Shown here: positions 1 to 62,135 of the stretch, piece after piece
How positions within the stretch are numbered: the first letter of the stretch is position 1
Layout: every line of letters begins with the position of its first letter
Virus record (IMG/VR): IMGVR_UViG_3300034092_001518
Span: 1-62,135 of that record
DNA from: a virus
Length of the DNA: 62,135 nt
Direction: 5' to 3' (one strand)
Program-made: the position numbers and the translations under genes
Notes under the pieces: model-generated
Told to the model about the DNA's origin: nothing
What the model saw: only the letters and a program-made list of their open reading frames with translations
The model's database searches: none

Positions 1-583
1 GATTAGTATTAGCATCATCAGTATTCAATCCAAAACGTCCACCAATATTATAACCAAAATACCAGTCACCTTCAAATGACCATCCATAGTATCCATTATA
101 AGGACCAGCCCCAGTATACAGCTGCTTATCTTGTCTTAATATGTCTAGCTTAGATGTTCCAGTAACAACCTCTCCGTTTGAGTCAAATATAATATCTAAG
201 TTATTGTCTTGTAAGTATGCATTTGCAGTAATTGCGCTTCTACTCTCAACCAAAGGTATTAATACATTTCCCTTAAGCATTGATATTCTTACGTAATTAA
301 TATAGTCTGGGGGAAGAACCATCTTGAGTTCTTCTCCAAGTTCAAGCTCCATCACCTTAATGTTTCTAAGAGCGTCATAGTTGATTTCTTGTATGGCTCT
401 TTTAGCATGAAATCTTACGGTATATATATCTACGTTATTAACTAGCTTATCGTTACCAACATACATCAACATGAAGTTATTGATTAAATCTTTTAGTGTA
501 ACGTACTGATAACTACCCCAGTTAGCGTCTTGTGGGTTTGTACCGTTATTAGTGTAGTATTGATAGTTAGTTATATATGGCAT
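1..583 (-). CDS. connector/ring-type structural protein, N-terminal part (runs off window start)
   Basis: The frame opens with ATG at 583 and is still open at base 1, giving 194 residues that end GLNTDDANTN. The remaining C-terminus (NGDDAKISINKLAEEY...) is encoded on the same strand at 61908-62135, so this is one gene cut by the linearisation point. From memory, proteins of this type sit in the portal/ring module of crAss-like and related Bacteroidota phages and contain a conserved GLNPxTAN-like stretch followed by a helical C-terminus, and this one matches that layout. Its start lies 4 nt from the stop of the upstream gene, which suggests coupled translation. Assignment to the connector or tail-adaptor is inference. 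Confidence 0.75.
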   Translation of the reverse strand, partial: MPYITNYQYYTNNGTNPQDANWGSYQYVTLKDLINNFMLMYVGNDKLVNNVDIYTVRFHAKRAIQEINYDALRNIKVMELELGEELKMVLPPDYINYVRISMLKGNVLIPLVESRSAITANAYLQDNNLDIIFDSNGEVVTGTSKLDILRQDKQLYTGAGPYNGYYGWSFEGDWYFGYNIGGRFGLNTDDANTN

Positions 584-586
584 TTC

Positions 587-1345
587 TTATTGTGTTTGTT
601 GTGCTGACTGTAATTCTTCTGCCTTTGCGTCTTGAACAACTTCAGACTCTCTAATTGATAGTCCAGCATACTGTAATATTTTAGTAACTAAGTTAGCAAA
701 CTCTTCTTGTGGAATTTCAAAATCTTGATGCATTGCATTTGTAGGGTCATACACTGGTTCTCCTCCAACTATAGTAGTGTATGTCCATGATGGATCATAT
801 GGGTATCTAATGTATCTAATCTGTAAATTTGTAGTAGGGTTAGGTGGTAAAACAGGATTCATTAAACTTGTAGGATAAACGGTCAATACTCCTGGAGTAT
901 ATGTCTGAGCACCGCCCAAAACATCAGAACTTAATATATATGCTGGATAGCTTGCATTTGGAGCCGTTAAATTTGAATTTAAAAGATTAAGTATCTTGCT
1001 ATGATCAACTCTAGCTACTTCCGTATTGTTGTTATATATTATTTTTTCAATAAAATAACAATCTTGAGGCATATATAAATTACCTCCAGTTTGATTATAG
1101 CTTAAGCTTTTATACTCAGATAGTCTATCTAAAGTCTCAGATATCCTTTGCGATATATTTGAATGACCTTCACCATGATAACGAGCATTCTGTTTGATCA
1201 TAGCATTGCTATATTCATACATATACTTTTGAAATATATCTAACTGTGCCTGTCTAGCGTAAGCATTAAACTCCATAGGAGTTATGTAACCCCTATTGTC
1301 TTTGTTTAATATAAACATAACGCTATTACGAACCTCGTTTATCAT
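587..1345 (-). CDS. connector/tail-adaptor type structural protein
   Basis: A 252-residue protein starting MINEVRNSVMFILNKDNRGYITP, with a helical N-terminal half and a C-terminus ending in a Gln/Ala-rich helix. The N-terminal pattern (INEVRN...NKxNRGYITPxEFNxYARQAQLDIF) is one I associate with structural proteins near the portal ring in Bacteroidota podovirus-like phages. It is followed closely by the split structural gene, and the two probably form a connector pair. A TAnnTTTG box 15 nt upstream of the ATG and a terminator upstream of that box suggest its own late promoter. The exact ring position cannot be read from sequence alone. Confidence 0.7.
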   Translation of the reverse strand: MINEVRNSVMFILNKDNRGYITPMEFNAYARQAQLDIFQKYMYEYSNAMIKQNARYHGEGHSNISQRISETLDRLSEYKSLSYNQTGGNLYMPQDCYFIEKIIYNNNTEVARVDHSKILNLLNSNLTAPNASYPAYILSSDVLGGAQTYTPGVLTVYPTSLMNPVLPPNPTTNLQIRYIRYPYDPSWTYTTIVGGEPVYDPTNAMHQDFEIPQEEFANLVTKILQYAGLSIRESEVVQDAKAEELQSAQQTQ

Positions 1346-1359
1346 GGAAATGCTTTTTA

Positions 1360-1367
1360 CAAAGATA
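1360..1367 (-). promoter_or_regulatory. TAnnTTTG -7 promoter box
   Basis: TATCTTTG on the minus strand, 15 nt before the ATG at 1345. It matches the Bacteroidota -7 consensus. No clear -33 TTG element is visible. The leader would be only about 8-10 nt. Confidence 0.5.
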
Positions 1368-1370
1368 AAT

Positions 1371-1399
1371 AAAAAAAGGCACTTTGTGAGAGTGCCTTT
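1371..1399 (-). terminator. Rho-independent terminator
   Basis: A perfect 9-bp stem (1375-1383 with 1391-1399) and a 7-nt loop, followed on the minus strand by a U run. It sits directly after the 93-aa gene at 1421-1702. The A/T runs on both sides could let it act in both directions. Confidence 0.8.
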
Positions 1400-1420
1400 C
1401 TTTACTAAAAGTAAGTGCTA

Positions 1421-1702
1421 TTAAGCAATAGCAATACTAGTTACAGCAACTGGTAAACCAGAAACCGTGTATGCAGGTTGAGACCATGCTGTTTGAAGTG
1501 CTGCAATAACTGCGTTTTGGATTGCATCGCGCATTTCTTCTGATCCTACACCTAATGCTGCATGAGCAATTGTAGTTACTTTACCACCACCATAGGTAAT
1601 AACAACCGAGGTATTTGTGCTTTGCTCGATTAATTTGATGTCTGTACAAGACACTAATTGATTTTGCTCGTTAGTAACTGGGATAGATAAAAACTTTTCC
1701 AT
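1421..1702 (-). CDS. small structural-type protein, possible head accessory protein
   Basis: A 93-residue protein beginning MEKFLSIPVTNEQNQLVSC, with a beta-rich N-terminal half and a helical Ala-rich middle. It is a single-gene transcription unit: a TATATTTG box lies upstream and a strong terminator immediately downstream. Isolation between head genes with its own promoter suggests a protein needed in many copies. Small proteins of this look occur near the capsid gene in related phages, but I cannot assign a function. No signal peptide or membrane segment is visible. Confidence 0.6.
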   Translation of the reverse strand: MEKFLSIPVTNEQNQLVSCTDIKLIEQSTNTSVVITYGGGKVTTIAHAALGVGSEEMRDAIQNAVIAALQTAWSQPAYTVSGLPVAVTSIAIA

Positions 1703-1733
1703 TGTCTAAAAATTTAATGGGTGAATAATGACA

Positions 1734-1741
1734 CAAATATA
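1734..1741 (-). promoter_or_regulatory. TAnnTTTG -7 promoter box
   Basis: TATATTTG on the minus strand, 32 nt upstream of the ATG at 1702, matching the Bacteroidota -7 consensus. The -33 element is not recognisable. Confidence 0.5.
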
Positions 1742-2506
1742 CTAATTTTCTGAGAATTTATTTTCTAGAAACTTATACAGGTCTAGACCCTCATCAGACT
1801 GTAAGTAAGCAGACAGTAAGTATACTGGATCCTCTCCAAAAGGAACAGTAAGTAATTTCTTCTTATTGTCCTTTAGATTGTAATAAATCTCTTTTTTATT
1901 GTTTCTGTATGCTAAGTATCCATCAGATATTGCTCTAGCAGCAAAACTAGTTACCTTAATTGTTGGATCGTTTACTGCTTCCATAAAGTCTTGAGGATAT
2001 TTTTTGGCGTATAACATCATGTCTCTTCTGATTTCAGATGTTTTCATCATATCAATAGAACCACCAAGAAGAAGTCTAGCAATTGGCTCTAATTCTTCAA
2101 AAGACATTTCTCTTGCGATTAACTGAGCATCAAGAACATCATACATTTGTTTAATTTCTTGTTGAGCATCTCTTTCTTGATCGAACTCATAAAACTCAGT
2201 GCCATTTCCAGGATGGTAGTGAAGAAATTCTTGTAAAACTGGATTGTTTTTTGGAACATTTAATACTCCATCTTCAAAAATTATTGGTTCAATAATTACA
2301 TTATCTCCTTGTTCATCTTGAAATGGAGAGTTTGCGTTTCTTGCATAACGAAGAGGTCTATTAGTATTTGACTCTTCATCATAGTATAGTAAACGTTTTC
2401 TTGGAGTATCCTTTGATGAAAGGAAATAGGTTAATGGATTTTTGCCATTTTTTAAAAGATATGTCCTATCTTTTGGCTCTAAAACAGATTTTCTTGTTGT
2501 TTTCAT
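1742..2506 (-). CDS. structural protein downstream of the capsid gene
   Basis: A 254-residue soluble protein without signal or membrane segments. The N-terminal third is basic and polar (KDRTYLLKNGKNPLTYFL, then KRLLYYDEESN) and the rest is mainly helical (EFYEFDQERDAQQEIKQMYDVLDAQ). It lies after the major capsid gene, separated by a strong terminator, so its transcription depends on read-through or an unseen promoter. The context and the conserved-looking N-terminal block suggest a capsid-associated or head-completion protein. No catalytic motif is evident. Confidence 0.6.
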   Translation of the reverse strand: MKTTRKSVLEPKDRTYLLKNGKNPLTYFLSSKDTPRKRLLYYDEESNTNRPLRYARNANSPFQDEQGDNVIIEPIIFEDGVLNVPKNNPVLQEFLHYHPGNGTEFYEFDQERDAQQEIKQMYDVLDAQLIAREMSFEELEPIARLLLGGSIDMMKTSEIRRDMMLYAKKYPQDFMEAVNDPTIKVTSFAARAISDGYLAYRNNKKEIYYNLKDNKKKLLTVPFGEDPVYLLSAYLQSDEGLDLYKFLENKFSEN

Positions 2507-2532
2507 TTGATATAATTTAATTTATTAATAAT

Positions 2533-2561
2533 AAAAAAGGGAGAGGCACTAGGCCCCTCCC
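2533..2561 (-). terminator. Rho-independent terminator after the capsid gene
   Basis: A GC-rich 9-bp stem (2539-2547 with 2553-2561) that in minus-strand RNA contains one G-U pair, a short loop and a tail of six U (complement of 2533-2538). It lies 12 nt after the capsid stop codon, as expected for a strongly expressed late gene. Confidence 0.85.
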
Positions 2562-2572
2562 GATTTTTTCAA

Positions 2573-4021
2573 TTATCCCTTGAAGATAACAAAGTTGTTA
2601 GCACCAAGTGTACAAAGCGCTCTCTCAGACAAGAAGTTAACTTGCATTGCATCGAGGTCGCTAGTTGCAGCACCACCAGCTGAACCAGTCATCCAGGTTT
2701 TGTATCTACGATCTTCAGCCTCAGAAGCTCGGTAACGAACGTGTAAGAACGGTCGTCTAGCATTTTTACCAAGAACTTGATCGTATACAGTCATTGTTCC
2801 AGCAGGAACCAACACACCGTTAACTACACCACCAACTAAACCTCCACGAAGAGTTGCATCGTTAAGGTATTTCCAGTCAGTTTTGTAGAACTCGTATCCT
2901 CTCTTGAATCCAGAGAAACCAAGGTTCAATGCCATCTCCTCGCTGTTATCAAATAAACCATAAGAAGTACCACCAGCTCCGTAAGAGTTCTGAGCAGCCA
3001 ACATATCATCGATATCGAAAGAGAACTGACGATTCAAGAACAATACGTTTTCTGCAATAGCACCTTGCTTGTCAAGTCTTTGAATAATAGTATCAAAGTC
3101 AGCCAATGAAGATGGGTTACCACCAGACCAAACATTTCCTCTATCTTCGATTTCATAGAACAAACCTTTTGTACCAGCAGCAGTTGAACCAGGTCCAGAA
3201 CCAGGAGCAGAAGCCGTAGCAGGAGAAAGATATGCCAATGCATCAGAACCAGCTTCAGCAGGAACACCTTCAACCATCATCATTTCAAGGTAGTCCTCAA
3301 AACGAAGACGAGTTTCGTGCTCTGACTTCATGTACCACAAGTAACCAGTAGCTCCGTTTTCAGTAGTTACTTCAACCCATCCAACTTGAGCCATATCAGA
3401 ACCAGATACAGTATAAGTATCTTTAATGATAACTGGCTTAACATCGAAGAATAAATCTTGAGCTTCTAAAGATCCTTGCATTCCACTAGTTCCTTTTCCA
3501 AACTCAGAACCATATACAAAAGCTGTAACTAATTCTGTAGTAATGGTAAATGGAGAACCAGAAGCCTCATAGAATTTAACTTCAAAAGTTGAGTTTGAAG
3601 CTAAACCATCAGCAATACCTACTCTTGAAATAACTGCTTTAGCAGAGTTTGCAGCTACAGTTTGAGATGATAAAAATACTGTTTGATTTTTTCTGAAGTT
3701 ACAAATAGCACCTCCAGGAATAGTAAATTCAGCAGTATCTGAACCAGCCGCATCGTCTGGAACAACATTAGTGTATTTAGTATGTAAACGACCTTGCTCT
3801 GCCCATTTAATCATGTCAGAGTTTGTAGGAAGTTCAGCACCAACCATACGCAAGAAAGATGCGATTGATCTGTTTCCATAACGCTCAAATTCTTGCTCAT
3901 AAGTATCGGGAAGATACTGATTTAAGAAGTTGAAGTTTGTAATATAGTTTGTAGGCAATGTTGCCTTCACTGAGCTAGGGGTAATCGCTACACCTGGGCT
4001 CGTTTGTAATGTACCACTCAT
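2573..4021 (-). CDS. major capsid protein (HK97-fold type)
   Basis: 482 residues. The N-terminal block (NFNFLNQYLPDTYEQEFERYGNRS, then FLRMVGAELPTNSDMIKWAEQGRLHTKY) is a pattern I know from major capsid proteins of Bacteroidota short-tailed and crAss-like phages. The middle is Gly/Ala/Ser-rich and the C-terminus carries a K-T-W-M-T-G stretch and ends in a beta strand. The gene follows an acidic scaffold-like gene and is followed by a very strong terminator. Its codon use looks more GC-rich and regular than neighbouring genes, as expected for the most abundant virion protein. The HK97 fold is inferred from family and position. Confidence 0.9.
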   Translation of the reverse strand: MSGTLQTSPGVAITPSSVKATLPTNYITNFNFLNQYLPDTYEQEFERYGNRSIASFLRMVGAELPTNSDMIKWAEQGRLHTKYTNVVPDDAAGSDTAEFTIPGGAICNFRKNQTVFLSSQTVAANSAKAVISRVGIADGLASNSTFEVKFYEASGSPFTITTELVTAFVYGSEFGKGTSGMQGSLEAQDLFFDVKPVIIKDTYTVSGSDMAQVGWVEVTTENGATGYLWYMKSEHETRLRFEDYLEMMMVEGVPAEAGSDALAYLSPATASAPGSGPGSTAAGTKGLFYEIEDRGNVWSGGNPSSLADFDTIIQRLDKQGAIAENVLFLNRQFSFDIDDMLAAQNSYGAGGTSYGLFDNSEEMALNLGFSGFKRGYEFYKTDWKYLNDATLRGGLVGGVVNGVLVPAGTMTVYDQVLGKNARRPFLHVRYRASEAEDRRYKTWMTGSAGGAATSDLDAMQVNFLSERALCTLGANNFVIFKG

Positions 4022-4032
4022 TTTTTAAAGTT

Positions 4033-5127
4033 TTAACGTTTTTTAATTACTAACCTGCTTCCTCTGTCTGGGTCTATTACTCTAATTTTTACCCCTTCTG
4101 TAGGTGTAACTTGTGGCGACTGACGAGTCATATCAATATTTTTAGACTCTTTAGCAACAGTTCCAACCGCATCTGCCATTCCTTTTTCATAGAAAAATTT
4201 AGCAAACTTGTCGGGGTTTTTAGCTATAGCAATAGAACGATGGAAGGCCTCAGCATCAGCAAGGTAACCATTATCATCAAGGAATTGTGAAACAAAGCTC
4301 CTTAAATCATTTTGTTCTTGCAATAAAGCTTTTGCATCTCCAGGTTTGTAAACCAACTTTTTATTTTCATCTAACTTAAATTTGAAACCTTCAAAATTAT
4401 CAGAGAAAAGCTCTTGAGTTTTTTTAGAGAAGTATTCAGCTTTTTTCATGCTATCTTCTTCCGCAGACTTGGAAGACTCTTTATATCTCTTATAAGCATC
4501 ATAGTTTTCTTTTTCTTCCTGTGGAACAAATGATTCCCTTGACTCAAGCGGAACTTTATATTGCTCTTTAAGGTCGTTAAAGTACTTTTTAGCTTTTGAG
4601 AGCTCTTTTTTCTTTGCTAATTTTTTTTTCTTGATGTCTTTTTCATCATCAAAATCTTCATCATAAGCAAATCTATCTGAAACATCAAACCTAATGTCTT
4701 CTGGTTCAAGATCTGGATTTTGCTCTCGTTGATATTCAAAAAGCAAAGAGTCTTCGTCCATTTCATCGTAGTTTTTATTCAGCTGAATAAAATCTTCAAT
4801 TCCACGTCCTGTTTCTTTTTTATACTTTAGAAATGCAGAAACATCTTCAGGTAATTCCTCGTTCTGTTGTCTCTGCTCAAATAACTCATCTAAGTTATTT
4901 ATTTCTCTATTGTACCTTTTACCAATATATGAAAGAACTTTATTATCATCAATTTCATCAACAATTGTCTCTACACTGTTGGGGGTATCAACAACTGTCT
5001 CAATAGTTTCTACTGGTTCAGTTGCAACAACATTTGATTCATCGTGTTGTTTTAACAACTGTTCCTCTACCTCGGCAACAGATTTTTCTTCAAAGTCTAC
5101 CGCTCTTACTTTAATTTCTCCTTCCAT
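4033..5127 (-). CDS. capsid scaffold-like protein
   Basis: 364 residues, strongly acidic in the N-terminal half, with long charged helices through the middle (KKKKLAKKKELSKAKKYFNDL; KRYKESSKSAEEDSMKKAEYF) and a basic C-terminus ending RLVIKKR. This build, immediately upstream of the major capsid gene, is typical of scaffolds whose basic C-terminus contacts capsid subunits. No protease motif was found. A TAACTTTG promoter box lies 22 nt before the ATG, so scaffold and capsid probably form one late transcript ended by the terminator at 2533-2561. Confidence 0.75.
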   Translation of the reverse strand: MEGEIKVRAVDFEEKSVAEVEEQLLKQHDESNVVATEPVETIETVVDTPNSVETIVDEIDDNKVLSYIGKRYNREINNLDELFEQRQQNEELPEDVSAFLKYKKETGRGIEDFIQLNKNYDEMDEDSLLFEYQREQNPDLEPEDIRFDVSDRFAYDEDFDDEKDIKKKKLAKKKELSKAKKYFNDLKEQYKVPLESRESFVPQEEKENYDAYKRYKESSKSAEEDSMKKAEYFSKKTQELFSDNFEGFKFKLDENKKLVYKPGDAKALLQEQNDLRSFVSQFLDDNGYLADAEAFHRSIAIAKNPDKFAKFFYEKGMADAVGTVAKESKNIDMTRQSPQVTPTEGVKIRVIDPDRGSRLVIKKR

Positions 5128-5148
5128 TTTTATTCGATTTAATTTTTA

Positions 5149-5156
5149 CAAAGTTA
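5149..5156 (-). promoter_or_regulatory. TAnnTTTG -7 promoter box
   Basis: TAACTTTG on the minus strand in the 41-nt gap before the scaffold gene, matching the Bacteroidota -7 consensus. It would drive the scaffold-capsid transcript. Confidence 0.55.
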
Positions 5157-5168
5157 ATAATTATTTTA

Positions 5169-5801
5169 TTATTCATTTTCGTAGAACATTGACTGCGAAT
5201 CTTCTGTGTGCCACTTCTCATAACCTTCGCAATTAAAGTATTCATTGTTCACTAAATAGTTTGGTTTTTCTGGGAATGGTTTTGTAACAAATGAAGGTTC
5301 AGACCATTTTATTCTATTGTTTGGTTGAAGCGCTATCTGACCATTGTCAAGAAGTATAATGTGATGTGATTTATGCTCAAGCCCATCCTCAGCTAATGAA
5401 AGGTCGGTATTTAAATCGTTAGCACCCCAGTTTATTGTAGCATAATAACTTCCTTGATACCAATTTCTATCTTTCATATATACTTCAACTTTTGTGTCAT
5501 AAACATAAGAAAGATGTAATAAAGTAAAATTATATGAAAAACAATTCCATATTTGAAGATAATGAAATGGTAAATCTGGGCTTGGTGTTTTAGGTTCTGT
5601 TAATAAAGCATGAGATGGCAACTTATCTCTCATTACACCATTATCTAAAAGAACTTGAAATAAAGCTGCCTGACCTGGCATACACCTAACCGACATTATT
5701 ACTCCAGGAGTGAACTCACCATGCCCCTCTTTAAATTGATACATATACTCATTCCTTACAAATACTTTGAGAGGGAAAAAGTTGTGCTCTATATATGCCA
5801 T
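5169..5801 (-). CDS. hypothetical protein of the head module
   Basis: A 210-residue soluble protein, rich in aromatic residues and His (FKEGHGEFTPGVIMSVRCMPGQAALFQVLLDNG; HYLQIWNCFSYNFTLLHLSYVYD). It lies between the small gene after the portal and the scaffold, with 1 nt between its start and the upstream stop, so it is part of the head operon. The compact beta-rich, Gly-turn character suggests a folded globular domain. I do not recognise a catalytic motif and give no function beyond head-module membership. Confidence 0.6.
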   Translation of the reverse strand: MAYIEHNFFPLKVFVRNEYMYQFKEGHGEFTPGVIMSVRCMPGQAALFQVLLDNGVMRDKLPSHALLTEPKTPSPDLPFHYLQIWNCFSYNFTLLHLSYVYDTKVEVYMKDRNWYQGSYYATINWGANDLNTDLSLAEDGLEHKSHHIILLDNGQIALQPNNRIKWSEPSFVTKPFPEKPNYLVNNEYFNCEGYEKWHTEDSQSMFYENE

Positions 5802-5802
5802 T

Positions 5803-6036
5803 CTATTTGTTTCGGTGCTTAACCCTCTTGGTTATTGGTATATGTATACCTAAAGATATTTCAGTTTCTGGCCTGTATCCAGTTCCAGCGCTTTGATTCA
5901 CATCAAATGTCATTGGACCCTTCTCAATATGAACACCATAGTTAGCATCAAATCTATTTTTGTCAGCGCTTCCAGAAAGATAAGGATTTATCTTTATTTT
6001 TTCTTTTGTTGTAGTAACTGTTGTTCTGTTTTTCAT
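5803..6036 (-). CDS. small protein with MKNRTT N-terminus
   Basis: 77 residues from the ATG at 6036. An upstream in-frame TTG at 6057 would overlap the portal stop, but the ATG is preferred because the sequence from it, MKNRTTVTTT, matches the start of the gene at 18561-19004 (MKNRTTMTTT). The rest is beta-like (YGVHIEKGPMTFDVNQSAG; ISLGIHIPITKRVK) and basic at the C-terminus. It sits between the portal and the 210-aa head gene. Function unknown. Confidence 0.6.
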   Translation of the reverse strand: MKNRTTVTTTKEKIKINPYLSGSADKNRFDANYGVHIEKGPMTFDVNQSAGTGYRPETEISLGIHIPITKRVKHRNK

Positions 6037-6043
6037 GTTCTTA

Positions 6044-8473
6044 TTATTTAGGTCCAAAAGATTCTAAGTCAAATCCATCTAAAGAATCTTCTGTGCTTTC
6101 AAAATCAATAGGAGGAAGATTATTCTTTCTCTGATTAATTAATTCAGATTGTCTTGAAGCCTGTAAGTCAATTCTTTTGTCTTTTGCTTTTTCTTTCTCT
6201 TGTTCTCTTGTTTTTAATTGCTCTGCATCTATGCCCTTTAATTGCATGTTATATTGAAACTCAAGAGCCATTAACTCTCTTTTCATTTCTGCTTCGGCTT
6301 GCATTTTCATTATCTCATAATTTGCCTCTGCCTCTTTAAGTTGAATCTTACTTTGAGCTTCCATCTGTAACAATTGAGCCTTAGACTCAGCTGCCGCTTG
6401 TTGAGACTGAATATTTGTTTGAGATTGCATCTGAAACTCCATTTGCTTTTGTTGCTGCTGATACTCCATTCTCTTTTTTCGCTTCAACTTCAAAAGCTCA
6501 TTGGCCATCTTAATATTCTTGATATTTCTAATATCAATAGCATCCTCTAAGTCAATAGTTTGTTGCTGTAATGCAACCTGAATATTGGCCTCAAGCATTT
6601 GTCTTTCTTCTTCATCTGGAGAAAGATCGATGAATATACCAAAATCAAATAAGTATAAGTCCTTAATTTCTCCAAGTATAGCTAAATTGTATTTACCTAT
6701 CTGCATGGCAAACTGCTCAGAGAAATCTGAATACTCCATAATGTCGGCAACTCGTATCGAAATACACTCCGCCATTCTTTTTGTTATGTTTAAGTTTGCC
6801 TCTAAAATATGTCTAGTTGCAGTATTAGAGTTTAATGCCGCTAACTTCTGTATTCCAACCAAAGCGTCTGGGTGAGGCATTGTGCCATCTCTAGCCTCAT
6901 TGATTCCCGTAACGTCTCTAATCATGTTTAAATAATGATTATAGTTGTTAATCAAAGAAGACATTTTGCCTTGTCCACTATTAGTGTTTAGTTCTTGTAT
7001 AGGTATCCTTGCATTATTAAACTCACCATCTTGCGTGTAGCTACGTCCTATGACACTACCCGTTTGAAAATATAACTTAAGAGCGTCCTCTGGATTGTAC
7101 GCAGCTCCAGTTCCAAGGTCTACCTCGTTAATACCATCAGCATCGATAAATACTCCGTCTGGAACTACTCTAGCTGTAACTTGTTGAAGCTTTAAGTGAG
7201 TTAACTGAATTTGATCTGCAAATGGAATCATTCTTCTTACAAGCGACTCCATCATTCCTTTGTACATACGAGGAGCAAAACCAATATAGTTAGGGTAAGC
7301 CTTTTGACTTGCTGACTTTGGTCTAACCATATTTTTCATCATCTCCCACTTAAGCATGATGTTTGTCCCAGCTACAAGAACACCTTCGTACCATACATCC
7401 CTAACCGCCTCAACCTTTTCAAACTGCATTCCTTCTTCCATAGGTGGGTTAAACTCCTCACCTTTTCTAATTACTCTTTCGCCACCATTATCTAATATTT
7501 TCTTTTTCCAAACAAATTTCTTAGAAGCTTTGTAGTTAAAGTAAATAAGAGTAACTATTTCATTTAAAAAATAATCATCTTGATAATTTCTAATAATCGG
7601 GAAATATGTATACCAAGCAGAACTAGTGCTGCGAATCTCATTCAATTGCTCTTCAGTAAGGCTTGGATCTATCTTTAAAAGCTCAGTATAATGCATCTGC
7701 TTAACTTCTCCAAAATAGTAACAATCAGAAAAGTCATTTTTTTCCGTATAACTATGAATCCAGTTGGCTGGGTCTACATACTCAACCTTTAATCCATCAT
7801 TGATTAGAAATGAATGTTTTATAACAGATACACCCAAAGTTACAAGGTCATAATCTATAAGCTTTCTTAGCTCCTTGTAGTCGTTCATTTCAAGAACAGT
7901 ATTAATCGCAACCTCGCTTGCAATCTCTACACTAGGCTTGTATTTAAGCTGCATGTATAGCTCTAGCTCTTGATCATTTTCTGGTAACTCGTTAGGGTTT
8001 ACATTAAAAGCGTCTACACCAAACTGTTCTTTCGTCATCATCAAGAAATCTTTTGCCAACATGTCGGACTCAATCATTTCTTGAAAAGCATTCTTTTTTT
8101 CGGCAGACATAACGTCTTGAGCCTCTGTCCTAATTTCAAATAATCTGTCGGACATTCCGTTTACAACAACGTCAACAAACTTAGGGATAATTGGAACTGG
8201 TGTCCAGTCTAAGTTCATCATAGACATGTCACCATTAATAGCTAGCTCATCTTTATACTTCTGTACTGGTTGCTGACCACGAGCATACAATCTAAGCCTG
8301 TGGTACTCTCCCCACTGGTCGTAGAATCTACAAGTATTGTTTTTACGTTTAAACCATTCCCCCTCAATAGCCTTCCCTACCTTTAAACCGTATTCAAATG
8401 TTTGTTTCTCTTCATCCGTTACCATTTGACTTGGAAACGGATTTTGATATATTATAACAGATGGTTTTTCCAT
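6044..8473 (-). CDS. portal protein
   Basis: An 809-residue protein directly downstream of TerL (1 nt apart). The N-terminal two thirds show portal features known from large Bacteroidota podovirus and crAss-like portals: KVGKAIEGEWF, RFYDQWGEYHRLRLYARGQQ, WTPVPIIPKFVDVVVNGMSDR near residue 100, and a helical region around MIRDVTGINEARDG. The last roughly 170 residues are a long Gln/Glu/Lys/Met-rich coiled coil (KRKKRMEYQQQQKQMEFQMQ and following), which would fit the barrel or an extension inside the head. Its length fits this family. It forms the DNA entry vertex with TerL and the ring proteins. Confidence 0.9.
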   Translation of the reverse strand: MEKPSVIIYQNPFPSQMVTDEEKQTFEYGLKVGKAIEGEWFKRKNNTCRFYDQWGEYHRLRLYARGQQPVQKYKDELAINGDMSMMNLDWTPVPIIPKFVDVVVNGMSDRLFEIRTEAQDVMSAEKKNAFQEMIESDMLAKDFLMMTKEQFGVDAFNVNPNELPENDQELELYMQLKYKPSVEIASEVAINTVLEMNDYKELRKLIDYDLVTLGVSVIKHSFLINDGLKVEYVDPANWIHSYTEKNDFSDCYYFGEVKQMHYTELLKIDPSLTEEQLNEIRSTSSAWYTYFPIIRNYQDDYFLNEIVTLIYFNYKASKKFVWKKKILDNGGERVIRKGEEFNPPMEEGMQFEKVEAVRDVWYEGVLVAGTNIMLKWEMMKNMVRPKSASQKAYPNYIGFAPRMYKGMMESLVRRMIPFADQIQLTHLKLQQVTARVVPDGVFIDADGINEVDLGTGAAYNPEDALKLYFQTGSVIGRSYTQDGEFNNARIPIQELNTNSGQGKMSSLINNYNHYLNMIRDVTGINEARDGTMPHPDALVGIQKLAALNSNTATRHILEANLNITKRMAECISIRVADIMEYSDFSEQFAMQIGKYNLAILGEIKDLYLFDFGIFIDLSPDEEERQMLEANIQVALQQQTIDLEDAIDIRNIKNIKMANELLKLKRKKRMEYQQQQKQMEFQMQSQTNIQSQQAAAESKAQLLQMEAQSKIQLKEAEANYEIMKMQAEAEMKRELMALEFQYNMQLKGIDAEQLKTREQEKEKAKDKRIDLQASRQSELINQRKNNLPPIDFESTEDSLDGFDLESFGPK

Positions 8474-8474
8474 T

Positions 8475-10694
8475 CTATTCTATAATTTTGCTGTGACTGC
8501 CCTGATTATTATATCTTACAAATTTAATACTAATTTTTGATTCTTTTCTTTCTGGAGTAAACATGTGTTTTCTGTTTGCCATTATGGCTAATCCAGAACT
8601 AATTGAAGCATCATATTTAGTTCTATTTGTAGGATCAAACCTGGCCCAATCTTCTAAAGTTCTATTGAAGTACATTGATCCTATAACATCATTATCTCTA
8701 TATGTACCTTCAGAGTCAAAGCCTACATACTCTTCTATATACGACTCGATACAAGAAGCATGTGCCTGCCTTATATCTTCGCTAGAGTTAGGTATTCCGC
8801 CAATTTCAATCTCGGTTTTAGATAGTTTAGTTATGTTCTTGTCTGGTCTATTCATTGAGAATCCTCTATAACCTCTGTTTTTAAAATGATATAACAATCT
8901 AGCTTTATTATTCTCTGCTAGTATAGGCATACCATAAAAATGACAAGCCATTAAAACATCCTCAAAAAATATCTCAGCAGTCTGTGGCCTAGCTACATAC
9001 TCTAAAAAAAACTCATTTGTTGGTCCTTCTGACATGTGAAACGTTGTCATACCATGCAGAGCACCATTAGAGCCACCTCCTCCAACAACACCAGATATAT
9101 CATAGGGGTCACAACCAAACGCCCCCATATGTTCATTGCCAGGGTATTTTTTTCCATTTCTTGTTATTACGTTATTTCTCAAGTTCTGTTTAGGTATCCA
9201 AGATACTAAAAATCTACCATTCTTATCTGGAGTCCAAATAACCTCGGTATCTTTTTCACCATTCTTCCAGTGAAAATAACCTCTAGTCAAAAACTTTTCT
9301 TTGATTAGAGAGTCATTATAATCAATCTGCTGATATATCTTGGTTAGGTTAAATATTGATTGCTTTGACTCATCTCTAAATGCGTGAGACTCTGTCCTAG
9401 GGAACTGTCTGTAGAATTCATTGAGTGCATCAGAATCAGACTTTAAAGCGTTTACCTCATTGTTCCACCAAGTTATAACCCCAGTTTTTATTATCTCTCC
9501 ATCTATCCCTTTTACTGGTTTATCTGGATTCTCAAAAACTGGCCATCCATACTCGTCTATATATCCCTCAACGTTCCACTCCATAGGTATAAACAAAGAA
9601 TACAGTCCGCTCTTTGTTTGATCGTTTGCTGATCTTTGTAATATATTACTATCGTTGTATAGCTTCTTGAAGTTTTCTCCACCCTTTGGAAGAGCATTTG
9701 ATGTAGAACCCATCATACACTTACCTATAATCTTGGCTCCAAGTCTTAAACAAGTTTTAGTGACTCTCCAGTTATTTAATATGTTCTCTGGCTTTTCCCA
9801 CTTACCGCTCTCGTCATGCACTAATAGTAAAAGCTTTTCACCGTCATAACTGTTGTCCGCAGTATTCTTCCAGTCTATTGTTGTATCTAGTCCCTCAATA
9901 TCCTCAGTCTTTTCTTCGTCCATGTTCTTTCTAGTAATTTTACTAGCAGGGACACGAAACGCCAACTCAGTCTTTGGATTATCCATACCGTCCTGAATAG
10001 GCTTAAAGAAAAAAGGATAATTTCTGATAATAGGTACAACCTTATCCGTAAACATCTTTTTTGCATCGCTACCTGTTTTTGATAGTATTCCAATACGAGA
10101 GTCTCTTACTATTGTACCAGTATTACATGACTCAGCAGAACTCATAAATGAAAATCCAGAACGCCTGTTCTTTAAGTAACACATCCCAAAAGACCTGTTG
10201 TCTGCTTTACACGCTTCCCAGTATATGTAGAATATTCTATTAGACTCTCTAAAGTCTGGAAGACCAATATCAATTTTAGTCCACTGTAAATACATATAGT
10301 GAGTTCCAGTTATGTACGTAGGTATTTTATTGTTTATAAACCAAAAACCGTTCTCCCTTCTGTCAAACTCCTTCTCTATGTAGTCTACATACTGACCCTT
10401 AAATACATTGTCTTTTCTGTTCCAGTCAAAGATTGTTTTAATTTTCTGAAGCTCTTTAGGGTATTCCTCAGAAACCCATCTTGATCCTCTGTCTTCAACC
10501 TTATCAGGAACTGATGGTAACGCAACCTTTAAACCACATATGTTATATATGTCTCCTACAGTTCCGTCTTTTGATATAACGACAAGGTCGTATTCTTTAT
10601 TGTAACCATACTCCCAGTTCTTTCTTTTGTTTTTATTTACAACCGTTGACTTACTTACGTAATCCTCAAGAACTGTGTACAGATTATTTTCCAT
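8475..10694 (-). CDS. terL: terminase large subunit (ATPase/nuclease)
   Basis: 739 residues. The ATPase domain has a degenerate Arg-rich P-loop around residue 176 (YLKNRRSGFSF), as in TerL proteins of crAss-like phages, and a Walker B with catalytic Glu near residue 288 (LLLLVHDES). The C-terminal RNase-H-like nuclease shows the first acidic motif near residue 533 (AFGCDPYDISG) and later acidic residues (EGTYRDNDVIGSM). It pumps DNA into the prohead through the portal encoded next. It overlaps the preceding 93-aa gene by 11 nt. Bacteroidota TerLs of this type are often annotated only as hypothetical proteins. Confidence 0.9.
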   Translation of the reverse strand: MENNLYTVLEDYVSKSTVVNKNKRKNWEYGYNKEYDLVVISKDGTVGDIYNICGLKVALPSVPDKVEDRGSRWVSEEYPKELQKIKTIFDWNRKDNVFKGQYVDYIEKEFDRRENGFWFINNKIPTYITGTHYMYLQWTKIDIGLPDFRESNRIFYIYWEACKADNRSFGMCYLKNRRSGFSFMSSAESCNTGTIVRDSRIGILSKTGSDAKKMFTDKVVPIIRNYPFFFKPIQDGMDNPKTELAFRVPASKITRKNMDEEKTEDIEGLDTTIDWKNTADNSYDGEKLLLLVHDESGKWEKPENILNNWRVTKTCLRLGAKIIGKCMMGSTSNALPKGGENFKKLYNDSNILQRSANDQTKSGLYSLFIPMEWNVEGYIDEYGWPVFENPDKPVKGIDGEIIKTGVITWWNNEVNALKSDSDALNEFYRQFPRTESHAFRDESKQSIFNLTKIYQQIDYNDSLIKEKFLTRGYFHWKNGEKDTEVIWTPDKNGRFLVSWIPKQNLRNNVITRNGKKYPGNEHMGAFGCDPYDISGVVGGGGSNGALHGMTTFHMSEGPTNEFFLEYVARPQTAEIFFEDVLMACHFYGMPILAENNKARLLYHFKNRGYRGFSMNRPDKNITKLSKTEIEIGGIPNSSEDIRQAHASCIESYIEEYVGFDSEGTYRDNDVIGSMYFNRTLEDWARFDPTNRTKYDASISSGLAIMANRKHMFTPERKESKISIKFVRYNNQGSHSKIIE

Positions 10695-10965
10695 TTTTTA
10701 TTTTTGCCTTTCCTTCGGCAAAGCCATGTTTTCCAAAGTCTATTTGAGCAACAGGCTGTTGCGTGTCTTTATTTTCTTCCTCATCAATCTTTCCTAGCAT
10801 GTATAAAGCATCTTCAAATGCAAGCCTTTTTGCTGATGCTGCATTCTTCAATTTATCGGCAGATATATCGTCTTCTGCATGAGTTATTATTGGCTCTCTT
10901 AATACTTTAATAAGCTCATCAACTGCTACCTTAGCTGCCTGTATTAACTCTATTTTCTTAGACAT
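10684..10965 (-). CDS. small helical protein before TerL, possible small terminase subunit
   Basis: 93 residues, mostly helical (IELIQAAKVAVDELIKVLREP; KLKNAASAKRLAFEDALYMLGKI) with a short disordered C-terminus ending in a Lys-rich tail. It overlaps the TerL start by 11 nt, the usual place for a small terminase subunit, and similar small proteins precede TerL in related phages. No helix-turn-helix can be clearly read, so the assignment rests mainly on position and size. Confidence 0.5.
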   Translation of the reverse strand: MSKKIELIQAAKVAVDELIKVLREPIITHAEDDISADKLKNAASAKRLAFEDALYMLGKIDEEENKDTQQPVAQIDFGKHGFAEGKAKIKNGK

Positions 10966-11510
10966 ATATTCTTGTTGTACATTCTGTAAAGAACCTCATC
11001 GTCTATTCTAAATTCATACTCACTATCTGGAGAAAACGCAACAATGTCTCCCTTGCTAACGTCCATCAATGCATCGTTAAAATACACTAGTTCCCCCCAC
11101 AAATCTTCTCTCGATCCAATACTTGATATAATTTTATCTTGATTTTTTATGGGCCTAACAAAACAATATGGATAAGGAGACATCCAATCACCATTTGGGT
11201 CTTTATATAGGTACAACTGATCAGGCTCTATGATAAAATAATCATCAAACAAATGATGCCAGCTACTTTTTTGGTTTCCCTTCATGTCGTAATAGAACTT
11301 AAACACATTGTGATGAACAATAACATTGTCACCACTTTTAATTGGGCCATCATAATTTATTGGAACAGAAATAACCACACCAAGTCTATTAGAAACGGTG
11401 TGGTCTTCTTGAGACGTACTTATTATAAAGTCAATATCGCCATACTTACGCACATTGTCATAGCGCTTATCGTTGTAAGGCTTAATTATAAAATGGTATG
11501 GAGACTTCAT
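10950..11510 (-). CDS. tandem GroES-fold-like protein
   Basis: 186 residues with two blocks that each resemble the GroES beta-barrel. Block 1 (about 15-95) contains RLGVVISVP, then IKSGDNVIVHHNVFKFY and a DDYFIIEPDQLYLY ending. Block 2 (about 120-184) contains WGELVYFN, VSKGDIVAFSP and YEFRIDDEVLYRMYNKNICL. The order G-x-V...xGDxVxxx...xxxDDExLYRxxxxxIxx copies the co-chaperonin pattern GxVxxxG...GDxVxF...xxExYxxxxExDIL. No mobile loop is obvious. Overlap with genes on both sides places it in the packaging operon. A GroES-like fold is likely; action on GroEL is only inferred. Confidence 0.6.
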   Translation of the reverse strand: MKSPYHFIIKPYNDKRYDNVRKYGDIDFIISTSQEDHTVSNRLGVVISVPINYDGPIKSGDNVIVHHNVFKFYYDMKGNQKSSWHHLFDDYFIIEPDQLYLYKDPNGDWMSPYPYCFVRPIKNQDKIISSIGSREDLWGELVYFNDALMDVSKGDIVAFSPDSEYEFRIDDEVLYRMYNKNICLRK

Positions 11511-11764
11511 TAGAAATCTATATTATACTCAATAGATATAGGCATTGAAGCAGAGAAACTTTTCCACTTGACAATCTCCTTGTCTTGATTAAGTATATAT
11601 ATAGATATAGATGAATCAGACTCCATGAGTATTGTGTCTATAGAACCATTTCCTCTAAGGACTTCTTGTCCAACTACATAGTGCATAGACTTCATGTAGT
11701 CAGGACCTACCGATATTTTTCTAATTATATTCACCTGTTTGAAGATTGATTTTAATGTCTCCAT
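11510..11764 (-). CDS. hypothetical protein
   Basis: 84 residues, beta-rich (KISVGPDYMKSMHYVVGQEV; SISIYILNQDKEIVKWKSF). Its start lies inside the 3' end of the upstream coiled-coil gene (44-nt overlap) and its stop overlaps the next start, so it is translationally embedded in the operon. No recognisable motif. Codon-level plausibility and tight packing support it being real. Confidence 0.6.
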   Translation of the reverse strand: METLKSIFKQVNIIRKISVGPDYMKSMHYVVGQEVLRGNGSIDTILMESDSSISIYILNQDKEIVKWKSFSASMPISIEYNIDF

Positions 11765-11963
11765 ACTTAGACACTAACTCATCTTGAAACTGCGATAAGT
11801 CAAATGCAGATGTTTCTAGATTAGCTAATGATGCCATCTTTTGGCTCTTCATTCGTTCAAACGAAACCTCGATGTCAGCGATTTGAAATTTAAGATCTCT
11901 GTAAGTTTGATTTAAAGATCTTAGCTTGTCTAACTCTTCCTGAGTGATTTTCTTTTCTTCCAT
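11721..11963 (-). CDS. small coiled-coil protein
   Basis: 80 residues: a long amphipathic helix (ITQEELDKLRSLNQTYRDLKFQ and on) broken by a short link, then FQDELVSKYGDIKINLQTGEY. Proteins ending KYGxxxInLxTGEx are ones I recall from Bacteroidota phages between the terminase and fibre genes; no function is known to me. The TATATTTG box 27 nt upstream makes it the probable first gene of the terminase-portal transcript. Confidence 0.65.
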   Translation of the reverse strand: MEEKKITQEELDKLRSLNQTYRDLKFQIADIEVSFERMKSQKMASLANLETSAFDLSQFQDELVSKYGDIKINLQTGEYN

Positions 11964-11989
11964 TTTATTTAATTTAAAATTATTTGTTA

Positions 11990-11997
11990 CAAATATA
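11990..11997 (-). promoter_or_regulatory. TAnnTTTG -7 promoter box
   Basis: TATATTTG on the minus strand, 27 nt before the ATG at 11963, within the 52-nt gap after the fibre-like gene. It is a likely promoter for the terminase-portal operon. Confidence 0.55.
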
Positions 11998-12015
11998 GTA
12001 AATATTCGTAATAAA

Positions 12016-12423
12016 TTACATAGATATGTACCAAGTAGTATTAGCGTTATTGTATTGAAAGCATACTGGGGTATCAGCCGTCAATGTAGATGGAGCACCA
12101 ACTATTGATGCACCTGGGGTAATCCAAGTTGTTGATGGTCTAGTAACAGTAGACATTATAACATACTTTAAACCATCAATGCTTGAACTAGCTGTTGGCA
12201 TTGTTACAGCAAATGATACGGCTGCTGGAGTACCAGTAAAGTATGTGTTAATATTTGAAATAGTATAGTTTGCTAACGTTCCAGTAGAATCAATCTCTGG
12301 AGCTTGAGTTAAGTTTACTACATCCTGTATCTTGAAGTTTACAGTATCTCCTGTAGAATTTTTTGTTCCAAACAACAGGTCATTTACGCTTGGAGTTTTA
12401 GTTTGATAGTTACCTGCTTTCAT
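12016..12423 (-). CDS. small fibre/head-decoration-like structural protein
   Basis: 135 residues, rich in Thr, Ser, Ala and Asn, with a start (AGNYQTKTPSVNDLLFGTKNS...VNFKIQDVVNLTQ) resembling the N-terminal anchors of phage fibre proteins, followed by a beta-rich domain (VMSTVTRPSTTW-like turns and a C-terminal CFQYNNANTTWYISM). The composition fits an exposed virion protein. It overlaps the 45-aa basic gene by 4 nt (ATGA). The 210-aa gene at 16645-17277 has a similar start layout. Confidence 0.55.
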   Translation of the reverse strand: MKAGNYQTKTPSVNDLLFGTKNSTGDTVNFKIQDVVNLTQAPEIDSTGTLANYTISNINTYFTGTPAAVSFAVTMPTASSSIDGLKYVIMSTVTRPSTTWITPGASIVGAPSTLTADTPVCFQYNNANTTWYISM

Positions 12424-12557
12424 CGTCCTTGTCCTTTATATTTTTTTTTATAGTTCTTTGATGTCTTTAAAAAAGATGTCTTGGTCTTAGCGTGAACGCC
12501 AGGCCTTTCAACGTGTTTTTTTTCTACCTTACTCGCCTCTAAAATTTTTTTACTCAT
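12420..12557 (-). CDS. very small basic protein (45 aa)
   Basis: MSKKILEASKVEKKHVERPG, then a Lys-rich tail ending YKGQGR. I recall short proteins with the VEKxHVERPGVHxKxKxS pattern from several Bacteroidota phages, where they are conserved but uncharacterised. The start overlaps the upstream stop and the stop overlaps the next start (both ATGA), so it belongs to a coupled chain from the amidase onward. The high Lys/Arg content suggests nucleic-acid or membrane-surface binding, which is inference only. Confidence 0.7.
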   Translation of the reverse strand: MSKKILEASKVEKKHVERPGVHAKTKTSFLKTSKNYKKKYKGQGR

Positions 12558-12706
12558 CTGTTTCTAAGTGTAAAGTTAATAAAAGTAATCGAATAAAAAT
12601 TTCTGTACATGTCTATGTCAATAGCAAATAATCTAATTGGTCCAATAGTTATTCTTAAACTTAAGTTTCCCCAAATTTCTTTTAGCCAATGATTTCTAAA
12701 CTTCAT
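12554..12706 (-). CDS. very small protein (50 aa) after the amidase
   Basis: MKFRNHWLKEIWGNLSLRIT and on, ending FTLRNR. Its ATG overlaps the amidase stop and its TGA overlaps the next ATG, so it fits exactly between two genes. Hydrophobic residues alternate with basic and aromatic ones (GPIRLFAIDIDMYRNFYSITF), more like beta strands or a membrane-surface peptide than a full transmembrane helix. It may be a lysis accessory by position. Function unknown. Confidence 0.6.
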   Translation of the reverse strand: MKFRNHWLKEIWGNLSLRITIGPIRLFAIDIDMYRNFYSITFINFTLRNR

Positions 12707-13350
12707 AGTTTTTGTAACATTTCAATCATTCTAGGACATGGGTATATGTCGCTCTTATCCTTTCTTACCGAGTTGTGGGTATAAATACCAGGAATTCCTT
12801 TAAATGCGCTCTTGTCAATATCAAATATTTCTGATCTATAATCTTTGGGTATGTTATATGTTTCACACAAATACACCAAAAGCTGTCTTGTAGACTCTAT
12901 TTGAGCGTCAGTATATTTATACCAATAAGTATAACCCTTGTATGGTTTTTCTAGTTTAGTCACCATTGAAGGATCAACAGATCTATTTACGTAGTTATAA
13001 TATTTTCCGTCTTTAAGTTTTAGAGGCCCCCAGTTGCACACCTCAATACCAACTGATAACTTATTTAAGTTTTGGTATTTAGCTCCGTTCTTGACAAAGT
13101 CTTCTGAATCTATACCTAAGTGCCAAGCCCAATGTCTAGATGAAAAACACTGAACTATTGTTCCTCGTTCTCCAATGACAAAAGCAGTAGCTATCCTAAT
13201 GTCGTTACTGTTCCAATACTTTGATACCGCAACAGCATCACCTCCTCCAGCTGTATGGTGTAAATATATTTGAGTCTTAGGGCTATCTTCAGCAAAATAC
13301 TGATCTTCTGATAGTCTAGACTGTACTATTTTTGTTGTATCTAGCTTCAT
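12703..13350 (-). CDS. N-acetylmuramoyl-L-alanine amidase (endolysin, Amidase_2)
   Basis: 215 residues with the Amidase_2 zinc-site layout: IYLHHTAG at residues 28-35, a substrate-groove block GTIVQCFSSRHWAWHLGI, SVGIEVCNWGPL, and a C-terminal THNSVRKDKSD near residue 190 giving the second His and the Lys/Asp. It cuts the amide bond between N-acetylmuramic acid and L-Ala. There is no signal peptide, so release needs the holin encoded directly upstream. Holin, amidase and spanin genes overlap or touch and form a lysis cassette. Confidence 0.9.
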   Translation of the reverse strand: MKLDTTKIVQSRLSEDQYFAEDSPKTQIYLHHTAGGGDAVAVSKYWNSNDIRIATAFVIGERGTIVQCFSSRHWAWHLGIDSEDFVKNGAKYQNLNKLSVGIEVCNWGPLKLKDGKYYNYVNRSVDPSMVTKLEKPYKGYTYWYKYTDAQIESTRQLLVYLCETYNIPKDYRSEIFDIDKSAFKGIPGIYTHNSVRKDKSDIYPCPRMIEMLQKL

Positions 13351-13847
13351 TAGTTTTTAATGTCTTTATAAGTGTCCGATACTTTTTTCAAACCATCCTT
13401 TAATTTTTTTACTGTATTGAATGCTGTTTTTAAAACATTATTGCCAGAGATATCAAACCAGTTTTCATTAATAGATGTAAGCTCTATTATTGCAAATATT
13501 CCAAGTAGAATGTTTGTAAATATTGCAGGAGTTGTAATTACAAATGAAAAACCTAAAAACTGAAGAAAACTATTTGCAAAAGGAGTAAGTGCGTAATAGT
13601 CTAAAGGAAAAATAGCTCCTGCTGTAATATAATAACCAAGAGCTTTGTATGTATATCCTTGCCTAAGTATTTTAGACTTAAAAACATCTCTATACCTTCT
13701 GTTGGTATCTATGGCTATTTTACGCAAAGAGATTAATTTAACTAAAGTATCAATTAATATGACAAACATAAGTATCATTGCCATTAACTCTACGGGAGCA
13801 AAAAAAGACGTTATCGTTAAAAAAAATAAAGACAACTTTGTTTTCAT
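13350..13847 (-). CDS. holin
   Basis: 165 residues with about three hydrophobic segments: near 5-40 (FFLTITSFFAPVELMAMILMF and on), 70-95 (YYITAGAIFPLDYYALTPF) and 97-125 (FLGFSFVITTPAIFTNILLG), then a charged cytoplasmic C-terminus with a Lys-rich helix. This matches phage holins of the LC3/toxin-secretion type. It shares a base with the amidase start and overlaps the spanin gene, so the cassette is complete. It would open the inner membrane to release the amidase. Confidence 0.75.
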   Translation of the reverse strand: MKTKLSLFFLTITSFFAPVELMAMILMFVILIDTLVKLISLRKIAIDTNRRYRDVFKSKILRQGYTYKALGYYITAGAIFPLDYYALTPFANSFLQFLGFSFVITTPAIFTNILLGIFAIIELTSINENWFDISGNNVLKTAFNTVKKLKDGLKKVSDTYKDIKN

Positions 13848-14329
13848 ATTCTAGAAAGTTTATTTTTGATAATTCTGTAGATTACATATAATAAAATTAA
13901 AATCCACAATATGCCACCACTCCAAGCTAAAAATATAGTAAATCCAGGGGTATATTTTATTTTTTGTGGCTTTAATGTTTTTGTTACTAACTTTGTTTGA
14001 TATATAGTATTTCCAGGTATTGTTTTGTAAACAGTATCTGTCTTAGCTATAACTTTATATTTATTACTTTTCAATCTTGCCTGTAATTTTAGTATTGTAC
14101 CATCTTTTTCTGATAGTCTACTAGCGTATACATTTCCTAATGAATCACAGAAAAGAGTATCCTCAATAAAAACAGTTTCACCAGGAAGCTCTATAGTTGT
14201 ATCGCGATACTCAATAATTGTAACTGTGCTATCTTTTTGAACACAGAGAGGGCAATACTTCTCTAGCTTTCTTTCGATAGAACAAGAGAAAAATAAGAAT
14301 ATTGTAGATAATATAAGTATATACTTCAT
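13844..14329 (-). CDS. unimolecular spanin (u-spanin)-like lipoprotein
   Basis: 161 residues from ATG 14329 (a GTG two codons upstream is possible). The N-terminus is a lipoprotein signal, MKYILILSTIFLFFSCS, with Cys16 as lipid site. A periplasmic stretch rich in Thr/Val strands follows, and the C-terminus has a transmembrane helix (FTIFLAWSGGILWILILLYV, about 131-153) with a basic tail. Outer-membrane lipidation plus a C-terminal inner-membrane helix in one chain is the signature of u-spanins such as T1 gp11, which join the two membranes in the last lysis step. It is the first gene of the cassette. A membrane-bound lipoprotein of another role is the alternative. Confidence 0.7.
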   Translation of the reverse strand: MKYILILSTIFLFFSCSIERKLEKYCPLCVQKDSTVTIIEYRDTTIELPGETVFIEDTLFCDSLGNVYASRLSEKDGTILKLQARLKSNKYKVIAKTDTVYKTIPGNTIYQTKLVTKTLKPQKIKYTPGFTIFLAWSGGILWILILLYVIYRIIKNKLSRI

Positions 14330-14334
14330 ATCCA

Positions 14335-14342
14335 CAAAGGTA
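14335..14342 (-). promoter_or_regulatory. TAnnTTTG -7 promoter box for the lysis cassette
   Basis: TACCTTTG on the minus strand, ending 5 nt before the spanin ATG. If used, the mRNA would be nearly leaderless. It matches the -7 consensus; there is no clear -33 element. Confidence 0.45.
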
Positions 14343-14362
14343 ACTAAAATATGCTTATTTTT

Positions 14363-14497
14363 TTATATGTCTTTTAATAACTCTTTAGGTACGCAAACCG
14401 TAGTACCTTCGGTAGTAAATATGTGAACATATATATCATCAATCTCCTCCCATTCGGTGAAGGTGTAGGTAATATCGTTGACTGTTACGCTATGCAT
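14363..14497 (-). CDS. small hypothetical protein (44 aa)
   Basis: MHSVTVNDITYTFTEWEEID, then a strand pair ending VPKELLKDI. The ATG overlaps the stop of the large fibre gene, indicating coupled translation. The compact beta-alternating pattern looks like a small folded domain. It could be a fibre chaperone or cap by position, but nothing in the sequence proves it. Confidence 0.6.
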   Translation of the reverse strand: MHSVTVNDITYTFTEWEEIDDIYVHIFTTEGTTVCVPKELLKDI

Positions 14498-15932
14498 ATA
14501 GTAATACTCTAAATTGATCAACCGCTGCAACATCTCCAGCATTTTGGCATTGAGTGGTCCATATTAAATAATAGTTTAAGGCAGGATTAATGGTAAAAGT
14601 TAATAGTGTGGATGCTGTACTTTCAGTGCCTGAAGCTGTATTTTGATACCTTAAAGATGTACCTGAACAGCTGATACTTTTCTGTGCTAATAAAGCCTGT
14701 TGAATACCTCCTCCATTAAGGGTAACTATGCCACTCATTGTACTTGCACCTGTTAATGTATTGGTTTGGTTTATATAAAGCCTGCTGTATACCTGCCCTA
14801 AGTTACCTGATACCCTTGCAATTCTCCATGATAACTCAAGCAAAGAGTCTGATGTCAAAGTATTGGCAGGTATTAACAATGATTTAGAGATATTAATCAA
14901 AGTACCTGATGTGGTAGTACCCACAGTACCAGAATAACCTAATACTTGCGGACTAATTCCACTACCTGTAACAGTTAGGTTTCCACTACCAAGTACGGAA
15001 GCTCCGTTGATGGTCTTGATATTAGTACTACTAACTAGTGTAGGCTGTATACCAGCATTTGATAGTGATTTATTTTGCCAAAGATCAGTAGCTTGATCGT
15101 ATTGTATTATGTCATTATCAGCAAGTCCAGATATCTGAACGTCATGTAACTCCTCTATTTCATATCCATTTTGCACCCTAACGTACATCCTTCCAGCGCT
15201 ACCATTGTTGGCTGTTGTAACAAATCCGAGATATACCAAGTGATTAGGAGCCGATGGCTTTACATTAGTTATTGAACCTGCCGTTGGGCCCAAGTAAACA
15301 GGATCTCCATCTGCCCATGTAGACGTAGGAAGAATACTAAGACCGTCTAGCTGTCCGTTAAGTATAATAAATCCCTTCTGATTGGCTCCAATTGATGCAG
15401 ACAACACTAATCCTACTGTTTGTGCTGATGTAGCGTCAGTAGTGTTGTATGCAAGCTTAACCTTTAGTCTATCACCTTGTCCTCCAAACGCATATACAGG
15501 CTGACCTTTAGTTATGGTTATTGACTCATCATTTGTTACATATGCTAATAGTGTATTTGGAGAAGTTCCAATTACTTGAAAAACATTTAACGTTGAATTG
15601 TATACACAAATCATTTCAGCTCCATCCTCAATGTCTCCACCTATAATTTCTCCATCATTGTTTCTGTACAGAGAAACAGCTCCTAGTCCGTTAATGTTTA
15701 ACGTTGATACCGTAGTATTACCATTAGTGAATCTAACTAGATAAGCATCACCATCAGCATAAGAAGTTGCTCCAGCAATTGATACGGTGTACGTGTCAGT
15801 TCCACTAGCTGTTCCGTGAGGTATACTTCCTGATCCACCTCCGCCAGATATAACTTTAGGCTTGCCGTCTGGACCATTTACCTGTAATCCTTTTGGTCCA
15901 AATATATATCCATTTGAGTCAGTTACTTGCAT
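14490..15932 (-). CDS. tail/head fibre protein
   Basis: 480 residues. A short N-terminal anchor (MQVTDSNGYIFGPKGLQVNG) and a Gly-rich hinge (SGGGGSGSIPHG) are followed by repeated beta modules (TYTVSIAGATSYADGDAYLV; ITKGQPVYAFGGQGDRLKV; GDPVYLGPTAGSIT), a trimer-like neck (IQYDQATDLWQNKSLSNAG; INGASVLGSGNLTV) and a C-terminal receptor-type beta domain from about residue 335 (SLLIPANTLTSDSLLELSWR). This architecture and the Thr/Ser/Gly/Asn-rich composition are typical of phage fibres. The C-terminal domain probably sets host range. It overlaps its small neighbours on both sides. Confidence 0.75.
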   Translation of the reverse strand: MQVTDSNGYIFGPKGLQVNGPDGKPKVISGGGGSGSIPHGTASGTDTYTVSIAGATSYADGDAYLVRFTNGNTTVSTLNINGLGAVSLYRNNDGEIIGGDIEDGAEMICVYNSTLNVFQVIGTSPNTLLAYVTNDESITITKGQPVYAFGGQGDRLKVKLAYNTTDATSAQTVGLVLSASIGANQKGFIILNGQLDGLSILPTSTWADGDPVYLGPTAGSITNVKPSAPNHLVYLGFVTTANNGSAGRMYVRVQNGYEIEELHDVQISGLADNDIIQYDQATDLWQNKSLSNAGIQPTLVSSTNIKTINGASVLGSGNLTVTGSGISPQVLGYSGTVGTTTSGTLINISKSLLIPANTLTSDSLLELSWRIARVSGNLGQVYSRLYINQTNTLTGASTMSGIVTLNGGGIQQALLAQKSISCSGTSLRYQNTASGTESTASTLLTFTINPALNYYLIWTTQCQNAGDVAAVDQFRVLLYA

Positions 15933-16252
15933 CTAAGGAAAGATAAGTTAGGGCCCTCTTCTCCACTAATTATAAATGTAGTATTAGCGTCTGTAGATGT
16001 TGCTGTTATCTGATCTCCAGGATGTAATATATACACCATGTCATCAGTAATTGTATCACCGTGATTAAGTGAAACAGAGTATATGTCTACAGTAGCAGCA
16101 GTTGATGATACATACTTTTGAAGCGTAACATCATAGTTGGTTACAGAGTTTGAGAATCTAATATAGTTTATAGCACACACGTTCTGTGGCTTGCACTCGT
16201 ACAATATAGTGCTAGTTACACCAACATTACCTTCGTTGCTAATAAGAGCCAT
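15923..16252 (-). CDS. small fibre-associated structural protein
   Basis: 109 residues, beta-rich (NVGVTSTILYECKPQNVCAI; TVDIYSVSLNHGDTITDDMV; GDQITATSTDANTTFIISGE). It overlaps the fibre start by 10 nt and follows another small beta protein by 1 nt. Composition and placement suggest a virion surface or fibre-base subunit. The only notable residues are Cys pairs near 20 and 27. No enzyme motif. Confidence 0.6.
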   Translation of the reverse strand: MALISNEGNVGVTSTILYECKPQNVCAINYIRFSNSVTNYDVTLQKYVSSTAATVDIYSVSLNHGDTITDDMVYILHPGDQITATSTDANTTFIISGEEGPNLSFLRCK

Positions 16253-16253
16253 A

Positions 16254-16514
16254 CTACCAAAGTGCTACGATACCAGTTGCTGATGTTGTAGAAGCAAATA
16301 CTCTGATAACTTGGATAGGTAATACAACTCCAGCAGGAACAGAGTTAAAGGTAACATCATCACCGCCAGCAGTTAAAACTCTAATAATACCTCCAGATCC
16401 AGAGTACAAAACACACGGCCAAGTCTCTGTTGGATATCCAACATAAGGAATATTGTCAGTGTCGCTAGGTGTTACTACCGCAGCTCTAGATTGTTGTAGT
16501 TTTTGATATGCCAT
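16254..16514 (-). CDS. small fibre-cluster structural protein
   Basis: 86 residues starting MAYQKLQQSRAAVVTPSDTD and ending VIRVFASTTSATGIVALW. This combination (GRA-type start, PxDTDNIP, LYxGxGGxxRVLTAGGDxVTF, PVQVxRVFA...TGIVALW) is one I recall as a widespread small virion protein family in marine and freshwater phages. It is probably a beta-sandwich on the virion surface. It is followed closely by the 109-aa protein and fibre. Confidence 0.65.
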   Translation of the reverse strand: MAYQKLQQSRAAVVTPSDTDNIPYVGYPTETWPCVLYSGSGGIIRVLTAGGDDVTFNSVPAGVVLPIQVIRVFASTTSATGIVALW

Positions 16515-16516
16515 CT

Positions 16517-16642
16517 TTAGTTATTTTTTATAGTGTTTAGTGCATTTAAAATGGCCACTATATCAGACAAGCTGTATGCTCCCCTTTTTGTGGCCTCGTC
16601 CAAGGCTCTTTCAATTATTAATATTGCTTGTTCTTTTTCCAT
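16517..16642 (-). CDS. very small helical protein (41 aa)
   Basis: MEKEQAILIIERALDEATKR, then GAYSLSDIVAILNALNTIKNN. It is two amphipathic helices separated by a Gly-Ala-Tyr-Ser turn. Short proteins of the pattern EQAIxxIxxALDxATxxGxYSLxD...ILxALN are familiar to me next to fibre genes in many phages, with unknown role. It fits exactly between two genes (2 nt gaps on each side). Confidence 0.7.
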   Translation of the reverse strand: MEKEQAILIIERALDEATKRGAYSLSDIVAILNALNTIKNN

Positions 16643-16644
16643 TA

Positions 16645-17277
16645 TTAAGGTATTAATTGAATTTTGTATGGGGTTCCGTTAACATCAACCTTAATGTAGT
16701 CAGTACCAGCAACATTGGTTACTAAATCAGATGTAACTGATAACGATGCTTGAGAAACATCTGCGTTGATGATTCCAAACTTAGTGGTTGCTCCTCCAAA
16801 TTTGTACATACTCGAAAAACAATCAAACTCCAAACGACTTACTCCACCCAAATATAAACTTAAAAATTCACCTCCAGGAGATGAATTATCTAAGCTCATA
16901 CCCCAAGATGGACCAGAATTACCAAATATATCACCAATGTATGCGTATGAATTTGCATTACCAGTCTCTCCGTAAATATTAAGTAAATTAGATGAAGACT
17001 GATAAGTAAAATAAAGTCCAGCATTATAGTTACCAGTTAAATTTGTACCACCAAGTCCAGTTATCTCTGATAAACTTGAATCTACAAGACTTCCTAGAGC
17101 AGTACCTTTGGGAATAGTGTTTAGTGTAATAGGAAATGTCCCACCACCAACGGTCTGAGCAAAGTCCTCAATGGTAAATGTTTGATCGTTAGAGTTGACT
17201 AACGCTGAACGTCTGTTGACAACGGTTGTAGGCTTAATAGCCTCAAACTTTGTTCCTGCTGGTATATTTACTGGCAT
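16645..17277 (-). CDS. fibre-like structural protein
   Basis: 210 residues with an anchor (MPVNIPAGTKFEAIKPTTVV), a short neck with the QTFTIEDFAQTVGGG stretch, and a beta-rich body (NYNAGLYFTYQSSSNLLNIY; WGMSLDNSSPGGEFLSLYLG; LVTNVAGTDYIKVDVNG). It is rich in Ser, Gly, Thr and Asn and low in Lys. The C-terminal AGTDYIKVDVNGTPYKIQL is a motif common at fibre or base subunit ends. It is probably a virion fibre or its base. Confidence 0.6.
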   Translation of the reverse strand: MPVNIPAGTKFEAIKPTTVVNRRSALVNSNDQTFTIEDFAQTVGGGTFPITLNTIPKGTALGSLVDSSLSEITGLGGTNLTGNYNAGLYFTYQSSSNLLNIYGETGNANSYAYIGDIFGNSGPSWGMSLDNSSPGGEFLSLYLGGVSRLEFDCFSSMYKFGGATTKFGIINADVSQASLSVTSDLVTNVAGTDYIKVDVNGTPYKIQLIP

Positions 17278-17298
17278 ATTTTTTCTTTTATAAAGTTA

Positions 17299-17559
17299 TT
17301 ATTTCTTAGTACTCTTTCCGTTTGCCCCGTTTCTACCCCTATTGATAGAAGGAGACTCAAGTACAAATTTACCATTTTTTTTCATACTAACATCTGGGCC
17401 TCCCTTTCCGTCAATATCTCTTTTTCTTCGTTCTCTAGTGTGCTCTGCCCTATACTTCTTCTCAGACTCACTCTTGTTGAGTTCCCTCTGATACTCCCTT
17501 CTCTTCTCCGCTGCTTTCGGGTTGCTTGCGTAGTATTTCGATGTTTTGCTCTGTCCCAT
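17299..17559 (-). CDS. small highly basic protein (KYYASNP type)
   Basis: 86 residues, very rich in Lys/Arg (SKTSKYYASNPKAAEKRREY; ERRKRDIDGKGGPDVSMKK) with the tail NRGRNGANGKSTKK. I recall a conserved family with QSKxSKxYASNPxAxxKKxxYxxxY...RAxxNxxNR in crAss-like and other Bacteroidota phages, probably DNA-binding or packaged in the virion. It has no HNH or zinc motif. It is the last of five neighbouring small basic genes and overlaps the next gene upstream by 92 nt. Confidence 0.65.
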   Translation of the reverse strand: MGQSKTSKYYASNPKAAEKRREYQRELNKSESEKKYRAEHTRERRKRDIDGKGGPDVSMKKNGKFVLESPSINRGRNGANGKSTKK

Positions 17560-17725
17560 AAAATATCTTGTTAATTAATAGGTTAGGGTTGTTTAACATT
17601 TCTTTTCTTTCATTGCATCCGCAGTCCTCTCCAGCAACCGCCTTTACAACTTTTTCTATTCCAGTGGCCTTGGTTATTGCGTGTATAGTATCACCAAATC
17701 CGTAGTGCTTTTTAATTATAATCAT
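17468..17725 (-). CDS. small protein with GFGDTIHAITKATGI and CGC motif
   Basis: 85 residues. The first half (KHYGFGDTIHAITKATGIEK) and a DCGCNERKEMLN block form a pattern I recognise from many phage small proteins (GLGDTVExITKATGIKxVVxxV...DCGCxxRKExLN), function unknown. The two Cys could bind metal or be redox active. The C-terminus is polar. It overlaps the DUF5872-like gene by 4 nt and the basic gene by 92 nt, so its last third may be tolerant sequence. Confidence 0.6.
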   Translation of the reverse strand: MIIIKKHYGFGDTIHAITKATGIEKVVKAVAGEDCGCNERKEMLNNPNLLINKIFYGTEQNIEILRKQPESSGEEKGVSEGTQQE

Positions 17726-18111
17726 TTCCTGTACTTTGCTGTTTTCTTAGCTATTGATTCAGGCTGCTTAACAACGCTTCCAGTTCCTCCACCCTGTCTC
17801 TTGGCCCTTGTTGTTGCAGCATATTCTGATGGGCTTAACGACTCAATAGCCTTTTTTGGTAGGTATCTCTCTCCAGTCTCCTTGCTTGGCTTGCCACTCT
17901 TGGTGGTCCATTCTTGTTTTGTCCACTTGGATAAACTGTTTGACTCAGACTTCTTTCCCTCGTACTTTCCTCCAGACTCTTTATATTTAGCCACAGCTAT
18001 CTGAGCCTTTCTAGCTGACCACTGACCTGCGTCACCGCCCTTTGTGCCTGACTTAACGCTAGACACAATTCGGTTCCATAGCTCTGGATTTTTCTTTTTT
18101 GCTACAGACAT
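17722..18111 (-). CDS. DUF5872-like basic protein
   Basis: 129 residues with two parts: an N-terminal basic segment (AKKKNPELWNRIVSSVKSGT; GQWSARKAQIAVAKYKESGG) and a C-terminal block SKWTKQEWTTKSGKPSK, TGERYLPKKAIESLSPSEYA, TTRAKRQGGG, AKKTAKYR that matches the DUF5872 pattern known from phages and large DNA viruses. The domain is thought to be DNA- or chromatin-associated, but its function is not established. It sits in a cluster of five basic proteins and may be packaged with DNA. Confidence 0.75.
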   Translation of the reverse strand: MSVAKKKNPELWNRIVSSVKSGTKGGDAGQWSARKAQIAVAKYKESGGKYEGKKSESNSLSKWTKQEWTTKSGKPSKETGERYLPKKAIESLSPSEYAATTRAKRQGGGTGSVVKQPESIAKKTAKYRK

Positions 18112-18112
18112 T

Positions 18113-18415
18113 TTATGACCCTTTAACCCACTTCTTACTTGGTGACGCTGTTTTGCTTGGCGACCACTTGACCTTGTCGGCCCAGTATGCAGCGCTCATC
18201 TTTCCCTTTGAAATGTTTTTTGCGTGACGGCTTTTAAACGCCTCTCTCTGACCTGCCGTTTGATTGGTCTTTACTCCCTGCTGACCAAAACGAATAGTCT
18301 TAATTTCGTCACCCTGCTTCGCCACAACAATGTGACTTTTTGTTGGGTGACTTGGAGTTCTTTTCGGTTTATTGAACCCCTCAACACCAGCTCGTTCTAG
18401 CCTAGGGTCTTTCAT
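18113..18415 (-). CDS. small basic protein with FGQQG motif
   Basis: 100 residues. The layout PxRTPSHPTKSHIVVAKxGxxIKTIRFGQQGV, then REAFKSRHAKNISKGKMSAA and YWADKVKWSPS, is one I recognise from numerous phages where it often accompanies the DUF5872-like protein. It is strongly basic and soluble, with no enzyme motif beyond the conserved FGQQG and RHAKNI blocks. Overlap with the 49-aa Lys-rich gene indicates coupling. Confidence 0.7.
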   Translation of the reverse strand: MKDPRLERAGVEGFNKPKRTPSHPTKSHIVVAKQGDEIKTIRFGQQGVKTNQTAGQREAFKSRHAKNISKGKMSAAYWADKVKWSPSKTASPSKKWVKGS

Positions 18416-18561
18416 TTTTTCTTGGCCATTTTTTTCATGGCGGCTTTCATTCCGTACTCCTTGATCATCTCCTTTTTAGATTCAGACTTTTCGTGCTTCA
18501 TCTTAGCAGATTTGCTGGCATACTTTTCGCCAGTCTTTTTTTCAGTTACCATTTTTTTCAT
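18412..18561 (-). CDS. Lys-rich 49-aa protein
   Basis: MKKMVTEKKTGEKYASKSAK, continuing to KAAMKKMAKKK. Lys makes up more than a third of residues, with several Met and Glu. Start and stop overlap neighbouring genes (TAATG and ATGA), which supports it being translated. Composition resembles DNA-condensing tails, but any virion or DNA role is inference. Confidence 0.65.
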   Translation of the reverse strand: MKKMVTEKKTGEKYASKSAKMKHEKSESKKEMIKEYGMKAAMKKMAKKK

Positions 18562-19004
18562 TATCTAGGATTTATTTTTTTATCTCTAATTACTCTTTTG
18601 ACAGGCTGGCCCTCAGCATTGAATCTTGTTCTCTCCATTCTACTTCCCCCACCAGGCATGTTATATCTTTCAGTCTCAACCATTCCGCCACCAATAGTAG
18701 GTCTCTCAGTCATAGTACCCTGAACCTCTTGTCCATCAAACTCACTTGATATATCATATCTTCTTCTGTTAAGAATATCAATGGCGTTGTTTTTAAATGG
18801 AACACTATTGTAATAATTATCGGCAGCATCCATCATGGTTTTTTCAAAATTTGACACAGCGTTAATTCTATCTCTATTCATTAAGTTAGCATTTCGTGCA
18901 TCAACAGCTGGAGATTTTCTTGTTTCAACCATGAAATCCTGAATAACACTTTTTGGCTTACCGCTTTTTGGACCAGTCGTGGTCATAGTCGTTCTATTTT
19001 TCAT
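18561..19004 (-). CDS. basic protein with MKNRTT N-terminus
   Basis: 147 residues from ATG 19004. A TTG seven codons upstream is also in frame, but the ATG is preferred because MKNRTTMTTT repeats the start of the gene at 5803-6036. It is mostly polar and disordered, with a helix around MNRDRINAVSNFEKTMMDAA, a PFKNNAIDILNRRRYDI block and a Gly/Arg-rich end. It heads the cluster of small basic genes and is preceded by a TATATTTG box. It may be a virion protein. Function unknown. Confidence 0.6.
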   Translation of the reverse strand: MKNRTTMTTTGPKSGKPKSVIQDFMVETRKSPAVDARNANLMNRDRINAVSNFEKTMMDAADNYYNSVPFKNNAIDILNRRRYDISSEFDGQEVQGTMTERPTIGGGMVETERYNMPGGGSRMERTRFNAEGQPVKRVIRDKKINPR

Positions 19005-19022
19005 AACTTTGTTTTTGAAGTA

Positions 19023-19030
19023 CAAATATA
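19023..19030 (-). promoter_or_regulatory. TAnnTTTG -7 promoter box
   Basis: TATATTTG on the minus strand, 19 nt before ATG 19004, in the 32-nt gap between divergent genes. It would drive the basic-protein and fibre transcript leftward. Confidence 0.55.
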
Positions 19031-19036
19031 ATAAAA

Positions 19037-19543
19037 ATGAGAATAATAAAAAAAAAGAAAAGACGTGCAGATGCCATATACTATGGCAGAGATACTAAGT
19101 ATGATTTTCTTAAAAATTGGGGCGTAATTAGAAAATGGGCCATATATCAGTACGGGCTTAAGTCATCGGCAGACATAGATATGCTCATGTTTTTGTACTC
19201 AGAAAAATTATTTACACGATCAAAGTTTAACGAGTATGCATCCTTTATGTCGTGGGATAGAAACAGATTTGACAGACTACTTAGCGATGGATTTATCTCA
19301 ATATGGAGAAAAAGAAAGTACGGAGAGTACAATCTTTACGAGCTGTCGTTTCAGGCTAAAAAAATGATTGCTAGTATGTATAGAAAGCTAATTGGGCTAG
19401 AACCCTTCCCAGAGACACCAAGACGAAACAAGGTTATGAAACCAAGCGCATCTTACTCGGAAAGAATGCTAGCCCACGCTATAAGAAGGTTTAACTCTGA
19501 GTTTAAAGAACGCAAACAATATCCTTCTCTTGAACAACAGTAA
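19037..19543 (+). CDS. winged-helix-like putative transcription regulator
   Basis: 168 residues, the only rightward gene in the leftward half. A basic N-terminus (RIIKKKKRRAD) is followed by a helical domain: ADIDMLMFLYSEKLFTRSKF, MSWDRNRFDRLLSDGFISIW, then a strand hairpin RKYGEYNLYELSFQAKKMIA. That helix-helix-wing order is like MarR-type DNA-binding proteins that I recall in related phages. Its last 41 nt overlap the 3' end of groES in antisense. It could control the divergent late promoter at 19023-19030. The function is inferred from fold pattern and position. Confidence 0.6.
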   Translation: MRIIKKKKRRADAIYYGRDTKYDFLKNWGVIRKWAIYQYGLKSSADIDMLMFLYSEKLFTRSKFNEYASFMSWDRNRFDRLLSDGFISIWRKRKYGEYNLYELSFQAKKMIASMYRKLIGLEPFPETPRRNKVMKPSASYSERMLAHAIRRFNSEFKERKQYPSLEQQ

Positions 19544-19760
19544 ACCTGCTGTTGTCGATTACTACCTCGTAGGAGTGAACCTTGTCGTACATAACCTTGT
19601 CTCCTTTTGACATTCCAGTTACGTTAATTCCTGGCTCGACTATTACACCGTAGTGATAACGCATGTCTTGGTATTCATCACCACTGAGTATTAGTCCGCT
19701 CTTGGATGTTTTTTGTTCTACAACCTTCTCGATTAGTATAAATTTATTTAGGACTCTCAT
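19503..19760 (-). CDS. groES: GroES-type co-chaperonin
   Basis: 85 residues, slightly shorter than bacterial GroES (about 97). It begins MRVLNKFILIEKV, has a mobile-loop segment with SKSGLIL corresponding to the GroEL-binding tripeptide region, then YHYGVIVEPG, MSKGDKVMYDK and a C-terminal FTVVQEKDIVCVL. It would cap the GroEL ring. It starts inside the 3' end of groEL (17-nt overlap), so order is groEL then groES, the reverse of bacterial operons. Its stop region overlaps the opposing regulator gene by 41 nt. Confidence 0.85.
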   Translation of the reverse strand: MRVLNKFILIEKVVEQKTSKSGLILSGDEYQDMRYHYGVIVEPGINVTGMSKGDKVMYDKVHSYEVVIDNSRFTVVQEKDIVCVL

Positions 19761-21309
19761 CTGCTCTAATGTTTGTTATAATTGCATTTGTACTCATTAT
19801 TGTGGTGGCAACAGACACGGCGTTTAAAAGAGCGTTCTTCGTTACCTTGGTCGGGTCAATAATACCCATCTTCATCATGTCTCCAAACTTCTCAGCCTTT
19901 ACATCGTATCCATGACCTTTTTCAAATATGCCCATCTCTATCTCGTGCGGATTCTTTCCAGCGTTAACTAGTATCTGACGAAATGGTGCAACTAGTGCCT
20001 CTGACATTATCTGTGAAGCTACATCATCGTCTGAAAAAGCATATTCAGATGCACATTCTAGAAGCGCTATCCCTCCTCCTGGAAGTATGCCCTCCTCAAG
20101 TGCGGCCATAACAGCGTAAACCGCATCATCAATCCTATCCCTTTTCTCCTTCTGCTCAATGTCGCTCTGTGCGCCAACATATATTACACCAATGCCTCCA
20201 GATATATTAGCAATACGCTCCCTAATAAACTCCCTATCAACATGATCGTCTGTCTGATCCATCATTGACTTAAGCTCTTCTAAATGATTATCTATGTCCT
20301 GCTTAAAATCAGCGTGATGCATAAATACCGTCATGTCTTTTTTTACAATGACCTTTGAAGCTTTTCCAAGGTCGCTTAGTGTTGCAATAGACAAATCATC
20401 ACCAGTATCATCGCTGAAGTACGTGCCTCCAAGAGCAACAGCTAAATCTTTTAAAAGGTCTTTCTGTCTGTAACCAAACGATGGAGGAATAATATTGCAA
20501 GCCTTAATCTTTCCTTGGTAAACGTTAACGTTCAACGTCTGAAGAGCGTTAGGTCCCAAAGTACCAATGATTAATAATGACTTGCCTTGTGAAACAATAG
20601 GAGCCAATATTTTCTCTAGGTTAGATATATTATTTATCTCGTGGTCACAAATCAAAACGTATGGGTTCTCAAGAACACACTCCTGCTTCTTTTGATCATT
20701 AACAAAATATTGAGAAGTGTATCCCCTCTCAATTCTCATGCCGTTAATAATCTCTACACGAGTCTCAGAGTTCATACTGTTCTCTACGGTTACAAGAGAT
20801 ACCTCTGAAAATGCGTCACCAATCATCTTACCAAGATCATTGTCGTTGTTTGCCGATATAGCCGCAACATCGTACAGCCTTTTTCCGTTAACCTTTTTAG
20901 ACATCTTGTCAAGCTTGGAAATAACTCTCTTTGTGATGTCATTTATTCCCCTTATAACCTCAGTAACGTTGTCATTTTCTTTTAAATACTTGTCAGAAGC
21001 GTCAATAATAGCCTCTGCCAACACAATAGACGTTGTTGTTCCGTCACCTGCAATGGTAGCAGTCTTGTCCGCAGCCTGCCTCATCATCATTACAGCTAGA
21101 TTTTCAGTTGGGTCGTACAGATTGATTGACTTTGCTACAGTTACACCGTCCTTTGTAACTGTTATTCCTCCAACATGGTGCTCGGACTCAATTAAAACTG
21201 TCCTTCCTCTCGCTCCAAGTGTACTTTTTACGGCTCCAGCTATCTTTTTGATGCCAGATTTCAATTTTTTTTGGCCTTCATCACCAAAATGAATCTCTTT
21301 TACTATCAT
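19744..21309 (-). CDS. groEL: GroEL-type chaperonin
   Basis: 521 residues, about 27 shorter than E. coli GroEL. Canonical features: STLGARGRTV and VTKDGVTVAKSI near the N-terminus, ATP-site GDGTTT at 88-93, apical-domain IERGYTSQYFVNDQKKQECV, the catalytic Asp region RIDDAVYAVMAALEEGILPG and the GGGIALL stretch. The C-terminus ends IRADESPK and lacks the GGM repeat tail. It probably folds phage structural proteins. The upstream region has a two-copy 13-bp direct repeat and a terminator of the preceding gene, so expression is probably independent. Confidence 0.95.
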   Translation of the reverse strand: MIVKEIHFGDEGQKKLKSGIKKIAGAVKSTLGARGRTVLIESEHHVGGITVTKDGVTVAKSINLYDPTENLAVMMMRQAADKTATIAGDGTTTSIVLAEAIIDASDKYLKENDNVTEVIRGINDITKRVISKLDKMSKKVNGKRLYDVAAISANNDNDLGKMIGDAFSEVSLVTVENSMNSETRVEIINGMRIERGYTSQYFVNDQKKQECVLENPYVLICDHEINNISNLEKILAPIVSQGKSLLIIGTLGPNALQTLNVNVYQGKIKACNIIPPSFGYRQKDLLKDLAVALGGTYFSDDTGDDLSIATLSDLGKASKVIVKKDMTVFMHHADFKQDIDNHLEELKSMMDQTDDHVDREFIRERIANISGGIGVIYVGAQSDIEQKEKRDRIDDAVYAVMAALEEGILPGGGIALLECASEYAFSDDDVASQIMSEALVAPFRQILVNAGKNPHEIEMGIFEKGHGYDVKAEKFGDMMKMGIIDPTKVTKNALLNAVSVATTIMSTNAIITNIRADESPK

Positions 21310-21318
21310 TTTAATTAA

Positions 21319-21351
21319 TTTTCACCAAAAATAAGCATTTTTCACCAAAAA
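21319..21351 (-). repeat. two 13-bp direct repeats upstream of groEL
   Basis: TTTTCACCAAAAA (plus strand) occurs at 21319-21331 and again at 21339-21351, a spacing of exactly 20 bp, about two helical turns, just before the groEL start. This is the arrangement expected of an operator or activator site. It is not a CIRCE element. Confidence 0.5.
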
Positions 21352-21367
21352 AAAATCGTTTTTAAAT

Positions 21368-21389
21368 AAAAAAAGGGCCGAAGCCCTTT
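21368..21389 (-). terminator. Rho-independent terminator with UUCG loop
   Basis: A 7-bp stem (21372-21378 with 21383-21389) closed on the minus strand by a stable UUCG tetraloop and followed by a U run. It lies 7 nt after the stop of the 474-aa gene and separates it from groEL. Confidence 0.85.
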
Positions 21390-21396
21390 ATTTTTT

Positions 21397-22821
21397 TTAT
21401 TCAGTTATTTTTTCTGATCGTTTTGTGGCCCTCTGTATTGGCTTTGCACCAACCCTTTCTCTCATCTTGTTGTTTAGAGTAGCAAGCTGCCCGAAAATAG
21501 TGTTTCTGTTTGCTGCATTTTCTCGTTGGTTTCTAAATGTCTCCTGTTTAGAAATATCTTCATAAGAACCCGAGTATCCTTTAAGGTTAGACGCAGTATA
21601 ATATTTATTTTTAGATTGTTTTTGATCGCTAGTAGACAAAACGTTATATCCACTAGGCATTTTTTTATCTCCATCAAGAGCCTGTGTCCAGTAATTGAAT
21701 CCTTCCTCGTTCATTTTTGGTCTTGCTCCCTTTTTGCTTTGTCCAACAATATTACCTTGTTCGTCCTTAAGATTTCCTGTATAATATTTTTCCTGTACTT
21801 GCGTTTTAGGAGTAACCATTTCAGGAGAAGATGTAACTCCAGTTACGTTTTCTCTTCCTGCATATCTTTTTGCTTGTCTGGCTTGTTTAACTCCGTACTT
21901 AGCTTCAGACCACTCTCCTGCTTCCATTGACGCTCTTTTATCTTGGCGAGCCTTTTGAAGAATACCCTTCATCTCCTCCTTGGTTTTGCCTCTAAAAGAC
22001 TCTCCACCGTACTCTCCAGACATATACACCTCGGCTAGTTTTTTCTCTCTGTAGTATCTACCTTCGTCCTTAACCTTAGCTCCATGTATTGGTTGAACTT
22101 CTACCTTTCTTAAGGCTGGAACAGTTTTTCCTTTTTTTGTGATTTTAGTGCCTAATACAGTCTTTGTCGTTTTATAAGATTTTGATGGAGCCTCATAGCT
22201 ATAGTCAGTAACCCCAACATTTTTAGTCTCAACCTCCTCGATAGGCTTCTTAGGCTTAGGAGGAGTAGGAGTAGGAGGTGTTGGGTCTTCTGTCTTGTCT
22301 TCTTTTTTTTGTTCTCTAAGAGAGCTAACACCGAAGCTTTCTCCTGAACCAAATTTTACGCCTATATCAACTTGACGATCAAGCCCCTCTTGAGATGGCT
22401 TATATGATTTCCACCCTGGAACACCCTGAATAGCTTTATTGTATTGTTTGCTACCTTTTCTAAAATCTAATTGAAGCGCAATGTTTTTTTTAGTAGAACC
22501 AATATTTCCTACCTGTTGTATAATTGGCTCTTCATATGTTTTATCATCCAATCTATCTGTAGCTCCTTCTAGGTAATCCCTTACCTCTTTTGGAAGACTT
22601 GAATATCTGCCACCTGTTGGTTTTTCTTTAGTTCCTCCTTCTCCAAAAAATTCAGTATCAAGTTTTTTTTCTTGATACATTTTTCTAATATCTGGCCAAC
22701 TAGAAACAGTGCCCCCGTCACCAGGAAGCTTTTTACCATATACATCTGGGTCTGCTACTCTAGCCCTAGTAATTGGGTCCTCAGTTTTTGGTTTAAACCT
22801 ACCATACTTCATCATTGCCAT
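21397..22821 (-). CDS. large disordered basic protein
   Basis: 474 residues, rich in Lys, Gly, Ser, Pro and Thr, with few hydrophobic segments. A proline-rich linker near residue 185 (DPTPPTPTPPKPKKPIEEVE) separates an N-terminal half (VADPDVYGKKLPGDGGTVSS; IALQLDFRKGSKQY) from a basic C-terminal half with short related segments (KARQDKRASMEAGEWSEAKY; GVKQARQAKRYAGRE). It is followed by a strong terminator and preceded by a 45-aa gene with a promoter box. A virion or DNA-associated role is possible. I do not recognise the family. Confidence 0.6.
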   Translation of the reverse strand: MAMMKYGRFKPKTEDPITRARVADPDVYGKKLPGDGGTVSSWPDIRKMYQEKKLDTEFFGEGGTKEKPTGGRYSSLPKEVRDYLEGATDRLDDKTYEEPIIQQVGNIGSTKKNIALQLDFRKGSKQYNKAIQGVPGWKSYKPSQEGLDRQVDIGVKFGSGESFGVSSLREQKKEDKTEDPTPPTPTPPKPKKPIEEVETKNVGVTDYSYEAPSKSYKTTKTVLGTKITKKGKTVPALRKVEVQPIHGAKVKDEGRYYREKKLAEVYMSGEYGGESFRGKTKEEMKGILQKARQDKRASMEAGEWSEAKYGVKQARQAKRYAGRENVTGVTSSPEMVTPKTQVQEKYYTGNLKDEQGNIVGQSKKGARPKMNEEGFNYWTQALDGDKKMPSGYNVLSTSDQKQSKNKYYTASNLKGYSGSYEDISKQETFRNQRENAANRNTIFGQLATLNNKMRERVGAKPIQRATKRSEKITE

Positions 22822-22949
22822 TTTAAAACAAATTTTATAATTAATAAATTAATCTGAACCTCGTAAAAGTCAAACTCACTATCCTTCGAGTAGTACTCAA
22901 AACCGACATTCAGACCGATCGATAACATGTTGTGAATCTCTATCAACAT
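22812..22949 (-). CDS. very small protein (45 aa), first gene of the leftward block
   Basis: MLIEIHNMLSIGLNVGFEYY, then SEFDFYEVQINLLIIKFVLK. A short N-terminal strand pattern and acidic turn precede a hydrophobic C-terminal helix that could enter a membrane. Short proteins with the ending SEFxxYxxxxxLLIIxxxxKW are ones I recall from Bacteroidota phages. The stop overlaps the next start. The TATCTTTG box lies 5 nt before the ATG. A longer in-frame start at 23054 would cross that promoter and is less likely. Confidence 0.65.
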   Translation of the reverse strand: MLIEIHNMLSIGLNVGFEYYSKDSEFDFYEVQINLLIIKFVLKWQ

Positions 22950-22953
22950 GACA

Positions 22954-22961
22954 CAAAGATA
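22954..22961 (-). promoter_or_regulatory. TAnnTTTG -7 promoter box at the head of the leftward block
   Basis: TATCTTTG on the minus strand, 5 nt upstream of ATG 22949. It is the first leftward promoter after the non-coding divide. The leader would be near zero. Confidence 0.5.
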
Positions 22962-23113
22962 TATATTTTTTTTGATTTTTAGATGTGTTGAGTTTTTGGG
23001 TAATGGGGTGGATTGACGCTGGCCAGGCTGTCGGGAAAACGGTTTGAAATTCAATGGGGGGGTCTTGATTTCGGATATTTGTCTTGGATTTTTTGGCTTT
23101 TTGGTAGGCTAAT

Positions 23114-23126
23114 GCAACTCAGTTGC
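23114..23126. repeat. GCAAC palindrome, copy 1
   Basis: GCAAC-TCA-GTTGC, a perfect 5-bp inverted repeat around a 3-nt centre. The same arms recur at 23324-23336. It may be a dimeric protein site. Confidence 0.5.
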
Positions 23127-23264
23127 GATAGGCTGTTCGTTGCGCCCAGTATGTATATACATAGTTGTTTATGTACGTTGACTTATGTATATATATAGTA
23201 GCAAACCTACATGTAGTATAACTTGTATTATGTTAAATAGAATTAACATTCGTTAACATTTGCT

Positions 23265-23303
23265 GTCGGTCGGTCGGCATGTCGGTAGGTCGGTCGGTCG
23301 GAC
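23265..23303. repeat. TCGG repeat patch
   Basis: Seven TCGG units in 36 bp: three in tandem, then one after CATG, then three after TAGG. This GC-rich patch stands out from an AT-rich surround and flanks the second GCAAC palindrome. It may be an iteron-like site. Confidence 0.6.
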
Positions 23304-23323
23304 GTATTATATATATTCTTAAC

Positions 23324-23336
23324 GCAACATCGTTGC
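23324..23336. repeat. GCAAC palindrome, copy 2
   Basis: GCAAC-ATC-GTTGC, the same arms as copy 1 with a different 3-nt centre, 210 bp away. Confidence 0.5.
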
Positions 23337-23420
23337 ACCTAGATGTATGGCGTTAGACCAGTCGCCATTGCAAAATAAGTTACATTTTTCACGCAAATAA
23401 TGTGTAATACTCTAAAACCC

Positions 23421-23429
23421 TTATCCACA
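23421..23429 (+). promoter_or_regulatory. perfect DnaA box
   Basis: TTATCCACA, identical to the 9-mer bound by bacterial DnaA. A single perfect copy is weak evidence alone, but it sits in the non-coding divide next to palindromes and repeats. Confidence 0.5.
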
Positions 23430-23472
23430 TTACGTTTCATGCGTTTTTAATGCGTCTCAAACCCGTCCGAAC

Positions 23473-23513
23473 TACGTAGATGCGTCTACGTGTTTCTACG
23501 TAAAAACTACGTA
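23473..23513. repeat. TACGTA/CTACGT repeat cluster with hairpin
   Basis: Four CTACGT/TACGTA-type copies in about 40 bp. The first part forms a perfect inverted repeat, ACGTAGA (23474-23480) and TCTACGT (23485-23491) around TGCG. Candidate protein-binding or origin-unwinding site beside the DnaA box. Confidence 0.5.
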
Positions 23514-23748
23514 ATTTGATGTTTTTCTCGTAACAAAACAAAGCATACTTGCGTTAACATTGGTGTACGGCAAACGAGCCGACAGCGATTGACAAGCGAC
23601 ACACATGGGGGACTCAATTACGACTCTTAGTTCTAGCAGTCACTGCGACAGAGACTAGATGAAAGTAATAAGAGCTTAGGAGAGGCCTACTGAGAAAGAA
23701 CATGACTGCGATAAGCGAGCTACATAGACTGAAATGCTTAGTTTATCA

Positions 23749-23991
23749 GTCAATCAAATAATTGACATCTTGGTAAGACAATAAACATTAACGGGGTAGG
23801 TCAGACCTAGTGTAGTACGGGGTAAGTATAAAGACTCCTCAAAGCTACGGCAATCATTACACTACTCAGGTGGGTGATGTCAAAACCATGCATAGCATAG
23901 GGATAAAGAAGAGAGATGGCAGTTTCACGTGGCCATCAAAAACTTGGTGCTGTTAGAATAACTAATTAATAGGAGTAATACCTACAGCACC
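23749..23991 (+). ncRNA. candidate structured untranslated leader (hairpin series)
   Basis: Four perfect short inverted repeats in 243 bp: GTCAAT/ATTGAC (23749-23766), TAGGT/ACCTA (23797-23809), GATGGC/GCCATC (23915-23937) and GGTGCTGT/ACAGCACC (23946-23991). The segment is non-coding and ends 24 nt before the first rightward gene. It could be a structured 5' leader or a small RNA. I recognise no known RNA family and cannot compute folding energy here. Confidence 0.35.
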
Positions 23992-24014
23992 GCTAACCAA
24001 TAAAACAAGTAATC

Positions 24015-24125
24015 ATGTCAAGCAAAATCATCAAAATCGAGGGAATCTTCGAGGTATGGGGATTCTTTAAGAATGGGGTGCTAGTTCGAACAACAAGAGT
24101 AAGAATCCCATTTTCACATCGTTAA
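24015..24125 (+). CDS. very small early protein (36 aa)
   Basis: MSSKIIKIEGIFEVWGFFKN, ending RVRIPFSHR. It is the first gene after the divide, with the leader AACAAGTAATC-ATG that resembles those of the following genes. Basic and aromatic. No known family. Short host-takeover proteins are common at this place in phage genomes. Confidence 0.55.
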   Translation: MSSKIIKIEGIFEVWGFFKNGVLVRTTRVRIPFSHR

Positions 24126-24147
24126 TTAACCTTTAAAACAAATAACC

Positions 24148-24327
24148 ATGAAAGCAGTAATTTTTTCAATCGGTCTAGCCATGACCATAATCGGAGTAGT
24201 TGTACCTGTGACATCTAGCGTAACGGGATATATGATGGATACACACGAGCATGCGTTAACCATATTCGGCATCTTAGTAGTAGGTCTATCCTTAGGTGCT
24301 GTATTAATTAAAAAGTCTAACATTTAA
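24148..24327 (+). CDS. small membrane protein (59 aa)
   Basis: Two hydrophobic segments: MKAVIFSIGLAMTIIGVVVP and ALTIFGILVVGLSLGAVLI, joined by a short loop with MMDTHEH, and a basic end KKSN. It is probably an inner-membrane hairpin. It has the early-gene leader AAATAACC before ATG. Role unknown; superinfection exclusion would be a guess from type and timing. Confidence 0.65.
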   Translation: MKAVIFSIGLAMTIIGVVVPVTSSVTGYMMDTHEHALTIFGILVVGLSLGAVLIKKSNI

Positions 24328-24339
24328 AAAATAGAAACC

Positions 24340-24510
24340 ATGAATACTTACTATATAGCTGATGAATATCAAGGTCAGCGCACAGGAACGTATCAAGAAA
24401 TCAAGCTATCCAAGAAGGAAATCACGCTGGATAGATTCGGCAACAAGACGTACAACGGGAAATACCTGTACGAGAGTTTATACAGCGTACTCAGAGCAAT
24501 TCAATCGTAA
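24340..24510 (+). CDS. small early protein (56 aa)
   Basis: MNTYYIADEYQGQRTGTYQE, then basic and polar residues ending LYSVLRAIQS. It is preceded by the leader AATAGAAACC-ATG shared with neighbouring genes, which decides the start. Strand-helix pattern, soluble. Function unknown. Confidence 0.6.
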   Translation: MNTYYIADEYQGQRTGTYQEIKLSKKEITLDRFGNKTYNGKYLYESLYSVLRAIQS

Positions 24511-24527
24511 ATTAAAACCTAGAAACC

Positions 24528-24737
24528 ATGAGATACCATTTGTTCATCGATACTGGAGGAGACAACAACATTGTAACCATTAAAATAGCATCATCAGACG
24601 ACTTTAAAGTAATGATATCAATGTCCAATGCGATATTGAGCAACAACGAAATGATTCAAGAAACTATCATCAAGGACGTATACACATCCAACATGGTAAT
24701 ATACGGAAAGGACAGAATTTACTCAAAACAATATTAA
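24528..24737 (+). CDS. small early protein (69 aa)
   Basis: MRYHLFIDTGGDNNIVTIKI, then SDDFKVMISMSNAI and a Tyr-rich end. Beta-alpha character; the VTIKIASSDDFKVMISM part looks like a small folded domain. The leader is CCTAGAAACC-ATG. No catalytic motif or known family. Confidence 0.65.
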   Translation: MRYHLFIDTGGDNNIVTIKIASSDDFKVMISMSNAILSNNEMIQETIIKDVYTSNMVIYGKDRIYSKQY

Positions 24738-24749
24738 AAACTAGAAATC

Positions 24750-24953
24750 ATGAATACACAAGAATTTATCGAAAACGAAATCAAATATGTTGTGCAGGAT
24801 ATCGAAAATATTTCAAAGATAGTTAGTGTGCAAAGCAATGAATTTAATGGTGACCATCAAAGCGAGATGACATTGCTATGGAACATGAGTGTTCTAAAGG
24901 AAAAGATAGACGAGTTAAAAGAATTAATTAATTACAAATCAAATAACAAATAG
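24750..24953 (+). CDS. small helical early protein (67 aa)
   Basis: Almost wholly helical and acidic (EFIENEIKYVVQDIENISKI; SVLKEKIDELKELINYK). The leader is AACTAGAAATC-ATG, 12 nt after the upstream stop. Probably a small helical bundle or a coiled-coil partner. Function unknown. Confidence 0.65.
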   Translation: MNTQEFIENEIKYVVQDIENISKIVSVQSNEFNGDHQSEMTLLWNMSVLKEKIDELKELINYKSNNK

Positions 24954-24958
24954 AAATC

Positions 24959-25129
24959 ATGGAAGAATTAAAAGGAATCCTTAAGAGACAGCTAGAGATA
25001 GCTAAAGTTAAAAGGGAATTAGCTGAGAAACAAGGAAACGTAGATAGATACAACTACTACGACCACAAGGCATATTTACTTGCAAAGGTAATTGATGAGA
25101 TATCTTACAAAAACACAACTAAAAACTAG
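24959..25129 (+). CDS. small helical early protein (56 aa)
   Basis: MEELKGILKRQLEIAKVKRE, then NVDRYNYYDHKAYLLAKVID. A charged helical protein. Its TAG stop lies inside the start leader of the next gene (ACTAGAAATC-ATG), so the spacer is both stop and initiation signal. No known family. Confidence 0.65.
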   Translation: MEELKGILKRQLEIAKVKRELAEKQGNVDRYNYYDHKAYLLAKVIDEISYKNTTKN

Positions 25130-25134
25130 AAATC

Positions 25135-25389
25135 ATGAACTACAAAAAATTAATGTCATACGAGCCAACAAGCTACGGCAAAATGATGAACGACAAAGGT
25201 CAAGAAATTGAATTCTACGAGCATCCAATCTATGGTGATGAGGTGCAAGTAATATGCGTATGTCACGAGCTAGAACTAGCTGAATACAGCACGTTCTTCG
25301 AGACTGATGACATGGAAGCGGAGCATGGTGAATATCAACCATGGTTCGATGAGAACGGAAAGCTATACATGGGACAATTTGAAGCATAA
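25135..25389 (+). CDS. conserved early protein (84 aa)
   Basis: MNYKKLMSYEPTSYGKMMND, then GQEIEFYEHPIYGDEVQVIC and a C-terminal EYQPWFDENGKLYMG. I recall this pattern (SYEPTxYGxMxNxxGQxIxFxEHPxxGDExxVICVCHELELAxYSxFFETDDM) from Bacteroidota phages as a conserved, uncharacterised protein. Acidic, with a CVCHE stretch that could bind metal. It has the strongest form of the early leader. Confidence 0.75.
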   Translation: MNYKKLMSYEPTSYGKMMNDKGQEIEFYEHPIYGDEVQVICVCHELELAEYSTFFETDDMEAEHGEYQPWFDENGKLYMGQFEA

Positions 25390-25408
25390 CAACTAAAAAC
25401 TAGAAATC

Positions 25409-25582
25409 ATGAAAGTGAAAGCAAAAAATAAAATTGAGGCATTAGAGCAATACGGAATAGAGCGTATATATTTCAAAGGGAGTAAACCATATGGATGCAT
25501 ATGGAGCATATACATATATCACGTATATGCAATACGTGTATCATATGGATTATATGAAATAGTTATGACTAGAGTAAATTAA
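25409..25582 (+). CDS. small basic early protein (57 aa)
   Basis: MKVKAKNKIEALEQYGIERI, then YFKGSKPYGCIWSIYIYHVY and a short end. The middle is rich in Tyr/Ile/Trp and reads like strands. The DNA has three CATATGGA copies at 25488, 25498 and 25542, which partly reflect repeated YG/IW codons. Early leader ACTAGAAATC-ATG. Function unknown. Confidence 0.55.
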   Translation: MKVKAKNKIEALEQYGIERIYFKGSKPYGCIWSIYIYHVYAIRVSYGLYEIVMTRVN

Positions 25583-25605
25583 TTAACCAATAAAAAATAG
25601 AAATC

Positions 25606-25842
25606 ATGAAAACAGGAAAAATTTTAGACAACGTAGGATTCCGTAAGATGGACGGAACAATAAGAATACTAACCATCAGAGAGCAATTAATCCGCAACAA
25701 GCAGTTCGTTGGAATCAACGACATCAAGCATCCGATGTTGGGAGTAATCTCTGTTGATCGATCGAGAATTGACGAGCTACTGAAGTACGAGGAAGGTCAC
25801 CTAATCAGATTCAAAAAATCAATGTTCGATGGTAACCTATGA
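25606..25842 (+). CDS. small basic early protein (78 aa)
   Basis: MKTGKILDNVGFRKMDGTIR, ILTIREQLIRNKQFVGIND, then HLIRFKKSMFDGNL. Mixed strand/helix, basic, soluble. It is the last gene of the first run with the ATAGAAATC-ATG leader. It overlaps the next gene by 14 nt. No family recognised. Confidence 0.6.
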   Translation: MKTGKILDNVGFRKMDGTIRILTIREQLIRNKQFVGINDIKHPMLGVISVDRSRIDELLKYEEGHLIRFKKSMFDGNL

Positions 25843-25978
25843 CATAATCATCGCCACCATTCGTGGTGGAATGAAAACAATTCGCAAGACATTCAACAAC
25901 GAAAACCATTATGACAATTGGTACAAGTTCATGAATCGTCAAGGTATAAAAATAGTAGATACTTTTAAAATTGATTAA
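25829..25978 (+). CDS. small early protein (49 aa)
   Basis: MVTYDIIIATIRGGMKTIRK, TFNNENHYDNWYKFMNRQG, ending VDTFKID. It starts inside the previous gene and its TAA is 1 nt before the next ATG. Beta-alpha order. Translation coupling rather than the standard leader is expected. Function unknown. Confidence 0.6.
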   Translation: MVTYDIIIATIRGGMKTIRKTFNNENHYDNWYKFMNRQGIKIVDTFKID

Positions 25979-25979
25979 G

Positions 25980-26429
25980 ATGAATACAGGAGGATATGTT
26001 TATCTGAGAATAAACGAGAACTACACAGCCACAATACGTGACCTAAAATCATTTGCTAACTATCTACGTGATGTAGGAGACACAGACGATGTGTTCGGAG
26101 AAGTCACAGCAATATCCAATGTAAGCAAACTTTTTTTACATAGAATGAACGACATTATAAACGAGCACAAGAAAAGACTGAACAAGAGATTCATTGGGAA
26201 AGAGACTCAAGTCAAAAGGAATCAAGGAATCAGAGATGCCGTAGTAGTTGGAGCGAATGGTGAGCACCTGTTAATTGAGTACGAGATGCCTAACGGAACG
26301 ACAGCGCTCAATATCATAGACGAGATGTCCAGCGCTGATGAATACAAATCCATCACGTATAAGAACGCAATGTCAAAATTTGAGATAGATTTTAGTTTAT
26401 TAATTAATAACCCACAAAAACACAAGTAA
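25980..26429 (+). CDS. hypothetical early protein (149 aa)
   Basis: From ATG 25980 (an upstream TTG at 25971 is in frame but would overlap the previous stop). Begins MNTGGYVYLRINENYTATIR; the middle holds a helix RMNDIINEHKKRLNKRFIG and a strand region VVVGANGEHLLIEYEMPNG. Soluble, slightly basic. It shares its stop/start with the next gene. No known motif. Confidence 0.65.
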   Translation: MNTGGYVYLRINENYTATIRDLKSFANYLRDVGDTDDVFGEVTAISNVSKLFLHRMNDIINEHKKRLNKRFIGKETQVKRNQGIRDAVVVGANGEHLLIEYEMPNGTTALNIIDEMSSADEYKSITYKNAMSKFEIDFSLLINNPQKHK

Positions 26430-26803
26430 TGAAACGTAACTTTAAAATCAGATTCCACCTTGGGCAAGGTGAGAACTACATGAAGTGGAGAGTGGAGGAC
26501 GTGACCACTAATAACGTTTGGTTCTTCGAGCCATCTAACTTCCAAGCACTAATCGTGAACGGCAAACTTCAAAATTATCCTTCTACCGCCAAAAAAATCA
26601 ACGATGGTGCTAACAAAACTGTTTGTGCATGGATTATGGCTGAGGACGTTATGCTGTATCCTACCGATAACCTTTGGATGAAGGGACAGGTAGCGTACAA
26701 TCCACGTTTGATGCCACATTGGATAGACAACAACGGAAACAACGTTGACAAGCAAGAATTCGCAGAGATGCACATTGTAGAACGTAAAATATTTACACCA
26801 TGA
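26429..26803 (+). CDS. conserved hypothetical protein with LGQGENYMKW motif (124 aa)
   Basis: The N-terminus (KIRFHLGQGENYMKWRVEDV) and the AKKINDGANKTVCAWIMAED block recall a family present in many Bacteroidota phages (FRxHFxLGxGExYMKWxI...Axxxxx GANKxVCAWVxCDxV), of unknown function. It looks like a compact beta domain. A conserved Cys lies in VCAW. It overlaps the next gene by 4 nt. Moderately sure of family, not of role. Confidence 0.7.
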   Translation: MKRNFKIRFHLGQGENYMKWRVEDVTTNNVWFFEPSNFQALIVNGKLQNYPSTAKKINDGANKTVCAWIMAEDVMLYPTDNLWMKGQVAYNPRLMPHWIDNNGNNVDKQEFAEMHIVERKIFTP

Positions 26804-26985
26804 AAACAAATCAAGCAACATTAAGAAAAATAAAAACAATCCTTGAAGAATTACGCCAAGAAATTCGGCAAGGTACAATAAGCTATGGAGAGATAGTTGA
26901 ACTACATAGTTTAAAAAAATACATTGAAGAGGGTGATGTTGAACTGCTTGAATGGGCAGGAGTAAATGAATTTGAAAACGATTAA
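26800..26985 (+). CDS. small helical protein (61 aa)
   Basis: Nearly all helical (LRKIKTILEELRQEIRQGTI; GEIVELHSLKKYIEEGDVEL) with an acidic end. The ISYGEIVELHSLKKYI stretch resembles the helical pieces of small phage modulators I have seen, without known role. It overlaps the upstream gene by 4 nt. Confidence 0.65.
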   Translation: MKTNQATLRKIKTILEELRQEIRQGTISYGEIVELHSLKKYIEEGDVELLEWAGVNEFEND

Positions 26986-26997
26986 AAACTAATAACC

Positions 26998-27222
26998 ATG
27001 AAAACATTATTTGCAGTACACCATGTGTTCGATTGCCTAGACTACAACGAACACTACTACTTCACATCGTTTGCTGAAGCATTCGATAGGCTAACCGACA
27101 TAAAGAATTCCATACAGGAACACCTTTTCATTGAGGAGGTATACACCGATCATCAAATGGATTTTTATGTTCATCTTGACGATGGACTACAGCGAGTATA
27201 CATAGAAGAAATTAACCTTTAA
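26998..27222 (+). CDS. small acidic early protein (74 aa)
   Basis: MKTLFAVHHVFDCLDYNEHY, then FTSFAEAFDRLTDIKNS and a strand end QRVYIEEINL. Acidic and aromatic. Leader AACTAATAACC-ATG, the second form of the shared early leader. No known family. Confidence 0.6.
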   Translation: MKTLFAVHHVFDCLDYNEHYYFTSFAEAFDRLTDIKNSIQEHLFIEEVYTDHQMDFYVHLDDGLQRVYIEEINL

Positions 27223-27235
27223 ATCATAATTAACA

Positions 27236-27451
27236 ATGGACATGATTGATAAACTAATGGCATACGAGGAGGGTATGCTAGATGGAGCAGGTATGGTGTA
27301 CCTGTTCGCTGAACTAATCAAGATAAAGCAAGCGTGGAGTCTACAAGGTCACTACGGACGAATGGCACAACGATTCATAGATGCAGGGATAATTATGCCC
27401 AATGGTGACATAGATGAGATGCGAGCAATAGAGTACGGAATAGAAATGTAA
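27236..27451 (+). CDS. DUF7417-like small protein (71 aa)
   Basis: MDMIDKLMAYEEGMLDGAGM, then VYLFAELIKIKQAWSLQGHY, GRMAQRFIDAGIIMPNGDID. The pattern MAYExGxxxxxxxxxLFxxLIxxGxxWxLQGHYGRxAxxLIxxGxIxxxGxI is widespread in phages and known as an uncharacterised small family. It is probably a small helical protein. The alternative start at Met3 is equally plausible. Role unknown. Confidence 0.75.
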   Translation: MDMIDKLMAYEEGMLDGAGMVYLFAELIKIKQAWSLQGHYGRMAQRFIDAGIIMPNGDIDEMRAIEYGIEM

Positions 27452-27480
27452 AAATGTTTAACTAATAAAAACTAATAACC

Positions 27481-27717
27481 ATGGAAAATTTATCAGATTC
27501 AAGACTAATGGCAATAGCTAACGCAAAGTTAGTTTTAAAGCAAGCAGGATACTACGTAGACAATCTATGGAGCATCCATGACGTAAAGGATGACAGCCTA
27601 ACTGACGAACAAAAGATGAAAGCGTTAGACATGGCACTAACAAATGAATACACTACAGAGCAAATATTTTATGCTATAAGTGTAAGCGTAGAAATAATAA
27701 CCGAAAAAATCAAGTAA
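27481..27717 (+). CDS. conserved helical early protein (78 aa)
   Basis: SRLMAIANAKLVLKQAGYYV, DNLWSIHDVKDDS, then ALDMALTNEYTTEQIFYAIS. The stretch NAKLVLKxAGYYVDNLWSIHDVK is one I recall as strongly conserved in Bacteroidota phages, always as a short helical protein without assigned role. Leader AACTAATAACC-ATG. Confidence 0.75.
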   Translation: MENLSDSRLMAIANAKLVLKQAGYYVDNLWSIHDVKDDSLTDEQKMKALDMALTNEYTTEQIFYAISVSVEIITEKIK

Positions 27718-27719
27718 CC

Positions 27720-27929
27720 ATGAGCAAGCTCAGAGAACAGCTAGGACTGATGCATGACATCAGAGTCAAGGCAAACATAAACATCGTGACGTGTGGTCAC
27801 TGCGATGCGATACTACTACACCACATGGATGAAGAAACAATCATTTGTTACTCATGCATGAGAGACATGGACATCAGTGATTGTCCCGACTACTTTTACG
27901 AAGGAATGCCAGAATTAAACAATGAATAA
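27720..27929 (+). CDS. zinc-ribbon protein (69 aa)
   Basis: Two Cys pairs, VTCGHCDAILLHHMDEETII then CYSCMRDMDISDCPDYFYEG, make a single zinc ribbon (CxxC...CxxC) followed by an acidic DxSDCPDYxYEG tail conserved in similar phage proteins as I recall. It probably binds nucleic acid or a protein partner. Two nt after the upstream stop and 2 nt before the next gene. Confidence 0.75.
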   Translation: MSKLREQLGLMHDIRVKANINIVTCGHCDAILLHHMDEETIICYSCMRDMDISDCPDYFYEGMPELNNE

Positions 27930-27931
27930 CC

Positions 27932-28099
27932 ATGGAAGAATTAATCAAAATTATTCTCAAATACGAGAAAGAACTAAGAGATGAAAAGGACGAGCTAACT
28001 GAAGCATTCGGTCACACAGACCCATCAGCAGAATGGTCAACCAATCGTTGGCTCGTTATGGAAGAACTATTAACCAAATTAAATTTAAAACCGCTATGA
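27932..28099 (+). CDS. small acidic helical protein (55 aa)
   Basis: MEELIKIILKYEKELRDEKD, ELTEAFGHTDPSAEWSTNRW, ending LLTKLNLKPL. Acidic helix-turn-helix layout. Leader GAATAACC-ATG; the stop overlaps the next start (ATGA). Function unknown. Confidence 0.65.
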   Translation: MEELIKIILKYEKELRDEKDELTEAFGHTDPSAEWSTNRWLVMEELLTKLNLKPL

Positions 28100-28320
28100 A
28101 AGATCAAATTTTATCAAAGGGCAACAGAATGTTTTCTGTAACCTTTATCAAGAAAGATGGTTCTATTAGAAGAATGGTCGCTCGACTAGGAGTTCGCAAG
28201 GGAGTAAAGGGTGTAGGCATGTCGTTCAATCCATCTGACAGGGGACTAATGGTCGTATTCGACATGCACAAGCGAGAGTTCCGAATGATTAACTTGGAGA
28301 CTATTGTAGAACTTAAATGA
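28096..28320 (+). CDS. small basic protein (74 aa), SH3/WYL-like strand pattern
   Basis: From ATG 28096, coupled to the upstream TGA. It reads MKDQILSKGNRMFSVTFIKK, then DGSIRRMVARLGVRKGVKGV and EFRMINLETIVELK. Basic and beta-rich: strand-turn-strand with VTFIKKDGSIRRM, then MVVFDMHKREFRMINLETI. Proteins of this type (FxVxFxKKDGxxRxMxxRxGVxKxxKG..., xYRxxNLxTI) are small beta-barrels I have seen in many phages, possibly nucleic-acid-binding. Confidence 0.65.
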   Translation: MKDQILSKGNRMFSVTFIKKDGSIRRMVARLGVRKGVKGVGMSFNPSDRGLMVVFDMHKREFRMINLETIVELK

Positions 28321-28586
28321 TGATTGTGATGAACCTAATAATTTTTAGCCAAAAAACTAAGCTGGACGGCTTTGCGTTTTACAACATAAAGACTGGGGAC
28401 TTTGAACCCTCATCAAGCTTATCCATCATTGATGGAACAACTAAGGAGTACAACGGAACGGATTCAATAAGGCAGAACGTAAAGTCATACGTATTGGAAA
28501 ACATAGAGCTTCTTTACGACAAAGACAACTACTTGTCAAGCAGAATACATAAAGGTAACTTAAGACTATTTATTTCAAAAACATGA
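28317..28586 (+). CDS. hypothetical protein (89 aa)
   Basis: MMIVMNLIIFSQKTKLDGFA, then strand-rich sequence with SIIDGTTKEYNGTDSIRQN. It overlaps both neighbours by 4 nt (ATGA). Several starts are possible among the first five residues. No known motif. Confidence 0.55.
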   Translation: MMIVMNLIIFSQKTKLDGFAFYNIKTGDFEPSSSLSIIDGTTKEYNGTDSIRQNVKSYVLENIELLYDKDNYLSSRIHKGNLRLFISKT

Positions 28587-28744
28587 AGAGAGTATCAAGA
28601 ATCGCCATGATATCCATACTGGGCGTATGGGTGCTAGGCAGAAGCAACTTAGAAATATCGGACGAACTACATACCTATCTGACAATCAGTCTGTTAGGCA
28701 TGAACATTATGGTTTTAGTGTTAACACATGACGAAAAATGTTGA
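28583..28744 (+). CDS. small membrane protein (53 aa)
   Basis: Two hydrophobic segments: VSRIAMISILGVWVLGR and LTISLLGMNIMVLVLTH, with a short loop and a basic N-terminus MKR. Overlap by 4 nt with the upstream gene. Likely a membrane hairpin. It ends the first early run, before a 254-nt AT-rich gap. Confidence 0.6.
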   Translation: MKRVSRIAMISILGVWVLGRSNLEISDELHTYLTISLLGMNIMVLVLTHDEKC

Positions 28745-28998
28745 TTTTTTTTCAACTTAACACAAGCCAATCTTCTGTAAATCAATGGATTAACTAAAAA
28801 AATGTCGAAATGTCAATTTTTCAACCAAAAAATCGTAAAATTAAAATATCGCTATATAATACTATATATATATATATTTTTTTTTTATTTACTAATTGGT
28901 ATATAAAAATTAACATTTTAACATTATCCTAGTAAAATCAATGGTTTCAGAAAAAAAAATCGACATAAAATCAACATTTATTAACACAAATCAACATT
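28745..28998. promoter_or_regulatory. AT-rich gap with AACATT repeats; probable promoter region
   Basis: 254 nt without a gene. It contains a TA run (about 28861-28876), and TTAACATT/TCAACATT repeated four times near 28910-28998, the same words seen at 23242-23262 in the main divide. It also has two TCAATGG copies. This looks like a second rightward promoter or operator site. No TAnnTTTG box is found in it. Confidence 0.4.
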
Positions 28999-29271
28999 AT
29001 GAAAGCAAAAGTAAATCCATTCTATCGGTCGGTAGTCCTATCGGTAGACGATGTAGAGCTATCTGAGATATTCTTCGACTACACGGACGAGTGGGAGTCA
29101 AGGGAGATAAACGGCAAGATGTACGACATCCATTTCAACTACCAGCCAAAGGATTCGTACAAGAACGAGAAAGAGTGGCTGATGTCGTTGGTATCGGTTT
29201 ACTTAGTTGGAGACTGGACAGAGGAGCACTACTCCAGGAACTTAATAACCGAAGTAAAGCTAGAGCTATGA
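28999..29271 (+). CDS. hypothetical protein (90 aa)
   Basis: MKAKVNPFYRSVVLSVDDVE, LSEIFFDYTDEWESREINGK, and a WLMSLVSVYLVGDWTEEHYS helix. Acidic and aromatic. First gene after the AT-rich gap, with AATCAACATT before ATG instead of the earlier leader. It overlaps the next gene by 4 nt. Function unknown. Confidence 0.6.
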   Translation: MKAKVNPFYRSVVLSVDDVELSEIFFDYTDEWESREINGKMYDIHFNYQPKDSYKNEKEWLMSLVSVYLVGDWTEEHYSRNLITEVKLEL

Positions 29272-29438
29272 AACCAATAGATAAGGCAATGTCTTTAATG
29301 GATAGGCTAAAAGACAAGGAGAGCGCAATAATTGTATGCAATGATTTGATTGGATTTTGGGAACGAATAGACACGACATACAGCAGGTCAAAGATATATT
29401 TTTATGAGAGGGTCAAACAAGAAATAATAAAGCTATGA
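29268..29438 (+). CDS. small helical protein (56 aa)
   Basis: From ATG 29268, coupled to the upstream stop. MKPIDKAMSLMDRLKDKESA, VCNDLIGFWERIDTTYSRSK, YERVKQEIIKL. Helical, similar in character to small phage helical proteins with DRxKDKESAxxxCxxxIxxxE. It overlaps the next gene by 4 nt. Confidence 0.65.
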   Translation: MKPIDKAMSLMDRLKDKESAIIVCNDLIGFWERIDTTYSRSKIYFYERVKQEIIKL

Positions 29439-29611
29439 CAAAGTACCTAATTAAATTTGTACAGAGGGGTGAATCTTCTGAGGTAAATATAACTTGCAAG
29501 GACGAGACTATGGCTGTCATATTTTTTGAGATGGCATTTCCAGATGCAATTATATTGTCGATTGAAAAGAGCTTAGTTCAAATCATAACAACAAAGCCAT
29601 GTTTAAACTAA
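29435..29611 (+). CDS. small beta-alpha protein (58 aa)
   Basis: MTKYLIKFVQRGESSEVNIT, then CKDETMAVIFFEMAFPDA and SIEKSLVQIITTK. Strand-strand-helix-strand order like a small ferredoxin-type fold. Coupled by ATGA to the upstream gene. Function unknown. Confidence 0.6.
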   Translation: MTKYLIKFVQRGESSEVNITCKDETMAVIFFEMAFPDAIILSIEKSLVQIITTKPCLN

Positions 29612-29787
29612 TAAAATACACAATAGTATGGATAAGTCAGAATTTAAGTATACCATTTTGGGTGGTAGGTCACGTACACTTATCGTTGAACGTGTACGAG
29701 GACATCCACGAGATAATTATGTCAATGGGGATGAATATAATAGTATTAATTGGATTTATAATAAGCTATAGAGATGATAATAAATAA
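29599..29787 (+). CDS. small membrane protein (62 aa)
   Basis: MFKLIKYTIVWISQNLSIPF and a second segment MGMNIIVLIGFIISY near the C-terminus, ending RDDNK. Two probable membrane helices. It overlaps the previous gene by 13 nt and the next by 14 nt. Possible member of a membrane-protein pair with the next gene. Confidence 0.6.
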   Translation: MFKLIKYTIVWISQNLSIPFWVVGHVHLSLNVYEDIHEIIMSMGMNIIVLIGFIISYRDDNK

Positions 29788-29944
29788 GGTAATTTTTTGG
29801 GCTATCATGTACTTGATAAGCCTATTCATATCGATCAGGGCAACAACCCAAATTGGTGTATTTATATTGCCCATGATTATATTTAATGCGATATCTGCGC
29901 TAACGTTATTATGTTACTTAATTTGTTTAGATTTTGAAAAATGA
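29774..29944 (+). CDS. small membrane protein (56 aa)
   Basis: MIINKVIFWAIMYLISLFIS and IGVFILPMIIFNAISALTLL are two strong hydrophobic segments. The end LDFEK is acidic. Its stop overlaps the next start (ATGA). Probably an integral inner-membrane protein. No family recognised. Confidence 0.6.
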   Translation: MIINKVIFWAIMYLISLFISIRATTQIGVFILPMIIFNAISALTLLCYLICLDFEK

Positions 29945-30351
29945 AAAAAATAATTCTTTCGGCATTTTGTGCTATGGTAGCACACATGTCATTTGCCCAG
30001 TCGAACTACTTCTTAGTTTCAAAAGATTATGAGAAGGTGCTAATTGAAAGCAAAAACATAAGTGCAATGTATATCAGGTCTTTTGACAACAAGTCGGACG
30101 CTATAAAAGAACACATAAGAGTATTTGGATATAATTTTAAAGAAGCGTTGCCAACAGTAACCAAGAAATGTAACACACCAATATTTGCCAACTTTTTAAG
30201 CAAGACCGACTCAAGCGTTTGTATTACAACTTTTGTAACAATAAACGAGGAAGGTGGTTATGATAGTGTGTTTTTGGAAGGAATCAACGAGGACTACTAT
30301 TTATTTACATGTGACGGAACAGATTACATAAACAGCAAAATTATTAAATAA
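29941..30351 (+). CDS. secreted/periplasmic protein (136 aa)
   Basis: The N-terminus MKKIILSAFCAMVAHMSFAQ is a signal peptide with cleavage probably after AFAQ-like FAQ at residue 20. The mature part is beta-alpha mixed with Cys residues near 79, 95 and 124 (KKCNTPIFANFLSKTDSSVC; YLFTCDGTDY). It probably acts in the periplasm, and follows two membrane proteins. Role unknown; an exclusion or envelope function is possible by context. Confidence 0.65.
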   Translation: MKKIILSAFCAMVAHMSFAQSNYFLVSKDYEKVLIESKNISAMYIRSFDNKSDAIKEHIRVFGYNFKEALPTVTKKCNTPIFANFLSKTDSSVCITTFVTINEEGGYDSVFLEGINEDYYLFTCDGTDYINSKIIK

Positions 30352-30352
30352 C

Positions 30353-30751
30353 ATGGAACACATCTGGGAATATATTTCGTCAAAGCATAACGACCAAATT
30401 TACAGGACTTTAAATAGTTCATGGTACATTGACAAGGGCGTAAAGATAGAGAGGTTTGACAAGGATGGCAAGATCGAGATAATGAACACAATGGTTCAGT
30501 CTGACTTTCACGAGCCAATAAGCAGCAACCAAGAGTTTTATTTTGATAAGTACGGATGGGATGCAGGATGCACTAGTGTTCAGATAGACTCGACTGAGAC
30601 AAAAATAAACAGGCTTTACGCCTTGCTTGAGTACTACGGATTAAACAGCAAGTCTGAGGAGGCTACATGGGCAAAGGAGCAAATTGATAACTTGACGAAA
30701 AAAAGACGAGACCTTGTTTTGAAATTAAAAAAAATAATGCAAACTTTGTAA
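30353..30751 (+). CDS. hypothetical protein (132 aa)
   Basis: An N-terminal part with a strand hairpin (VKIERFDKDGKIEIMNTMV) and a C-terminal helix pair (ATWAKEQIDNLTKKRRDLVL). Soluble. One nt after the upstream gene. It is directly upstream of the recombination cluster, but no motif links it to that pathway. Confidence 0.6.
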   Translation: MEHIWEYISSKHNDQIYRTLNSSWYIDKGVKIERFDKDGKIEIMNTMVQSDFHEPISSNQEFYFDKYGWDAGCTSVQIDSTETKINRLYALLEYYGLNSKSEEATWAKEQIDNLTKKRRDLVLKLKKIMQTL

Positions 30752-30768
30752 TCAATTAAATTAAATAT

Positions 30769-31248
30769 ATGGCGCACTGGAGAAATCTAATGAAAGACAA
30801 CAAGTACATGGGAGCATGGGACTTGGAGGTCAACGGCAAGTACGAGCCGAGGGAGGTAACAATCGAGAAGATATACCAAGACACCTTTGTTGGGGAGATG
30901 GGCAAGGAGGACAAGGTATTTGTCAAGCTAAAGGAGTTTGACAAGTCTATGGTTTGCAATCGCTCAAACTTCAAGAGGTTGGAGACATTCTTTAATTCAT
31001 TCGACCCGAACGACTACATCGGCAAGACAATTGTCATCACGACAGAGAAGGTCAAGAGTCCTCAAGGCTTGGTCGATGCGCTGAGGTTCAGCACTCGTCC
31101 ATTGCCCAAGAAGGAGCTACCTATGCTGAATGACGATCAGTTGGGCAAGGCAATAGATGCGGTAAAGACTGGCAGGACTACAATCGAAAAGATTAAGAAG
31201 CAGTACACCATCACTGAGGACCAACTAAAAATGTTTGGTAATGATTAA
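30769..31248 (+). CDS. OB-like recombination-associated protein (159 aa)
   Basis: MAHWRNLMKDNKYMGAWDLE, then VTIEKIYQDTFVGEMGKEDK and DYIGKTIVITTEKVKSPQG with a C-terminal QYTITEDQLKMFGND. The layout MAHWRKL...YLGAWDLE...VTIxxVxxxxV...IxGxPxxxxWIGKKIxLxxxKVKxxGxxVDALRI is one I recall encoded beside phage exonuclease and DUF3127 genes. Probably a DNA-binding recombination accessory. Its last bases overlap the exonuclease start. Confidence 0.7.
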   Translation: MAHWRNLMKDNKYMGAWDLEVNGKYEPREVTIEKIYQDTFVGEMGKEDKVFVKLKEFDKSMVCNRSNFKRLETFFNSFDPNDYIGKTIVITTEKVKSPQGLVDALRFSTRPLPKKELPMLNDDQLGKAIDAVKTGRTTIEKIKKQYTITEDQLKMFGND

Positions 31249-32026
31249 GGTAAGGTCGTCCAGCTGTGCTCTCTTGTTTTCTGGCAAGAGAGGAGGACTA
31301 ACAACAAAACAGAAAGAAAAGCTTGAAGGATTGAAGATGAAGATTAAGCTCACAGAGAAGCAAGCAGAGGAGAGAGACGAGCTTGAGAAGAAGGGTGAAA
31401 TATCTGACGAGCTGAGTGAAATGGCAAAGACCTACATCGAGGACATGGTTGACGAGGTCGTGTACGGATTCAGGAAGAAGTTTACCACAAGGGAGATGAC
31501 CAAGGGAATCATGGTGGAGGACGACTCAATCGAGATGTACAACCGATTGTTTTTCACGAGTCACTTCAAGCAGGCTGAGTTTGACAAGTTTTACGAGCTA
31601 ACCCATGGAGTATCGATTGGCCACCCTGACATTGTTGACGAGTCTAGGCTCATGGTGATTGACATCAAGAGTCCATGGAGCAAGCACACGATGCCGAAGA
31701 CAATAAAGAAGGCAGACAAGAAGTCAAAAGAGGCTGGTTACGATTGGCAGGTCAAGCACTACTTGTACATGCTACGCAAGATGACCAACATGGACTGGAG
31801 AAACGGAGAGATTGCCTACGTTCTTAGCAACACGCCAGAGGAGTTGATTCCAGAGAACGAGGCAGACAGTCTGCACTATATGGATGACTTGGCCGATGAG
31901 CTGAGGGTGACAATTGTGAAGGTGGATTTGACTGACGATGACATCGATTGGATGGAGTCTCAGATAAAAAAGGCAGAGACATATGCAAAGGAGTATTTTA
32001 ACTATCTAAATAATAAAAACAAATGA
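31241..32026 (+). CDS. PD-(D/E)XK exonuclease (lambda-exo/YqaJ type)
   Basis: 261 residues from ATG 31241 (a TTG two codons upstream is also open). The nuclease core is GHPDIVDES then LMVIDIKSPWS, giving the D...D-x-K triad near residues 127-146, followed by YDWQVKHYLYML as the QxxxY motif. This is the order seen in lambda exonuclease-like and Cas4-like phage enzymes. It would resect double-stranded ends for recombination-dependent replication. Neighbours are an OB-like protein and a DUF3127 protein, a usual trio. Confidence 0.8.
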   Translation: MIKVRSSSCALLFSGKRGGLTTKQKEKLEGLKMKIKLTEKQAEERDELEKKGEISDELSEMAKTYIEDMVDEVVYGFRKKFTTREMTKGIMVEDDSIEMYNRLFFTSHFKQAEFDKFYELTHGVSIGHPDIVDESRLMVIDIKSPWSKHTMPKTIKKADKKSKEAGYDWQVKHYLYMLRKMTNMDWRNGEIAYVLSNTPEELIPENEADSLHYMDDLADELRVTIVKVDLTDDDIDWMESQIKKAETYAKEYFNYLNNKNK

Positions 32027-32343
32027 GTGATTTTAAAATGAAAGGGGTTTTAAAGGTTATAAACCCAGCGGTACAGGTAAGCGAGAAGTTTATCAAGAGA
32101 GAGTTCGTACTTAACGAGCCACACGATCAGTATCCACAGGACATCTTGTTCCAGTTAACGCAAAAGAACGTTGACGTGTTGGACAAGTTTGGAGAGGGTC
32201 AAGAGGTTGAGGTATCGTTTAGGATTCGAGGACGAGAGTACAACGGAAAGTACTTTAACAACATTGAGGCATGGAGAGTCGAGGCCATTGGCGAAGCTCC
32301 CAAGCCAGTTGAGGTTAAGGAAGAAGAGCCGTTACCGTTTTAA
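32023..32343 (+). CDS. DUF3127 single-strand DNA-binding-like protein
   Basis: 106 residues: an OB-fold pattern (MKGVLKVINPAVQVSEKFIK; KREFVLNEPHDQYPQDILF; VEVSFRIRGREYNGKYFNNI; AWRVEAIG) and an acidic C-terminal tail ending EEEPLPF, like the protein-interaction tip of SSB proteins. DUF3127 proteins are common SSB-like proteins in Bacteroidota and their phages. It overlaps the exonuclease gene by 4 nt and is followed by a terminator hairpin. Confidence 0.85.
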   Translation: MSDFKMKGVLKVINPAVQVSEKFIKREFVLNEPHDQYPQDILFQLTQKNVDVLDKFGEGQEVEVSFRIRGREYNGKYFNNIEAWRVEAIGEAPKPVEVKEEEPLPF

Positions 32344-32359
32344 TCTACTGCTAATCAAG

Positions 32360-32389
32360 GTGGGTAGTCAATCTACCCACTTTAAATTT
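32360..32389 (+). terminator. hairpin terminator after the recombination trio
   Basis: GTGGGTAG (32360-32367) pairs perfectly with CTACCCAC (32373-32380) around TCAAT, followed by TTTAAATTT. The U tract is weak but the stem is strong. It closes the transcript after the DUF3127 gene. Confidence 0.65.
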
Positions 32390-32396
32390 AATCAAA

Positions 32397-32651
32397 ATGA
32401 AAAAATTATTGTTACTTTTACCATTGCTTTCGTTATCATGCAAGACAGCGTCAAAGTGTGACGCATATACATTGAAACTTAGCCCAGACTGCGACTCGAT
32501 TATGGTCACAAGGTACAACAAGATGTACATGCCAAAGATACCAGTAGAGGGAGCAAGCCTTCTATCTTTTCACAACATTGATAGGGGAAGCTACAGGCTT
32601 AATATGTACAAGAGAGGCAACATTGAAACAATTAAATTTAAAATAAAATGA
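32397..32651 (+). CDS. small lipoprotein (84 aa)
   Basis: MKKLLLLLPLLSLSCKTASK is a lipoprotein signal with Cys15 as the lipid site. The mature part has a second Cys pair and strands (SPDCDSIMVTRYNKMYMPKI). Outer- or inner-membrane-anchored small protein with a role in the envelope, perhaps in blocking superinfection (inference only). The stop overlaps the next ATG. Confidence 0.7.
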   Translation: MKKLLLLLPLLSLSCKTASKCDAYTLKLSPDCDSIMVTRYNKMYMPKIPVEGASLLSFHNIDRGSYRLNMYKRGNIETIKFKIK

Positions 32652-32902
32652 GCGATATAACAAAGTGCCCAGGGACAGATTGTCCCATGAGACAGAGTTG
32701 TAAAAGATTTACTGCAAAAGCTAATGAGCATAGGCAATCATACTTTCTTGACCCACCATACCACATTAATGATGTAGGTTTCTCCTGTGACATGTACTGG
32801 GGAGAATTTGCTCAATCAGCTTGGGAGTCACTACAAGAGTCTATTGGAATCACCATACCTAAACTTAAAAAGAACTATGACTTCAATGATCACAAATTGT
32901 GA
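32648..32902 (+). CDS. Cys-rich conserved early protein (84 aa)
   Basis: MSDITKCPGTDCPMRQSCKR gives a CxxxxCPxxxxCxRF cluster with a fourth Cys in GFSCDMYW. I recall the pattern (M..I.KCxGxxCPxxxxCxRFTAxAxExxQSYF..PP......CxMYW) from many Bacteroidota phages. A small metal site, zinc or iron-sulphur, is likely. Coupled to the lipoprotein gene. Function not established. Confidence 0.75.
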   Translation: MSDITKCPGTDCPMRQSCKRFTAKANEHRQSYFLDPPYHINDVGFSCDMYWGEFAQSAWESLQESIGITIPKLKKNYDFNDHKL

Positions 32903-32945
32903 CCTATAAGCTTAAAAAACTTTACAAATTTTAAACCTATAAGCT
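32902..32945 (+). repeat. ACCTATAAGCT direct repeat
   Basis: An 11-bp repeat at 32902-32912 and 32935-32945, 33 bp apart start to start. The second copy abuts the ATG of the mini-ORF. The first overlaps the stop of the Cys-rich gene by one base. Confidence 0.5.
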
Positions 32946-32981
32946 ATGAAACAAACAGCAGAACAAATAATAGTGCCTTAA
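32946..32981 (+). CDS. 11-codon mini-ORF, leader peptide or gene remnant
   Basis: MKQTAEQIIVP, whose first five residues equal those of the gene 120 bp downstream (MKQTAVEW). The reading frame ends inside a perfect hairpin. Either a truncated copy of the start of that gene or a leader peptide controlling the hairpin. No direct evidence of translation. Confidence 0.3.
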   Translation: MKQTAEQIIVP

Positions 32982-32996
32982 GACGCACTATTTAAT
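32969..32996 (+). terminator. hairpin overlapping the mini-ORF stop
   Basis: AATAGTGC (32969-32976) pairs perfectly with GCACTATT (32985-32992) around CTTAAGAC, followed by TAATTT. It could be a weak terminator or attenuator; translation of the mini-ORF would cover its left arm. Confidence 0.5.
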
Positions 32997-33067
32997 TTAA
33001 CTACATAAGAAAAACCAATAAATGTATAATATAGTGCTATTTACTGCACGAATAAATAAATAATAAG

Positions 33068-33310
33068 ATGAAACAGACAGCAGTAGAGTGGTTGGCACTT
33101 TACATTAAAGGAATTACATCTTTGAATTGTGATGAAGTTATTGAACAAGCCAAAGAAATGGAGAAGGAGCAGATGATTAATTTTGCTGAATTTGTAGCAA
33201 CATATCCAGACAAAAATATAAATATAAATGGGGAGATGTTACATGCTAAATCTAAGTATGATGGTGCTGAAAGAACTATTGACTTATTAGAAACCTTTAA
33301 ATCAGAATAA
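33068..33310 (+). CDS. conserved early protein with MKQTAVEW start (80 aa)
   Basis: MKQTAVEWLALYIKGITSLN, then DEVIEQAKEMEKEQMINFAE, and the end with YDGAERTIDLLETF. The MKQTAVEWL...ILxxAKExEKQQI pattern is very common in Bacteroidota phages and prophages, function unknown, short and helical. It is preceded by an untranslated stretch holding a partial copy of its own start and a hairpin. Confidence 0.8.
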   Translation: MKQTAVEWLALYIKGITSLNCDEVIEQAKEMEKEQMINFAEFVATYPDKNININGEMLHAKSKYDGAERTIDLLETFKSE

Positions 33311-33311
33311 G

Positions 33312-33529
33312 ATGAAAGCCAAACTAACATTTAATCTACCAGAAGATAAGTACGAATGGGAGAATGCTATGCGTGCTGATGCTATGTACTGTGTACTGTG
33401 GGATCTATCTCAGGAGCTTAGAACACTATGGAAGTATGAGGAGCTAAGTGAGGAGGAGTGGAATATGGTTGAGAGAATCAGAAATAAGTTCTATGAGATA
33501 CTTGGTGATAATCAAATTAATTTAGACAA

Positions 33530-33533
<4 letters not shown>
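33312..33533 (+). CDS. conserved acidic protein (73 aa)
   Basis: MKAKLTFNLPEDKYEWENAM, RADAMYCVLWDLSQELRTLW, ending ILGDNQINLDK. The pattern MKAxLxFNLPEDxxEFxxAxxxxxxxxVLWDxxxxLR...LxExxI-xL is familiar from Bacteroidota and other phages as a conserved uncharacterised helical protein. One nt after the upstream gene. Confidence 0.8.
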
Positions 33534-33689
<156 letters not shown>

Positions 33690-33702
33690 CTTTGTTTGGA
33701 GT

Positions 33703-33772
33703 TAGAGTTCTTCGGTTAGCCTCCATACGGGTAAAAACTCTACGCACACTGGTATGGCAGGTGTGTGTTTTT
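33703..33772 (+). terminator. structured spacer with terminator after the tRNA
   Basis: ACGCACAC (33742-33749) pairs with GTGTGTGT (33761-33768) with one G-U and an 11-nt loop, followed by TTTTT. Just upstream, TAGAGTT (33703-33709) can pair with AACTCTA (33736-33742), sharing one base with the terminator stem. The pair of helices may be alternative structures. It could set the tRNA 3' end and partly stop transcription before the replication genes. Confidence 0.6.
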
Positions 33773-33790
33773 AAATCTAAAATTAATACT

Positions 33791-34021
33791 ATGAAATGGG
33801 AATCAACATCAACTGCCGACATAGTTGTCGATAGTGTAGTGGAGAGCGTTATCTCTAAAATTAGGTCAAGGTCTAGTGTTGGAATAAAGAAGTACAACAC
33901 AACAATGGACAGAAAGGATTTGTCTACCGAGCAGTGGATAGTACACTTGCAGGAAGAATTAATGGATGCCACGATTTATTTGGAAAAACTAAAATCAATT
34001 TTAAATGATAACCTACTTTAA
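33791..34021 (+). CDS. MazG-like helical protein (76 aa)
   Basis: MKWESTSTADIVVDSVVESV, SRSSVGIKKYNTTMDRKDLS, EQWIVHLQEELMDATIYLEK. The core SRSxVGxxKYxTTxDRxDLSxxxWxxHLQEELMDAxxYLEK is widespread in phages and resembles the all-alpha NTP pyrophosphatase (MazG-like) fold, with EELMDA as the metal-binding helix. It may clean nucleotide pools or bind nucleotides. The next gene starts 17 nt before its end. Confidence 0.75.
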   Translation: MKWESTSTADIVVDSVVESVISKIRSRSSVGIKKYNTTMDRKDLSTEQWIVHLQEELMDATIYLEKLKSILNDNLL

Positions 34022-36353
34022 ATCAATCAACGAAACAGATCGTCCGTTTTATGTAGATGTTGATGTTGCTATTGAAAGAATAAAATTTGGAAAATCAAAA
34101 GATATAGTAAAAAAGATTCGTTCTGCTGAAACGAAGGAAGAGCGAAACAACATAAAAAAACAGCTTCCATCAATACTATTTTCTGGAGAATTTTCAAGGA
34201 GAGCTGACAATGCCATCATAAATCATAGTGGACTAATATGTATAGACTTTGATGGATTTAAAGACGATGAGGAGCTACAGAAAATGAGAATGCACTTGTT
34301 TAATGACAAGTACACGTACTGCTTATTTATATCACCATCTGGCGATGGTCTCAAGGTATTGGTAAGAATTCCAAGCGATGCATTAAACCACAAGAATTAT
34401 TTTTTAGCACTTGAGAAGTATTACGATTGCCCACAGTTTGATAAGTCTTGCAAGAACGTATCTCGTGTGTGCTACGAGAGCTATGACCCTGACATCTATG
34501 TCAACGAGCTGTCTGAGGTTTGGACAGAGATGATGAGGATAAATAATAATGTCAAGGTATCTCCTACCATAATCATCAACGATTCAAACGAGATTGTAAG
34601 AAGGCTGTCTCTTTGGTGGAATAAGAACTATGGAATGGTAAAGGGACAGAGAAATAACAACCTATTTATCTTTGCATCGGCCTTGAATCAGTACGGAATA
34701 AACAAAGATGATGCACTTAACGTACTAATGTCGTATGACGATGGCGACATGGCATCTGAGATTAAGACTATTGTTTGGTCGGCATACAAGAACACCAGCG
34801 AGTACGCAACTAAGTTCTACGAGGACATTGACAAGAAGACCGACATAAAGAACAAAATCCTAAAAGGTGTTCCAATCCATGAGATTAAGGATAACTTTAA
34901 TGACGTTGACGAGGACATCATTAACGAGATGGTCGAGACTGAAGAGTACAACACCTTTTGGTCTAAGAGTAGTAAAGGCAAGATAGACCTAGTGCCACAT
35001 CTTTTCAGGGACTACCTAAAGGGAAACGGTTTCTATAAGTACTACCCAAGCGGATCAAACAATTTTGTTTTTGTTCGAGTGGTTGACAACATAATTAGCG
35101 ACACCAACGAGGACATGATTAAGGACTTTGTGTTGGACTATCTTATGGGAATCAACGACATGTCCGTGTACAATTTCTTTGCGATGAACACTAAGTTCTT
35201 TCAGGAAACTTTTCTGAACTACGTTCCAAAGGTAGAGCCAAGGTTTATGGTTGACACCATTGACGAGTCTTACCTTTACTTTAAGAATTGTGCTGTAAAG
35301 GTGACGAGCGACAATATAAAGATGATAGACTACAAGAATCTTGGTGGATACGTTTGGGAGAAGCAAAAAATTAATAGGGACTTTGTAAAAATAAAATCTG
35401 ATGATTGTGAGTTTAAGAGATTTGTACAAAACATTTCTGGAAATAATTCGAGAAGGTTTGAGTCGATGGAGTCAACAATTGGTTATCTTTTGCATAGTTA
35501 CAAGCCTGCTAGCTACTGCCCTGCTGTTATACTTAATGATGAGGTTATTAGTGACAACCCTGAAGGTGGTACGGGTAAAGGGATATTCGTCAAGTCTATC
35601 TCGTTTATAAAGAAGATGGTTATAATTGACGGAAAGGGTTTTAGCTTTCAAAAGTCGTTTCCTTATCAGCGAGTACAGGTAGATACCCAGACACTAGTAT
35701 TTGATGACGTTAGCAAGAACTTTGACTTTGAGAGATTGTTTTCTGTTATCACCGAGGGTATAACCTTAGAGAAGAAGAATAAAGACGAGATACACATACC
35801 ATTTGAGAGCTCTCCAAAGATTGTTATAACTACCAACTATGCAATAAAGGGGGCAGGAAATAGCTTTGAGCGTAGGAAATGGGACTTAGAGTTTAAGCAA
35901 TATTACTCAAAGTCTTTCACCCCAGAGTCAGAGTTTGGTCACATGTTGTTCTCTGGATGGGACGATCTTGAGTGGTCTAGGTTTGACAACTACATGATAA
36001 AAAACCTACAGCTTTATCTGTCAAAGGGTTTAATCAAGTGTGACTTTATGAATCTTAAGACACGTAAATTTATCGCAGAAACATCTGCCGAGTTTTGGGA
36101 GTGGGCTACGTCAAAAGACAATGACTTTGTCAAGTTGAAACAAATATCAATAGGACAAAACATGTATAACAAGTTCACAGAAGAATACCCAGACTATGGT
36201 ATATACGGAAGGTTTAAGCTATCACACAACAGATTTTATAAGTGGCTAGATGCATTGGGAGAGTATAAGTTTGGAATGAAGCCAAAGATATTTAGAAGCG
36301 CTACAGGTAAAACAATTGAGTTTATTGAATATGTTAATGAATTAAAATTTTAA
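34005..36353 (+). CDS. primase-helicase (VirE-N/AEP-like plus SF3 helicase)
   Basis: 782 residues. The N-terminal domain (about 20-180: SILFSGEFSRRADNAIINHS, GLICIDFDGF, CLFISPSGDGLKVLVRIP) matches the BT4734/VirE N-terminal domain of Bacteroidota replication proteins, with the DFD and SGxGxK motifs of primase-type folds. A C-terminal SF3-type helicase has Walker A GGTGKG near residue 522, Walker B LVFDDVS near 566 and motif C KIVITTN near 610. It would unwind and prime the phage origin. No DNA polymerase gene is visible, so synthesis probably uses the host polymerase. Confidence 0.85.
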   Translation: MITYFKSINETDRPFYVDVDVAIERIKFGKSKDIVKKIRSAETKEERNNIKKQLPSILFSGEFSRRADNAIINHSGLICIDFDGFKDDEELQKMRMHLFNDKYTYCLFISPSGDGLKVLVRIPSDALNHKNYFLALEKYYDCPQFDKSCKNVSRVCYESYDPDIYVNELSEVWTEMMRINNNVKVSPTIIINDSNEIVRRLSLWWNKNYGMVKGQRNNNLFIFASALNQYGINKDDALNVLMSYDDGDMASEIKTIVWSAYKNTSEYATKFYEDIDKKTDIKNKILKGVPIHEIKDNFNDVDEDIINEMVETEEYNTFWSKSSKGKIDLVPHLFRDYLKGNGFYKYYPSGSNNFVFVRVVDNIISDTNEDMIKDFVLDYLMGINDMSVYNFFAMNTKFFQETFLNYVPKVEPRFMVDTIDESYLYFKNCAVKVTSDNIKMIDYKNLGGYVWEKQKINRDFVKIKSDDCEFKRFVQNISGNNSRRFESMESTIGYLLHSYKPASYCPAVILNDEVISDNPEGGTGKGIFVKSISFIKKMVIIDGKGFSFQKSFPYQRVQVDTQTLVFDDVSKNFDFERLFSVITEGITLEKKNKDEIHIPFESSPKIVITTNYAIKGAGNSFERRKWDLEFKQYYSKSFTPESEFGHMLFSGWDDLEWSRFDNYMIKNLQLYLSKGLIKCDFMNLKTRKFIAETSAEFWEWATSKDNDFVKLKQISIGQNMYNKFTEEYPDYGIYGRFKLSHNRFYKWLDALGEYKFGMKPKIFRSATGKTIEFIEYVNELKF

Positions 36354-36355
36354 TT

Positions 36356-36643
36356 ATGAATATTTGCGAGGCAACAATAAAGGGTAAGATTGATTTTTAC
36401 AAATTACTTCTTAAGATTACAGCAGATAACGCTAAAAAGTGTGAAGAAATAAATCGTAAAATTGAAGACCTAAAGTCTTGCTACGATTACCTTACCAAGG
36501 GCACAAAGATGGATTTTCTTCCAGTAGAGAGCATCGATGCGTTGGTAAGGAAGAAAGGCCTCATGCACAAGAAGCCTTACTGTATTGATCTTGTGGATGA
36601 AATTGATTCTTGCGTTCAAAACATTCGAAATGAATTTGCGTGA
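36356..36643 (+). CDS. hypothetical helical protein (95 aa)
   Basis: ATIKGKIDFYKLLLKITADN, a helix with EEINRKIEDLKSCYDYLT, then a polar end. Soluble, with several Cys. Two nt after the primase-helicase. The SNF2-type gene starts 14 nt before its end. Function unknown. Confidence 0.6.
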   Translation: MNICEATIKGKIDFYKLLLKITADNAKKCEEINRKIEDLKSCYDYLTKGTKMDFLPVESIDALVRKKGLMHKKPYCIDLVDEIDSCVQNIRNEFA

Positions 36644-37865
36644 CTATCAAGTAGATATATCTAGGAAGGGTGTAGATATATTGAAAAGTAGTTATATACT
36701 ATGCTTGGCTATGGAAGTTAGGCTTGGTAAAACCTTTACGTCTTTAGATATATGTAGAGCTTTAGGATTTAAATCTATATTATTTTTGACAAAGAAAAAG
36801 GCAATACCATCCATTCAGTCTGACGCTGATAAAATACTTCCTGGCCATGACATAGTCATCACAAACTACGAGAGCATTCACAAGATAGTTAGGAAGGACT
36901 TCAATGTAATTATATGCGACGAGTCACACACCATGAGCGCATTTCCTAAGCCTAGTCTAAGGGCGAAGCAGGTAAGGAAGTTGGTAATAGACTGCGGTAT
37001 GGCAAAGGTAATACTACTTAGTGGCACAATAACTCCAGAGTCTTACTCACAGGTGTTTCATCAGTTTTGGGTTCACCCATTTAATCCATTTAAAAGCTTT
37101 ATAAATTTTTATAGATGGGCTGACGTTTATGTAGATAAGTTTCAAAAGAAGATAAACGGACTAATGATCAACGACTACTCTAGAGGAAAAGAGAACGAGA
37201 TAATGTCCGTAATATCCCCTTATACAATTACATATACTCAGAAGCAGGCAGGTTTTTCTACAGAGATAGAGGAAGAGGTGCTGAGAATTAAAATGCCAGA
37301 CATCATAAAAAAGATTACCGACAAACTTAAGATGGACCTAGTGGTAGAAGGTAATAACGAGGTGATACTTGCAGACACCCCCGTTAAGTTGATGCAAAAA
37401 ATGCACCAACTAGCAAGCGGAACGATTAAGTTTGAGAGCGGAAAGTCTATGGTCATATCAACCTTTAAGGCTGAGTTCTTGAAGTCGCATTTTGCGACCA
37501 AAAGAATAGGTATATTTTACAAGTTCAAGGAAGAGCTAAATGCCATTAAGACTGTATACGGGGATGATGTTACTACTGACGTTGCCGAGTTTGATACTGG
37601 AAAGTATAAGGCCATAGCCCTACAAATAGTATCTGGTCGTGAGGGAATATCGTTAAAGAATGCTGACTACCTTGTGTTTTATACAATTGACTTTAGTGCC
37701 GTGAGTTATTGGCAGGCAAGAGACAGGATGACCACAATGGATAGGTTAAGTAACAAGGTTTACTGGGTTTTTGCTGAAGGAAGTATTGAGAACGACATAT
37801 ACAGGTCGGTTAAGTCAAAAAAGAGTTATACGTTAAATATTTTTAAGAAAGATTATGGAAAATAA
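36630..37865 (+). CDS. SNF2/SF2-type helicase
   Basis: 411 residues from ATG 36630 (MNLRDYQVDISRKGVDILK); an upstream in-frame ATG at 36585 is less likely because MNLRDYQ is a typical start of this family. Motif I is EVRLGKTFTS near residue 30, motif II VIICDESHTM near 100, motif III LLSGTIT, motif V VSGREGISLKNA and motif VI WQARDRMTTMDR. Small SNF2-like DEAD/DESH helicases lie next to the primase in many phages. It probably remodels replication intermediates. Confidence 0.85.
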   Translation: MNLRDYQVDISRKGVDILKSSYILCLAMEVRLGKTFTSLDICRALGFKSILFLTKKKAIPSIQSDADKILPGHDIVITNYESIHKIVRKDFNVIICDESHTMSAFPKPSLRAKQVRKLVIDCGMAKVILLSGTITPESYSQVFHQFWVHPFNPFKSFINFYRWADVYVDKFQKKINGLMINDYSRGKENEIMSVISPYTITYTQKQAGFSTEIEEEVLRIKMPDIIKKITDKLKMDLVVEGNNEVILADTPVKLMQKMHQLASGTIKFESGKSMVISTFKAEFLKSHFATKRIGIFYKFKEELNAIKTVYGDDVTTDVAEFDTGKYKAIALQIVSGREGISLKNADYLVFYTIDFSAVSYWQARDRMTTMDRLSNKVYWVFAEGSIENDIYRSVKSKKSYTLNIFKKDYGK

Positions 37866-37866
37866 A

Positions 37867-37974
37867 ATGTTTTTTTTATTGCCAATGATGGCATACAGTA
37901 AAATTGATGGAGAAAAAATGTTGATTGTTGGATGGTTCCACAAGTCAATTGTAATAAGATTTATAATGTCATAA
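37867..37974 (+). CDS. possible small protein (35 aa)
   Basis: MFFLLPMMAYSKIDGEKMLI, then VGWFHKSIVIRFIMS. Its TAA overlaps the next ATG (TAATG), which supports coupled translation. Hydrophobic overall. Support is only the exact fit between neighbours. Confidence 0.4.
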   Translation: MFFLLPMMAYSKIDGEKMLIVGWFHKSIVIRFIMS

Positions 37975-38234
37975 TGAAAATTCTAAACGACCCAATGATA
38001 AGGTTACTGGTGGATACCTTTGACCTTGAGACACCAGAGCAGAACATACTTGAGATATGCGATTACGAGTACAAGGATGGTGTAATTGTAATTAAAAAGA
38101 TTAAGGTGTTGGATTCTGATTTAAATTTTATTAGATTTGCAGATCTTGAGAAGGTAACTAAATACCTCAGCAAGTATTACTGCAACTTCAATGACAGAGC
38201 AACAGATACAGACGAAGATAATCAAGAAGCTTGA
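37974..38234 (+). CDS. hypothetical acidic protein (86 aa)
   Basis: From ATG 37974: MKILNDPMIRLLVDTFDLET, PEQNILEICDYEYKDGVIV, ending DTDEDNQEA. Beta-rich and acidic. The VRR-NUC gene starts within its last 44 nt. An upstream in-frame ATG at 37932 would overlap the preceding small ORF, so the ATG in TAATG is preferred. Confidence 0.6.
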   Translation: MKILNDPMIRLLVDTFDLETPEQNILEICDYEYKDGVIVIKKIKVLDSDLNFIRFADLEKVTKYLSKYYCNFNDRATDTDEDNQEA

Positions 38235-38433
38235 GTCGCAGGGGTATTATGTAATAAAACTAATTCAGACAAACAAGCCTGGAATACCAGACCTCATCGC
38301 AATACCCAAGAACTCAGACGTTGAGTTCATAGAGGTAAAGAGGCCAGGTGGCAAGACAAGCCCACTACAGGATTACAGAATTAAAGAACTAAATAATCAT
38401 GGAATTAAATCTAAGGTACAAGAATGCGTCTGA
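38191..38433 (+). CDS. VRR-NUC nuclease
   Basis: 80 residues, the size of phage stand-alone VRR-NUC domains. MTEQQIQTKIIKKLESQGYY, KLIQTNKPGIPDLIAIPK, DVEFIEVKRPGGKTSPLQDY. The core G-x-P-D-L and the E-V-K triad (PD...ExK) followed by GGKTSPLQ are diagnostic. It acts as a structure-specific DNA nuclease in replication or recombination. It overlaps genes on both sides. Confidence 0.85.
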   Translation: MTEQQIQTKIIKKLESQGYYVIKLIQTNKPGIPDLIAIPKNSDVEFIEVKRPGGKTSPLQDYRIKELNNHGIKSKVQECV

Positions 38434-38803
38434 CAAGAGTTTGTACATACAAGACAACAGAGCTCTAATCAATAAACTTTTAGAGGATGGTGTTCCCGTT
38501 CAAAGAATACTATCTATACTTGGTGTAGACAACTATAGATTTAGTTTATTCTTTAGCACTAAGCCTACTCAGTCAATGCTTGGACACAAGAACGACACGT
38601 ATTTTGAAGAAGAAGAACTACTCAATAATAATTTTAATTTTAAATTTAATGATTTAAGTTATGACGAACAAAAAATCTATCTCGAAAGAGAAAAAACTGG
38701 TGTGCTTGGTAGGTATTTTGCCAATACTAATGGACTTCATGGAGGACGTGAAGGAAGATTTTCCGATGATCTACAAGAGACAGGTAAAGAAGTCGGGCAA
38801 TGA
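38399..38803 (+). CDS. hypothetical protein (134 aa)
   Basis: MELNLRYKNASDKSLYIQDN, an acidic helix-rich middle (LINKLLEDGVPVQRILSIL; HKNDTYFEEEELLNN) and a polar end. The segment ALINKLLEDGVPVQRILSILGVDN looks like a genuine helix-turn-helix-sized unit. The last 143 nt are shared with the next gene in another frame, so its C-terminus is the less certain part. Confidence 0.55.
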   Translation: MELNLRYKNASDKSLYIQDNRALINKLLEDGVPVQRILSILGVDNYRFSLFFSTKPTQSMLGHKNDTYFEEEELLNNNFNFKFNDLSYDEQKIYLEREKTGVLGRYFANTNGLHGGREGRFSDDLQETGKEVGQ

Positions 38804-38942
38804 TTTCATAAACGAGGTGTACAAGATGGGAGACACTTTGTATAAGAAAATGGAAAGCGAAGAAGATGAAGAATTGAGAGAATTCTACAATAGTGTAATA
38901 GAAATGGGCACAGTTTTTCGCAATTGGATTGCAGAATTATAA
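38661..38942 (+). CDS. hypothetical helical protein (93 aa)
   Basis: MTNKKSISKEKKLVCLVGIL, then an amphipathic helical body (DFPMIYKRQVKKSGNDFIN; GDTLYKKMESEEDEELREF). It looks like a real folded helical protein. It starts 143 nt before the end of the preceding gene in a different frame. Confidence 0.6.
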   Translation: MTNKKSISKEKKLVCLVGILPILMDFMEDVKEDFPMIYKRQVKKSGNDFINEVYKMGDTLYKKMESEEDEELREFYNSVIEMGTVFRNWIAEL

Positions 38943-38966
38943 ATATATGTATATATTTGTGGTGAG

Positions 38967-39152
38967 ATGCGCCACGTAACATACATAAACGCTTTAATGT
39001 TGGATATTAACGAGCTTACAGACGTTATATATGAATCTCTATTCGACAATGATACTCAAGAATTAAATAAGGCAATAGATAATCTAATTAAAATTTTAAA
39101 GGATGCCAAAAAAAGCCATCAATCAGACATCGAAGATATTAGACCTGTATAG
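38967..39152 (+). CDS. conserved small helical protein (61 aa)
   Basis: MRHVTYINALMLDINELTDV, IYESLFDNDTQELNKAIDNL. The pattern MRHxTYxNALxLDxxELTDxIYEALMDxD...LIxxL is one I recall from Bacteroidota phages, always small and uncharacterised. The next gene begins 50 nt before its stop. Confidence 0.7.
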   Translation: MRHVTYINALMLDINELTDVIYESLFDNDTQELNKAIDNLIKILKDAKKSHQSDIEDIRPV

Positions 39153-40224
39153 GTCTGGAATGACAAACAAAACAGAAATAACTAGAAGGGTTTTTAATAG
39201 TGATGATGAGACTAGCAGAAGTGCTGTTAGAAGGGCTATTAGTTACTATGAAAACAACAGGGCTCTTTATGATGAGTGTGAAAAGGTAGGAATACCAGTG
39301 GAGGACGTAAAGCACTATTGGCACAAGGGGAAACACTTTAGCATTAATGTTAGCGGAAGCTGTTCGGAGGTAAACCTAGAAGAATTTAAGTCAGAACTTG
39401 TGTCTGAGATTAAAAACTGGTCTCCTAAGTACGTTAAAATTAAAAGAGAAAAACTTTCTGATCCACATTGTTTTGTCTTTGACCCTGCCGATATTCATAT
39501 TGGAAAGCTGTGCTCATCGTTTGAGACTGGAGAGGATTATGATCAACAAATAGCTGTTAGCAGGGTTAGGGAAGGACTTAACGGACTGATTAGCAGGCTG
39601 TCTGGTTACAATATAGACAAGATAATTTTTATTGCTGGAAACGATGTTCTTCACGTTGACAACCCTAGGAGACAAACAACAAGCGGAACTCCACAAGACA
39701 CTGACGGAATGTGGTACGACAACTTTGTCATGGCTAAAAGGTTGCTAATAGATATTATAGAAACACTTATGTCTATAGCTGACGTTCATGTTGTTTATAA
39801 TCCAAGCAACCATGATTTTATGTCTGGATTTATGTTGTTGCAGTGTGTAGAGGCATGGTTTAGTAACTGTAAGAACGTTACGTTTGATAACGACATGAAG
39901 CACAGAAAGTACACCACGTATGGAAAGAACTTGATTGGAAGCACCCACATGGACGGTGCTAAGATTCAGGATTTACCGCTTTTAATGGCCCACGAGGCAT
40001 CAGATAGTTGGCACAATTGTGTTCACCGATATATTTATGGGCATCACGTACACCATAAGTCTTCAAAGGACTATATGTCTGTGAATGTAGAAACACTAAG
40101 GTCTCCATCTTCTGCTGATAGCTGGCATCATAGAAATGGATACCAGCACTCACCAAAGGCAGTTGAGGGTTTTATACACCACCCTTCCAATGGTCAGGTA
40201 GCTAGGCTTACGTATATATTTTAA
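39103..40224 (+). CDS. metallophosphoesterase with N-terminal HTH
   Basis: 373 residues. The N-terminal 50 residues (SKILDLYRSGMTNKTEITRR, SRSAVRRAISYYENN) look like a helix-turn-helix. A calcineurin-type core follows: DPADIHIGK near residue 130 (D-x-H), AGNDVLHVD (GND), NPSNHDFM (N-H) and YGHHVHH (GH-x-H). It is probably a nuclease/phosphodiesterase similar to SbcD-like phage enzymes, acting with the replication genes. It is the last rightward gene; its stop shares bases with the converging giant gene. Confidence 0.85.
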   Translation: MPKKAINQTSKILDLYRSGMTNKTEITRRVFNSDDETSRSAVRRAISYYENNRALYDECEKVGIPVEDVKHYWHKGKHFSINVSGSCSEVNLEEFKSELVSEIKNWSPKYVKIKREKLSDPHCFVFDPADIHIGKLCSSFETGEDYDQQIAVSRVREGLNGLISRLSGYNIDKIIFIAGNDVLHVDNPRRQTTSGTPQDTDGMWYDNFVMAKRLLIDIIETLMSIADVHVVYNPSNHDFMSGFMLLQCVEAWFSNCKNVTFDNDMKHRKYTTYGKNLIGSTHMDGAKIQDLPLLMAHEASDSWHNCVHRYIYGHHVHHKSSKDYMSVNVETLRSPSSADSWHHRNGYQHSPKAVEGFIHHPSNGQVARLTYIF

Positions 40225-43200
40225 TTTGATAGAATCTTTTTTATCTGTTCAGCTGTTTTTCCCTTTTGTATAAGTTCATATACCGCAGGAGTTAGTTGAA
40301 TCCTTGTCTCTTCAAATAATTTTGAATATACTTTTCCTTGTTGATTGCTAAAACCACCTAAATCATCAATATCACCAATTATTAATAACATTTGTGTGTT
40401 TGATCCTTCCTCATATCCTTCTTCTATTTCATAATTAGTAGATTTTATAATATCAATTTCGTAAGGCTTTGGCTCTCTTTTGAATACTTTTGTAAATTCT
40501 TTGTATGACTCGTATTGATTTTTTGTTAAAGAATTTTGCTTTATTTTTCTTGTTCCCTTGTCCGCCAATTGATTTGCCTCTCTTGGCAAAGCACCAATAA
40601 AGTGAAACAATTTTAAAGCACTAAATATTTTTTGAGATTCAATTTGATCTTTAGTTAGATATTTTTCAGTTTCCTTTCCTTGAAATTCTTCGGTATACTT
40701 ACCGTCATTCATTTTTAAGGATTCATATAATGCTTCATAAGCATCGCTTCCGACACTAATTAAACCATACTTACCAGTATCATTTTTAAATGACTCTAAA
40801 CTAAAAGTATTGTCCTCCTTATATTTTTTTATAAACTCTTCTTTTTCATCTTCAGTCATTTTATATTTTCCTAGAGCATTTATTCGAATATTGTTCTCTT
40901 CATTTACGGCATCATTTATTTCAGACTCACTTGGCTCCATAAAAGGTTTAATACCTTTATCTATAGCCCATACCACAAAATCATCTAAAAATGGAGCTGG
41001 AGAAGCCATATCTCCAATAAATGATTTGATTGGATACTTTAAAGCGTTTCTATTTCTTTTTTTAGCCTCTTCTTCATCTTCATCATCGTCTCCGTATCCA
41101 AGTATTGACATGGCTCCGTAATATATAAGCTTTCCAACTTGATACTTAATAAAATTAAACGTAGCTTGTTCTGCAACAGTACCAACAAGTGATCTTCCTG
41201 CAATTTTTATATCCTCTTTGCTTGCCACATTTATAGCTGATGTAAGAGTAATTATATCGTTGGCTAGTCTCATTCTTTGATTCACTGAAAATCCAGCAAA
41301 CGGGAGCAAAATTTTTCTAATAGCCTTTCTTAGCCCATCTTCGCTAGCAAAAGTTTCTCCAGCAAGTCTTTCGTCAGATACGTTTTGCTGTCTAGATACC
41401 ATATTTTCAGCAAACAACATAGCTTTTTTGTGTAGGTCTTGTATTCCCTCTTCTTTTATAGTATCGTTCCAGGTGTCCCAATTAATTTTTTTAGTGTCGT
41501 AACCATTATCAGAAAGATACTTTAAGTAGTAAGACTTCCATGCAGCTCTTGCAACAAATACATCAGGCTTAGACAAGAAAGTCCTCATGTAAACTTGAGT
41601 TAGCTTTTGATATTGTCTAGCAACTTGTTGTAATGTACTTTTAACTGGGTCTATAGCGTTCATCTTGTTTTCAATAGATGTAACAGACTCTACTCCTCTG
41701 TTAGCCGTTGGTGTTCCAGTAGAGTTCATCCAATCATTAAAGCTTTTACCAGTGTATAGTTGAGTGTATTTACCAGCCTGAATTAAGGTATTTATTCCCA
41801 CTGAAAACGTTTGAAGAATAAACTGAAAAACACCACCAAGAGCCATTGTTGTACCAAATCTTCCAGCCTCGTTAATTACTTTATCAATAACTCTAGCGTA
41901 GTCCTTTGGAACTAATAGTTTGTTTTTTGATCTTCTAATATATTTATTGATTCTATTTACCACTAAAGATCTGTCTGAAGAGCTTGGAATAATTGATTTA
42001 AAAGAGTCGCTACTAATAAATGCATCAACCTGTCTAATGGCTCCTGCTGTTTCAATATCTACAAGGGCTCCAGAGAGAGCTTGAGATTGGTTAATATCAA
42101 AGTTTAGGTTAACATACCTTCCTTTATCTTTTAAAGTTGCTGGGTATGTTGACGCTATTAAAACACCTGCCTTTGATTTGTCAGTTATTTCTTCGTTTTC
42201 AGTATTTATTAAAAACGATGAACCTCTTTCTGATATATTTGTTATATCAATTGATTCTCCAGTAGATTCTGATAGCTTAGAAAGTCTGTCTGAGGTATAA
42301 TAAAAATCGCTACCCAGGTCTGTGTTATATATCGATAGAGAAACATCGTATAGGTCTTGGTAGTGATTTTCCCATGTACCCATCCACCATGCAGCACCAG
42401 CAATGTTAAATTGTTTAGCGTTAGACTCTATAACGCTCATGTCTCTTGACTCAATGTTTAGTCTATCAAATACTTTTTTGTATACTTCGGCCATTTTTTG
42501 TTCTTCTGCCGTTCCATTTTTTAAAGACTCATAGCTCTCTAGTAATAGGTCTATTCTCCTATTAAATTCTTTATTCGCCTCTTCAGGTTTAATTGAATTT
42601 GTTCTATATACAAAGGCCAGTACTCCTCTTTCGTAAACATTTTCTTGGTCAAAAAATCCTTTTATGTTTTTAAATGTATTTGCATATAGTTCTTGATATG
42701 CGTTAGACATTTTCTTAGCCTTGTTAACGCCCATTACTACTCCTGCAACTCCAGACTTTTCCATGAATTCATTTCCTCTGGTAACACCACCAAATAATCT
42801 GGTAAATAATTCATTTAAAGACATTCCCTCAAAACCTAAAAGTCTTCCTAGCATTGGAGAAAAGTAGGCCTTTAATTGTCTGGCAACAAATCCCTTTCTT
42901 TTTAAGTCGTTAGCATTTTTAATTCCTACATAAGTTTTATGAGCTGCGTCTAGACCACCTATTGTACCATTTTTTACAAAATTATTTAGCGATTCAACTA
43001 AGGCTATCATCTGCTCTGTAGTCATATCGTCCACATCTAGGCTAGATATTTCTTTTATAACCTGTTTAATTCTGTCTGTCATTTCTACCCTTTCATTTGT
43101 GATAGGGTTATAACCAAACACCATAGCCTTAAGAATATCTTTTAACGAATTTATTTCGCCCTTTAAGTTATCTTTAAGCTCTTCGCTATTTGTGGCTTTG

Positions 43201-46200
43201 TTTAATTTATTTTTTTGTTCGTTTATCCTTCTTATTTTTGATTCGATGTCTTTTAAAGACATGCTCTTGTCTATGATGCCTTGCTCAACCAACGATGGAT
43301 TGTTAGATAACAGTCTTTCTTTTTTTATGTTTTCCTGGCCTTCTAAATACTGATCAACGTATGAGTATATATCGCTAAACTTAGTTGTATTTGAAATAGA
43401 AAGAGAGGTTGGTTTCAACGCATTCTTAACTTGTTCGGCTATCGCCATGTACTCGTCAATGTCCTCAACTAAATCTGGGTCTATAGATGCAAATACAGTT
43501 GCCATAGCTCTTACTTCGGCCTGTCTATTGCTATCTTTTTTTAACTTTTTAATAGTTGCTCTTGCTGATTTTGCTTTGTTTATTTTCTCTTTGTAGTCAG
43601 CGTCTTTCATTACTTTGTCAACATAGTCTATAACCCTGTCAACCGTCTCTTCGTTTAAAAGATTAACCTTTGATATCCTATCATTTATTGCGGACAATTG
43701 CTTTTCAGATATTTTGCCCTTGTAATTTTTTATTACGTTCTTAATGGCAATACCAAGTTCTTTTCTTCTCTGGTTAATATCTTTAGTTGCTTCTCTTGCG
43801 GCTTTTGCTTCTAGCTTTATTTGATCACGAATTGCGGCAGCAAGGTCTGAAACAACAGCAGTATCTTTTGTTTTTCCTGTTATCTTAGCAACAGATGGAG
43901 CGGCCTTTAATTTTTCTCCGAAGAACTTTTTGATTTCTCTTACAGCATTTTCTCTTTGAGTGTCGTCAGCTTTTGCATACCAGTCTGACTTTTGTAGGTC
44001 AGCAATTGCAGCTGTTACACCTTGTTGATGTGAGTTGCCTCTCTTTTCTACTGATAGCTCGTACTTGTCCTTAGCTTTTTGAATGGCATCTTGTTTGCTT
44101 GGTTTCTGGGCCTTGATTTTGGATGGTTCTATGGATTCATTATCAAGATTAGATTGATCTACAGCTGCTGAATTTTCATCCATTGATATTTTATTTCCAT
44201 CAGCCATATATTCAAACCACACTGGTTTACTTATTCCTCCAGCAATATCTTCTATTTTAGTATGAGCTTCATCTAAAGATATAGATCCAGAACTATAATC
44301 ATCCCATACTTTATTTATATTTAACTCGTTATTTTTGTTTGACTTAAATGTAGCTTTAAATAAACCTCTCACAGCTTCCCAAGTTATACTTTGAACTTCT
44401 CTTGGAAGCAATCCAAGTTCTTTTGCTAGTTCTCTATAAGCATCCGCATATACTGGATATGTTCCAGTCATTCCAGTATTTACATTTCCTGCACCACCAA
44501 AATTATATAGCACTTGCTTTGAGCTTCCGCTTAATGGTAGAAGTAATCCAGCAGCAACTGCGTGAGTATCTATAGTAACTGCATCTGGATCATTTGGATT
44601 AGATATATTGTTAAAGAAATTTCTAACCTTATGCATATTACCAAGATTAGAAGATATATTTTCAATAGATCCATCTTGAAGTATTGATATTGATTTTTCT
44701 ATTGTAGGAAATGCTCCCCATCCACAAGCTCCAGGAGATCCATCAGATTTTCTAACTAATCCATTTACTTCTCCATTAGGAGATATGTTATTATATTCTC
44801 TCGAATTATATACCTCATCAAATACTCTGATAAAATATGCTTTGTCTTTATTGTTTAATTCTGATAATTTTTTATTCTTTACTCTTGAAATTATTTCTTT
44901 AGAATCTTTAAATAATGGTACTTTATTTTTACCAGTACCAGACGTAGCATTATTTACATAATCTATCATTTTAGAATCAAAAATAGAATTCTGTTGATTA
45001 GTATAAATATCTATTACTCTTTCGCCTAATGATAAATTTCTAAACCAATCCATTTGAGGACTAAGTACAGCCATTACTCCAGATACTTGTTCTAAGGAAT
45101 AATTATATTGATTTGCTATTTTATTACAAATAATATTTGCTCCATCATACCATAACTTTGATATGTCTCTTACATCAACACCAAATGAGTTATGTAACCA
45201 TTTTAAGTTAGACTTTACAGAATTTTTAAAATCATTTACTACTTTTTTAGCATCATCAAAATTTTCTACATTTTTTATTTTTGATATACCGTATGAAGAT
45301 ATTTCTTTTGCTATTTTTATATATTGATCCTGTATTTTTTTATCCTTAGACGCATCTTCTTCTAGAGATTTCATACTTACTATGTAGTCTCTAGTAGAAT
45401 GTATATTATCTTTTTTAGGAAGTCTAGTGCTTACAGTTTTACCCTCTTTTACATTTGACTTTGCATCATTTATTATTTTTGGTTTTTGACTTTTAATGTT
45501 TTTTATTGATGATTCTGAAGGTTTTTTTAAGTTACCATATTTATCTGTTTCAGATGGAATAACTTTAGATACATTACCAACCTCAATCTGCTCACCTCTT
45601 CCGAGCTTACCAGACATTGAGTTCATAAAGTCAACAGCGTCTTGTGCAGTTGCAGCAGCAGAAAAGACAACAGGTAGTCCTAGCTTCTTGGCAATCTTAT
45701 TGACTAATGTTTTAAACTGTTGGAACTTTGTTGTAGATAATTCTCTCTGTGCCTCGGCCATAATGGCTCCAAGTTCAGCGGTATACTCCTCTGCTCTATC
45801 ACCCTCTTCGTAGTTAGATATAAATTCATCAAGTCTTTGTTTTAATGCCTTGTCAGATATAACTGACTTAAGACCTTTAGCCATGTCTAACAATGCATTG
45901 TTGTCCATACCTTTTTTGGCCAATAGGTCGTGAAATGCTTCGTGAAAAACGGTGGTCACGCCAGCCGTTTCTAAGTTGATATGAACATCTCCATTTACAT
46001 ACGCACCTCTAAACGTATCGGCCCCTTGATTCTTAGCGTCTTCTTTTGTTGTATTAGCAGATTTAGCAACACCATCAACAAATGAATCAGTATTTTCGTG
46101 AAGTATAATTCTTGCGTTTGGAATAGCAGACAATACCTTTTGAACAGCTATAAATACTTTCTTTCTCTTTGCGTCTGTCTCATTGTTAATTCTTTCAGTG

Positions 46201-49200
46201 ATAGTCTGATTGGTCTCAGGAGTTATCGTTACTTCTTGAGCAACTTGAGTAGGAGCAGCCTGTTTTTCTGGCATTACCTTTTGGCCAAAGTCGTATCCAA
46301 TAGAGAATGTCTTTAGCCCGTCCTTCGTGTTTACTACAGAAACAAAGTCAGACTCTGGACTATAGCTCTCAGTAAAACTTAGATTGTCGTCAGCCTTTAC
46401 CCTTGGGTTCATTGATCCATCCTGGTATACCAAACCGTCAGAGTGTGCGACAGCCTCTTGATTGAACTGTTTAGCAAATTCAATAGCATCCTGTCTTGTT
46501 AGGTTAGGAACAAAGAAAGAGTTCTCTGCCTGTCCATACTTTCCAGTTACACGTCTTGGTTTGTATCCTCTTTCAGTAAGCCACTCCTCAGCCTTTTGGT
46601 TTAGTTGTTTGTTTTCTTCCTCGGTAAGAGGTTGTGCCATTGGGTTCTCAGCGGTAAGCAAACCGAACTCTCCGTCAAGTTCTTTTGTCAACGTCTCTAC
46701 GTCTTCAATTGGAAGCTCTTTAGATGCGTTCTCAACGTACTCACTGGTAGATCTAAATGCCTTTCTTTCTTCTGCCTGTGGCTCTGTTGGATATACGATA
46801 TCTACGTCAGCAACTTTTGCAGTTGCTCCTGGAACTATTCCTTCTTTTGCAGTTGCAACCTCCTCTGATGTCTTTGTTATTTCATCAGAAACAGTAGCTG
46901 TGGGAGTTGCCTCACCCTCTGATACATCTACTTTTTCTGGAGTTTTTAAAGCAGCTAGTTCTGCATCATATTTAACATTGATATTTTCTTTTATTTTTTC
47001 AAAGCCACTTCTTTTTGTAGTTTCAAAAAACATATTTGGAGATTCTTCTGTATTACTCCATAATCCATTACTTTTATCTAATACTTGTGGTCTACCTGTT
47101 ATTTCATTTATTCTGAAAATTCTATTATTAGGATCACCTATTATTCTAAATTCACCATCTTCAACTGTTGGTTTTCTGTCATAAACTACCCTTTCTTTTA
47201 ATTCTTCTTGTCTTCTTCTTTCTATATCAGCTTTCTTAGCTTCTATAACAGTAGCTGTGGGAGTTGCCTCACCCTCTGATACATCTACTTTTTCTTGGCT
47301 ACTTTTTTCGGTAGCTTCTTTCCCTTGGACGACTGGTTCCACTCCTTCACGTCCACCCCCTGTTTCTCCAGTTCCTTCTTGTTGGCGTTGAAGAACGCTC
47401 TCTGTGCTTGACTCTTGTACGGCATATCCTATTTGTTTTAGTGTTTCGTTTATTTCTTTTACTCTTTCTATGCTAGGAGCTGCAAGTGCAGGATCTACAC
47501 CTTCTATTTGGCTATTAAGAGCATCTCTTTCAAGCATAAGATCAAGTGCAACAGCCTGCTCTCGTATGGGCATTTCTTTTGGTATGGTGTTGACTTTTTG
47601 TTTTATTATTTTGAAGTTTTCTAGTATTGACTGTGCTGTTTTTTTTGAATATTTACCACTAAGAAGTGATGCCTGTAGATTAGCTACAACAAGCTCGTCC
47701 ATACCAGAGGCCCTAGCGGCAGCTACCAACGCCTCTCTTTCTTCTTTTGTGCGTAGAGCGTTCATTCCCCTACTAACTACACTTGCTGATTGTGAAATCA
47801 ATGAAACTCCATGCCCTCCAACTGCACCAACAACAAAACTTTCAAGTGCATCTTTTCCTAAATTTCTCCACGTAACAGCATCATTTCCAGCTGCATCTTT
47901 GAACATTTTCTCTCCCCTTATAGCTTCTATAGTTGCCTTTGTTCCATATTCAGCTCCTGTTTGAAGTGACTCAGTAAATCCTTCTGCAAAACCAGCAGCA
48001 GCTATCTTTATGCCTTTGTCTGCAATAAAAAGTTTTATTTCGTTTGTAACCAAAGCCTCTACGGCTTCCTTGCTCATATCTTTCGTTAAACCTTGAACGG
48101 TCCTTTTCATTATGTATCTAGATATAGAGCTACCCATTCCTCCTTTACCGAAAATTTCATCTAGACCATATTTTTCTAAGGCCATACTAACCGTTCCATA
48201 TATTGAACTAGCTAATATTTTTTCTGCTGCCGTCATGTCTGTTTTGTCAAGCTGAGTGGCCATTTCATTGTATCCACCACCAAACAATGCAAAGTTACCA
48301 CCAACAGCAGATTGAACCGCAGACCTAGCAAGACCAGTCGTTGCCTTATACAGTAAGTTTGCATCTGCTTCGTATTCTTCGCTTGTTCCAGCACCAACAA
48401 GAAATCCTGTTAAGCCTGAAAATGCATCTCTAGATGTTTTACCTGCCGATGCTTTTCCCTTTGCCCCTGTTCCTACGTCTTCAATATCTCCAAGAACCCC
48501 AAAAACAAATCCAGGAATATCTACAATTCCACCAACTATTGACTTAAGCAAACCACCCATAAAAGATCCCTGATCTTTAGACTTCATCATAGCAATTCCA
48601 GCAGCATACTCAGCGTTAGAAGATATTAATTCTATTGCACTAGCGCTGTTGGATAGTTCATCGGCATCTTTTATTAGTTTTGATTGTTCATTCTGTAAAT
48701 CTTGCAAATATTTTTCATTAACAAAGCTGTACCTTTCATTAAATTCAGCTTGTTTTTGTAGTAATATTTTTTCTGCGTCTCCTACACTAATCTCTCCTTT
48801 AGATATTAAGTTTTTATATTGTAATGCAAGATTTTTTATGTCGGCAGCATCTTTGCCCATTTGAGTTATTAAATCTTGCTTCTCAGCAAATAAAGATTGA
48901 TTTTTTTTAAAATCTTCAAGTTTTTTCTTTATAGAGTTGTTTTCTGCTTTTAATGCATTAGCAACATCTTTAGAATAAGAGCTGGGTGTAAAATTTGGTG
49001 CAGTAATATATTCTGTAGCCGCCTGTAAATTTTTATTTCCTACTATTTGTAATAATTGTTGTCTTTCTTTGTCTAATATTGGTTTATTTTTTTCAAGGAG
49101 TATTTTTTCTTTTGCTTCGGCACTTAAAAACTTTGCATTTGGTCCGTATATTTTTTCTTCTGCAACAAGTTTTTCTTTTTCTATTCTATTTATTTCGTTA

Positions 49201-50732
49201 AAATAATTATAAACTTTAGTGTTATCACTAATGATAGCCTGATCAAAATTATAGACATCTGGAGATGATATCTTAAAACCTTCTTTTGGCTGTACAATCT
49301 GTCCTTCTTTCTCCCATTTTTTCGGATCTAACAAACTTAACTCTTTGTCAGGTTTAGTTTCTTTTTTTACTGGAGCTTCTCCTGTATAAGAAGGTTTGGC
49401 GTTAGCGATAAGAAAATTTTGTATATCGGGTATTAAGTTGTCGTCATCAATATAAAATCTTTTAGTACCTCTTTTAGTTTGTATTGTTATTGACCTTTCA
49501 GTCATGCCAAAACGATCAGTAAATCCACCAGTCATTTGATCTAAATATGGATTATCTGCCTTAATCATTATATTATAATCAGAGCCATATTTTGATAAAA
49601 AAGATTTTATTTTAGATTGCGTTTCGTATTGTGATGACTTATCGTCAAAAGTGCCCAAAAACCCTTCTTCTGTTTTTAATCCAGCCCAATCGCTTATTTC
49701 GTCATCATTACTAAATGTCTTATATACATCGTTTACAAACTCTCTATCGATATTATTTAAACTAATTAATTCACTAGACTTAGTTTTATCTGGAACGGGT
49801 AAATTTTGACCAAAATATGAATTTACATTTTTAATTGATTTGGGATCTGTAATAAAATAGTAGTAAGCATCTCCTGGATTTTTTACTTTCCAAAAACCAT
49901 TCTCTACTACATATTGTTTTCCATTTTCAGAAGCATATATCTGACCAGATGTACTTAGAGATGCTTGAGTTCTATTTTCTTTATTTAGTTTGGCTACAGT
50001 TTTAGCGTCTTCTAAAGGTACTCCAATAAATTCTGTAGGCATATATTCTGCATCATCCTTTACATCTTTTAGCTGCCATTTTTGATATGTGTTTGATGCC
50101 TCATCATAAAAAATTTCTCCAACACGTAAAGTTCTTTCTTTTCCACTCGCATCAGTACCTGTTTGAGGATCACGCATTAAGCTTATATCTCTGTCAGTCA
50201 AAGGTACATCTGGCAACCCTAAGGCGCTTTTTCGTACTGGCTTATAAGTTTCAGGAACACCTATTTGGCCACCACTGGCATATGCTATGTTTTCCCAAAA
50301 ATCTTTATCGCCGAAATAACCAGCGTCTGATATTTTTTTTTGCTGTTTTGTTAAGCCTCCTGTTAACCTATTTGTGAGATATTCTTTATAATCACTTTTT
50401 TTAGGAGTTACTTTAACTTCTTTTAATTTTAAATTTTGCTCTAGTGTCTTTAATCCTTCTTTTTCTTTTTCACTAAGGCTTTCATATTTTACAGCACCTG
50501 ATTTTAATTGAGTTCTAAGCTCTTGAAGTTGTTTTTCAAAATCTACAATGTCGTCATACTTATAATCTAAACGACCAACATTTTCTTCCTCAGTAACATG
50601 GGCCCACCTAGACTTCCTTTTCTTTCTAGGTTTTTCATCATCAACCAATACTTGATTTTCCGCATCAACTGCTAGCACGTCTTGAGATAAGTCCTGAGCC
50701 TCTAAATCTTCGTTAATGTTTTCGTCTATCAT
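40221..50732 (-). CDS. giant virion protein (polyvalent, ejected type) with zinc-metalloprotease motif
   Basis: 3503 residues, 17 percent of the window. The N-terminus is acidic with KPRKKRKSRWAHVTEEENVG. Hydrophobic stretches lie near 735 (GLLKSIVGGIVDIPGFVFGV) and 2960-2990 (GTTMALGGVFQFILQTFSVG). Near residue 1594 is HEAFHDLL, an HExxH zinc site, followed by EEYTAELGA. At about 1880-2060 is a domain (SGVMAVLSPQMDWFRNL and TIDTHAVAAGLLLP) that recalls DUF7178 of actinophages. The rest is long charged helix. Giant polyvalent proteins of this type are thought to be packaged and injected, like T7 gp16. No RNA polymerase motif was found. Confidence 0.8.
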   Translation of the reverse strand: MIDENINEDLEAQDLSQDVLAVDAENQVLVDDEKPRKKRKSRWAHVTEEENVGRLDYKYDDIVDFEKQLQELRTQLKSGAVKYESLSEKEKEGLKTLEQNLKLKEVKVTPKKSDYKEYLTNRLTGGLTKQQKKISDAGYFGDKDFWENIAYASGGQIGVPETYKPVRKSALGLPDVPLTDRDISLMRDPQTGTDASGKERTLRVGEIFYDEASNTYQKWQLKDVKDDAEYMPTEFIGVPLEDAKTVAKLNKENRTQASLSTSGQIYASENGKQYVVENGFWKVKNPGDAYYYFITDPKSIKNVNSYFGQNLPVPDKTKSSELISLNNIDREFVNDVYKTFSNDDEISDWAGLKTEEGFLGTFDDKSSQYETQSKIKSFLSKYGSDYNIMIKADNPYLDQMTGGFTDRFGMTERSITIQTKRGTKRFYIDDDNLIPDIQNFLIANAKPSYTGEAPVKKETKPDKELSLLDPKKWEKEGQIVQPKEGFKISSPDVYNFDQAIISDNTKVYNYFNEINRIEKEKLVAEEKIYGPNAKFLSAEAKEKILLEKNKPILDKERQQLLQIVGNKNLQAATEYITAPNFTPSSYSKDVANALKAENNSIKKKLEDFKKNQSLFAEKQDLITQMGKDAADIKNLALQYKNLISKGEISVGDAEKILLQKQAEFNERYSFVNEKYLQDLQNEQSKLIKDADELSNSASAIELISSNAEYAAGIAMMKSKDQGSFMGGLLKSIVGGIVDIPGFVFGVLGDIEDVGTGAKGKASAGKTSRDAFSGLTGFLVGAGTSEEYEADANLLYKATTGLARSAVQSAVGGNFALFGGGYNEMATQLDKTDMTAAEKILASSIYGTVSMALEKYGLDEIFGKGGMGSSISRYIMKRTVQGLTKDMSKEAVEALVTNEIKLFIADKGIKIAAAGFAEGFTESLQTGAEYGTKATIEAIRGEKMFKDAAGNDAVTWRNLGKDALESFVVGAVGGHGVSLISQSASVVSRGMNALRTKEEREALVAAARASGMDELVVANLQASLLSGKYSKKTAQSILENFKIIKQKVNTIPKEMPIREQAVALDLMLERDALNSQIEGVDPALAAPSIERVKEINETLKQIGYAVQESSTESVLQRQQEGTGETGGGREGVEPVVQGKEATEKSSQEKVDVSEGEATPTATVIEAKKADIERRRQEELKERVVYDRKPTVEDGEFRIIGDPNNRIFRINEITGRPQVLDKSNGLWSNTEESPNMFFETTKRSGFEKIKENINVKYDAELAALKTPEKVDVSEGEATPTATVSDEITKTSEEVATAKEGIVPGATAKVADVDIVYPTEPQAEERKAFRSTSEYVENASKELPIEDVETLTKELDGEFGLLTAENPMAQPLTEEENKQLNQKAEEWLTERGYKPRRVTGKYGQAENSFFVPNLTRQDAIEFAKQFNQEAVAHSDGLVYQDGSMNPRVKADDNLSFTESYSPESDFVSVVNTKDGLKTFSIGYDFGQKVMPEKQAAPTQVAQEVTITPETNQTITERINNETDAKRKKVFIAVQKVLSAIPNARIILHENTDSFVDGVAKSANTTKEDAKNQGADTFRGAYVNGDVHINLETAGVTTVFHEAFHDLLAKKGMDNNALLDMAKGLKSVISDKALKQRLDEFISNYEEGDRAEEYTAELGAIMAEAQRELSTTKFQQFKTLVNKIAKKLGLPVVFSAAATAQDAVDFMNSMSGKLGRGEQIEVGNVSKVIPSETDKYGNLKKPSESSIKNIKSQKPKIINDAKSNVKEGKTVSTRLPKKDNIHSTRDYIVSMKSLEEDASKDKKIQDQYIKIAKEISSYGISKIKNVENFDDAKKVVNDFKNSVKSNLKWLHNSFGVDVRDISKLWYDGANIICNKIANQYNYSLEQVSGVMAVLSPQMDWFRNLSLGERVIDIYTNQQNSIFDSKMIDYVNNATSGTGKNKVPLFKDSKEIISRVKNKKLSELNNKDKAYFIRVFDEVYNSREYNNISPNGEVNGLVRKSDGSPGACGWGAFPTIEKSISILQDGSIENISSNLGNMHKVRNFFNNISNPNDPDAVTIDTHAVAAGLLLPLSGSSKQVLYNFGGAGNVNTGMTGTYPVYADAYRELAKELGLLPREVQSITWEAVRGLFKATFKSNKNNELNINKVWDDYSSGSISLDEAHTKIEDIAGGISKPVWFEYMADGNKISMDENSAAVDQSNLDNESIEPSKIKAQKPSKQDAIQKAKDKYELSVEKRGNSHQQGVTAAIADLQKSDWYAKADDTQRENAVREIKKFFGEKLKAAPSVAKITGKTKDTAVVSDLAAAIRDQIKLEAKAAREATKDINQRRKELGIAIKNVIKNYKGKISEKQLSAINDRISKVNLLNEETVDRVIDYVDKVMKDADYKEKINKAKSARATIKKLKKDSNRQAEVRAMATVFASIDPDLVEDIDEYMAIAEQVKNALKPTSLSISNTTKFSDIYSYVDQYLEGQENIKKERLLSNNPSLVEQGIIDKSMSLKDIESKIRRINEQKNKLNKATNSEELKDNLKGEINSLKDILKAMVFGYNPITNERVEMTDRIKQVIKEISSLDVDDMTTEQMIALVESLNNFVKNGTIGGLDAAHKTYVGIKNANDLKRKGFVARQLKAYFSPMLGRLLGFEGMSLNELFTRLFGGVTRGNEFMEKSGVAGVVMGVNKAKKMSNAYQELYANTFKNIKGFFDQENVYERGVLAFVYRTNSIKPEEANKEFNRRIDLLLESYESLKNGTAEEQKMAEVYKKVFDRLNIESRDMSVIESNAKQFNIAGAAWWMGTWENHYQDLYDVSLSIYNTDLGSDFYYTSDRLSKLSESTGESIDITNISERGSSFLINTENEEITDKSKAGVLIASTYPATLKDKGRYVNLNFDINQSQALSGALVDIETAGAIRQVDAFISSDSFKSIIPSSSDRSLVVNRINKYIRRSKNKLLVPKDYARVIDKVINEAGRFGTTMALGGVFQFILQTFSVGINTLIQAGKYTQLYTGKSFNDWMNSTGTPTANRGVESVTSIENKMNAIDPVKSTLQQVARQYQKLTQVYMRTFLSKPDVFVARAAWKSYYLKYLSDNGYDTKKINWDTWNDTIKEEGIQDLHKKAMLFAENMVSRQQNVSDERLAGETFASEDGLRKAIRKILLPFAGFSVNQRMRLANDIITLTSAINVASKEDIKIAGRSLVGTVAEQATFNFIKYQVGKLIYYGAMSILGYGDDDEDEEEAKKRNRNALKYPIKSFIGDMASPAPFLDDFVVWAIDKGIKPFMEPSESEINDAVNEENNIRINALGKYKMTEDEKEEFIKKYKEDNTFSLESFKNDTGKYGLISVGSDAYEALYESLKMNDGKYTEEFQGKETEKYLTKDQIESQKIFSALKLFHFIGALPREANQLADKGTRKIKQNSLTKNQYESYKEFTKVFKREPKPYEIDIIKSTNYEIEEGYEEGSNTQMLLIIGDIDDLGGFSNQQGKVYSKLFEETRIQLTPAVYELIQKGKTAEQIKKILSN
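46890..46938 (-). repeat. 49-bp perfect direct repeat in the giant gene, copy 1
   Basis: Identical over 49 bp to 47247-47295, with a 357-bp period (119 codons), so the repeat stays in frame and encodes EKVDVSEGEATPTATV twice. Confidence 0.9.
47247..47295 (-). repeat. 49-bp perfect direct repeat in the giant gene, copy 2
   Basis: Second copy of the 49-bp repeat. The segment between the copies encodes an extra module with EFRIIGDPNNRIFRINEITG and is probably a recombination-mobile insertion. Confidence 0.9.
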
Positions 50733-52156
50733 TGTTCTAAATTATTAACAGCTTCGTCCCAATAATTTGAATAACCAGCAGTGTTAAAGTTTAACAGATT
50801 TTTCCAGGTAGGAAGTCTTGACACATCTAGCTCTACTTTCCAAACACCTTTACCTGAATTTCTAATTGGTAGATTAGTCTCTGGATTATATTTTTTATAT
50901 TCATTAGGATCAAACTTAAATATTTTATACTTACCACCATCAATTCTTATTTCTCTATTTGCATCTTTACCAAAGATATCATTTAATTTTTGAAGATCAG
51001 TTTTATTTGGTGTTTTATTTAATATCTCATTTAATTGTGTTACATATGATCCAGCGCTTTTTGCCGCTTGGCTTATTGCTTTTGCTTTTGCAGCTCTAGG
51101 TTGTCTAGGAGTTACTGGCCTACTTTGTGTTTCTGAATAATCAAATCTAGATTCAATTTGAGCCTTCATTATTCTCCTTGCCTCCTCACTTTGTTCCTCT
51201 GAAATAACTGGCTCATACTTATTATTATCAGTAAGTCTAACGCTTATTAATTGTTTTTCATATTGTTTAGCTGCTAAATCTATTTCTTGATCTGTTAATG
51301 AAGAGTCTTCTTTTTTTAATTCAGTTTTATAATTATTAATTAATTGCATTTTTTCACTATCTGTTTCATAAAAATCATAGTCTTCACCATATGTAGTAAG
51401 AACCTGAGCAGCCATTCTAGGACTATTTGTATATTTATTTATAAGACTGTTCACTGTTTCCTTTACATTATCATTCTCTAATGGATTATTTATTTTTGTT
51501 GATCCTTGAGCGTTGTATTTAGACTGAATTATAAAATCACCAATGCTTTTTGTATCTGCACTAATTAATTTATCAAAATCAATTTTTTCATCCATTAAAT
51601 TCATTGGATCGGCTAATGCCATACTTGGAGCAACTTCTACCTCTCCACTGGCATTTACTTGAGCCATGTATCCATGACCATCTGTTGAAAAAGTATAAAA
51701 TCTATTTCTAAGGTCCGCTAAATTTGCATGTTTACTAGACAAATAAGTTTCAAAAGTACTTGCCTTGTCTTCGGCTTGTCTTTTTAGTAACTCTTGATTT
51801 GTAGCATCAAAGTTTTTCATGCTGTTTCCCATGGTTGACCAGTCGGTCATCATGTTGTTAAGAATAGATTTATATTGTTGATCAGTAATTAAACCAGCCT
51901 TTCTTTGTTTATTTGCCTGAGATATTATATCTCTTCCTTTTGCAGCACCAGTTGTTATGTATTCTTGTAATGATTGGGTCTTTATACCCTCTATTGACTT
52001 AATACTTGCGTTGGCTTTTTGTGCTAAATCATCAGCATATAGTATTTGTTTTTCTCTCTCAAGTCCTATATCTTCAAGAGCTTTGCTTATGCCTCCTATT
52101 GCCTTCCCCCAATCTATTGATGGTGCTGGTATATATGTTCCGTATTGTTTTGCCAT
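50729..52156 (-). CDS. internal virion protein
   Basis: 475 residues, soluble, mostly helical with Gln/Lys/Asp. Starts MAKQYGTYIPAPSIDWGKAI, then long helices (ISQANKQRKAGLITDQQYKS; EEQSEEARRIMKAQIESRF). Overlaps the giant gene by 4 nt and follows the gp14-like gene. The position between a gp14-like gene and a giant gene mirrors the T7 gp14-gp15-gp16 order, so it is probably the gp15-type internal protein. Sequence similarity to gp15 is not visible to me. Confidence 0.65.
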   Translation of the reverse strand: MAKQYGTYIPAPSIDWGKAIGGISKALEDIGLEREKQILYADDLAQKANASIKSIEGIKTQSLQEYITTGAAKGRDIISQANKQRKAGLITDQQYKSILNNMMTDWSTMGNSMKNFDATNQELLKRQAEDKASTFETYLSSKHANLADLRNRFYTFSTDGHGYMAQVNASGEVEVAPSMALADPMNLMDEKIDFDKLISADTKSIGDFIIQSKYNAQGSTKINNPLENDNVKETVNSLINKYTNSPRMAAQVLTTYGEDYDFYETDSEKMQLINNYKTELKKEDSSLTDQEIDLAAKQYEKQLISVRLTDNNKYEPVISEEQSEEARRIMKAQIESRFDYSETQSRPVTPRQPRAAKAKAISQAAKSAGSYVTQLNEILNKTPNKTDLQKLNDIFGKDANREIRIDGGKYKIFKFDPNEYKKYNPETNLPIRNSGKGVWKVELDVSRLPTWKNLLNFNTAGYSNYWDEAVNNLEQ

Positions 52157-52167
52157 TTTAAAATTTA

Positions 52168-52842
52168 TTAAGAATTCACAAATAAACTAAAGGGCTGGTA
52201 ACCTTCATAAGCCCCTGCGGCTGCTTGTGCCTCTGTAAATGGTCTATCATAATTATTTCCTGATCCAATTCCAGGAACAGTAGTATTAGTTTTTTTGTCT
52301 TTAAATTTAATTTTAGAAGCAGATTTTAAACCTTCGGCAGCAAATCCAAAAATACCTTCAATGGCTTCATTCCTATTGGCCTCAGCCACATATCTTCTAT
52401 ACTCAGCGTCTTGCTTTTCGTTCATTTCTATGTCATACTGCCTTTGCTGTTTTCTAGCATTAATTCCTTGCTGTGCCTGCGCCTGTGCCGCATCTCTTTC
52501 GTACTTTAACTCGTCAAGCCTTGCAGCATTTTGAAGGTCTCCCTGCTCTCCAGCAAGTGCCAATTGACCAACACTACCTATCACTCCCTCTGCCCCAGCA
52601 CCTTGAATCATACCCATTGTCTGAGCCTCTCTTTGTGCTTGAGATTGCTGTGCTAGCTGAGTGCCTAATGTTGGGACCTGCAATTGTTTAAAAGCATTAT
52701 CCTCGTTGATAGCCCTTAAGCTTTCCGTTGCTTTTTTAGATGCTTCTTCTGCTTTTTTCATGGCCTTGTTTTGGCCTATTGCCTGGGCTGCGCTTACTCC
52801 CATCCCACCAAGTGCAACTATAGTTCCTGTTACTGCTGCCAT
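52168..52842 (-). CDS. internal virion protein, T7 gp14-like
   Basis: 224 residues. A short hydrophobic Gly/Ala N-terminus (TGTIVALGGMGVSAAQAIG), then a long Ala/Gln/Glu-rich coiled coil (KAMKKAEEASKKATESLRAI; ERDAAQAQAQQGINARKQQR) and a disordered Gly/Asn-rich C-terminus. This layout is typical of gp14-like internal proteins of T7-type phages, which help form the ejection channel. It heads the ejection-protein operon (gp14-, gp15-, gp16-like). Confidence 0.75.
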   Translation of the reverse strand: MAAVTGTIVALGGMGVSAAQAIGQNKAMKKAEEASKKATESLRAINEDNAFKQLQVPTLGTQLAQQSQAQREAQTMGMIQGAGAEGVIGSVGQLALAGEQGDLQNAARLDELKYERDAAQAQAQQGINARKQQRQYDIEMNEKQDAEYRRYVAEANRNEAIEGIFGFAAEGLKSASKIKFKDKKTNTTVPGIGSGNNYDRPFTEAQAAAGAYEGYQPFSLFVNS

Positions 52843-52843
52843 A

Positions 52844-53242
52844 TTATAAAATTTTTACCATTTCAGTTGTGTTTGTAGATCCCTTTTGAAATCCACAATT
52901 TTCGTACATCTTTATTAAAGATGGACTCTTTAACGTTGAAAAAGCATAAATAAATCCATTTTGTTTGCAAATCTCTAAAAGAGAATATATTAAAAACTCT
53001 ATGGCCTCTTTTCTGTCCTTTTCTCTGTAATGGAAGTTAGATACTATAAACTCAATCCACGCTACCTTAGAGTTTGTTGCGTATACAAAACCAGCACACA
53101 CATCCTCTCCATTGCTCGATACCATTATGCCTCCTGTGCCGTTTTCTGGCAAGAAGTCTTTAGATATTACTGGCCATCTCCAATCCCTCCACCAGTCACA
53201 TATCTTATGGTAATCGTCTTCAACCAAGTATCGGACTTCCAT
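52844..53242 (-). CDS. GNAT-family acetyltransferase
   Basis: 132 residues with the GNAT fold order: N-terminal MEVRYLVEDDYHKICDWWRD, the strand VCAGFVYATNSKVAWIEFIV, an acetyl-CoA loop region around NFHYREKDRKEAIEFLI, and the C-terminal LIKMYENCGFQKGSTNTTEM that fits the GNAT motif B. Single GNAT proteins lie in the ejection cassette of many short-tailed phages, and the one here may modify a virion or host protein. A TAAATTTG box is 5 nt before the start. Confidence 0.75.
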   Translation of the reverse strand: MEVRYLVEDDYHKICDWWRDWRWPVISKDFLPENGTGGIMVSSNGEDVCAGFVYATNSKVAWIEFIVSNFHYREKDRKEAIEFLIYSLLEICKQNGFIYAFSTLKSPSLIKMYENCGFQKGSTNTTEMVKIL

Positions 53243-53246
53243 ATCA

Positions 53247-53254
53247 CAAATTTA
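53247..53254 (-). promoter_or_regulatory. TAnnTTTG -7 promoter box
   Basis: TAAATTTG on the minus strand, 5 nt upstream of the acetyltransferase ATG. It matches the -7 consensus; the leader would be very short. Confidence 0.45.
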
Positions 53255-54076
53255 CATAAAACTTTTGAATACTGAAGAGCTTATTTCGAATAACTCTACT
53301 GGTCCTCCGCTGTTGGTAGTTAGAAGAATATCCATGTAATAACCTCTAACCCCATAAGACTCAGCAACAGAATTTTTTATCGCAAGTATCTCGTCACCTG
53401 AGCTTGGAAGAGTTCCAACAGTACTTAAATATACTATTGGCTGACCGTTTAGATCAAAGTTGTCTACCGACTGAACTGTACCTACATAAGAAAGTACTCC
53501 AGAAGGAAAATATTTATACACGTCATCTGGAGCTGATACATCTTTTATTTGTAGTGATGAAGATGGGTAAGAGTTTATTCTAAAGTAAGGAACAGGAGAA
53601 CCTCCAGAGTCTAGTACATTTCCAAGGCCAATAATCCTTGTACTCAGTTTATCGTCAAGCTGTCCTATATTAATTAAAGATCCACCAGAAGGATTGTTGT
53701 TACGTCTTATATGAGCAAAATAACTTCCTTCTTTTTCTTCAAACCAAGTGTTGCTTATGTTTCCAGACAGTAAGTCAGTAGTAACTGACACACTCCATGC
53801 AGACGTGCTTTCAAGAGACACCGTCTTAAATAGCTTAACCTCCAAAGGCGAGTCATTAAACACCGTTCTTACTTCGCAAGTAGGAAGATTTACATATGGA
53901 CTAGATACATAGTATACCGTTCTTTGTACTGAAGGAACATTATGTAGATATATATTTCCATTTTTAAACGTATAAAACTTATTACTAACGTAAACCATAT
54001 AGTCTGGAATGTAACTCCAGAATGAAGTCCATCCTTGAACATCGTCAGAATAAGATATCGTTAAAGGAACAACCAT
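53252..54076 (-). CDS. tail module resembling the C-terminal part of tail stabilisation proteins
   Basis: 274 residues. The opening LTISYSDDVQGWTSFWSYIP, then VSNKFYTFKNGNIYLHN and TVFNDSPLEVKLFKTVSLES, copies the C-terminal module that, as I recall, ends the tail stabilisation protein in related phages (SYDExVxGWxSFxSFxPxxM...NxFYTFxNGxLYxHN...FNDxPxxxKxFKTLxxE). Here it is a separate gene 3.8 kb downstream of the gene encoding the rest of that protein. The body is beta-rich. Probably part of the tail tube or tip. Promoter TAAATTTG upstream. Confidence 0.65.
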   Translation of the reverse strand: MVVPLTISYSDDVQGWTSFWSYIPDYMVYVSNKFYTFKNGNIYLHNVPSVQRTVYYVSSPYVNLPTCEVRTVFNDSPLEVKLFKTVSLESTSAWSVSVTTDLLSGNISNTWFEEKEGSYFAHIRRNNNPSGGSLINIGQLDDKLSTRIIGLGNVLDSGGSPVPYFRINSYPSSSLQIKDVSAPDDVYKYFPSGVLSYVGTVQSVDNFDLNGQPIVYLSTVGTLPSSGDEILAIKNSVAESYGVRGYYMDILLTTNSGGPVELFEISSSVFKSFM

Positions 54077-54080
54077 AATA

Positions 54081-54088
54081 CAAATTTA
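54081..54088 (-). promoter_or_regulatory. TAnnTTTG -7 promoter box
   Basis: TAAATTTG on the minus strand, 5 nt upstream of ATG 54076, in the short gap after the glycosyltransferase gene. Ties the tail module to its own late promoter. Confidence 0.45.
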
Positions 54089-54094
54089 GTGAAT

Positions 54095-55009
54095 TTAAAC
54101 CAAACAGCTATCTATTGATTTTACTAGCCTATAATAGTGATAAGAACACCTTTTATCTGAAACAAACTCATTGCTGTCGTATGGGTATTTATCCATGTAC
54201 TTAGCCTTGTGAAACATTCCGTCTTTGTCAGACATTACCCCAGCATTATGAAAGAAGTATAGCTGGTCCCACTTATCTGAATTGCATGTTGCCCAACAAA
54301 AGTCAAACTCTTTGGGAACAACAACATCTATTCCCATCTTCCATGCGGTCCATAGCTCTGCCCACATGCTTGCGGTCCAAGCCTGTATACCATGATTGCT
54401 CCCGTCTTTTCTTACGTGTTGCATCTTCATCATTACCTCATAAAGCTCAAACGAGTATTTTTCTACTAGCTCCCAGTACTCATGTGTTAAATTTTTCATC
54501 AACTTCTGAGCACCTCCGCTATTGTTCTGATTATTTTTTACTATATCTTTTGATATGCCCACAACGTTGCACATTGCATCTAGCACCTCTTCTCCCTTGC
54601 TTACTATGTAGTCGTGCCCTATGTATGATATTGTATCAGAAAAATACCACTTATCATCAACTAAAAATTTATCGAAATTAAGGTGTCTAGTGAAGGCAAA
54701 GTCAGCGTCAACAAAAAAATATGCACTACTATCTGGGTGCTCTTTAAAATGTTTCTTTAGTATATGCGACTGTATTGCAGGAAGATACTTACAATCACCT
54801 AGAGTGTCTTCGTAAAAGAAAAAGTTAATTCTAGAATATACCTTTTGTAGTTTAAACCAAGACTCTGGTATGTCATCCTGATAACCTGCTACGACATACA
54901 TCTGTTCTGGATCGTATCCATTCAACATGAAGTTTACTATTTGCACCTCAACCTGCCAAGCATAATAATCTATAGCTGGTTGAGCTGACAAGAATTTAAT
55001 TTTATTCAT
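54095..55009 (-). CDS. glycosyltransferase-like protein (GT-A type)
   Basis: 304 residues. The order MNKIKFLSAQPAIDYYAWQV, YVVAGYQDDIPESW, then SAYFFVDADFAFTRHL with the D-x-D motif (DAD) near residue 104, a SDTISYIGHDYIVSKG segment, and NNSGGAQKLMKNLTHEYWEL, matches phage GT-A-like proteins I recall from Bacteroidota phages. The DxD binds the metal and nucleotide sugar. It ends in a His/Tyr-rich tail. It shares a base with the stop of the poly-Thr fibre gene, so both are made together; fibre glycosylation is the obvious hypothesis. Confidence 0.7.
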   Translation of the reverse strand: MNKIKFLSAQPAIDYYAWQVEVQIVNFMLNGYDPEQMYVVAGYQDDIPESWFKLQKVYSRINFFFYEDTLGDCKYLPAIQSHILKKHFKEHPDSSAYFFVDADFAFTRHLNFDKFLVDDKWYFSDTISYIGHDYIVSKGEEVLDAMCNVVGISKDIVKNNQNNSGGAQKLMKNLTHEYWELVEKYSFELYEVMMKMQHVRKDGSNHGIQAWTASMWAELWTAWKMGIDVVVPKEFDFCWATCNSDKWDQLYFFHNAGVMSDKDGMFHKAKYMDKYPYDSNEFVSDKRCSYHYYRLVKSIDSCLV

Positions 55010-57858
55010 TAACAGTTTTTAGTGTTTCCAGTAAAGTTTATACCATCGTACTCGTAAGCTACTGTGCTAGTGTATATCTTGTAGTAATTTGCAGGAGCAG
55101 GTACAGTTAAGGATGAATCTAAGAACACTTGAGTTAACGTGTTCCCAATAGGTCCGTCCATGTAAAATGTAATAGCAATAGAACTACAAACATTGTCGGC
55201 GCTACCAAAGTTACAAAGCAACTCGTAAACTGGAGGAATAGTTGTAGTGGTAGTTGTTGTAGTAGTAGTTGTCGTAGTTGTAGTAGTAGTTGTTGTACTT
55301 GTAGTTGTACCAACGCAAGAAGAACAATTTTCAAACATAAATAATATGTTCGCAATTTGAGCTCCTGATGGAGCAGTTGAAACTATTTCATAACAATTAC
55401 CATCGTCACACCTAACAATTTGACCATTGCTAAGTTGAGTAAAATCTAGATGAGCCAATAAAAATAACGGACCAGGATTGCTACACAATTGGGCATCATA
55501 AAAATATGTAGGAATAGTTGTTGTTGTAGTTGTTGTCGTTACAACGCTACATAGGTTAACATGCAACACTTGACCAGTGTCAGCTATTTGTATTGCGTAT
55601 GTATTGACCCCATCATCAGCAAAATACCAATAAAACCCACCATTGAATATAATTGTACACAATGCATCAGAGTAAACGATATCTCCAACTAGTGGCATTG
55701 AAGGTATACCAAAGTAATAGAATGGAGTTGTCGTACCACCACCAATACATGCCGCATAATCGTCTGGCAGATATGGAGATGTTCCGTCCATGTTAAATGA
55801 AGATATAGGAGGTAATGTTGTGGTAGTAGTACTAGTGGTAGTTGTAGTTGTCCCAGTACAAGTTGTGCAATCTGGATATATTACAACTGGATTTTCCATG
55901 TAAAAATATGGATAACCACCTGGAGACGTAGATGTTATTTCCCAACAGTTACCATCTGCTGTTGCAACAATATCATTAACTACTATTACAGCTGATGTAA
56001 TATCCAAAAGTATTGCTGTAGTTACACCGTCTATACAAGAAACAGCCTCGTAGTAGTTACCTACAATTGGTAATGTAGTAGTACTTGTTGTGCTAGTTGT
56101 TGTAGTACTTCCTGCACAAACAGATAAATCTACAACATATCCATCGTTATCTATTTTTATAACATAGTCAGACTTATCTATAAAATACCAAAAGTCACCA
56201 CCATTAAAGAATTGATCTGAGTTCTGATCAACAAAAACTCTATCTCTAATAACGGGGACAGAGTTCTTTCCATTAAAATATAATACAGAAAAAGTTGGAG
56301 TTATGCTACAACAATCTGTTGGTGTTTCTTTTGATTGTTCTACATCTATTAATAATGGAGTTAATAAATCCCCTTGAGATACAAAAACATTAATAGTATA
56401 TGGTGCGCTTGTACCAAAACAATTTGTTGCAGTTACAGTGAAAGAAAAATCTCTTAACTCTTGAGCTGAACCAGACAATACGCCATCAGAACCTAAAGAT
56501 AATCCTGGAGCAAGAGAAACATCGTTACACTGACCATGTAAAGTAAACGATCCGTCTCCATTTATAATAGTAGGCGCAGAAGATGCACATATGCTCATCT
56601 CTTGATTAGAGCTTACCGTTATGTATTTAGTGTTTGAGTTGCAGTCTACGTATCCAAACAATGTTGACTTTGACCCACCACTAATTGAATAGTCGTAACA
56701 AGTACCAGTAATATCAAAAGATGTTGGGCTTCCTAGACTAGCCATAGGTATGCTAATATCTTCACCAACAGTTATAAATATATCTCCTTGAGTAATTATT
56801 GGAACGGCAGTTTCTGGGCAGTTACAAGTTTCAATTGAATTTACTACTCCAAATTCATCAACAAGTACATATGATTTATCAGTTGGACTTGGAACAGTAC
56901 ACAAAGAAATATCCATCATGTGGTATGCATCGTTACCATCATATGTACTAGATCCTAATGAATCAACATATATTGTATCGCCAAATTGTGGAGTTAAATT
57001 AAATCCATCGTGGTAATATATAGTTGTTGGACACTGAGTGCATACGTTTGATAAAGTGCCATCAGTTGTGTCTATATAAAAAGGAGTTAAGTATGGATTT
57101 ACTTTATTTATAATCCATGTAGATGTGGATAAAGGAGAAGAAACTACAACCTCTGCCGTGTCAACGCTTGATAAATTTTTCTTAAATCTAAGAGCACCTC
57201 TTCCATTATTTACTAGTCCGTTGTATGGAAAAGATAGCTTTATATCATCTGGGTTTACACCAGCATTAATTAGGTCGTTATAGTTTGTTAATGTATTCAG
57301 TCCTACATACCCAGAGTCTGCGATAATAGATCCATTCCACCTTATTTGAAATCTAGTTGGAGTGCTTATTGAGTTATAGTTTATTCCAGCAACCCCTATT
57401 CCATTACCTATATTCCAGTTAACAGGCCTACTGTCTGTTACACCAACAAAAGATATATTTGTAGACCCATCTATTGAATCGTTGTAATCCCAAAATAAAT
57501 ATAAATAAGGATAGTCATTTGGATTAACAAAAACAAAGCTTCCTACAAACTCGCCAGAAATATATATGACTGGTATTTCAGTAGCAAGTGATTTAATCGT
57601 GTCCTTATCATTTGGACCATACAATACATCTGAAACATAATAATATAGTTTGTTATTTAACGTTGGAGAAAGGCTTTGGTATACGCCAGTATTATCCCCT
57701 GCCTTAACTGTAACTGTAGATCCGTCATAAGGCATATAGTCTACACCACCAACTCCAGTAAGCTGGTCAAATATTGCAATATTATTGTTACTTATAACAA
57801 CATTATCAATTTCATAGGTTGAACTGCCTGTATAATCAAAGGATTGTTTTGTCATCAT
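55009..57858 (-). CDS. modular tail fibre with poly-threonine (mucin-like) linkers
   Basis: 949 residues, very low in Lys/Arg. The N-terminal 350 residues are beta-rich; an Ig/cadherin-like (He_PIG type) domain follows near 460-500 (LAPGLSLGSDGVLSGSAQEL, FSFTVTATN). From about residue 510 small Cys-containing modules alternate with Thr/Ser runs at about 580-595, 664-684, 770-783 and 848-872, the last with about 20 Thr. Two module types repeat: one with GDxVYxDxxxxxxFNGGxFWYF, the other with DGNCWEITSTSPxG and a C-x-x-C before the linker. It is probably an extended fibre with possibly O-glycosylated linkers. Confidence 0.7.
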   Translation of the reverse strand: MMTKQSFDYTGSSTYEIDNVVISNNNIAIFDQLTGVGGVDYMPYDGSTVTVKAGDNTGVYQSLSPTLNNKLYYYVSDVLYGPNDKDTIKSLATEIPVIYISGEFVGSFVFVNPNDYPYLYLFWDYNDSIDGSTNISFVGVTDSRPVNWNIGNGIGVAGINYNSISTPTRFQIRWNGSIIADSGYVGLNTLTNYNDLINAGVNPDDIKLSFPYNGLVNNGRGALRFKKNLSSVDTAEVVVSSPLSTSTWIINKVNPYLTPFYIDTTDGTLSNVCTQCPTTIYYHDGFNLTPQFGDTIYVDSLGSSTYDGNDAYHMMDISLCTVPSPTDKSYVLVDEFGVVNSIETCNCPETAVPIITQGDIFITVGEDISIPMASLGSPTSFDITGTCYDYSISGGSKSTLFGYVDCNSNTKYITVSSNQEMSICASSAPTIINGDGSFTLHGQCNDVSLAPGLSLGSDGVLSGSAQELRDFSFTVTATNCFGTSAPYTINVFVSQGDLLTPLLIDVEQSKETPTDCCSITPTFSVLYFNGKNSVPVIRDRVFVDQNSDQFFNGGDFWYFIDKSDYVIKIDNDGYVVDLSVCAGSTTTTSTTSTTTLPIVGNYYEAVSCIDGVTTAILLDITSAVIVVNDIVATADGNCWEITSTSPGGYPYFYMENPVVIYPDCTTCTGTTTTTTSTTTTTLPPISSFNMDGTSPYLPDDYAACIGGGTTTPFYYFGIPSMPLVGDIVYSDALCTIIFNGGFYWYFADDGVNTYAIQIADTGQVLHVNLCSVVTTTTTTTTIPTYFYDAQLCSNPGPLFLLAHLDFTQLSNGQIVRCDDGNCYEIVSTAPSGAQIANILFMFENCSSCVGTTTSTTTTTTTTTTTTTTTTTTTIPPVYELLCNFGSADNVCSSIAITFYMDGPIGNTLTQVFLDSSLTVPAPANYYKIYTSTVAYEYDGINFTGNTKNC

Positions 57859-57861
57859 ATC

Positions 57862-60800
57862 TTAAGAGCTTACCATTGGTATTAATTGTATTGGTGCTGT
57901 AACACCTCCTTGAGTTAGTATAAAGTCTTTTATTAGTCCATCACAATATGTGACTCTAAATATAATGCTTCTTGGAGTTTGAGATGGATTTGAAGCATAT
58001 GATGCATATACAAACTGATTATAAGATCCAGTATTAGTTTGACAGTTTACCCAGCTTGTACCAAAACCATTATCCACTAAAGTTATTTGCCAAGAAGTAG
58101 CAGAGCTCTGAACAGAGAACATAAAAGCAGGAGATGTAGAGGCAGATGAAGAGACATTCTTTATAGCTGGAACTAATTTTACATCACAAGATTGTTTTAC
58201 TCTTGATGAAACACTTAAAACATAAGTTCCATTGTAAGGGTCAAATCCACCAAACTTTAAATTAGCAGGGTTATCTCTCATCGTGTCAATAAAGAAAGAT
58301 CCCATTCCTTGATTTGAAATCGGTATCACCTCTGTTCCTACTAATTTTAAAACAGAACCTCTTTTTTCATCTGCAAAATAACAAACATCGCCCCAAGTAG
58401 CAAAGCTTTCAGGATTATCACTTATTCCAAACTCACCTGGATAAGCCACTTGATTACCAAGAACTTCTGGAATTGAAGCAACTTGACTGCCGCCCACAGC
58501 ATCGTATAGTAAGTTTTTACCATACAATACAGATGTTACCTTGTCTTGATGCAAAGTTAATAAGTCAGTATCTCTTGCTTTTAATTTCTGAACACTTCCG
58601 TATCTCTTGTCTAAGTTTTTAAAATTAGCAAGTGATAAGTTAAATTCATTTAATCTATTTGTTGATGTAGTAGCTTGAAAAACACCACTATATGTTAATG
58701 AGGCAAACTTGTGTTCTTCTTGATAGTCTTCTATAACTGAAGTAACCCTAATGCTATATTTCATTACTGGAGCATTAAATGCATCTTTTATTCTATATGT
58801 TTCTAGACCAGTATTGTATGTAAAAGAATTATAATCTCCATTAGTATAGTTAGGATAATTAATTTGTATTTTAGCTCCATTTGTAATAGATGTCTGATCT
58901 TGTTCATACGTTGTATAGGAAATAGAACCAGGGAATGATGGAGATATAGGTATAGTTGGTGTAACATCTATAGAGTATCTATCATATACATTTGTAATTG
59001 TATAAGGAGTGTTTGGGGTAACTCCATTTGTATTTAAATAAACAATATCGCCAACTGAAAAGTAGTGAGGCCATTCTTTGGTTGATTGTCTAAGCCTAGT
59101 ACTACCAAATACCCCAGGAGTTCTATTGCTAAAGAACCATCTTGATATATGTTTATTATTTTTTATTGGATATGTTCTTGATAATTCGTGAAATATTTCC
59201 GTATCTGTCTCTAAAGGAACGGTTTCAAAAATTATAGAATTTGATGGGGATATTTGATCAACTTTAAATTCAACATTAAATATATTTTGTTTACATCCAC
59301 TTTTTGTACCAAAACCCATCATAAACATTGATACTGGAGAAGACTGTGGAGATGAACTTGATTTTGATATATTTGTATAATTATTAGAATATGCGTATGA
59401 ATAATTTGTAGTTACTCCAGATGTGGGATAATTTAATCTTACATTTCTAAACCATATTCCTTTTGATTTTATATCTGTTCCAGATAAATCTTTTTCAATA
59501 AAATTTTTCCATGCTCCAGATTCAATAAACCATTCTTCTATATTATTATATGTTTGTGGCGATGTAAATGTTTGTGTTGTAGTATATACATTTGGATTAT
59601 ATGTATCTTGAGTTATTGTTATAGATATTGTAGCTCCAGCATATATATTTCCAGTAAAATTTCCATTTACTATTGATATACCTCCATTTTGATTATAAAT
59701 ATTACTTTGCGGACCACCATATTGTGCATTTGAACCAAAATAATTAGATCCATTATTAGATCTACAACTTATTTTCCATCTATCTCCAACAGAGTAATTT
59801 CCTTGGCCTATCTCTATAAAAAATGCTATACTTGTGTTTTGAAGTAATGGAGAAATAACTGGATCAAAAGCTTGCTGAACATTGGAAGGTAATTTAATAG
59901 GATATAACGTATTATTTACAATTGGTATATTTTGATCTATCCAATTTGAAACACCATCCAAGTCTACAGTATATCTAAATGTATTTCCAGATTGAATCTC
60001 TATTGTGTATCTTAAATCTTTTGAACCAAAATATTTACCACTAAACATAGTGGATGAAATCGGAATAGGACCTCCATTATATTGAATATTTGTTATAGTT
60101 TTTATTAAATTATTAGATGAAGATGGTGATCCATAAAGTATTGGTTTGCTAGTATAAGAAACAAGATCACCATTATTATATAAATACGCTGAATTAGATG
60201 CAGCATAATTAGATGAACCACAACCAGAACTATTCACATAGTTTGTTCCTTGACTTTTAACAAATATTTGTTGAGTTAAATTACATGGCAAAAAACCAAC
60301 ATCATTGTAATCTATTTTAATTTTAAAGTATAATCCACCTGGAGATGTACCTATAAAATTAATAGATTTTACTTCTACTTCTAATATTTTAAATTGTTTA
60401 TTTGAATATGTTACACCAGTCCCACCTTTTTTTAGTATAATATAATCACCAACACCAAACTTATCTCTATCAGATTCATTAATTAAAAAATATCTAAATA
60501 GACCATCACATACATATAATCTTGGAAATATATTGTAATACTCGTATTTATTTTGTTTTAAAACTAACCTATAGTTTGTTGCCCAAGATGGAGGATTATG
60601 CTTTATCTCAACCTGTAAACTATTCGCTTTATCTGATGCGGTTGGCGGAATATATACAGAATTACTTGATGTATTAACAGCGTTAGTTAGAGCTGGAGTT
60701 AAAACAGTTGTCATTCTTCCATACTCATCAGTATAAACTATTCCAACCTCATAGTCTCTATCGCTTCTAAATGATCTTTTAGGTTTATTACCTGATATGA

Positions 60801-61905
60801 TCTCAGAAGCATATTGTACTGTAAAATTTAAGTTTATATCCCCACCATTTGAATCAGTTATATCTCTAAACTGAATATAGTTACCATATACAAGTCTATT
60901 ACCAATAATATCTTGAGCTACAGCTTTTAATGGTACATTGTCAAAAAGCCTAGTTACCTGTTCGTTTGAAAGAGTAGTATATATTTTGTTGTTTCTAAAC
61001 GTAAACGAATATGTGGTATTATTTTGAATGTTTAACTCGTCCTTATTGAAGCTATCTATGACCATTACGTTCAAGCTTCTTGTATCTCTAACTAGTAGTT
61101 GTATTTCTTTAACAAATTCATTCCCAGTTTCGAATTCAATAACAATGTTATTTTTTTGGTTAATCATCCCCAAGTTATCACCAGTCTCATAGTCAATAGC
61201 AAAAGACCCAGCTTCAAATCCAACGGCTGAAAATGGAGACATTGAGCTGTACTCGTTATCTATATATTTATATCTATAGCTGAAGTATACAAACTTTTCC
61301 TTAAGGTTAGTAGAGTCTGGAGTATTGTTTTGATATAGAGTTATGTATGGGGCATTTAACGGGGGAGTCATAATCACACTAATGTCATCAGCTATTGATG
61401 GATCATCAGCCGTATAACCCTTACATCTATTGATGTTAATTCTTCTTGGTGGATTATAGTTATCCGTCCAAAACAAGTAATCATTACCGTCCTCTCCTTC
61501 TACGTAGTTGATTCCAGTTACAATTTGATTTGCGTTAAAATTTAAAGGACTACCTGGGTTTGGCTTTGAACATTGTAACACCCTGCTAACCTGTTGAGAT
61601 GCTACATTACACTCAAATATAGCATCAAACTCATTAGCTGTAACAAGCCAGTATATAAGTGACTTTGGCTCATATGCAACGGCCCCAATAACAATTGGAT
61701 TTGTAACAGTTCCAGAGGTAACTAAATTAGAAATATTACTAGCTATTGAGTTACCATATGCGTTTTGTATAGCACCAACGTCCTTTGCGCCATAACTGTT
61801 TACAGTAACATTTTTGGCGTATCTATAATATCCATTGGGCAATAACCTCTCATCGAGGTCTTGATTCATTACTCCCTTTTGAAATGTTCTACTAATATCA
61901 GCCAT
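57862..61905 (-). CDS. tail stabilisation-type protein with C-terminal BACON-like domain
   Basis: 1347 residues. Starts MADISRTFQKGVMNQDLDER, LLPNGYYRYAKNVTVN; this start (MADxSRTFxKGxMNxDLDERLLPxGxYRxAxNVxV) is known to me from tail stabilisation or tubular proteins of crAss-like and other Bacteroidota phages. The body is beta-propeller-like; a block near 1100-1230 has LNEFNLSLANFKNLDKRYGS and FDPYNGTYVLSVSSR. The last 100 residues (SWQITLVDNGFGTSWVNCQT, then RSIIFRVTYCDGLIKDFILT) resemble a BACON domain. The middle part looks more AT-rich than the ends. It probably surrounds the tail tube. Confidence 0.75.
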   Translation of the reverse strand: MADISRTFQKGVMNQDLDERLLPNGYYRYAKNVTVNSYGAKDVGAIQNAYGNSIASNISNLVTSGTVTNPIVIGAVAYEPKSLIYWLVTANEFDAIFECNVASQQVSRVLQCSKPNPGSPLNFNANQIVTGINYVEGEDGNDYLFWTDNYNPPRRININRCKGYTADDPSIADDISVIMTPPLNAPYITLYQNNTPDSTNLKEKFVYFSYRYKYIDNEYSSMSPFSAVGFEAGSFAIDYETGDNLGMINQKNNIVIEFETGNEFVKEIQLLVRDTRSLNVMVIDSFNKDELNIQNNTTYSFTFRNNKIYTTLSNEQVTRLFDNVPLKAVAQDIIGNRLVYGNYIQFRDITDSNGGDINLNFTVQYASEIISGNKPKRSFRSDRDYEVGIVYTDEYGRMTTVLTPALTNAVNTSSNSVYIPPTASDKANSLQVEIKHNPPSWATNYRLVLKQNKYEYYNIFPRLYVCDGLFRYFLINESDRDKFGVGDYIILKKGGTGVTYSNKQFKILEVEVKSINFIGTSPGGLYFKIKIDYNDVGFLPCNLTQQIFVKSQGTNYVNSSGCGSSNYAASNSAYLYNNGDLVSYTSKPILYGSPSSSNNLIKTITNIQYNGGPIPISSTMFSGKYFGSKDLRYTIEIQSGNTFRYTVDLDGVSNWIDQNIPIVNNTLYPIKLPSNVQQAFDPVISPLLQNTSIAFFIEIGQGNYSVGDRWKISCRSNNGSNYFGSNAQYGGPQSNIYNQNGGISIVNGNFTGNIYAGATISITITQDTYNPNVYTTTQTFTSPQTYNNIEEWFIESGAWKNFIEKDLSGTDIKSKGIWFRNVRLNYPTSGVTTNYSYAYSNNYTNISKSSSSPQSSPVSMFMMGFGTKSGCKQNIFNVEFKVDQISPSNSIIFETVPLETDTEIFHELSRTYPIKNNKHISRWFFSNRTPGVFGSTRLRQSTKEWPHYFSVGDIVYLNTNGVTPNTPYTITNVYDRYSIDVTPTIPISPSFPGSISYTTYEQDQTSITNGAKIQINYPNYTNGDYNSFTYNTGLETYRIKDAFNAPVMKYSIRVTSVIEDYQEEHKFASLTYSGVFQATTSTNRLNEFNLSLANFKNLDKRYGSVQKLKARDTDLLTLHQDKVTSVLYGKNLLYDAVGGSQVASIPEVLGNQVAYPGEFGISDNPESFATWGDVCYFADEKRGSVLKLVGTEVIPISNQGMGSFFIDTMRDNPANLKFGGFDPYNGTYVLSVSSRVKQSCDVKLVPAIKNVSSSASTSPAFMFSVQSSATSWQITLVDNGFGTSWVNCQTNTGSYNQFVYASYASNPSQTPRSIIFRVTYCDGLIKDFILTQGGVTAPIQLIPMVSS

Positions 61906-61907
61906 AA

Positions 61908-62135
61908 TTATTTAATCCATTTATCCCTTCCTCTAAGGCTCATTAAAAGTCTTGATGGATGAATGTTACTAAGTCTTATTTTTGCGTTCCTTAAGTTAGC
62001 AGATTTCTCGTCTTTTGCTCTTCTAACTATGTACTCTTGTACTCCAGTCTTGTTATTTAATACAGCCCACTTGAGGTATGAATAAATATACTCTTCAGCT
62101 AGCTTATTGATACTAATTTTAGCATCATCACCATT
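61908..62135 (-). CDS. connector/ring-type structural protein, C-terminal part (runs off window end)
   Basis: 75 residues open at the window end: NGDDAKISINKLAEEYIYSY, then LNNKTGVQEYIVRRAKDEKS, ANLRNAKIRLSNIHPSRLLM. It completes the gene that begins at base 583 and runs off at base 1. From memory the family C-terminus is D-x-xMKIHKFAEEAxYKxIxYAxLSTRxxxPEYxVxRxKxExxAxxRNAKxRLSN, which this matches. About 30 residues seem to be missing between the two parts. The stop is 3 nt before the tail stabilisation gene start. Confidence 0.8.
   Translation of the reverse strand, partial: NGDDAKISINKLAEEYIYSYLKWAVLNNKTGVQEYIVRRAKDEKSANLRNAKIRLSNIHPSRLLMSLRGRDKWIK

Follow-up and report, generated by a model that had tools for sequence, protein, structure and literature searches.

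Does the glycosyltransferase gene that adjoins a threonine-rich fibre gene in a crAss-like phage act on that fibre, and are the two genes kept together for that reason? The material is a 62 kb virus record from IMG/VR, here called the window (the whole stretch of DNA that was analysed), in which a first-pass annotation had singled out positions 54095–57858 (Table 1). We regard the phage as crAss-like because it encodes a PF25729 muzzle domain and a phrog_14478 tail protein and has relatives of Cellulophaga phage phi38:1. The upstream tail structural protein is related to those of phi38:1 and the Flavobacterium elemo phages, and from this kinship the host is likely to be a member of the Bacteroidota. 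As annotated, the fibre reading frame encodes Cys-containing modules with four Thr/Ser tracts (8–23 residues) between them; the last tract, which had been put at about 20 threonines, contains 22 Thr and 1 Ser. The reported one-base overlap of the fibre stop and the enzyme start is also real, with TAA and ATG both using base 55009. It had been taken, through joint translation, as support for a functional pair, but it is not general and is not the important feature: for most relatives, the gap between the enzyme gene and the upstream gene lies anywhere between −13 and +70 bases, and the Thr/Ser tract of some Firmicutes phages lies several genes from the enzyme.

Table 1. Positions of the fibre, its tracts, the enzyme, and the flanking genes in window coordinates.
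Feature	Position	Strand	Details
Fibre-like virion protein, 949 aa	55009..57858	−	N-terminal region, then Cys-containing beta modules split by four Thr/Ser tracts; matches phrog_21885 and phrog_13374
Thr/Ser tract 1, STTTTSTTSTTT, aa 584–595	56074..56109	−	pLDDT <50 at aa 584–597
Thr/Ser tract 2, TTTTTTSTTTTT, aa 670–681	55816..55851	−	Codon comparison and pLDDT
Thr tract 3, 8 Thr, aa 774–781	55516..55539	−	Codon comparison and pLDDT
Thr tract 4, 22 Thr + 1 Ser, aa 851–873	55240..55308	−	Codon data and pLDDT
GT-A glycosyltransferase, 304 aa, phrog_4417 family	54095..55009	−	Proposed O-glycosylation of Thr tracts
DxD motif, D101-A-D103	54701..54709	−	Predicted metal/nucleotide-sugar site; invariant in 43 aligned sequences
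Invariant H254 of HNAG	54248..54250	−	Third metal ligand of GT8-type enzymes by analogy; role inferred
TAATG, fibre stop/enzyme start	55007..55011	−	One-base overlap; TAA and ATG share base 55009
crAss-like tail structural protein, upstream	57862..61905	−	phrog_14478; anchor for comparison with and without enzyme
Protein with Crassvirus muzzle C-terminal domain, downstream	53252..54076	−	PF25729, E 5e-11; second anchor

The suggestion that the DxD-containing gene encodes a GT-A-like enzyme held up. AlphaFold predicted, with high confidence (pLDDT 95.8, pTM 0.91), a GT-A glycosyltransferase fold that spans the whole enzyme domain in the model and in structure alignments. The best Foldseek matches in the PDB were GT-A glycosyltransferases of the UGGT, XXYLT1, LARGE1, glycogenin, GlyE, and LgtC type (UGGT, E 5e-7, probability 1.00), and a second structural alignment gave Z scores of 15.1 for glycogenin (rmsd 3.5, 223 aligned), 14.8 for LgtC (rmsd 3.7, 237 aligned), and 13.7 for GlyE (rmsd 3.4, 215 aligned). 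D101, D103, and H254 are invariant among 43 aligned enzyme sequences, and a DxD motif with a C-terminal His is the arrangement expected of metal-dependent GT-A enzymes of the glycogenin/LgtC type. A retaining mechanism may be inferred, although from fold neighbours only. These enzymes of GT8, GT24, and GT6 type, several of which use proteins or the glycans of proteins as acceptors, share fold, DxD, and C-terminal His with the window enzyme but only ~8%–12% sequence identity. A sequence search of solved structures with the enzyme returned nothing significant. In the Pfam search, glycosyltransferase family 8 (PF01501) did not match at E up to 1, and no curated glycosyltransferase family exceeded its cut-off (only Stealth_CR2 appeared, below its own), so membership in a CAZy family has not been shown. 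The enzyme does match PHROG 4417, a family without known function, over its full length (E 1.5e-61, residues 5–300). It is predicted to be soluble and is encoded by the phage, among virion genes.

The tracts stand out from the rest of the fibre in both structure and codon use. When the C-terminal 450 residues were modelled with AlphaFold, the Cys modules came out as folded beta domains, and only four segments had a pLDDT below 50: the four tracts, which are thus predicted to be disordered. A Foldseek search with the modules as one model gave no significant match, and their fold was not assigned. Tract length differs among relatives, as it would if the tracts were functionless products of triplet-repeat slippage. 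However, the Thr codons of the four tracts are mixed (ACA 23, ACT 22, ACC 3, and ACG 2), with identical-codon runs of 3 at most, and triplet slippage is therefore not their cause. Third-codon-position identity among relatives was 0.34–0.48, against a random expectation of 0.34 given codon use, whereas Thr was retained at the first two positions, and the lengths of tracts 2 and 3 are nearly fixed. We note that the tracts were chosen as Thr/Ser runs, which biases amino-acid conservation upward; the third-position figure is unbiased. Threonine is kept by selection on the residue, not on the DNA. We rejected slippage on these codon data and assign it virtually no weight.

Every phage locus with the enzyme that we examined also encodes a Thr/Ser-rich virion protein. 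Relatives of the enzyme were present at 70 IMG/VR loci, and each of the 70 had a Thr/Ser-rich gene nearby, nearly always directly upstream; non-crAss contigs of other phage types, at 36%–41% identity, are among them. In the weakest of them (L015), the tracts have changed into repeats of TTSP, a sequence of the mucin type; several relatives carry TTSP or TTTTTTTVKP repeats. Isolates with the enzyme all had Thr/Ser tracts nearby (10 out of 10, phage 9183 weakly), and every one of 80 further Firmicutes phage loci had a tagged virion protein, commonly both head and tail. The tract-bearing protein may be a fibre, the major tail protein, the major head protein, or the last two together. In Chryseobacterium phage MA9V-3 the enzyme follows a 428-residue protein with PPTTTTTTSTTTTTTSSTTTTTTAAP, in R9.1 it follows a major head protein ending in KTTTTTTSHV, and in 1706, phiFL1A, and PMBT8 it follows the major tail protein. 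Lactococcus phage bIL285, a prophage of laboratory strain IL1403, has the enzyme behind its head protein, and its Thr tail belongs to the major tail protein, which is encoded five genes further along. Many of the compared loci are near-duplicates, so these counts overstate their independence.

Homologous virion proteins without the enzyme lack the tract. We compared four virion protein families between homologous loci with and without the enzyme. Among crAss-like loci anchored by the tail and muzzle genes, tracts were present in nine of nine with the enzyme and in none of 21 without it, some of which retain a tract-free homologue of the N-terminal part of the fibre. The Enterococcus phiFL1A-type tail protein had a tract in 3/3 loci with the enzyme, where the head protein was tagged too, versus 0/7 without, and tail proteins with neither enzyme nor tract were up to 88% identical. 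For the bIL285-type tail protein the corresponding figures were 11/11 and 0/30 assessable loci. Four of the 34 negatives in this family (L331, L333, L348, and L361) were too short upstream to be judged; L348 has an internal TTTTT. Enzyme and tract occurred together in 52 loci of an Enterococcus head protein, versus 10 assessable loci with neither, in which head proteins up to 86% identical end in ISKLAPTPSK instead of ISALGTTTTTTKPTTTTTTTQA; two of 12 negatives (L505 and L510) could not be judged because their sequence stops shortly after the head gene.

Apparent exceptions to this pattern were resolved: the sequence ends before the place of the enzyme in L213, L234, L461, and L462, the head gene has frame breaks in L459, L513, and L522, and the enzyme of L494 is present though missed by gene calling. 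On trees, enzyme and tract changed together in all six independent changes on well-supported branches (three in the crAss-like family, and two and one in the tail-protein families). Taken singly, no family has enough changes for significance, and near-duplicates are frequent among the loci. That enzyme and tract are inherited together supports the earlier proposal of a functional pairing between the enzyme and the poly-Thr fibre.

The converse relationship is looser. We used a DNA pattern to pick poly-Thr open reading frames with tracts of at least 12 from IMG/VR, and of the ~110 loci obtained only ~15 had the enzyme within the fetched locus; it was elsewhere in the record for two of 50 whole records of enzyme-negative loci. 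Poly-Thr can therefore exist without the enzyme or with other enzymes, and we rejected the idea that it always needs this one. GT2 enzymes made up 5 of 95 direct neighbours of enzyme-negative poly-Thr frames but none of 140 genes farther away at those loci, and 13 of the 50 records had a GT2 match somewhere. These numbers are small and give no more than a hint that other enzymes may use the same acceptor. Thus, of the co-occurrence on which the first-pass annotation had proposed a survey, one direction stood, with a tract in every phage locus examined that has the enzyme, and exclusivity did not, as poly-Thr is not confined to enzyme-bearing genomes.

We consider it highly likely that a soluble phage GT-A enzyme places sugar on the threonines of a portable poly-Thr tag, although there is no chemical evidence for this. 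The Thr-rich tracts are very probably the decorated sites; the transfer itself, its donor, anomeric outcome, number of sites, and benefit are all inferred. Because the enzyme is predicted to be soluble and is encoded with virion genes, we propose that it would act in the cytosol of the infected cell on newly made fibre, before or during virion assembly. The donor would be a nucleotide sugar, probably a UDP-sugar, and the acceptors would be the Thr hydroxyls of the tracts. The tract may thus serve as a portable acceptor tag for an enzyme family common to crAss-like, other Bacteroidota, and Firmicutes phages. Glycosylated Thr runs in mucins are extended and protease-resistant. In the fibre, decorated tracts could similarly form extended linkers between the folded beta modules, perhaps keeping the Cys modules apart and shielding them, while C-terminal tags on capsid or tail tube would give a sugar coat at the surface. 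Possible benefits include stiffening, shielding from proteases or antibodies, or surface adhesion. An enzyme that bound the tract for some other reason would also be co-inherited with it.

If the tracts were plain flexible spacers, the enzyme might have a different substrate, such as a host surface glycan that it alters to exclude superinfection, and the genes would travel together merely as neighbours. Predicted disorder is what a spacer would show, and phages without this enzyme do have poly-Thr. We nevertheless find this account improbable: tracts accompany the enzyme on proteins unrelated to one another (fibre, tail, and head), sometimes on two at once and sometimes genes away, as in bIL285, and enzyme-less homologues have no tract. 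Nor would a spacer need threonine specifically or a position at the extreme C-terminus of head and tail proteins. The first-pass annotation had also allowed that host machinery glycosylates the linkers. If host periplasmic O-glycosylation at D-S/T-hydrophobic sites were responsible, the adjacent enzyme would be incidental. A Bacteroidota host would be expected to have such machinery, but poly-Thr does not fit the motif, the pairing extends to Firmicutes phages, and virion proteins of tailed phages are synthesised and assembled in the cytosol. With an enzyme that is phage-encoded and predicted to be soluble, we regard a host agent as very unlikely.

A variant of glycosylation by the phage enzyme is harder to set aside. 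The enzyme could perform one step only, starting or extending a glycan and leaving its completion to other glycosyltransferases of phage or host. One locus (L282) has two more glycosyltransferase-like genes behind the enzyme, one bacterial relative carries a further transferase domain in fusion, and the structural neighbour GlyE extends a glycan on a Ser-rich protein. However, Pfam and PHROG profile matches revealed no second glycosyltransferase beside the enzyme in the window, and we hold this variant as possible but doubtful.

Beyond the window, the balance tips somewhat towards poly-Thr being a general, transferable tag of tailed phages. Under this broader proposal, acquisition of the enzyme brings Thr tags on an exposed fibre, head, or tail protein and a mucin-like coat in Bacteroidota and Firmicutes phages; the enzyme is common to peptide-modification clusters of Bacteroidota, and GT2 enzymes serve the same tag elsewhere. 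If glycosylation of the tag is confirmed, enzyme family and Thr tract would together form a rule, readable from sequence, that predicts which phage virions are glycosylated and where, for phages whose bacterial hosts come from gut, dairy, and aquatic settings. A system of one enzyme and one tag for adding sugars to proteins would also suggest itself, poly-Thr stretches in phage structural proteins would have a purpose, and there would be consequences for how antibodies recognise phages and how phages bind to surfaces. The pairing is directly testable, since several cultured phages carry both enzyme and tract.

The arrangement has partial parallels in known systems. Eukaryotic mucins have Thr/Ser/Pro-rich stretches (PTS domains) between Cys-rich modules, as here, but the resemblance is one of sequence type without homology: the fibre tracts are Thr/Ser-rich in composition and predicted to be disordered, and their glycans are inferred only. 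The PsrP system of Streptococcus pneumoniae likewise pairs a Ser/Thr-rich surface protein with dedicated transferases from neighbouring genes. It differs in decorating the Ser repeats of a secreted bacterial adhesin by a multi-enzyme pathway (GlyE and partners), whereas here the proposed acceptors are Thr tracts of virion proteins, usually with a single enzyme. Among phages, Freeman et al. in 2023 reportedly described virion glycosylation in the mycobacteriophages Che8, Corndog, and Myrna. Glycosylation of virions by phage enzymes is already known and is not a new process: phage glycosyltransferases modify capsid and tail-tube proteins of these three phages, and shielding from antibody binding is reported (PMC12363180, PMC12691614). 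The Che8 proteins gp108–110 had no match to the enzyme family profile (best E 0.22 with all filters off), and the Che8 glycosyltransferase genes lie far from the structural genes, unlike the window pair. The major capsid and tail proteins of Che8 have no Thr/Ser tract, with a maximum of 7 Thr/Ser in any 20 residues. We found no description in the open-licence literature of a poly-Thr tag linked to a single enzyme family in phages of both Bacteroidota and Firmicutes, though a prior description is not excluded.

Relatives of the enzyme also occur on Bacteroidota chromosomes, where they are mostly fused to a second domain (with a galactosyltransferase match in L290). They sit in GG-leader RiPP clusters (TIGR04149 peptides, TIGR04157 glycosyltransferase) with radical SAM, LanC-like, and C39 transporter genes, beside short peptides that are presumably the acceptors. 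Most of these clusters have no clear Thr run or obvious poly-Thr neighbour. Thr-rich peptides are found in some, including GGVSWTTTTTTSSVPV in L308 and CGKTTTVPTTPAP in L290, and the cluster setting agrees with a family that acts on peptide threonine.

Phage contigs encoding the predicted GT-A glycosyltransferase included some with several transferase-type genes or several Thr/Ser tracts. On a single 118-kb phage contig (L068), tracts occurred on five nearby proteins. On a crAss-like contig (L282), the enzyme is accompanied by a GT2 gene and a Caps_synth-like gene, both glycosyltransferase-like, with two Thr-rich proteins encoded around these transferase-type genes; this gene set is a possible multi-step version of the enzyme and Thr-tract system. 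The bIL285-type tail protein of L348 has an internal KTKTTTTTPTG and an additional C-terminal domain, on a contig that does not cover the enzyme's place.

Relatives of the enzyme were also found in bacteria. In two Bacteroidota clusters (L290 and L308), the relative is longer and apparently two-domain, and Thr-rich peptides are present; the cluster products are possibly glycosylated RiPPs. On a third contig (L283), the relative adjoins a protein with PDAPAPESSQ repeats, and this pair is perhaps a bacterial surface-protein version.

Features of the window and of compared loci
Feature	Locus	Positions	Strand	Detail
GG-leader peptide cluster	L290	4173-12098		Bacteroidota
GG-leader peptide cluster	L308	7615-9578		Bacteroidota
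Enzyme relative	L283	3-3994		contig labelled delta proteobacterium
crAss-like contig with enzyme	L282	1-4002		binned in Bacteroidetes MAG
Tract-bearing region	L068	48-9927		enzyme present
bIL285-type tail protein	L348	989-1861		4.4-kb contig
Chaperonin, Cpn60/GroEL family, phage-encoded	window	19744-21309	-	PF00118, E 5e-59
3503-aa ORF	window	40221-50732	-	matches to DUF7178 and DUF3293
132-aa protein	window	52844-53242	-	weak match, GNAT acetyltransferase (phrog_17252)

Elsewhere in the window, the 3503-aa ORF is similar in size to the giant proteins of crAss-like phages, and the 132-aa protein lies immediately downstream of the muzzle gene.
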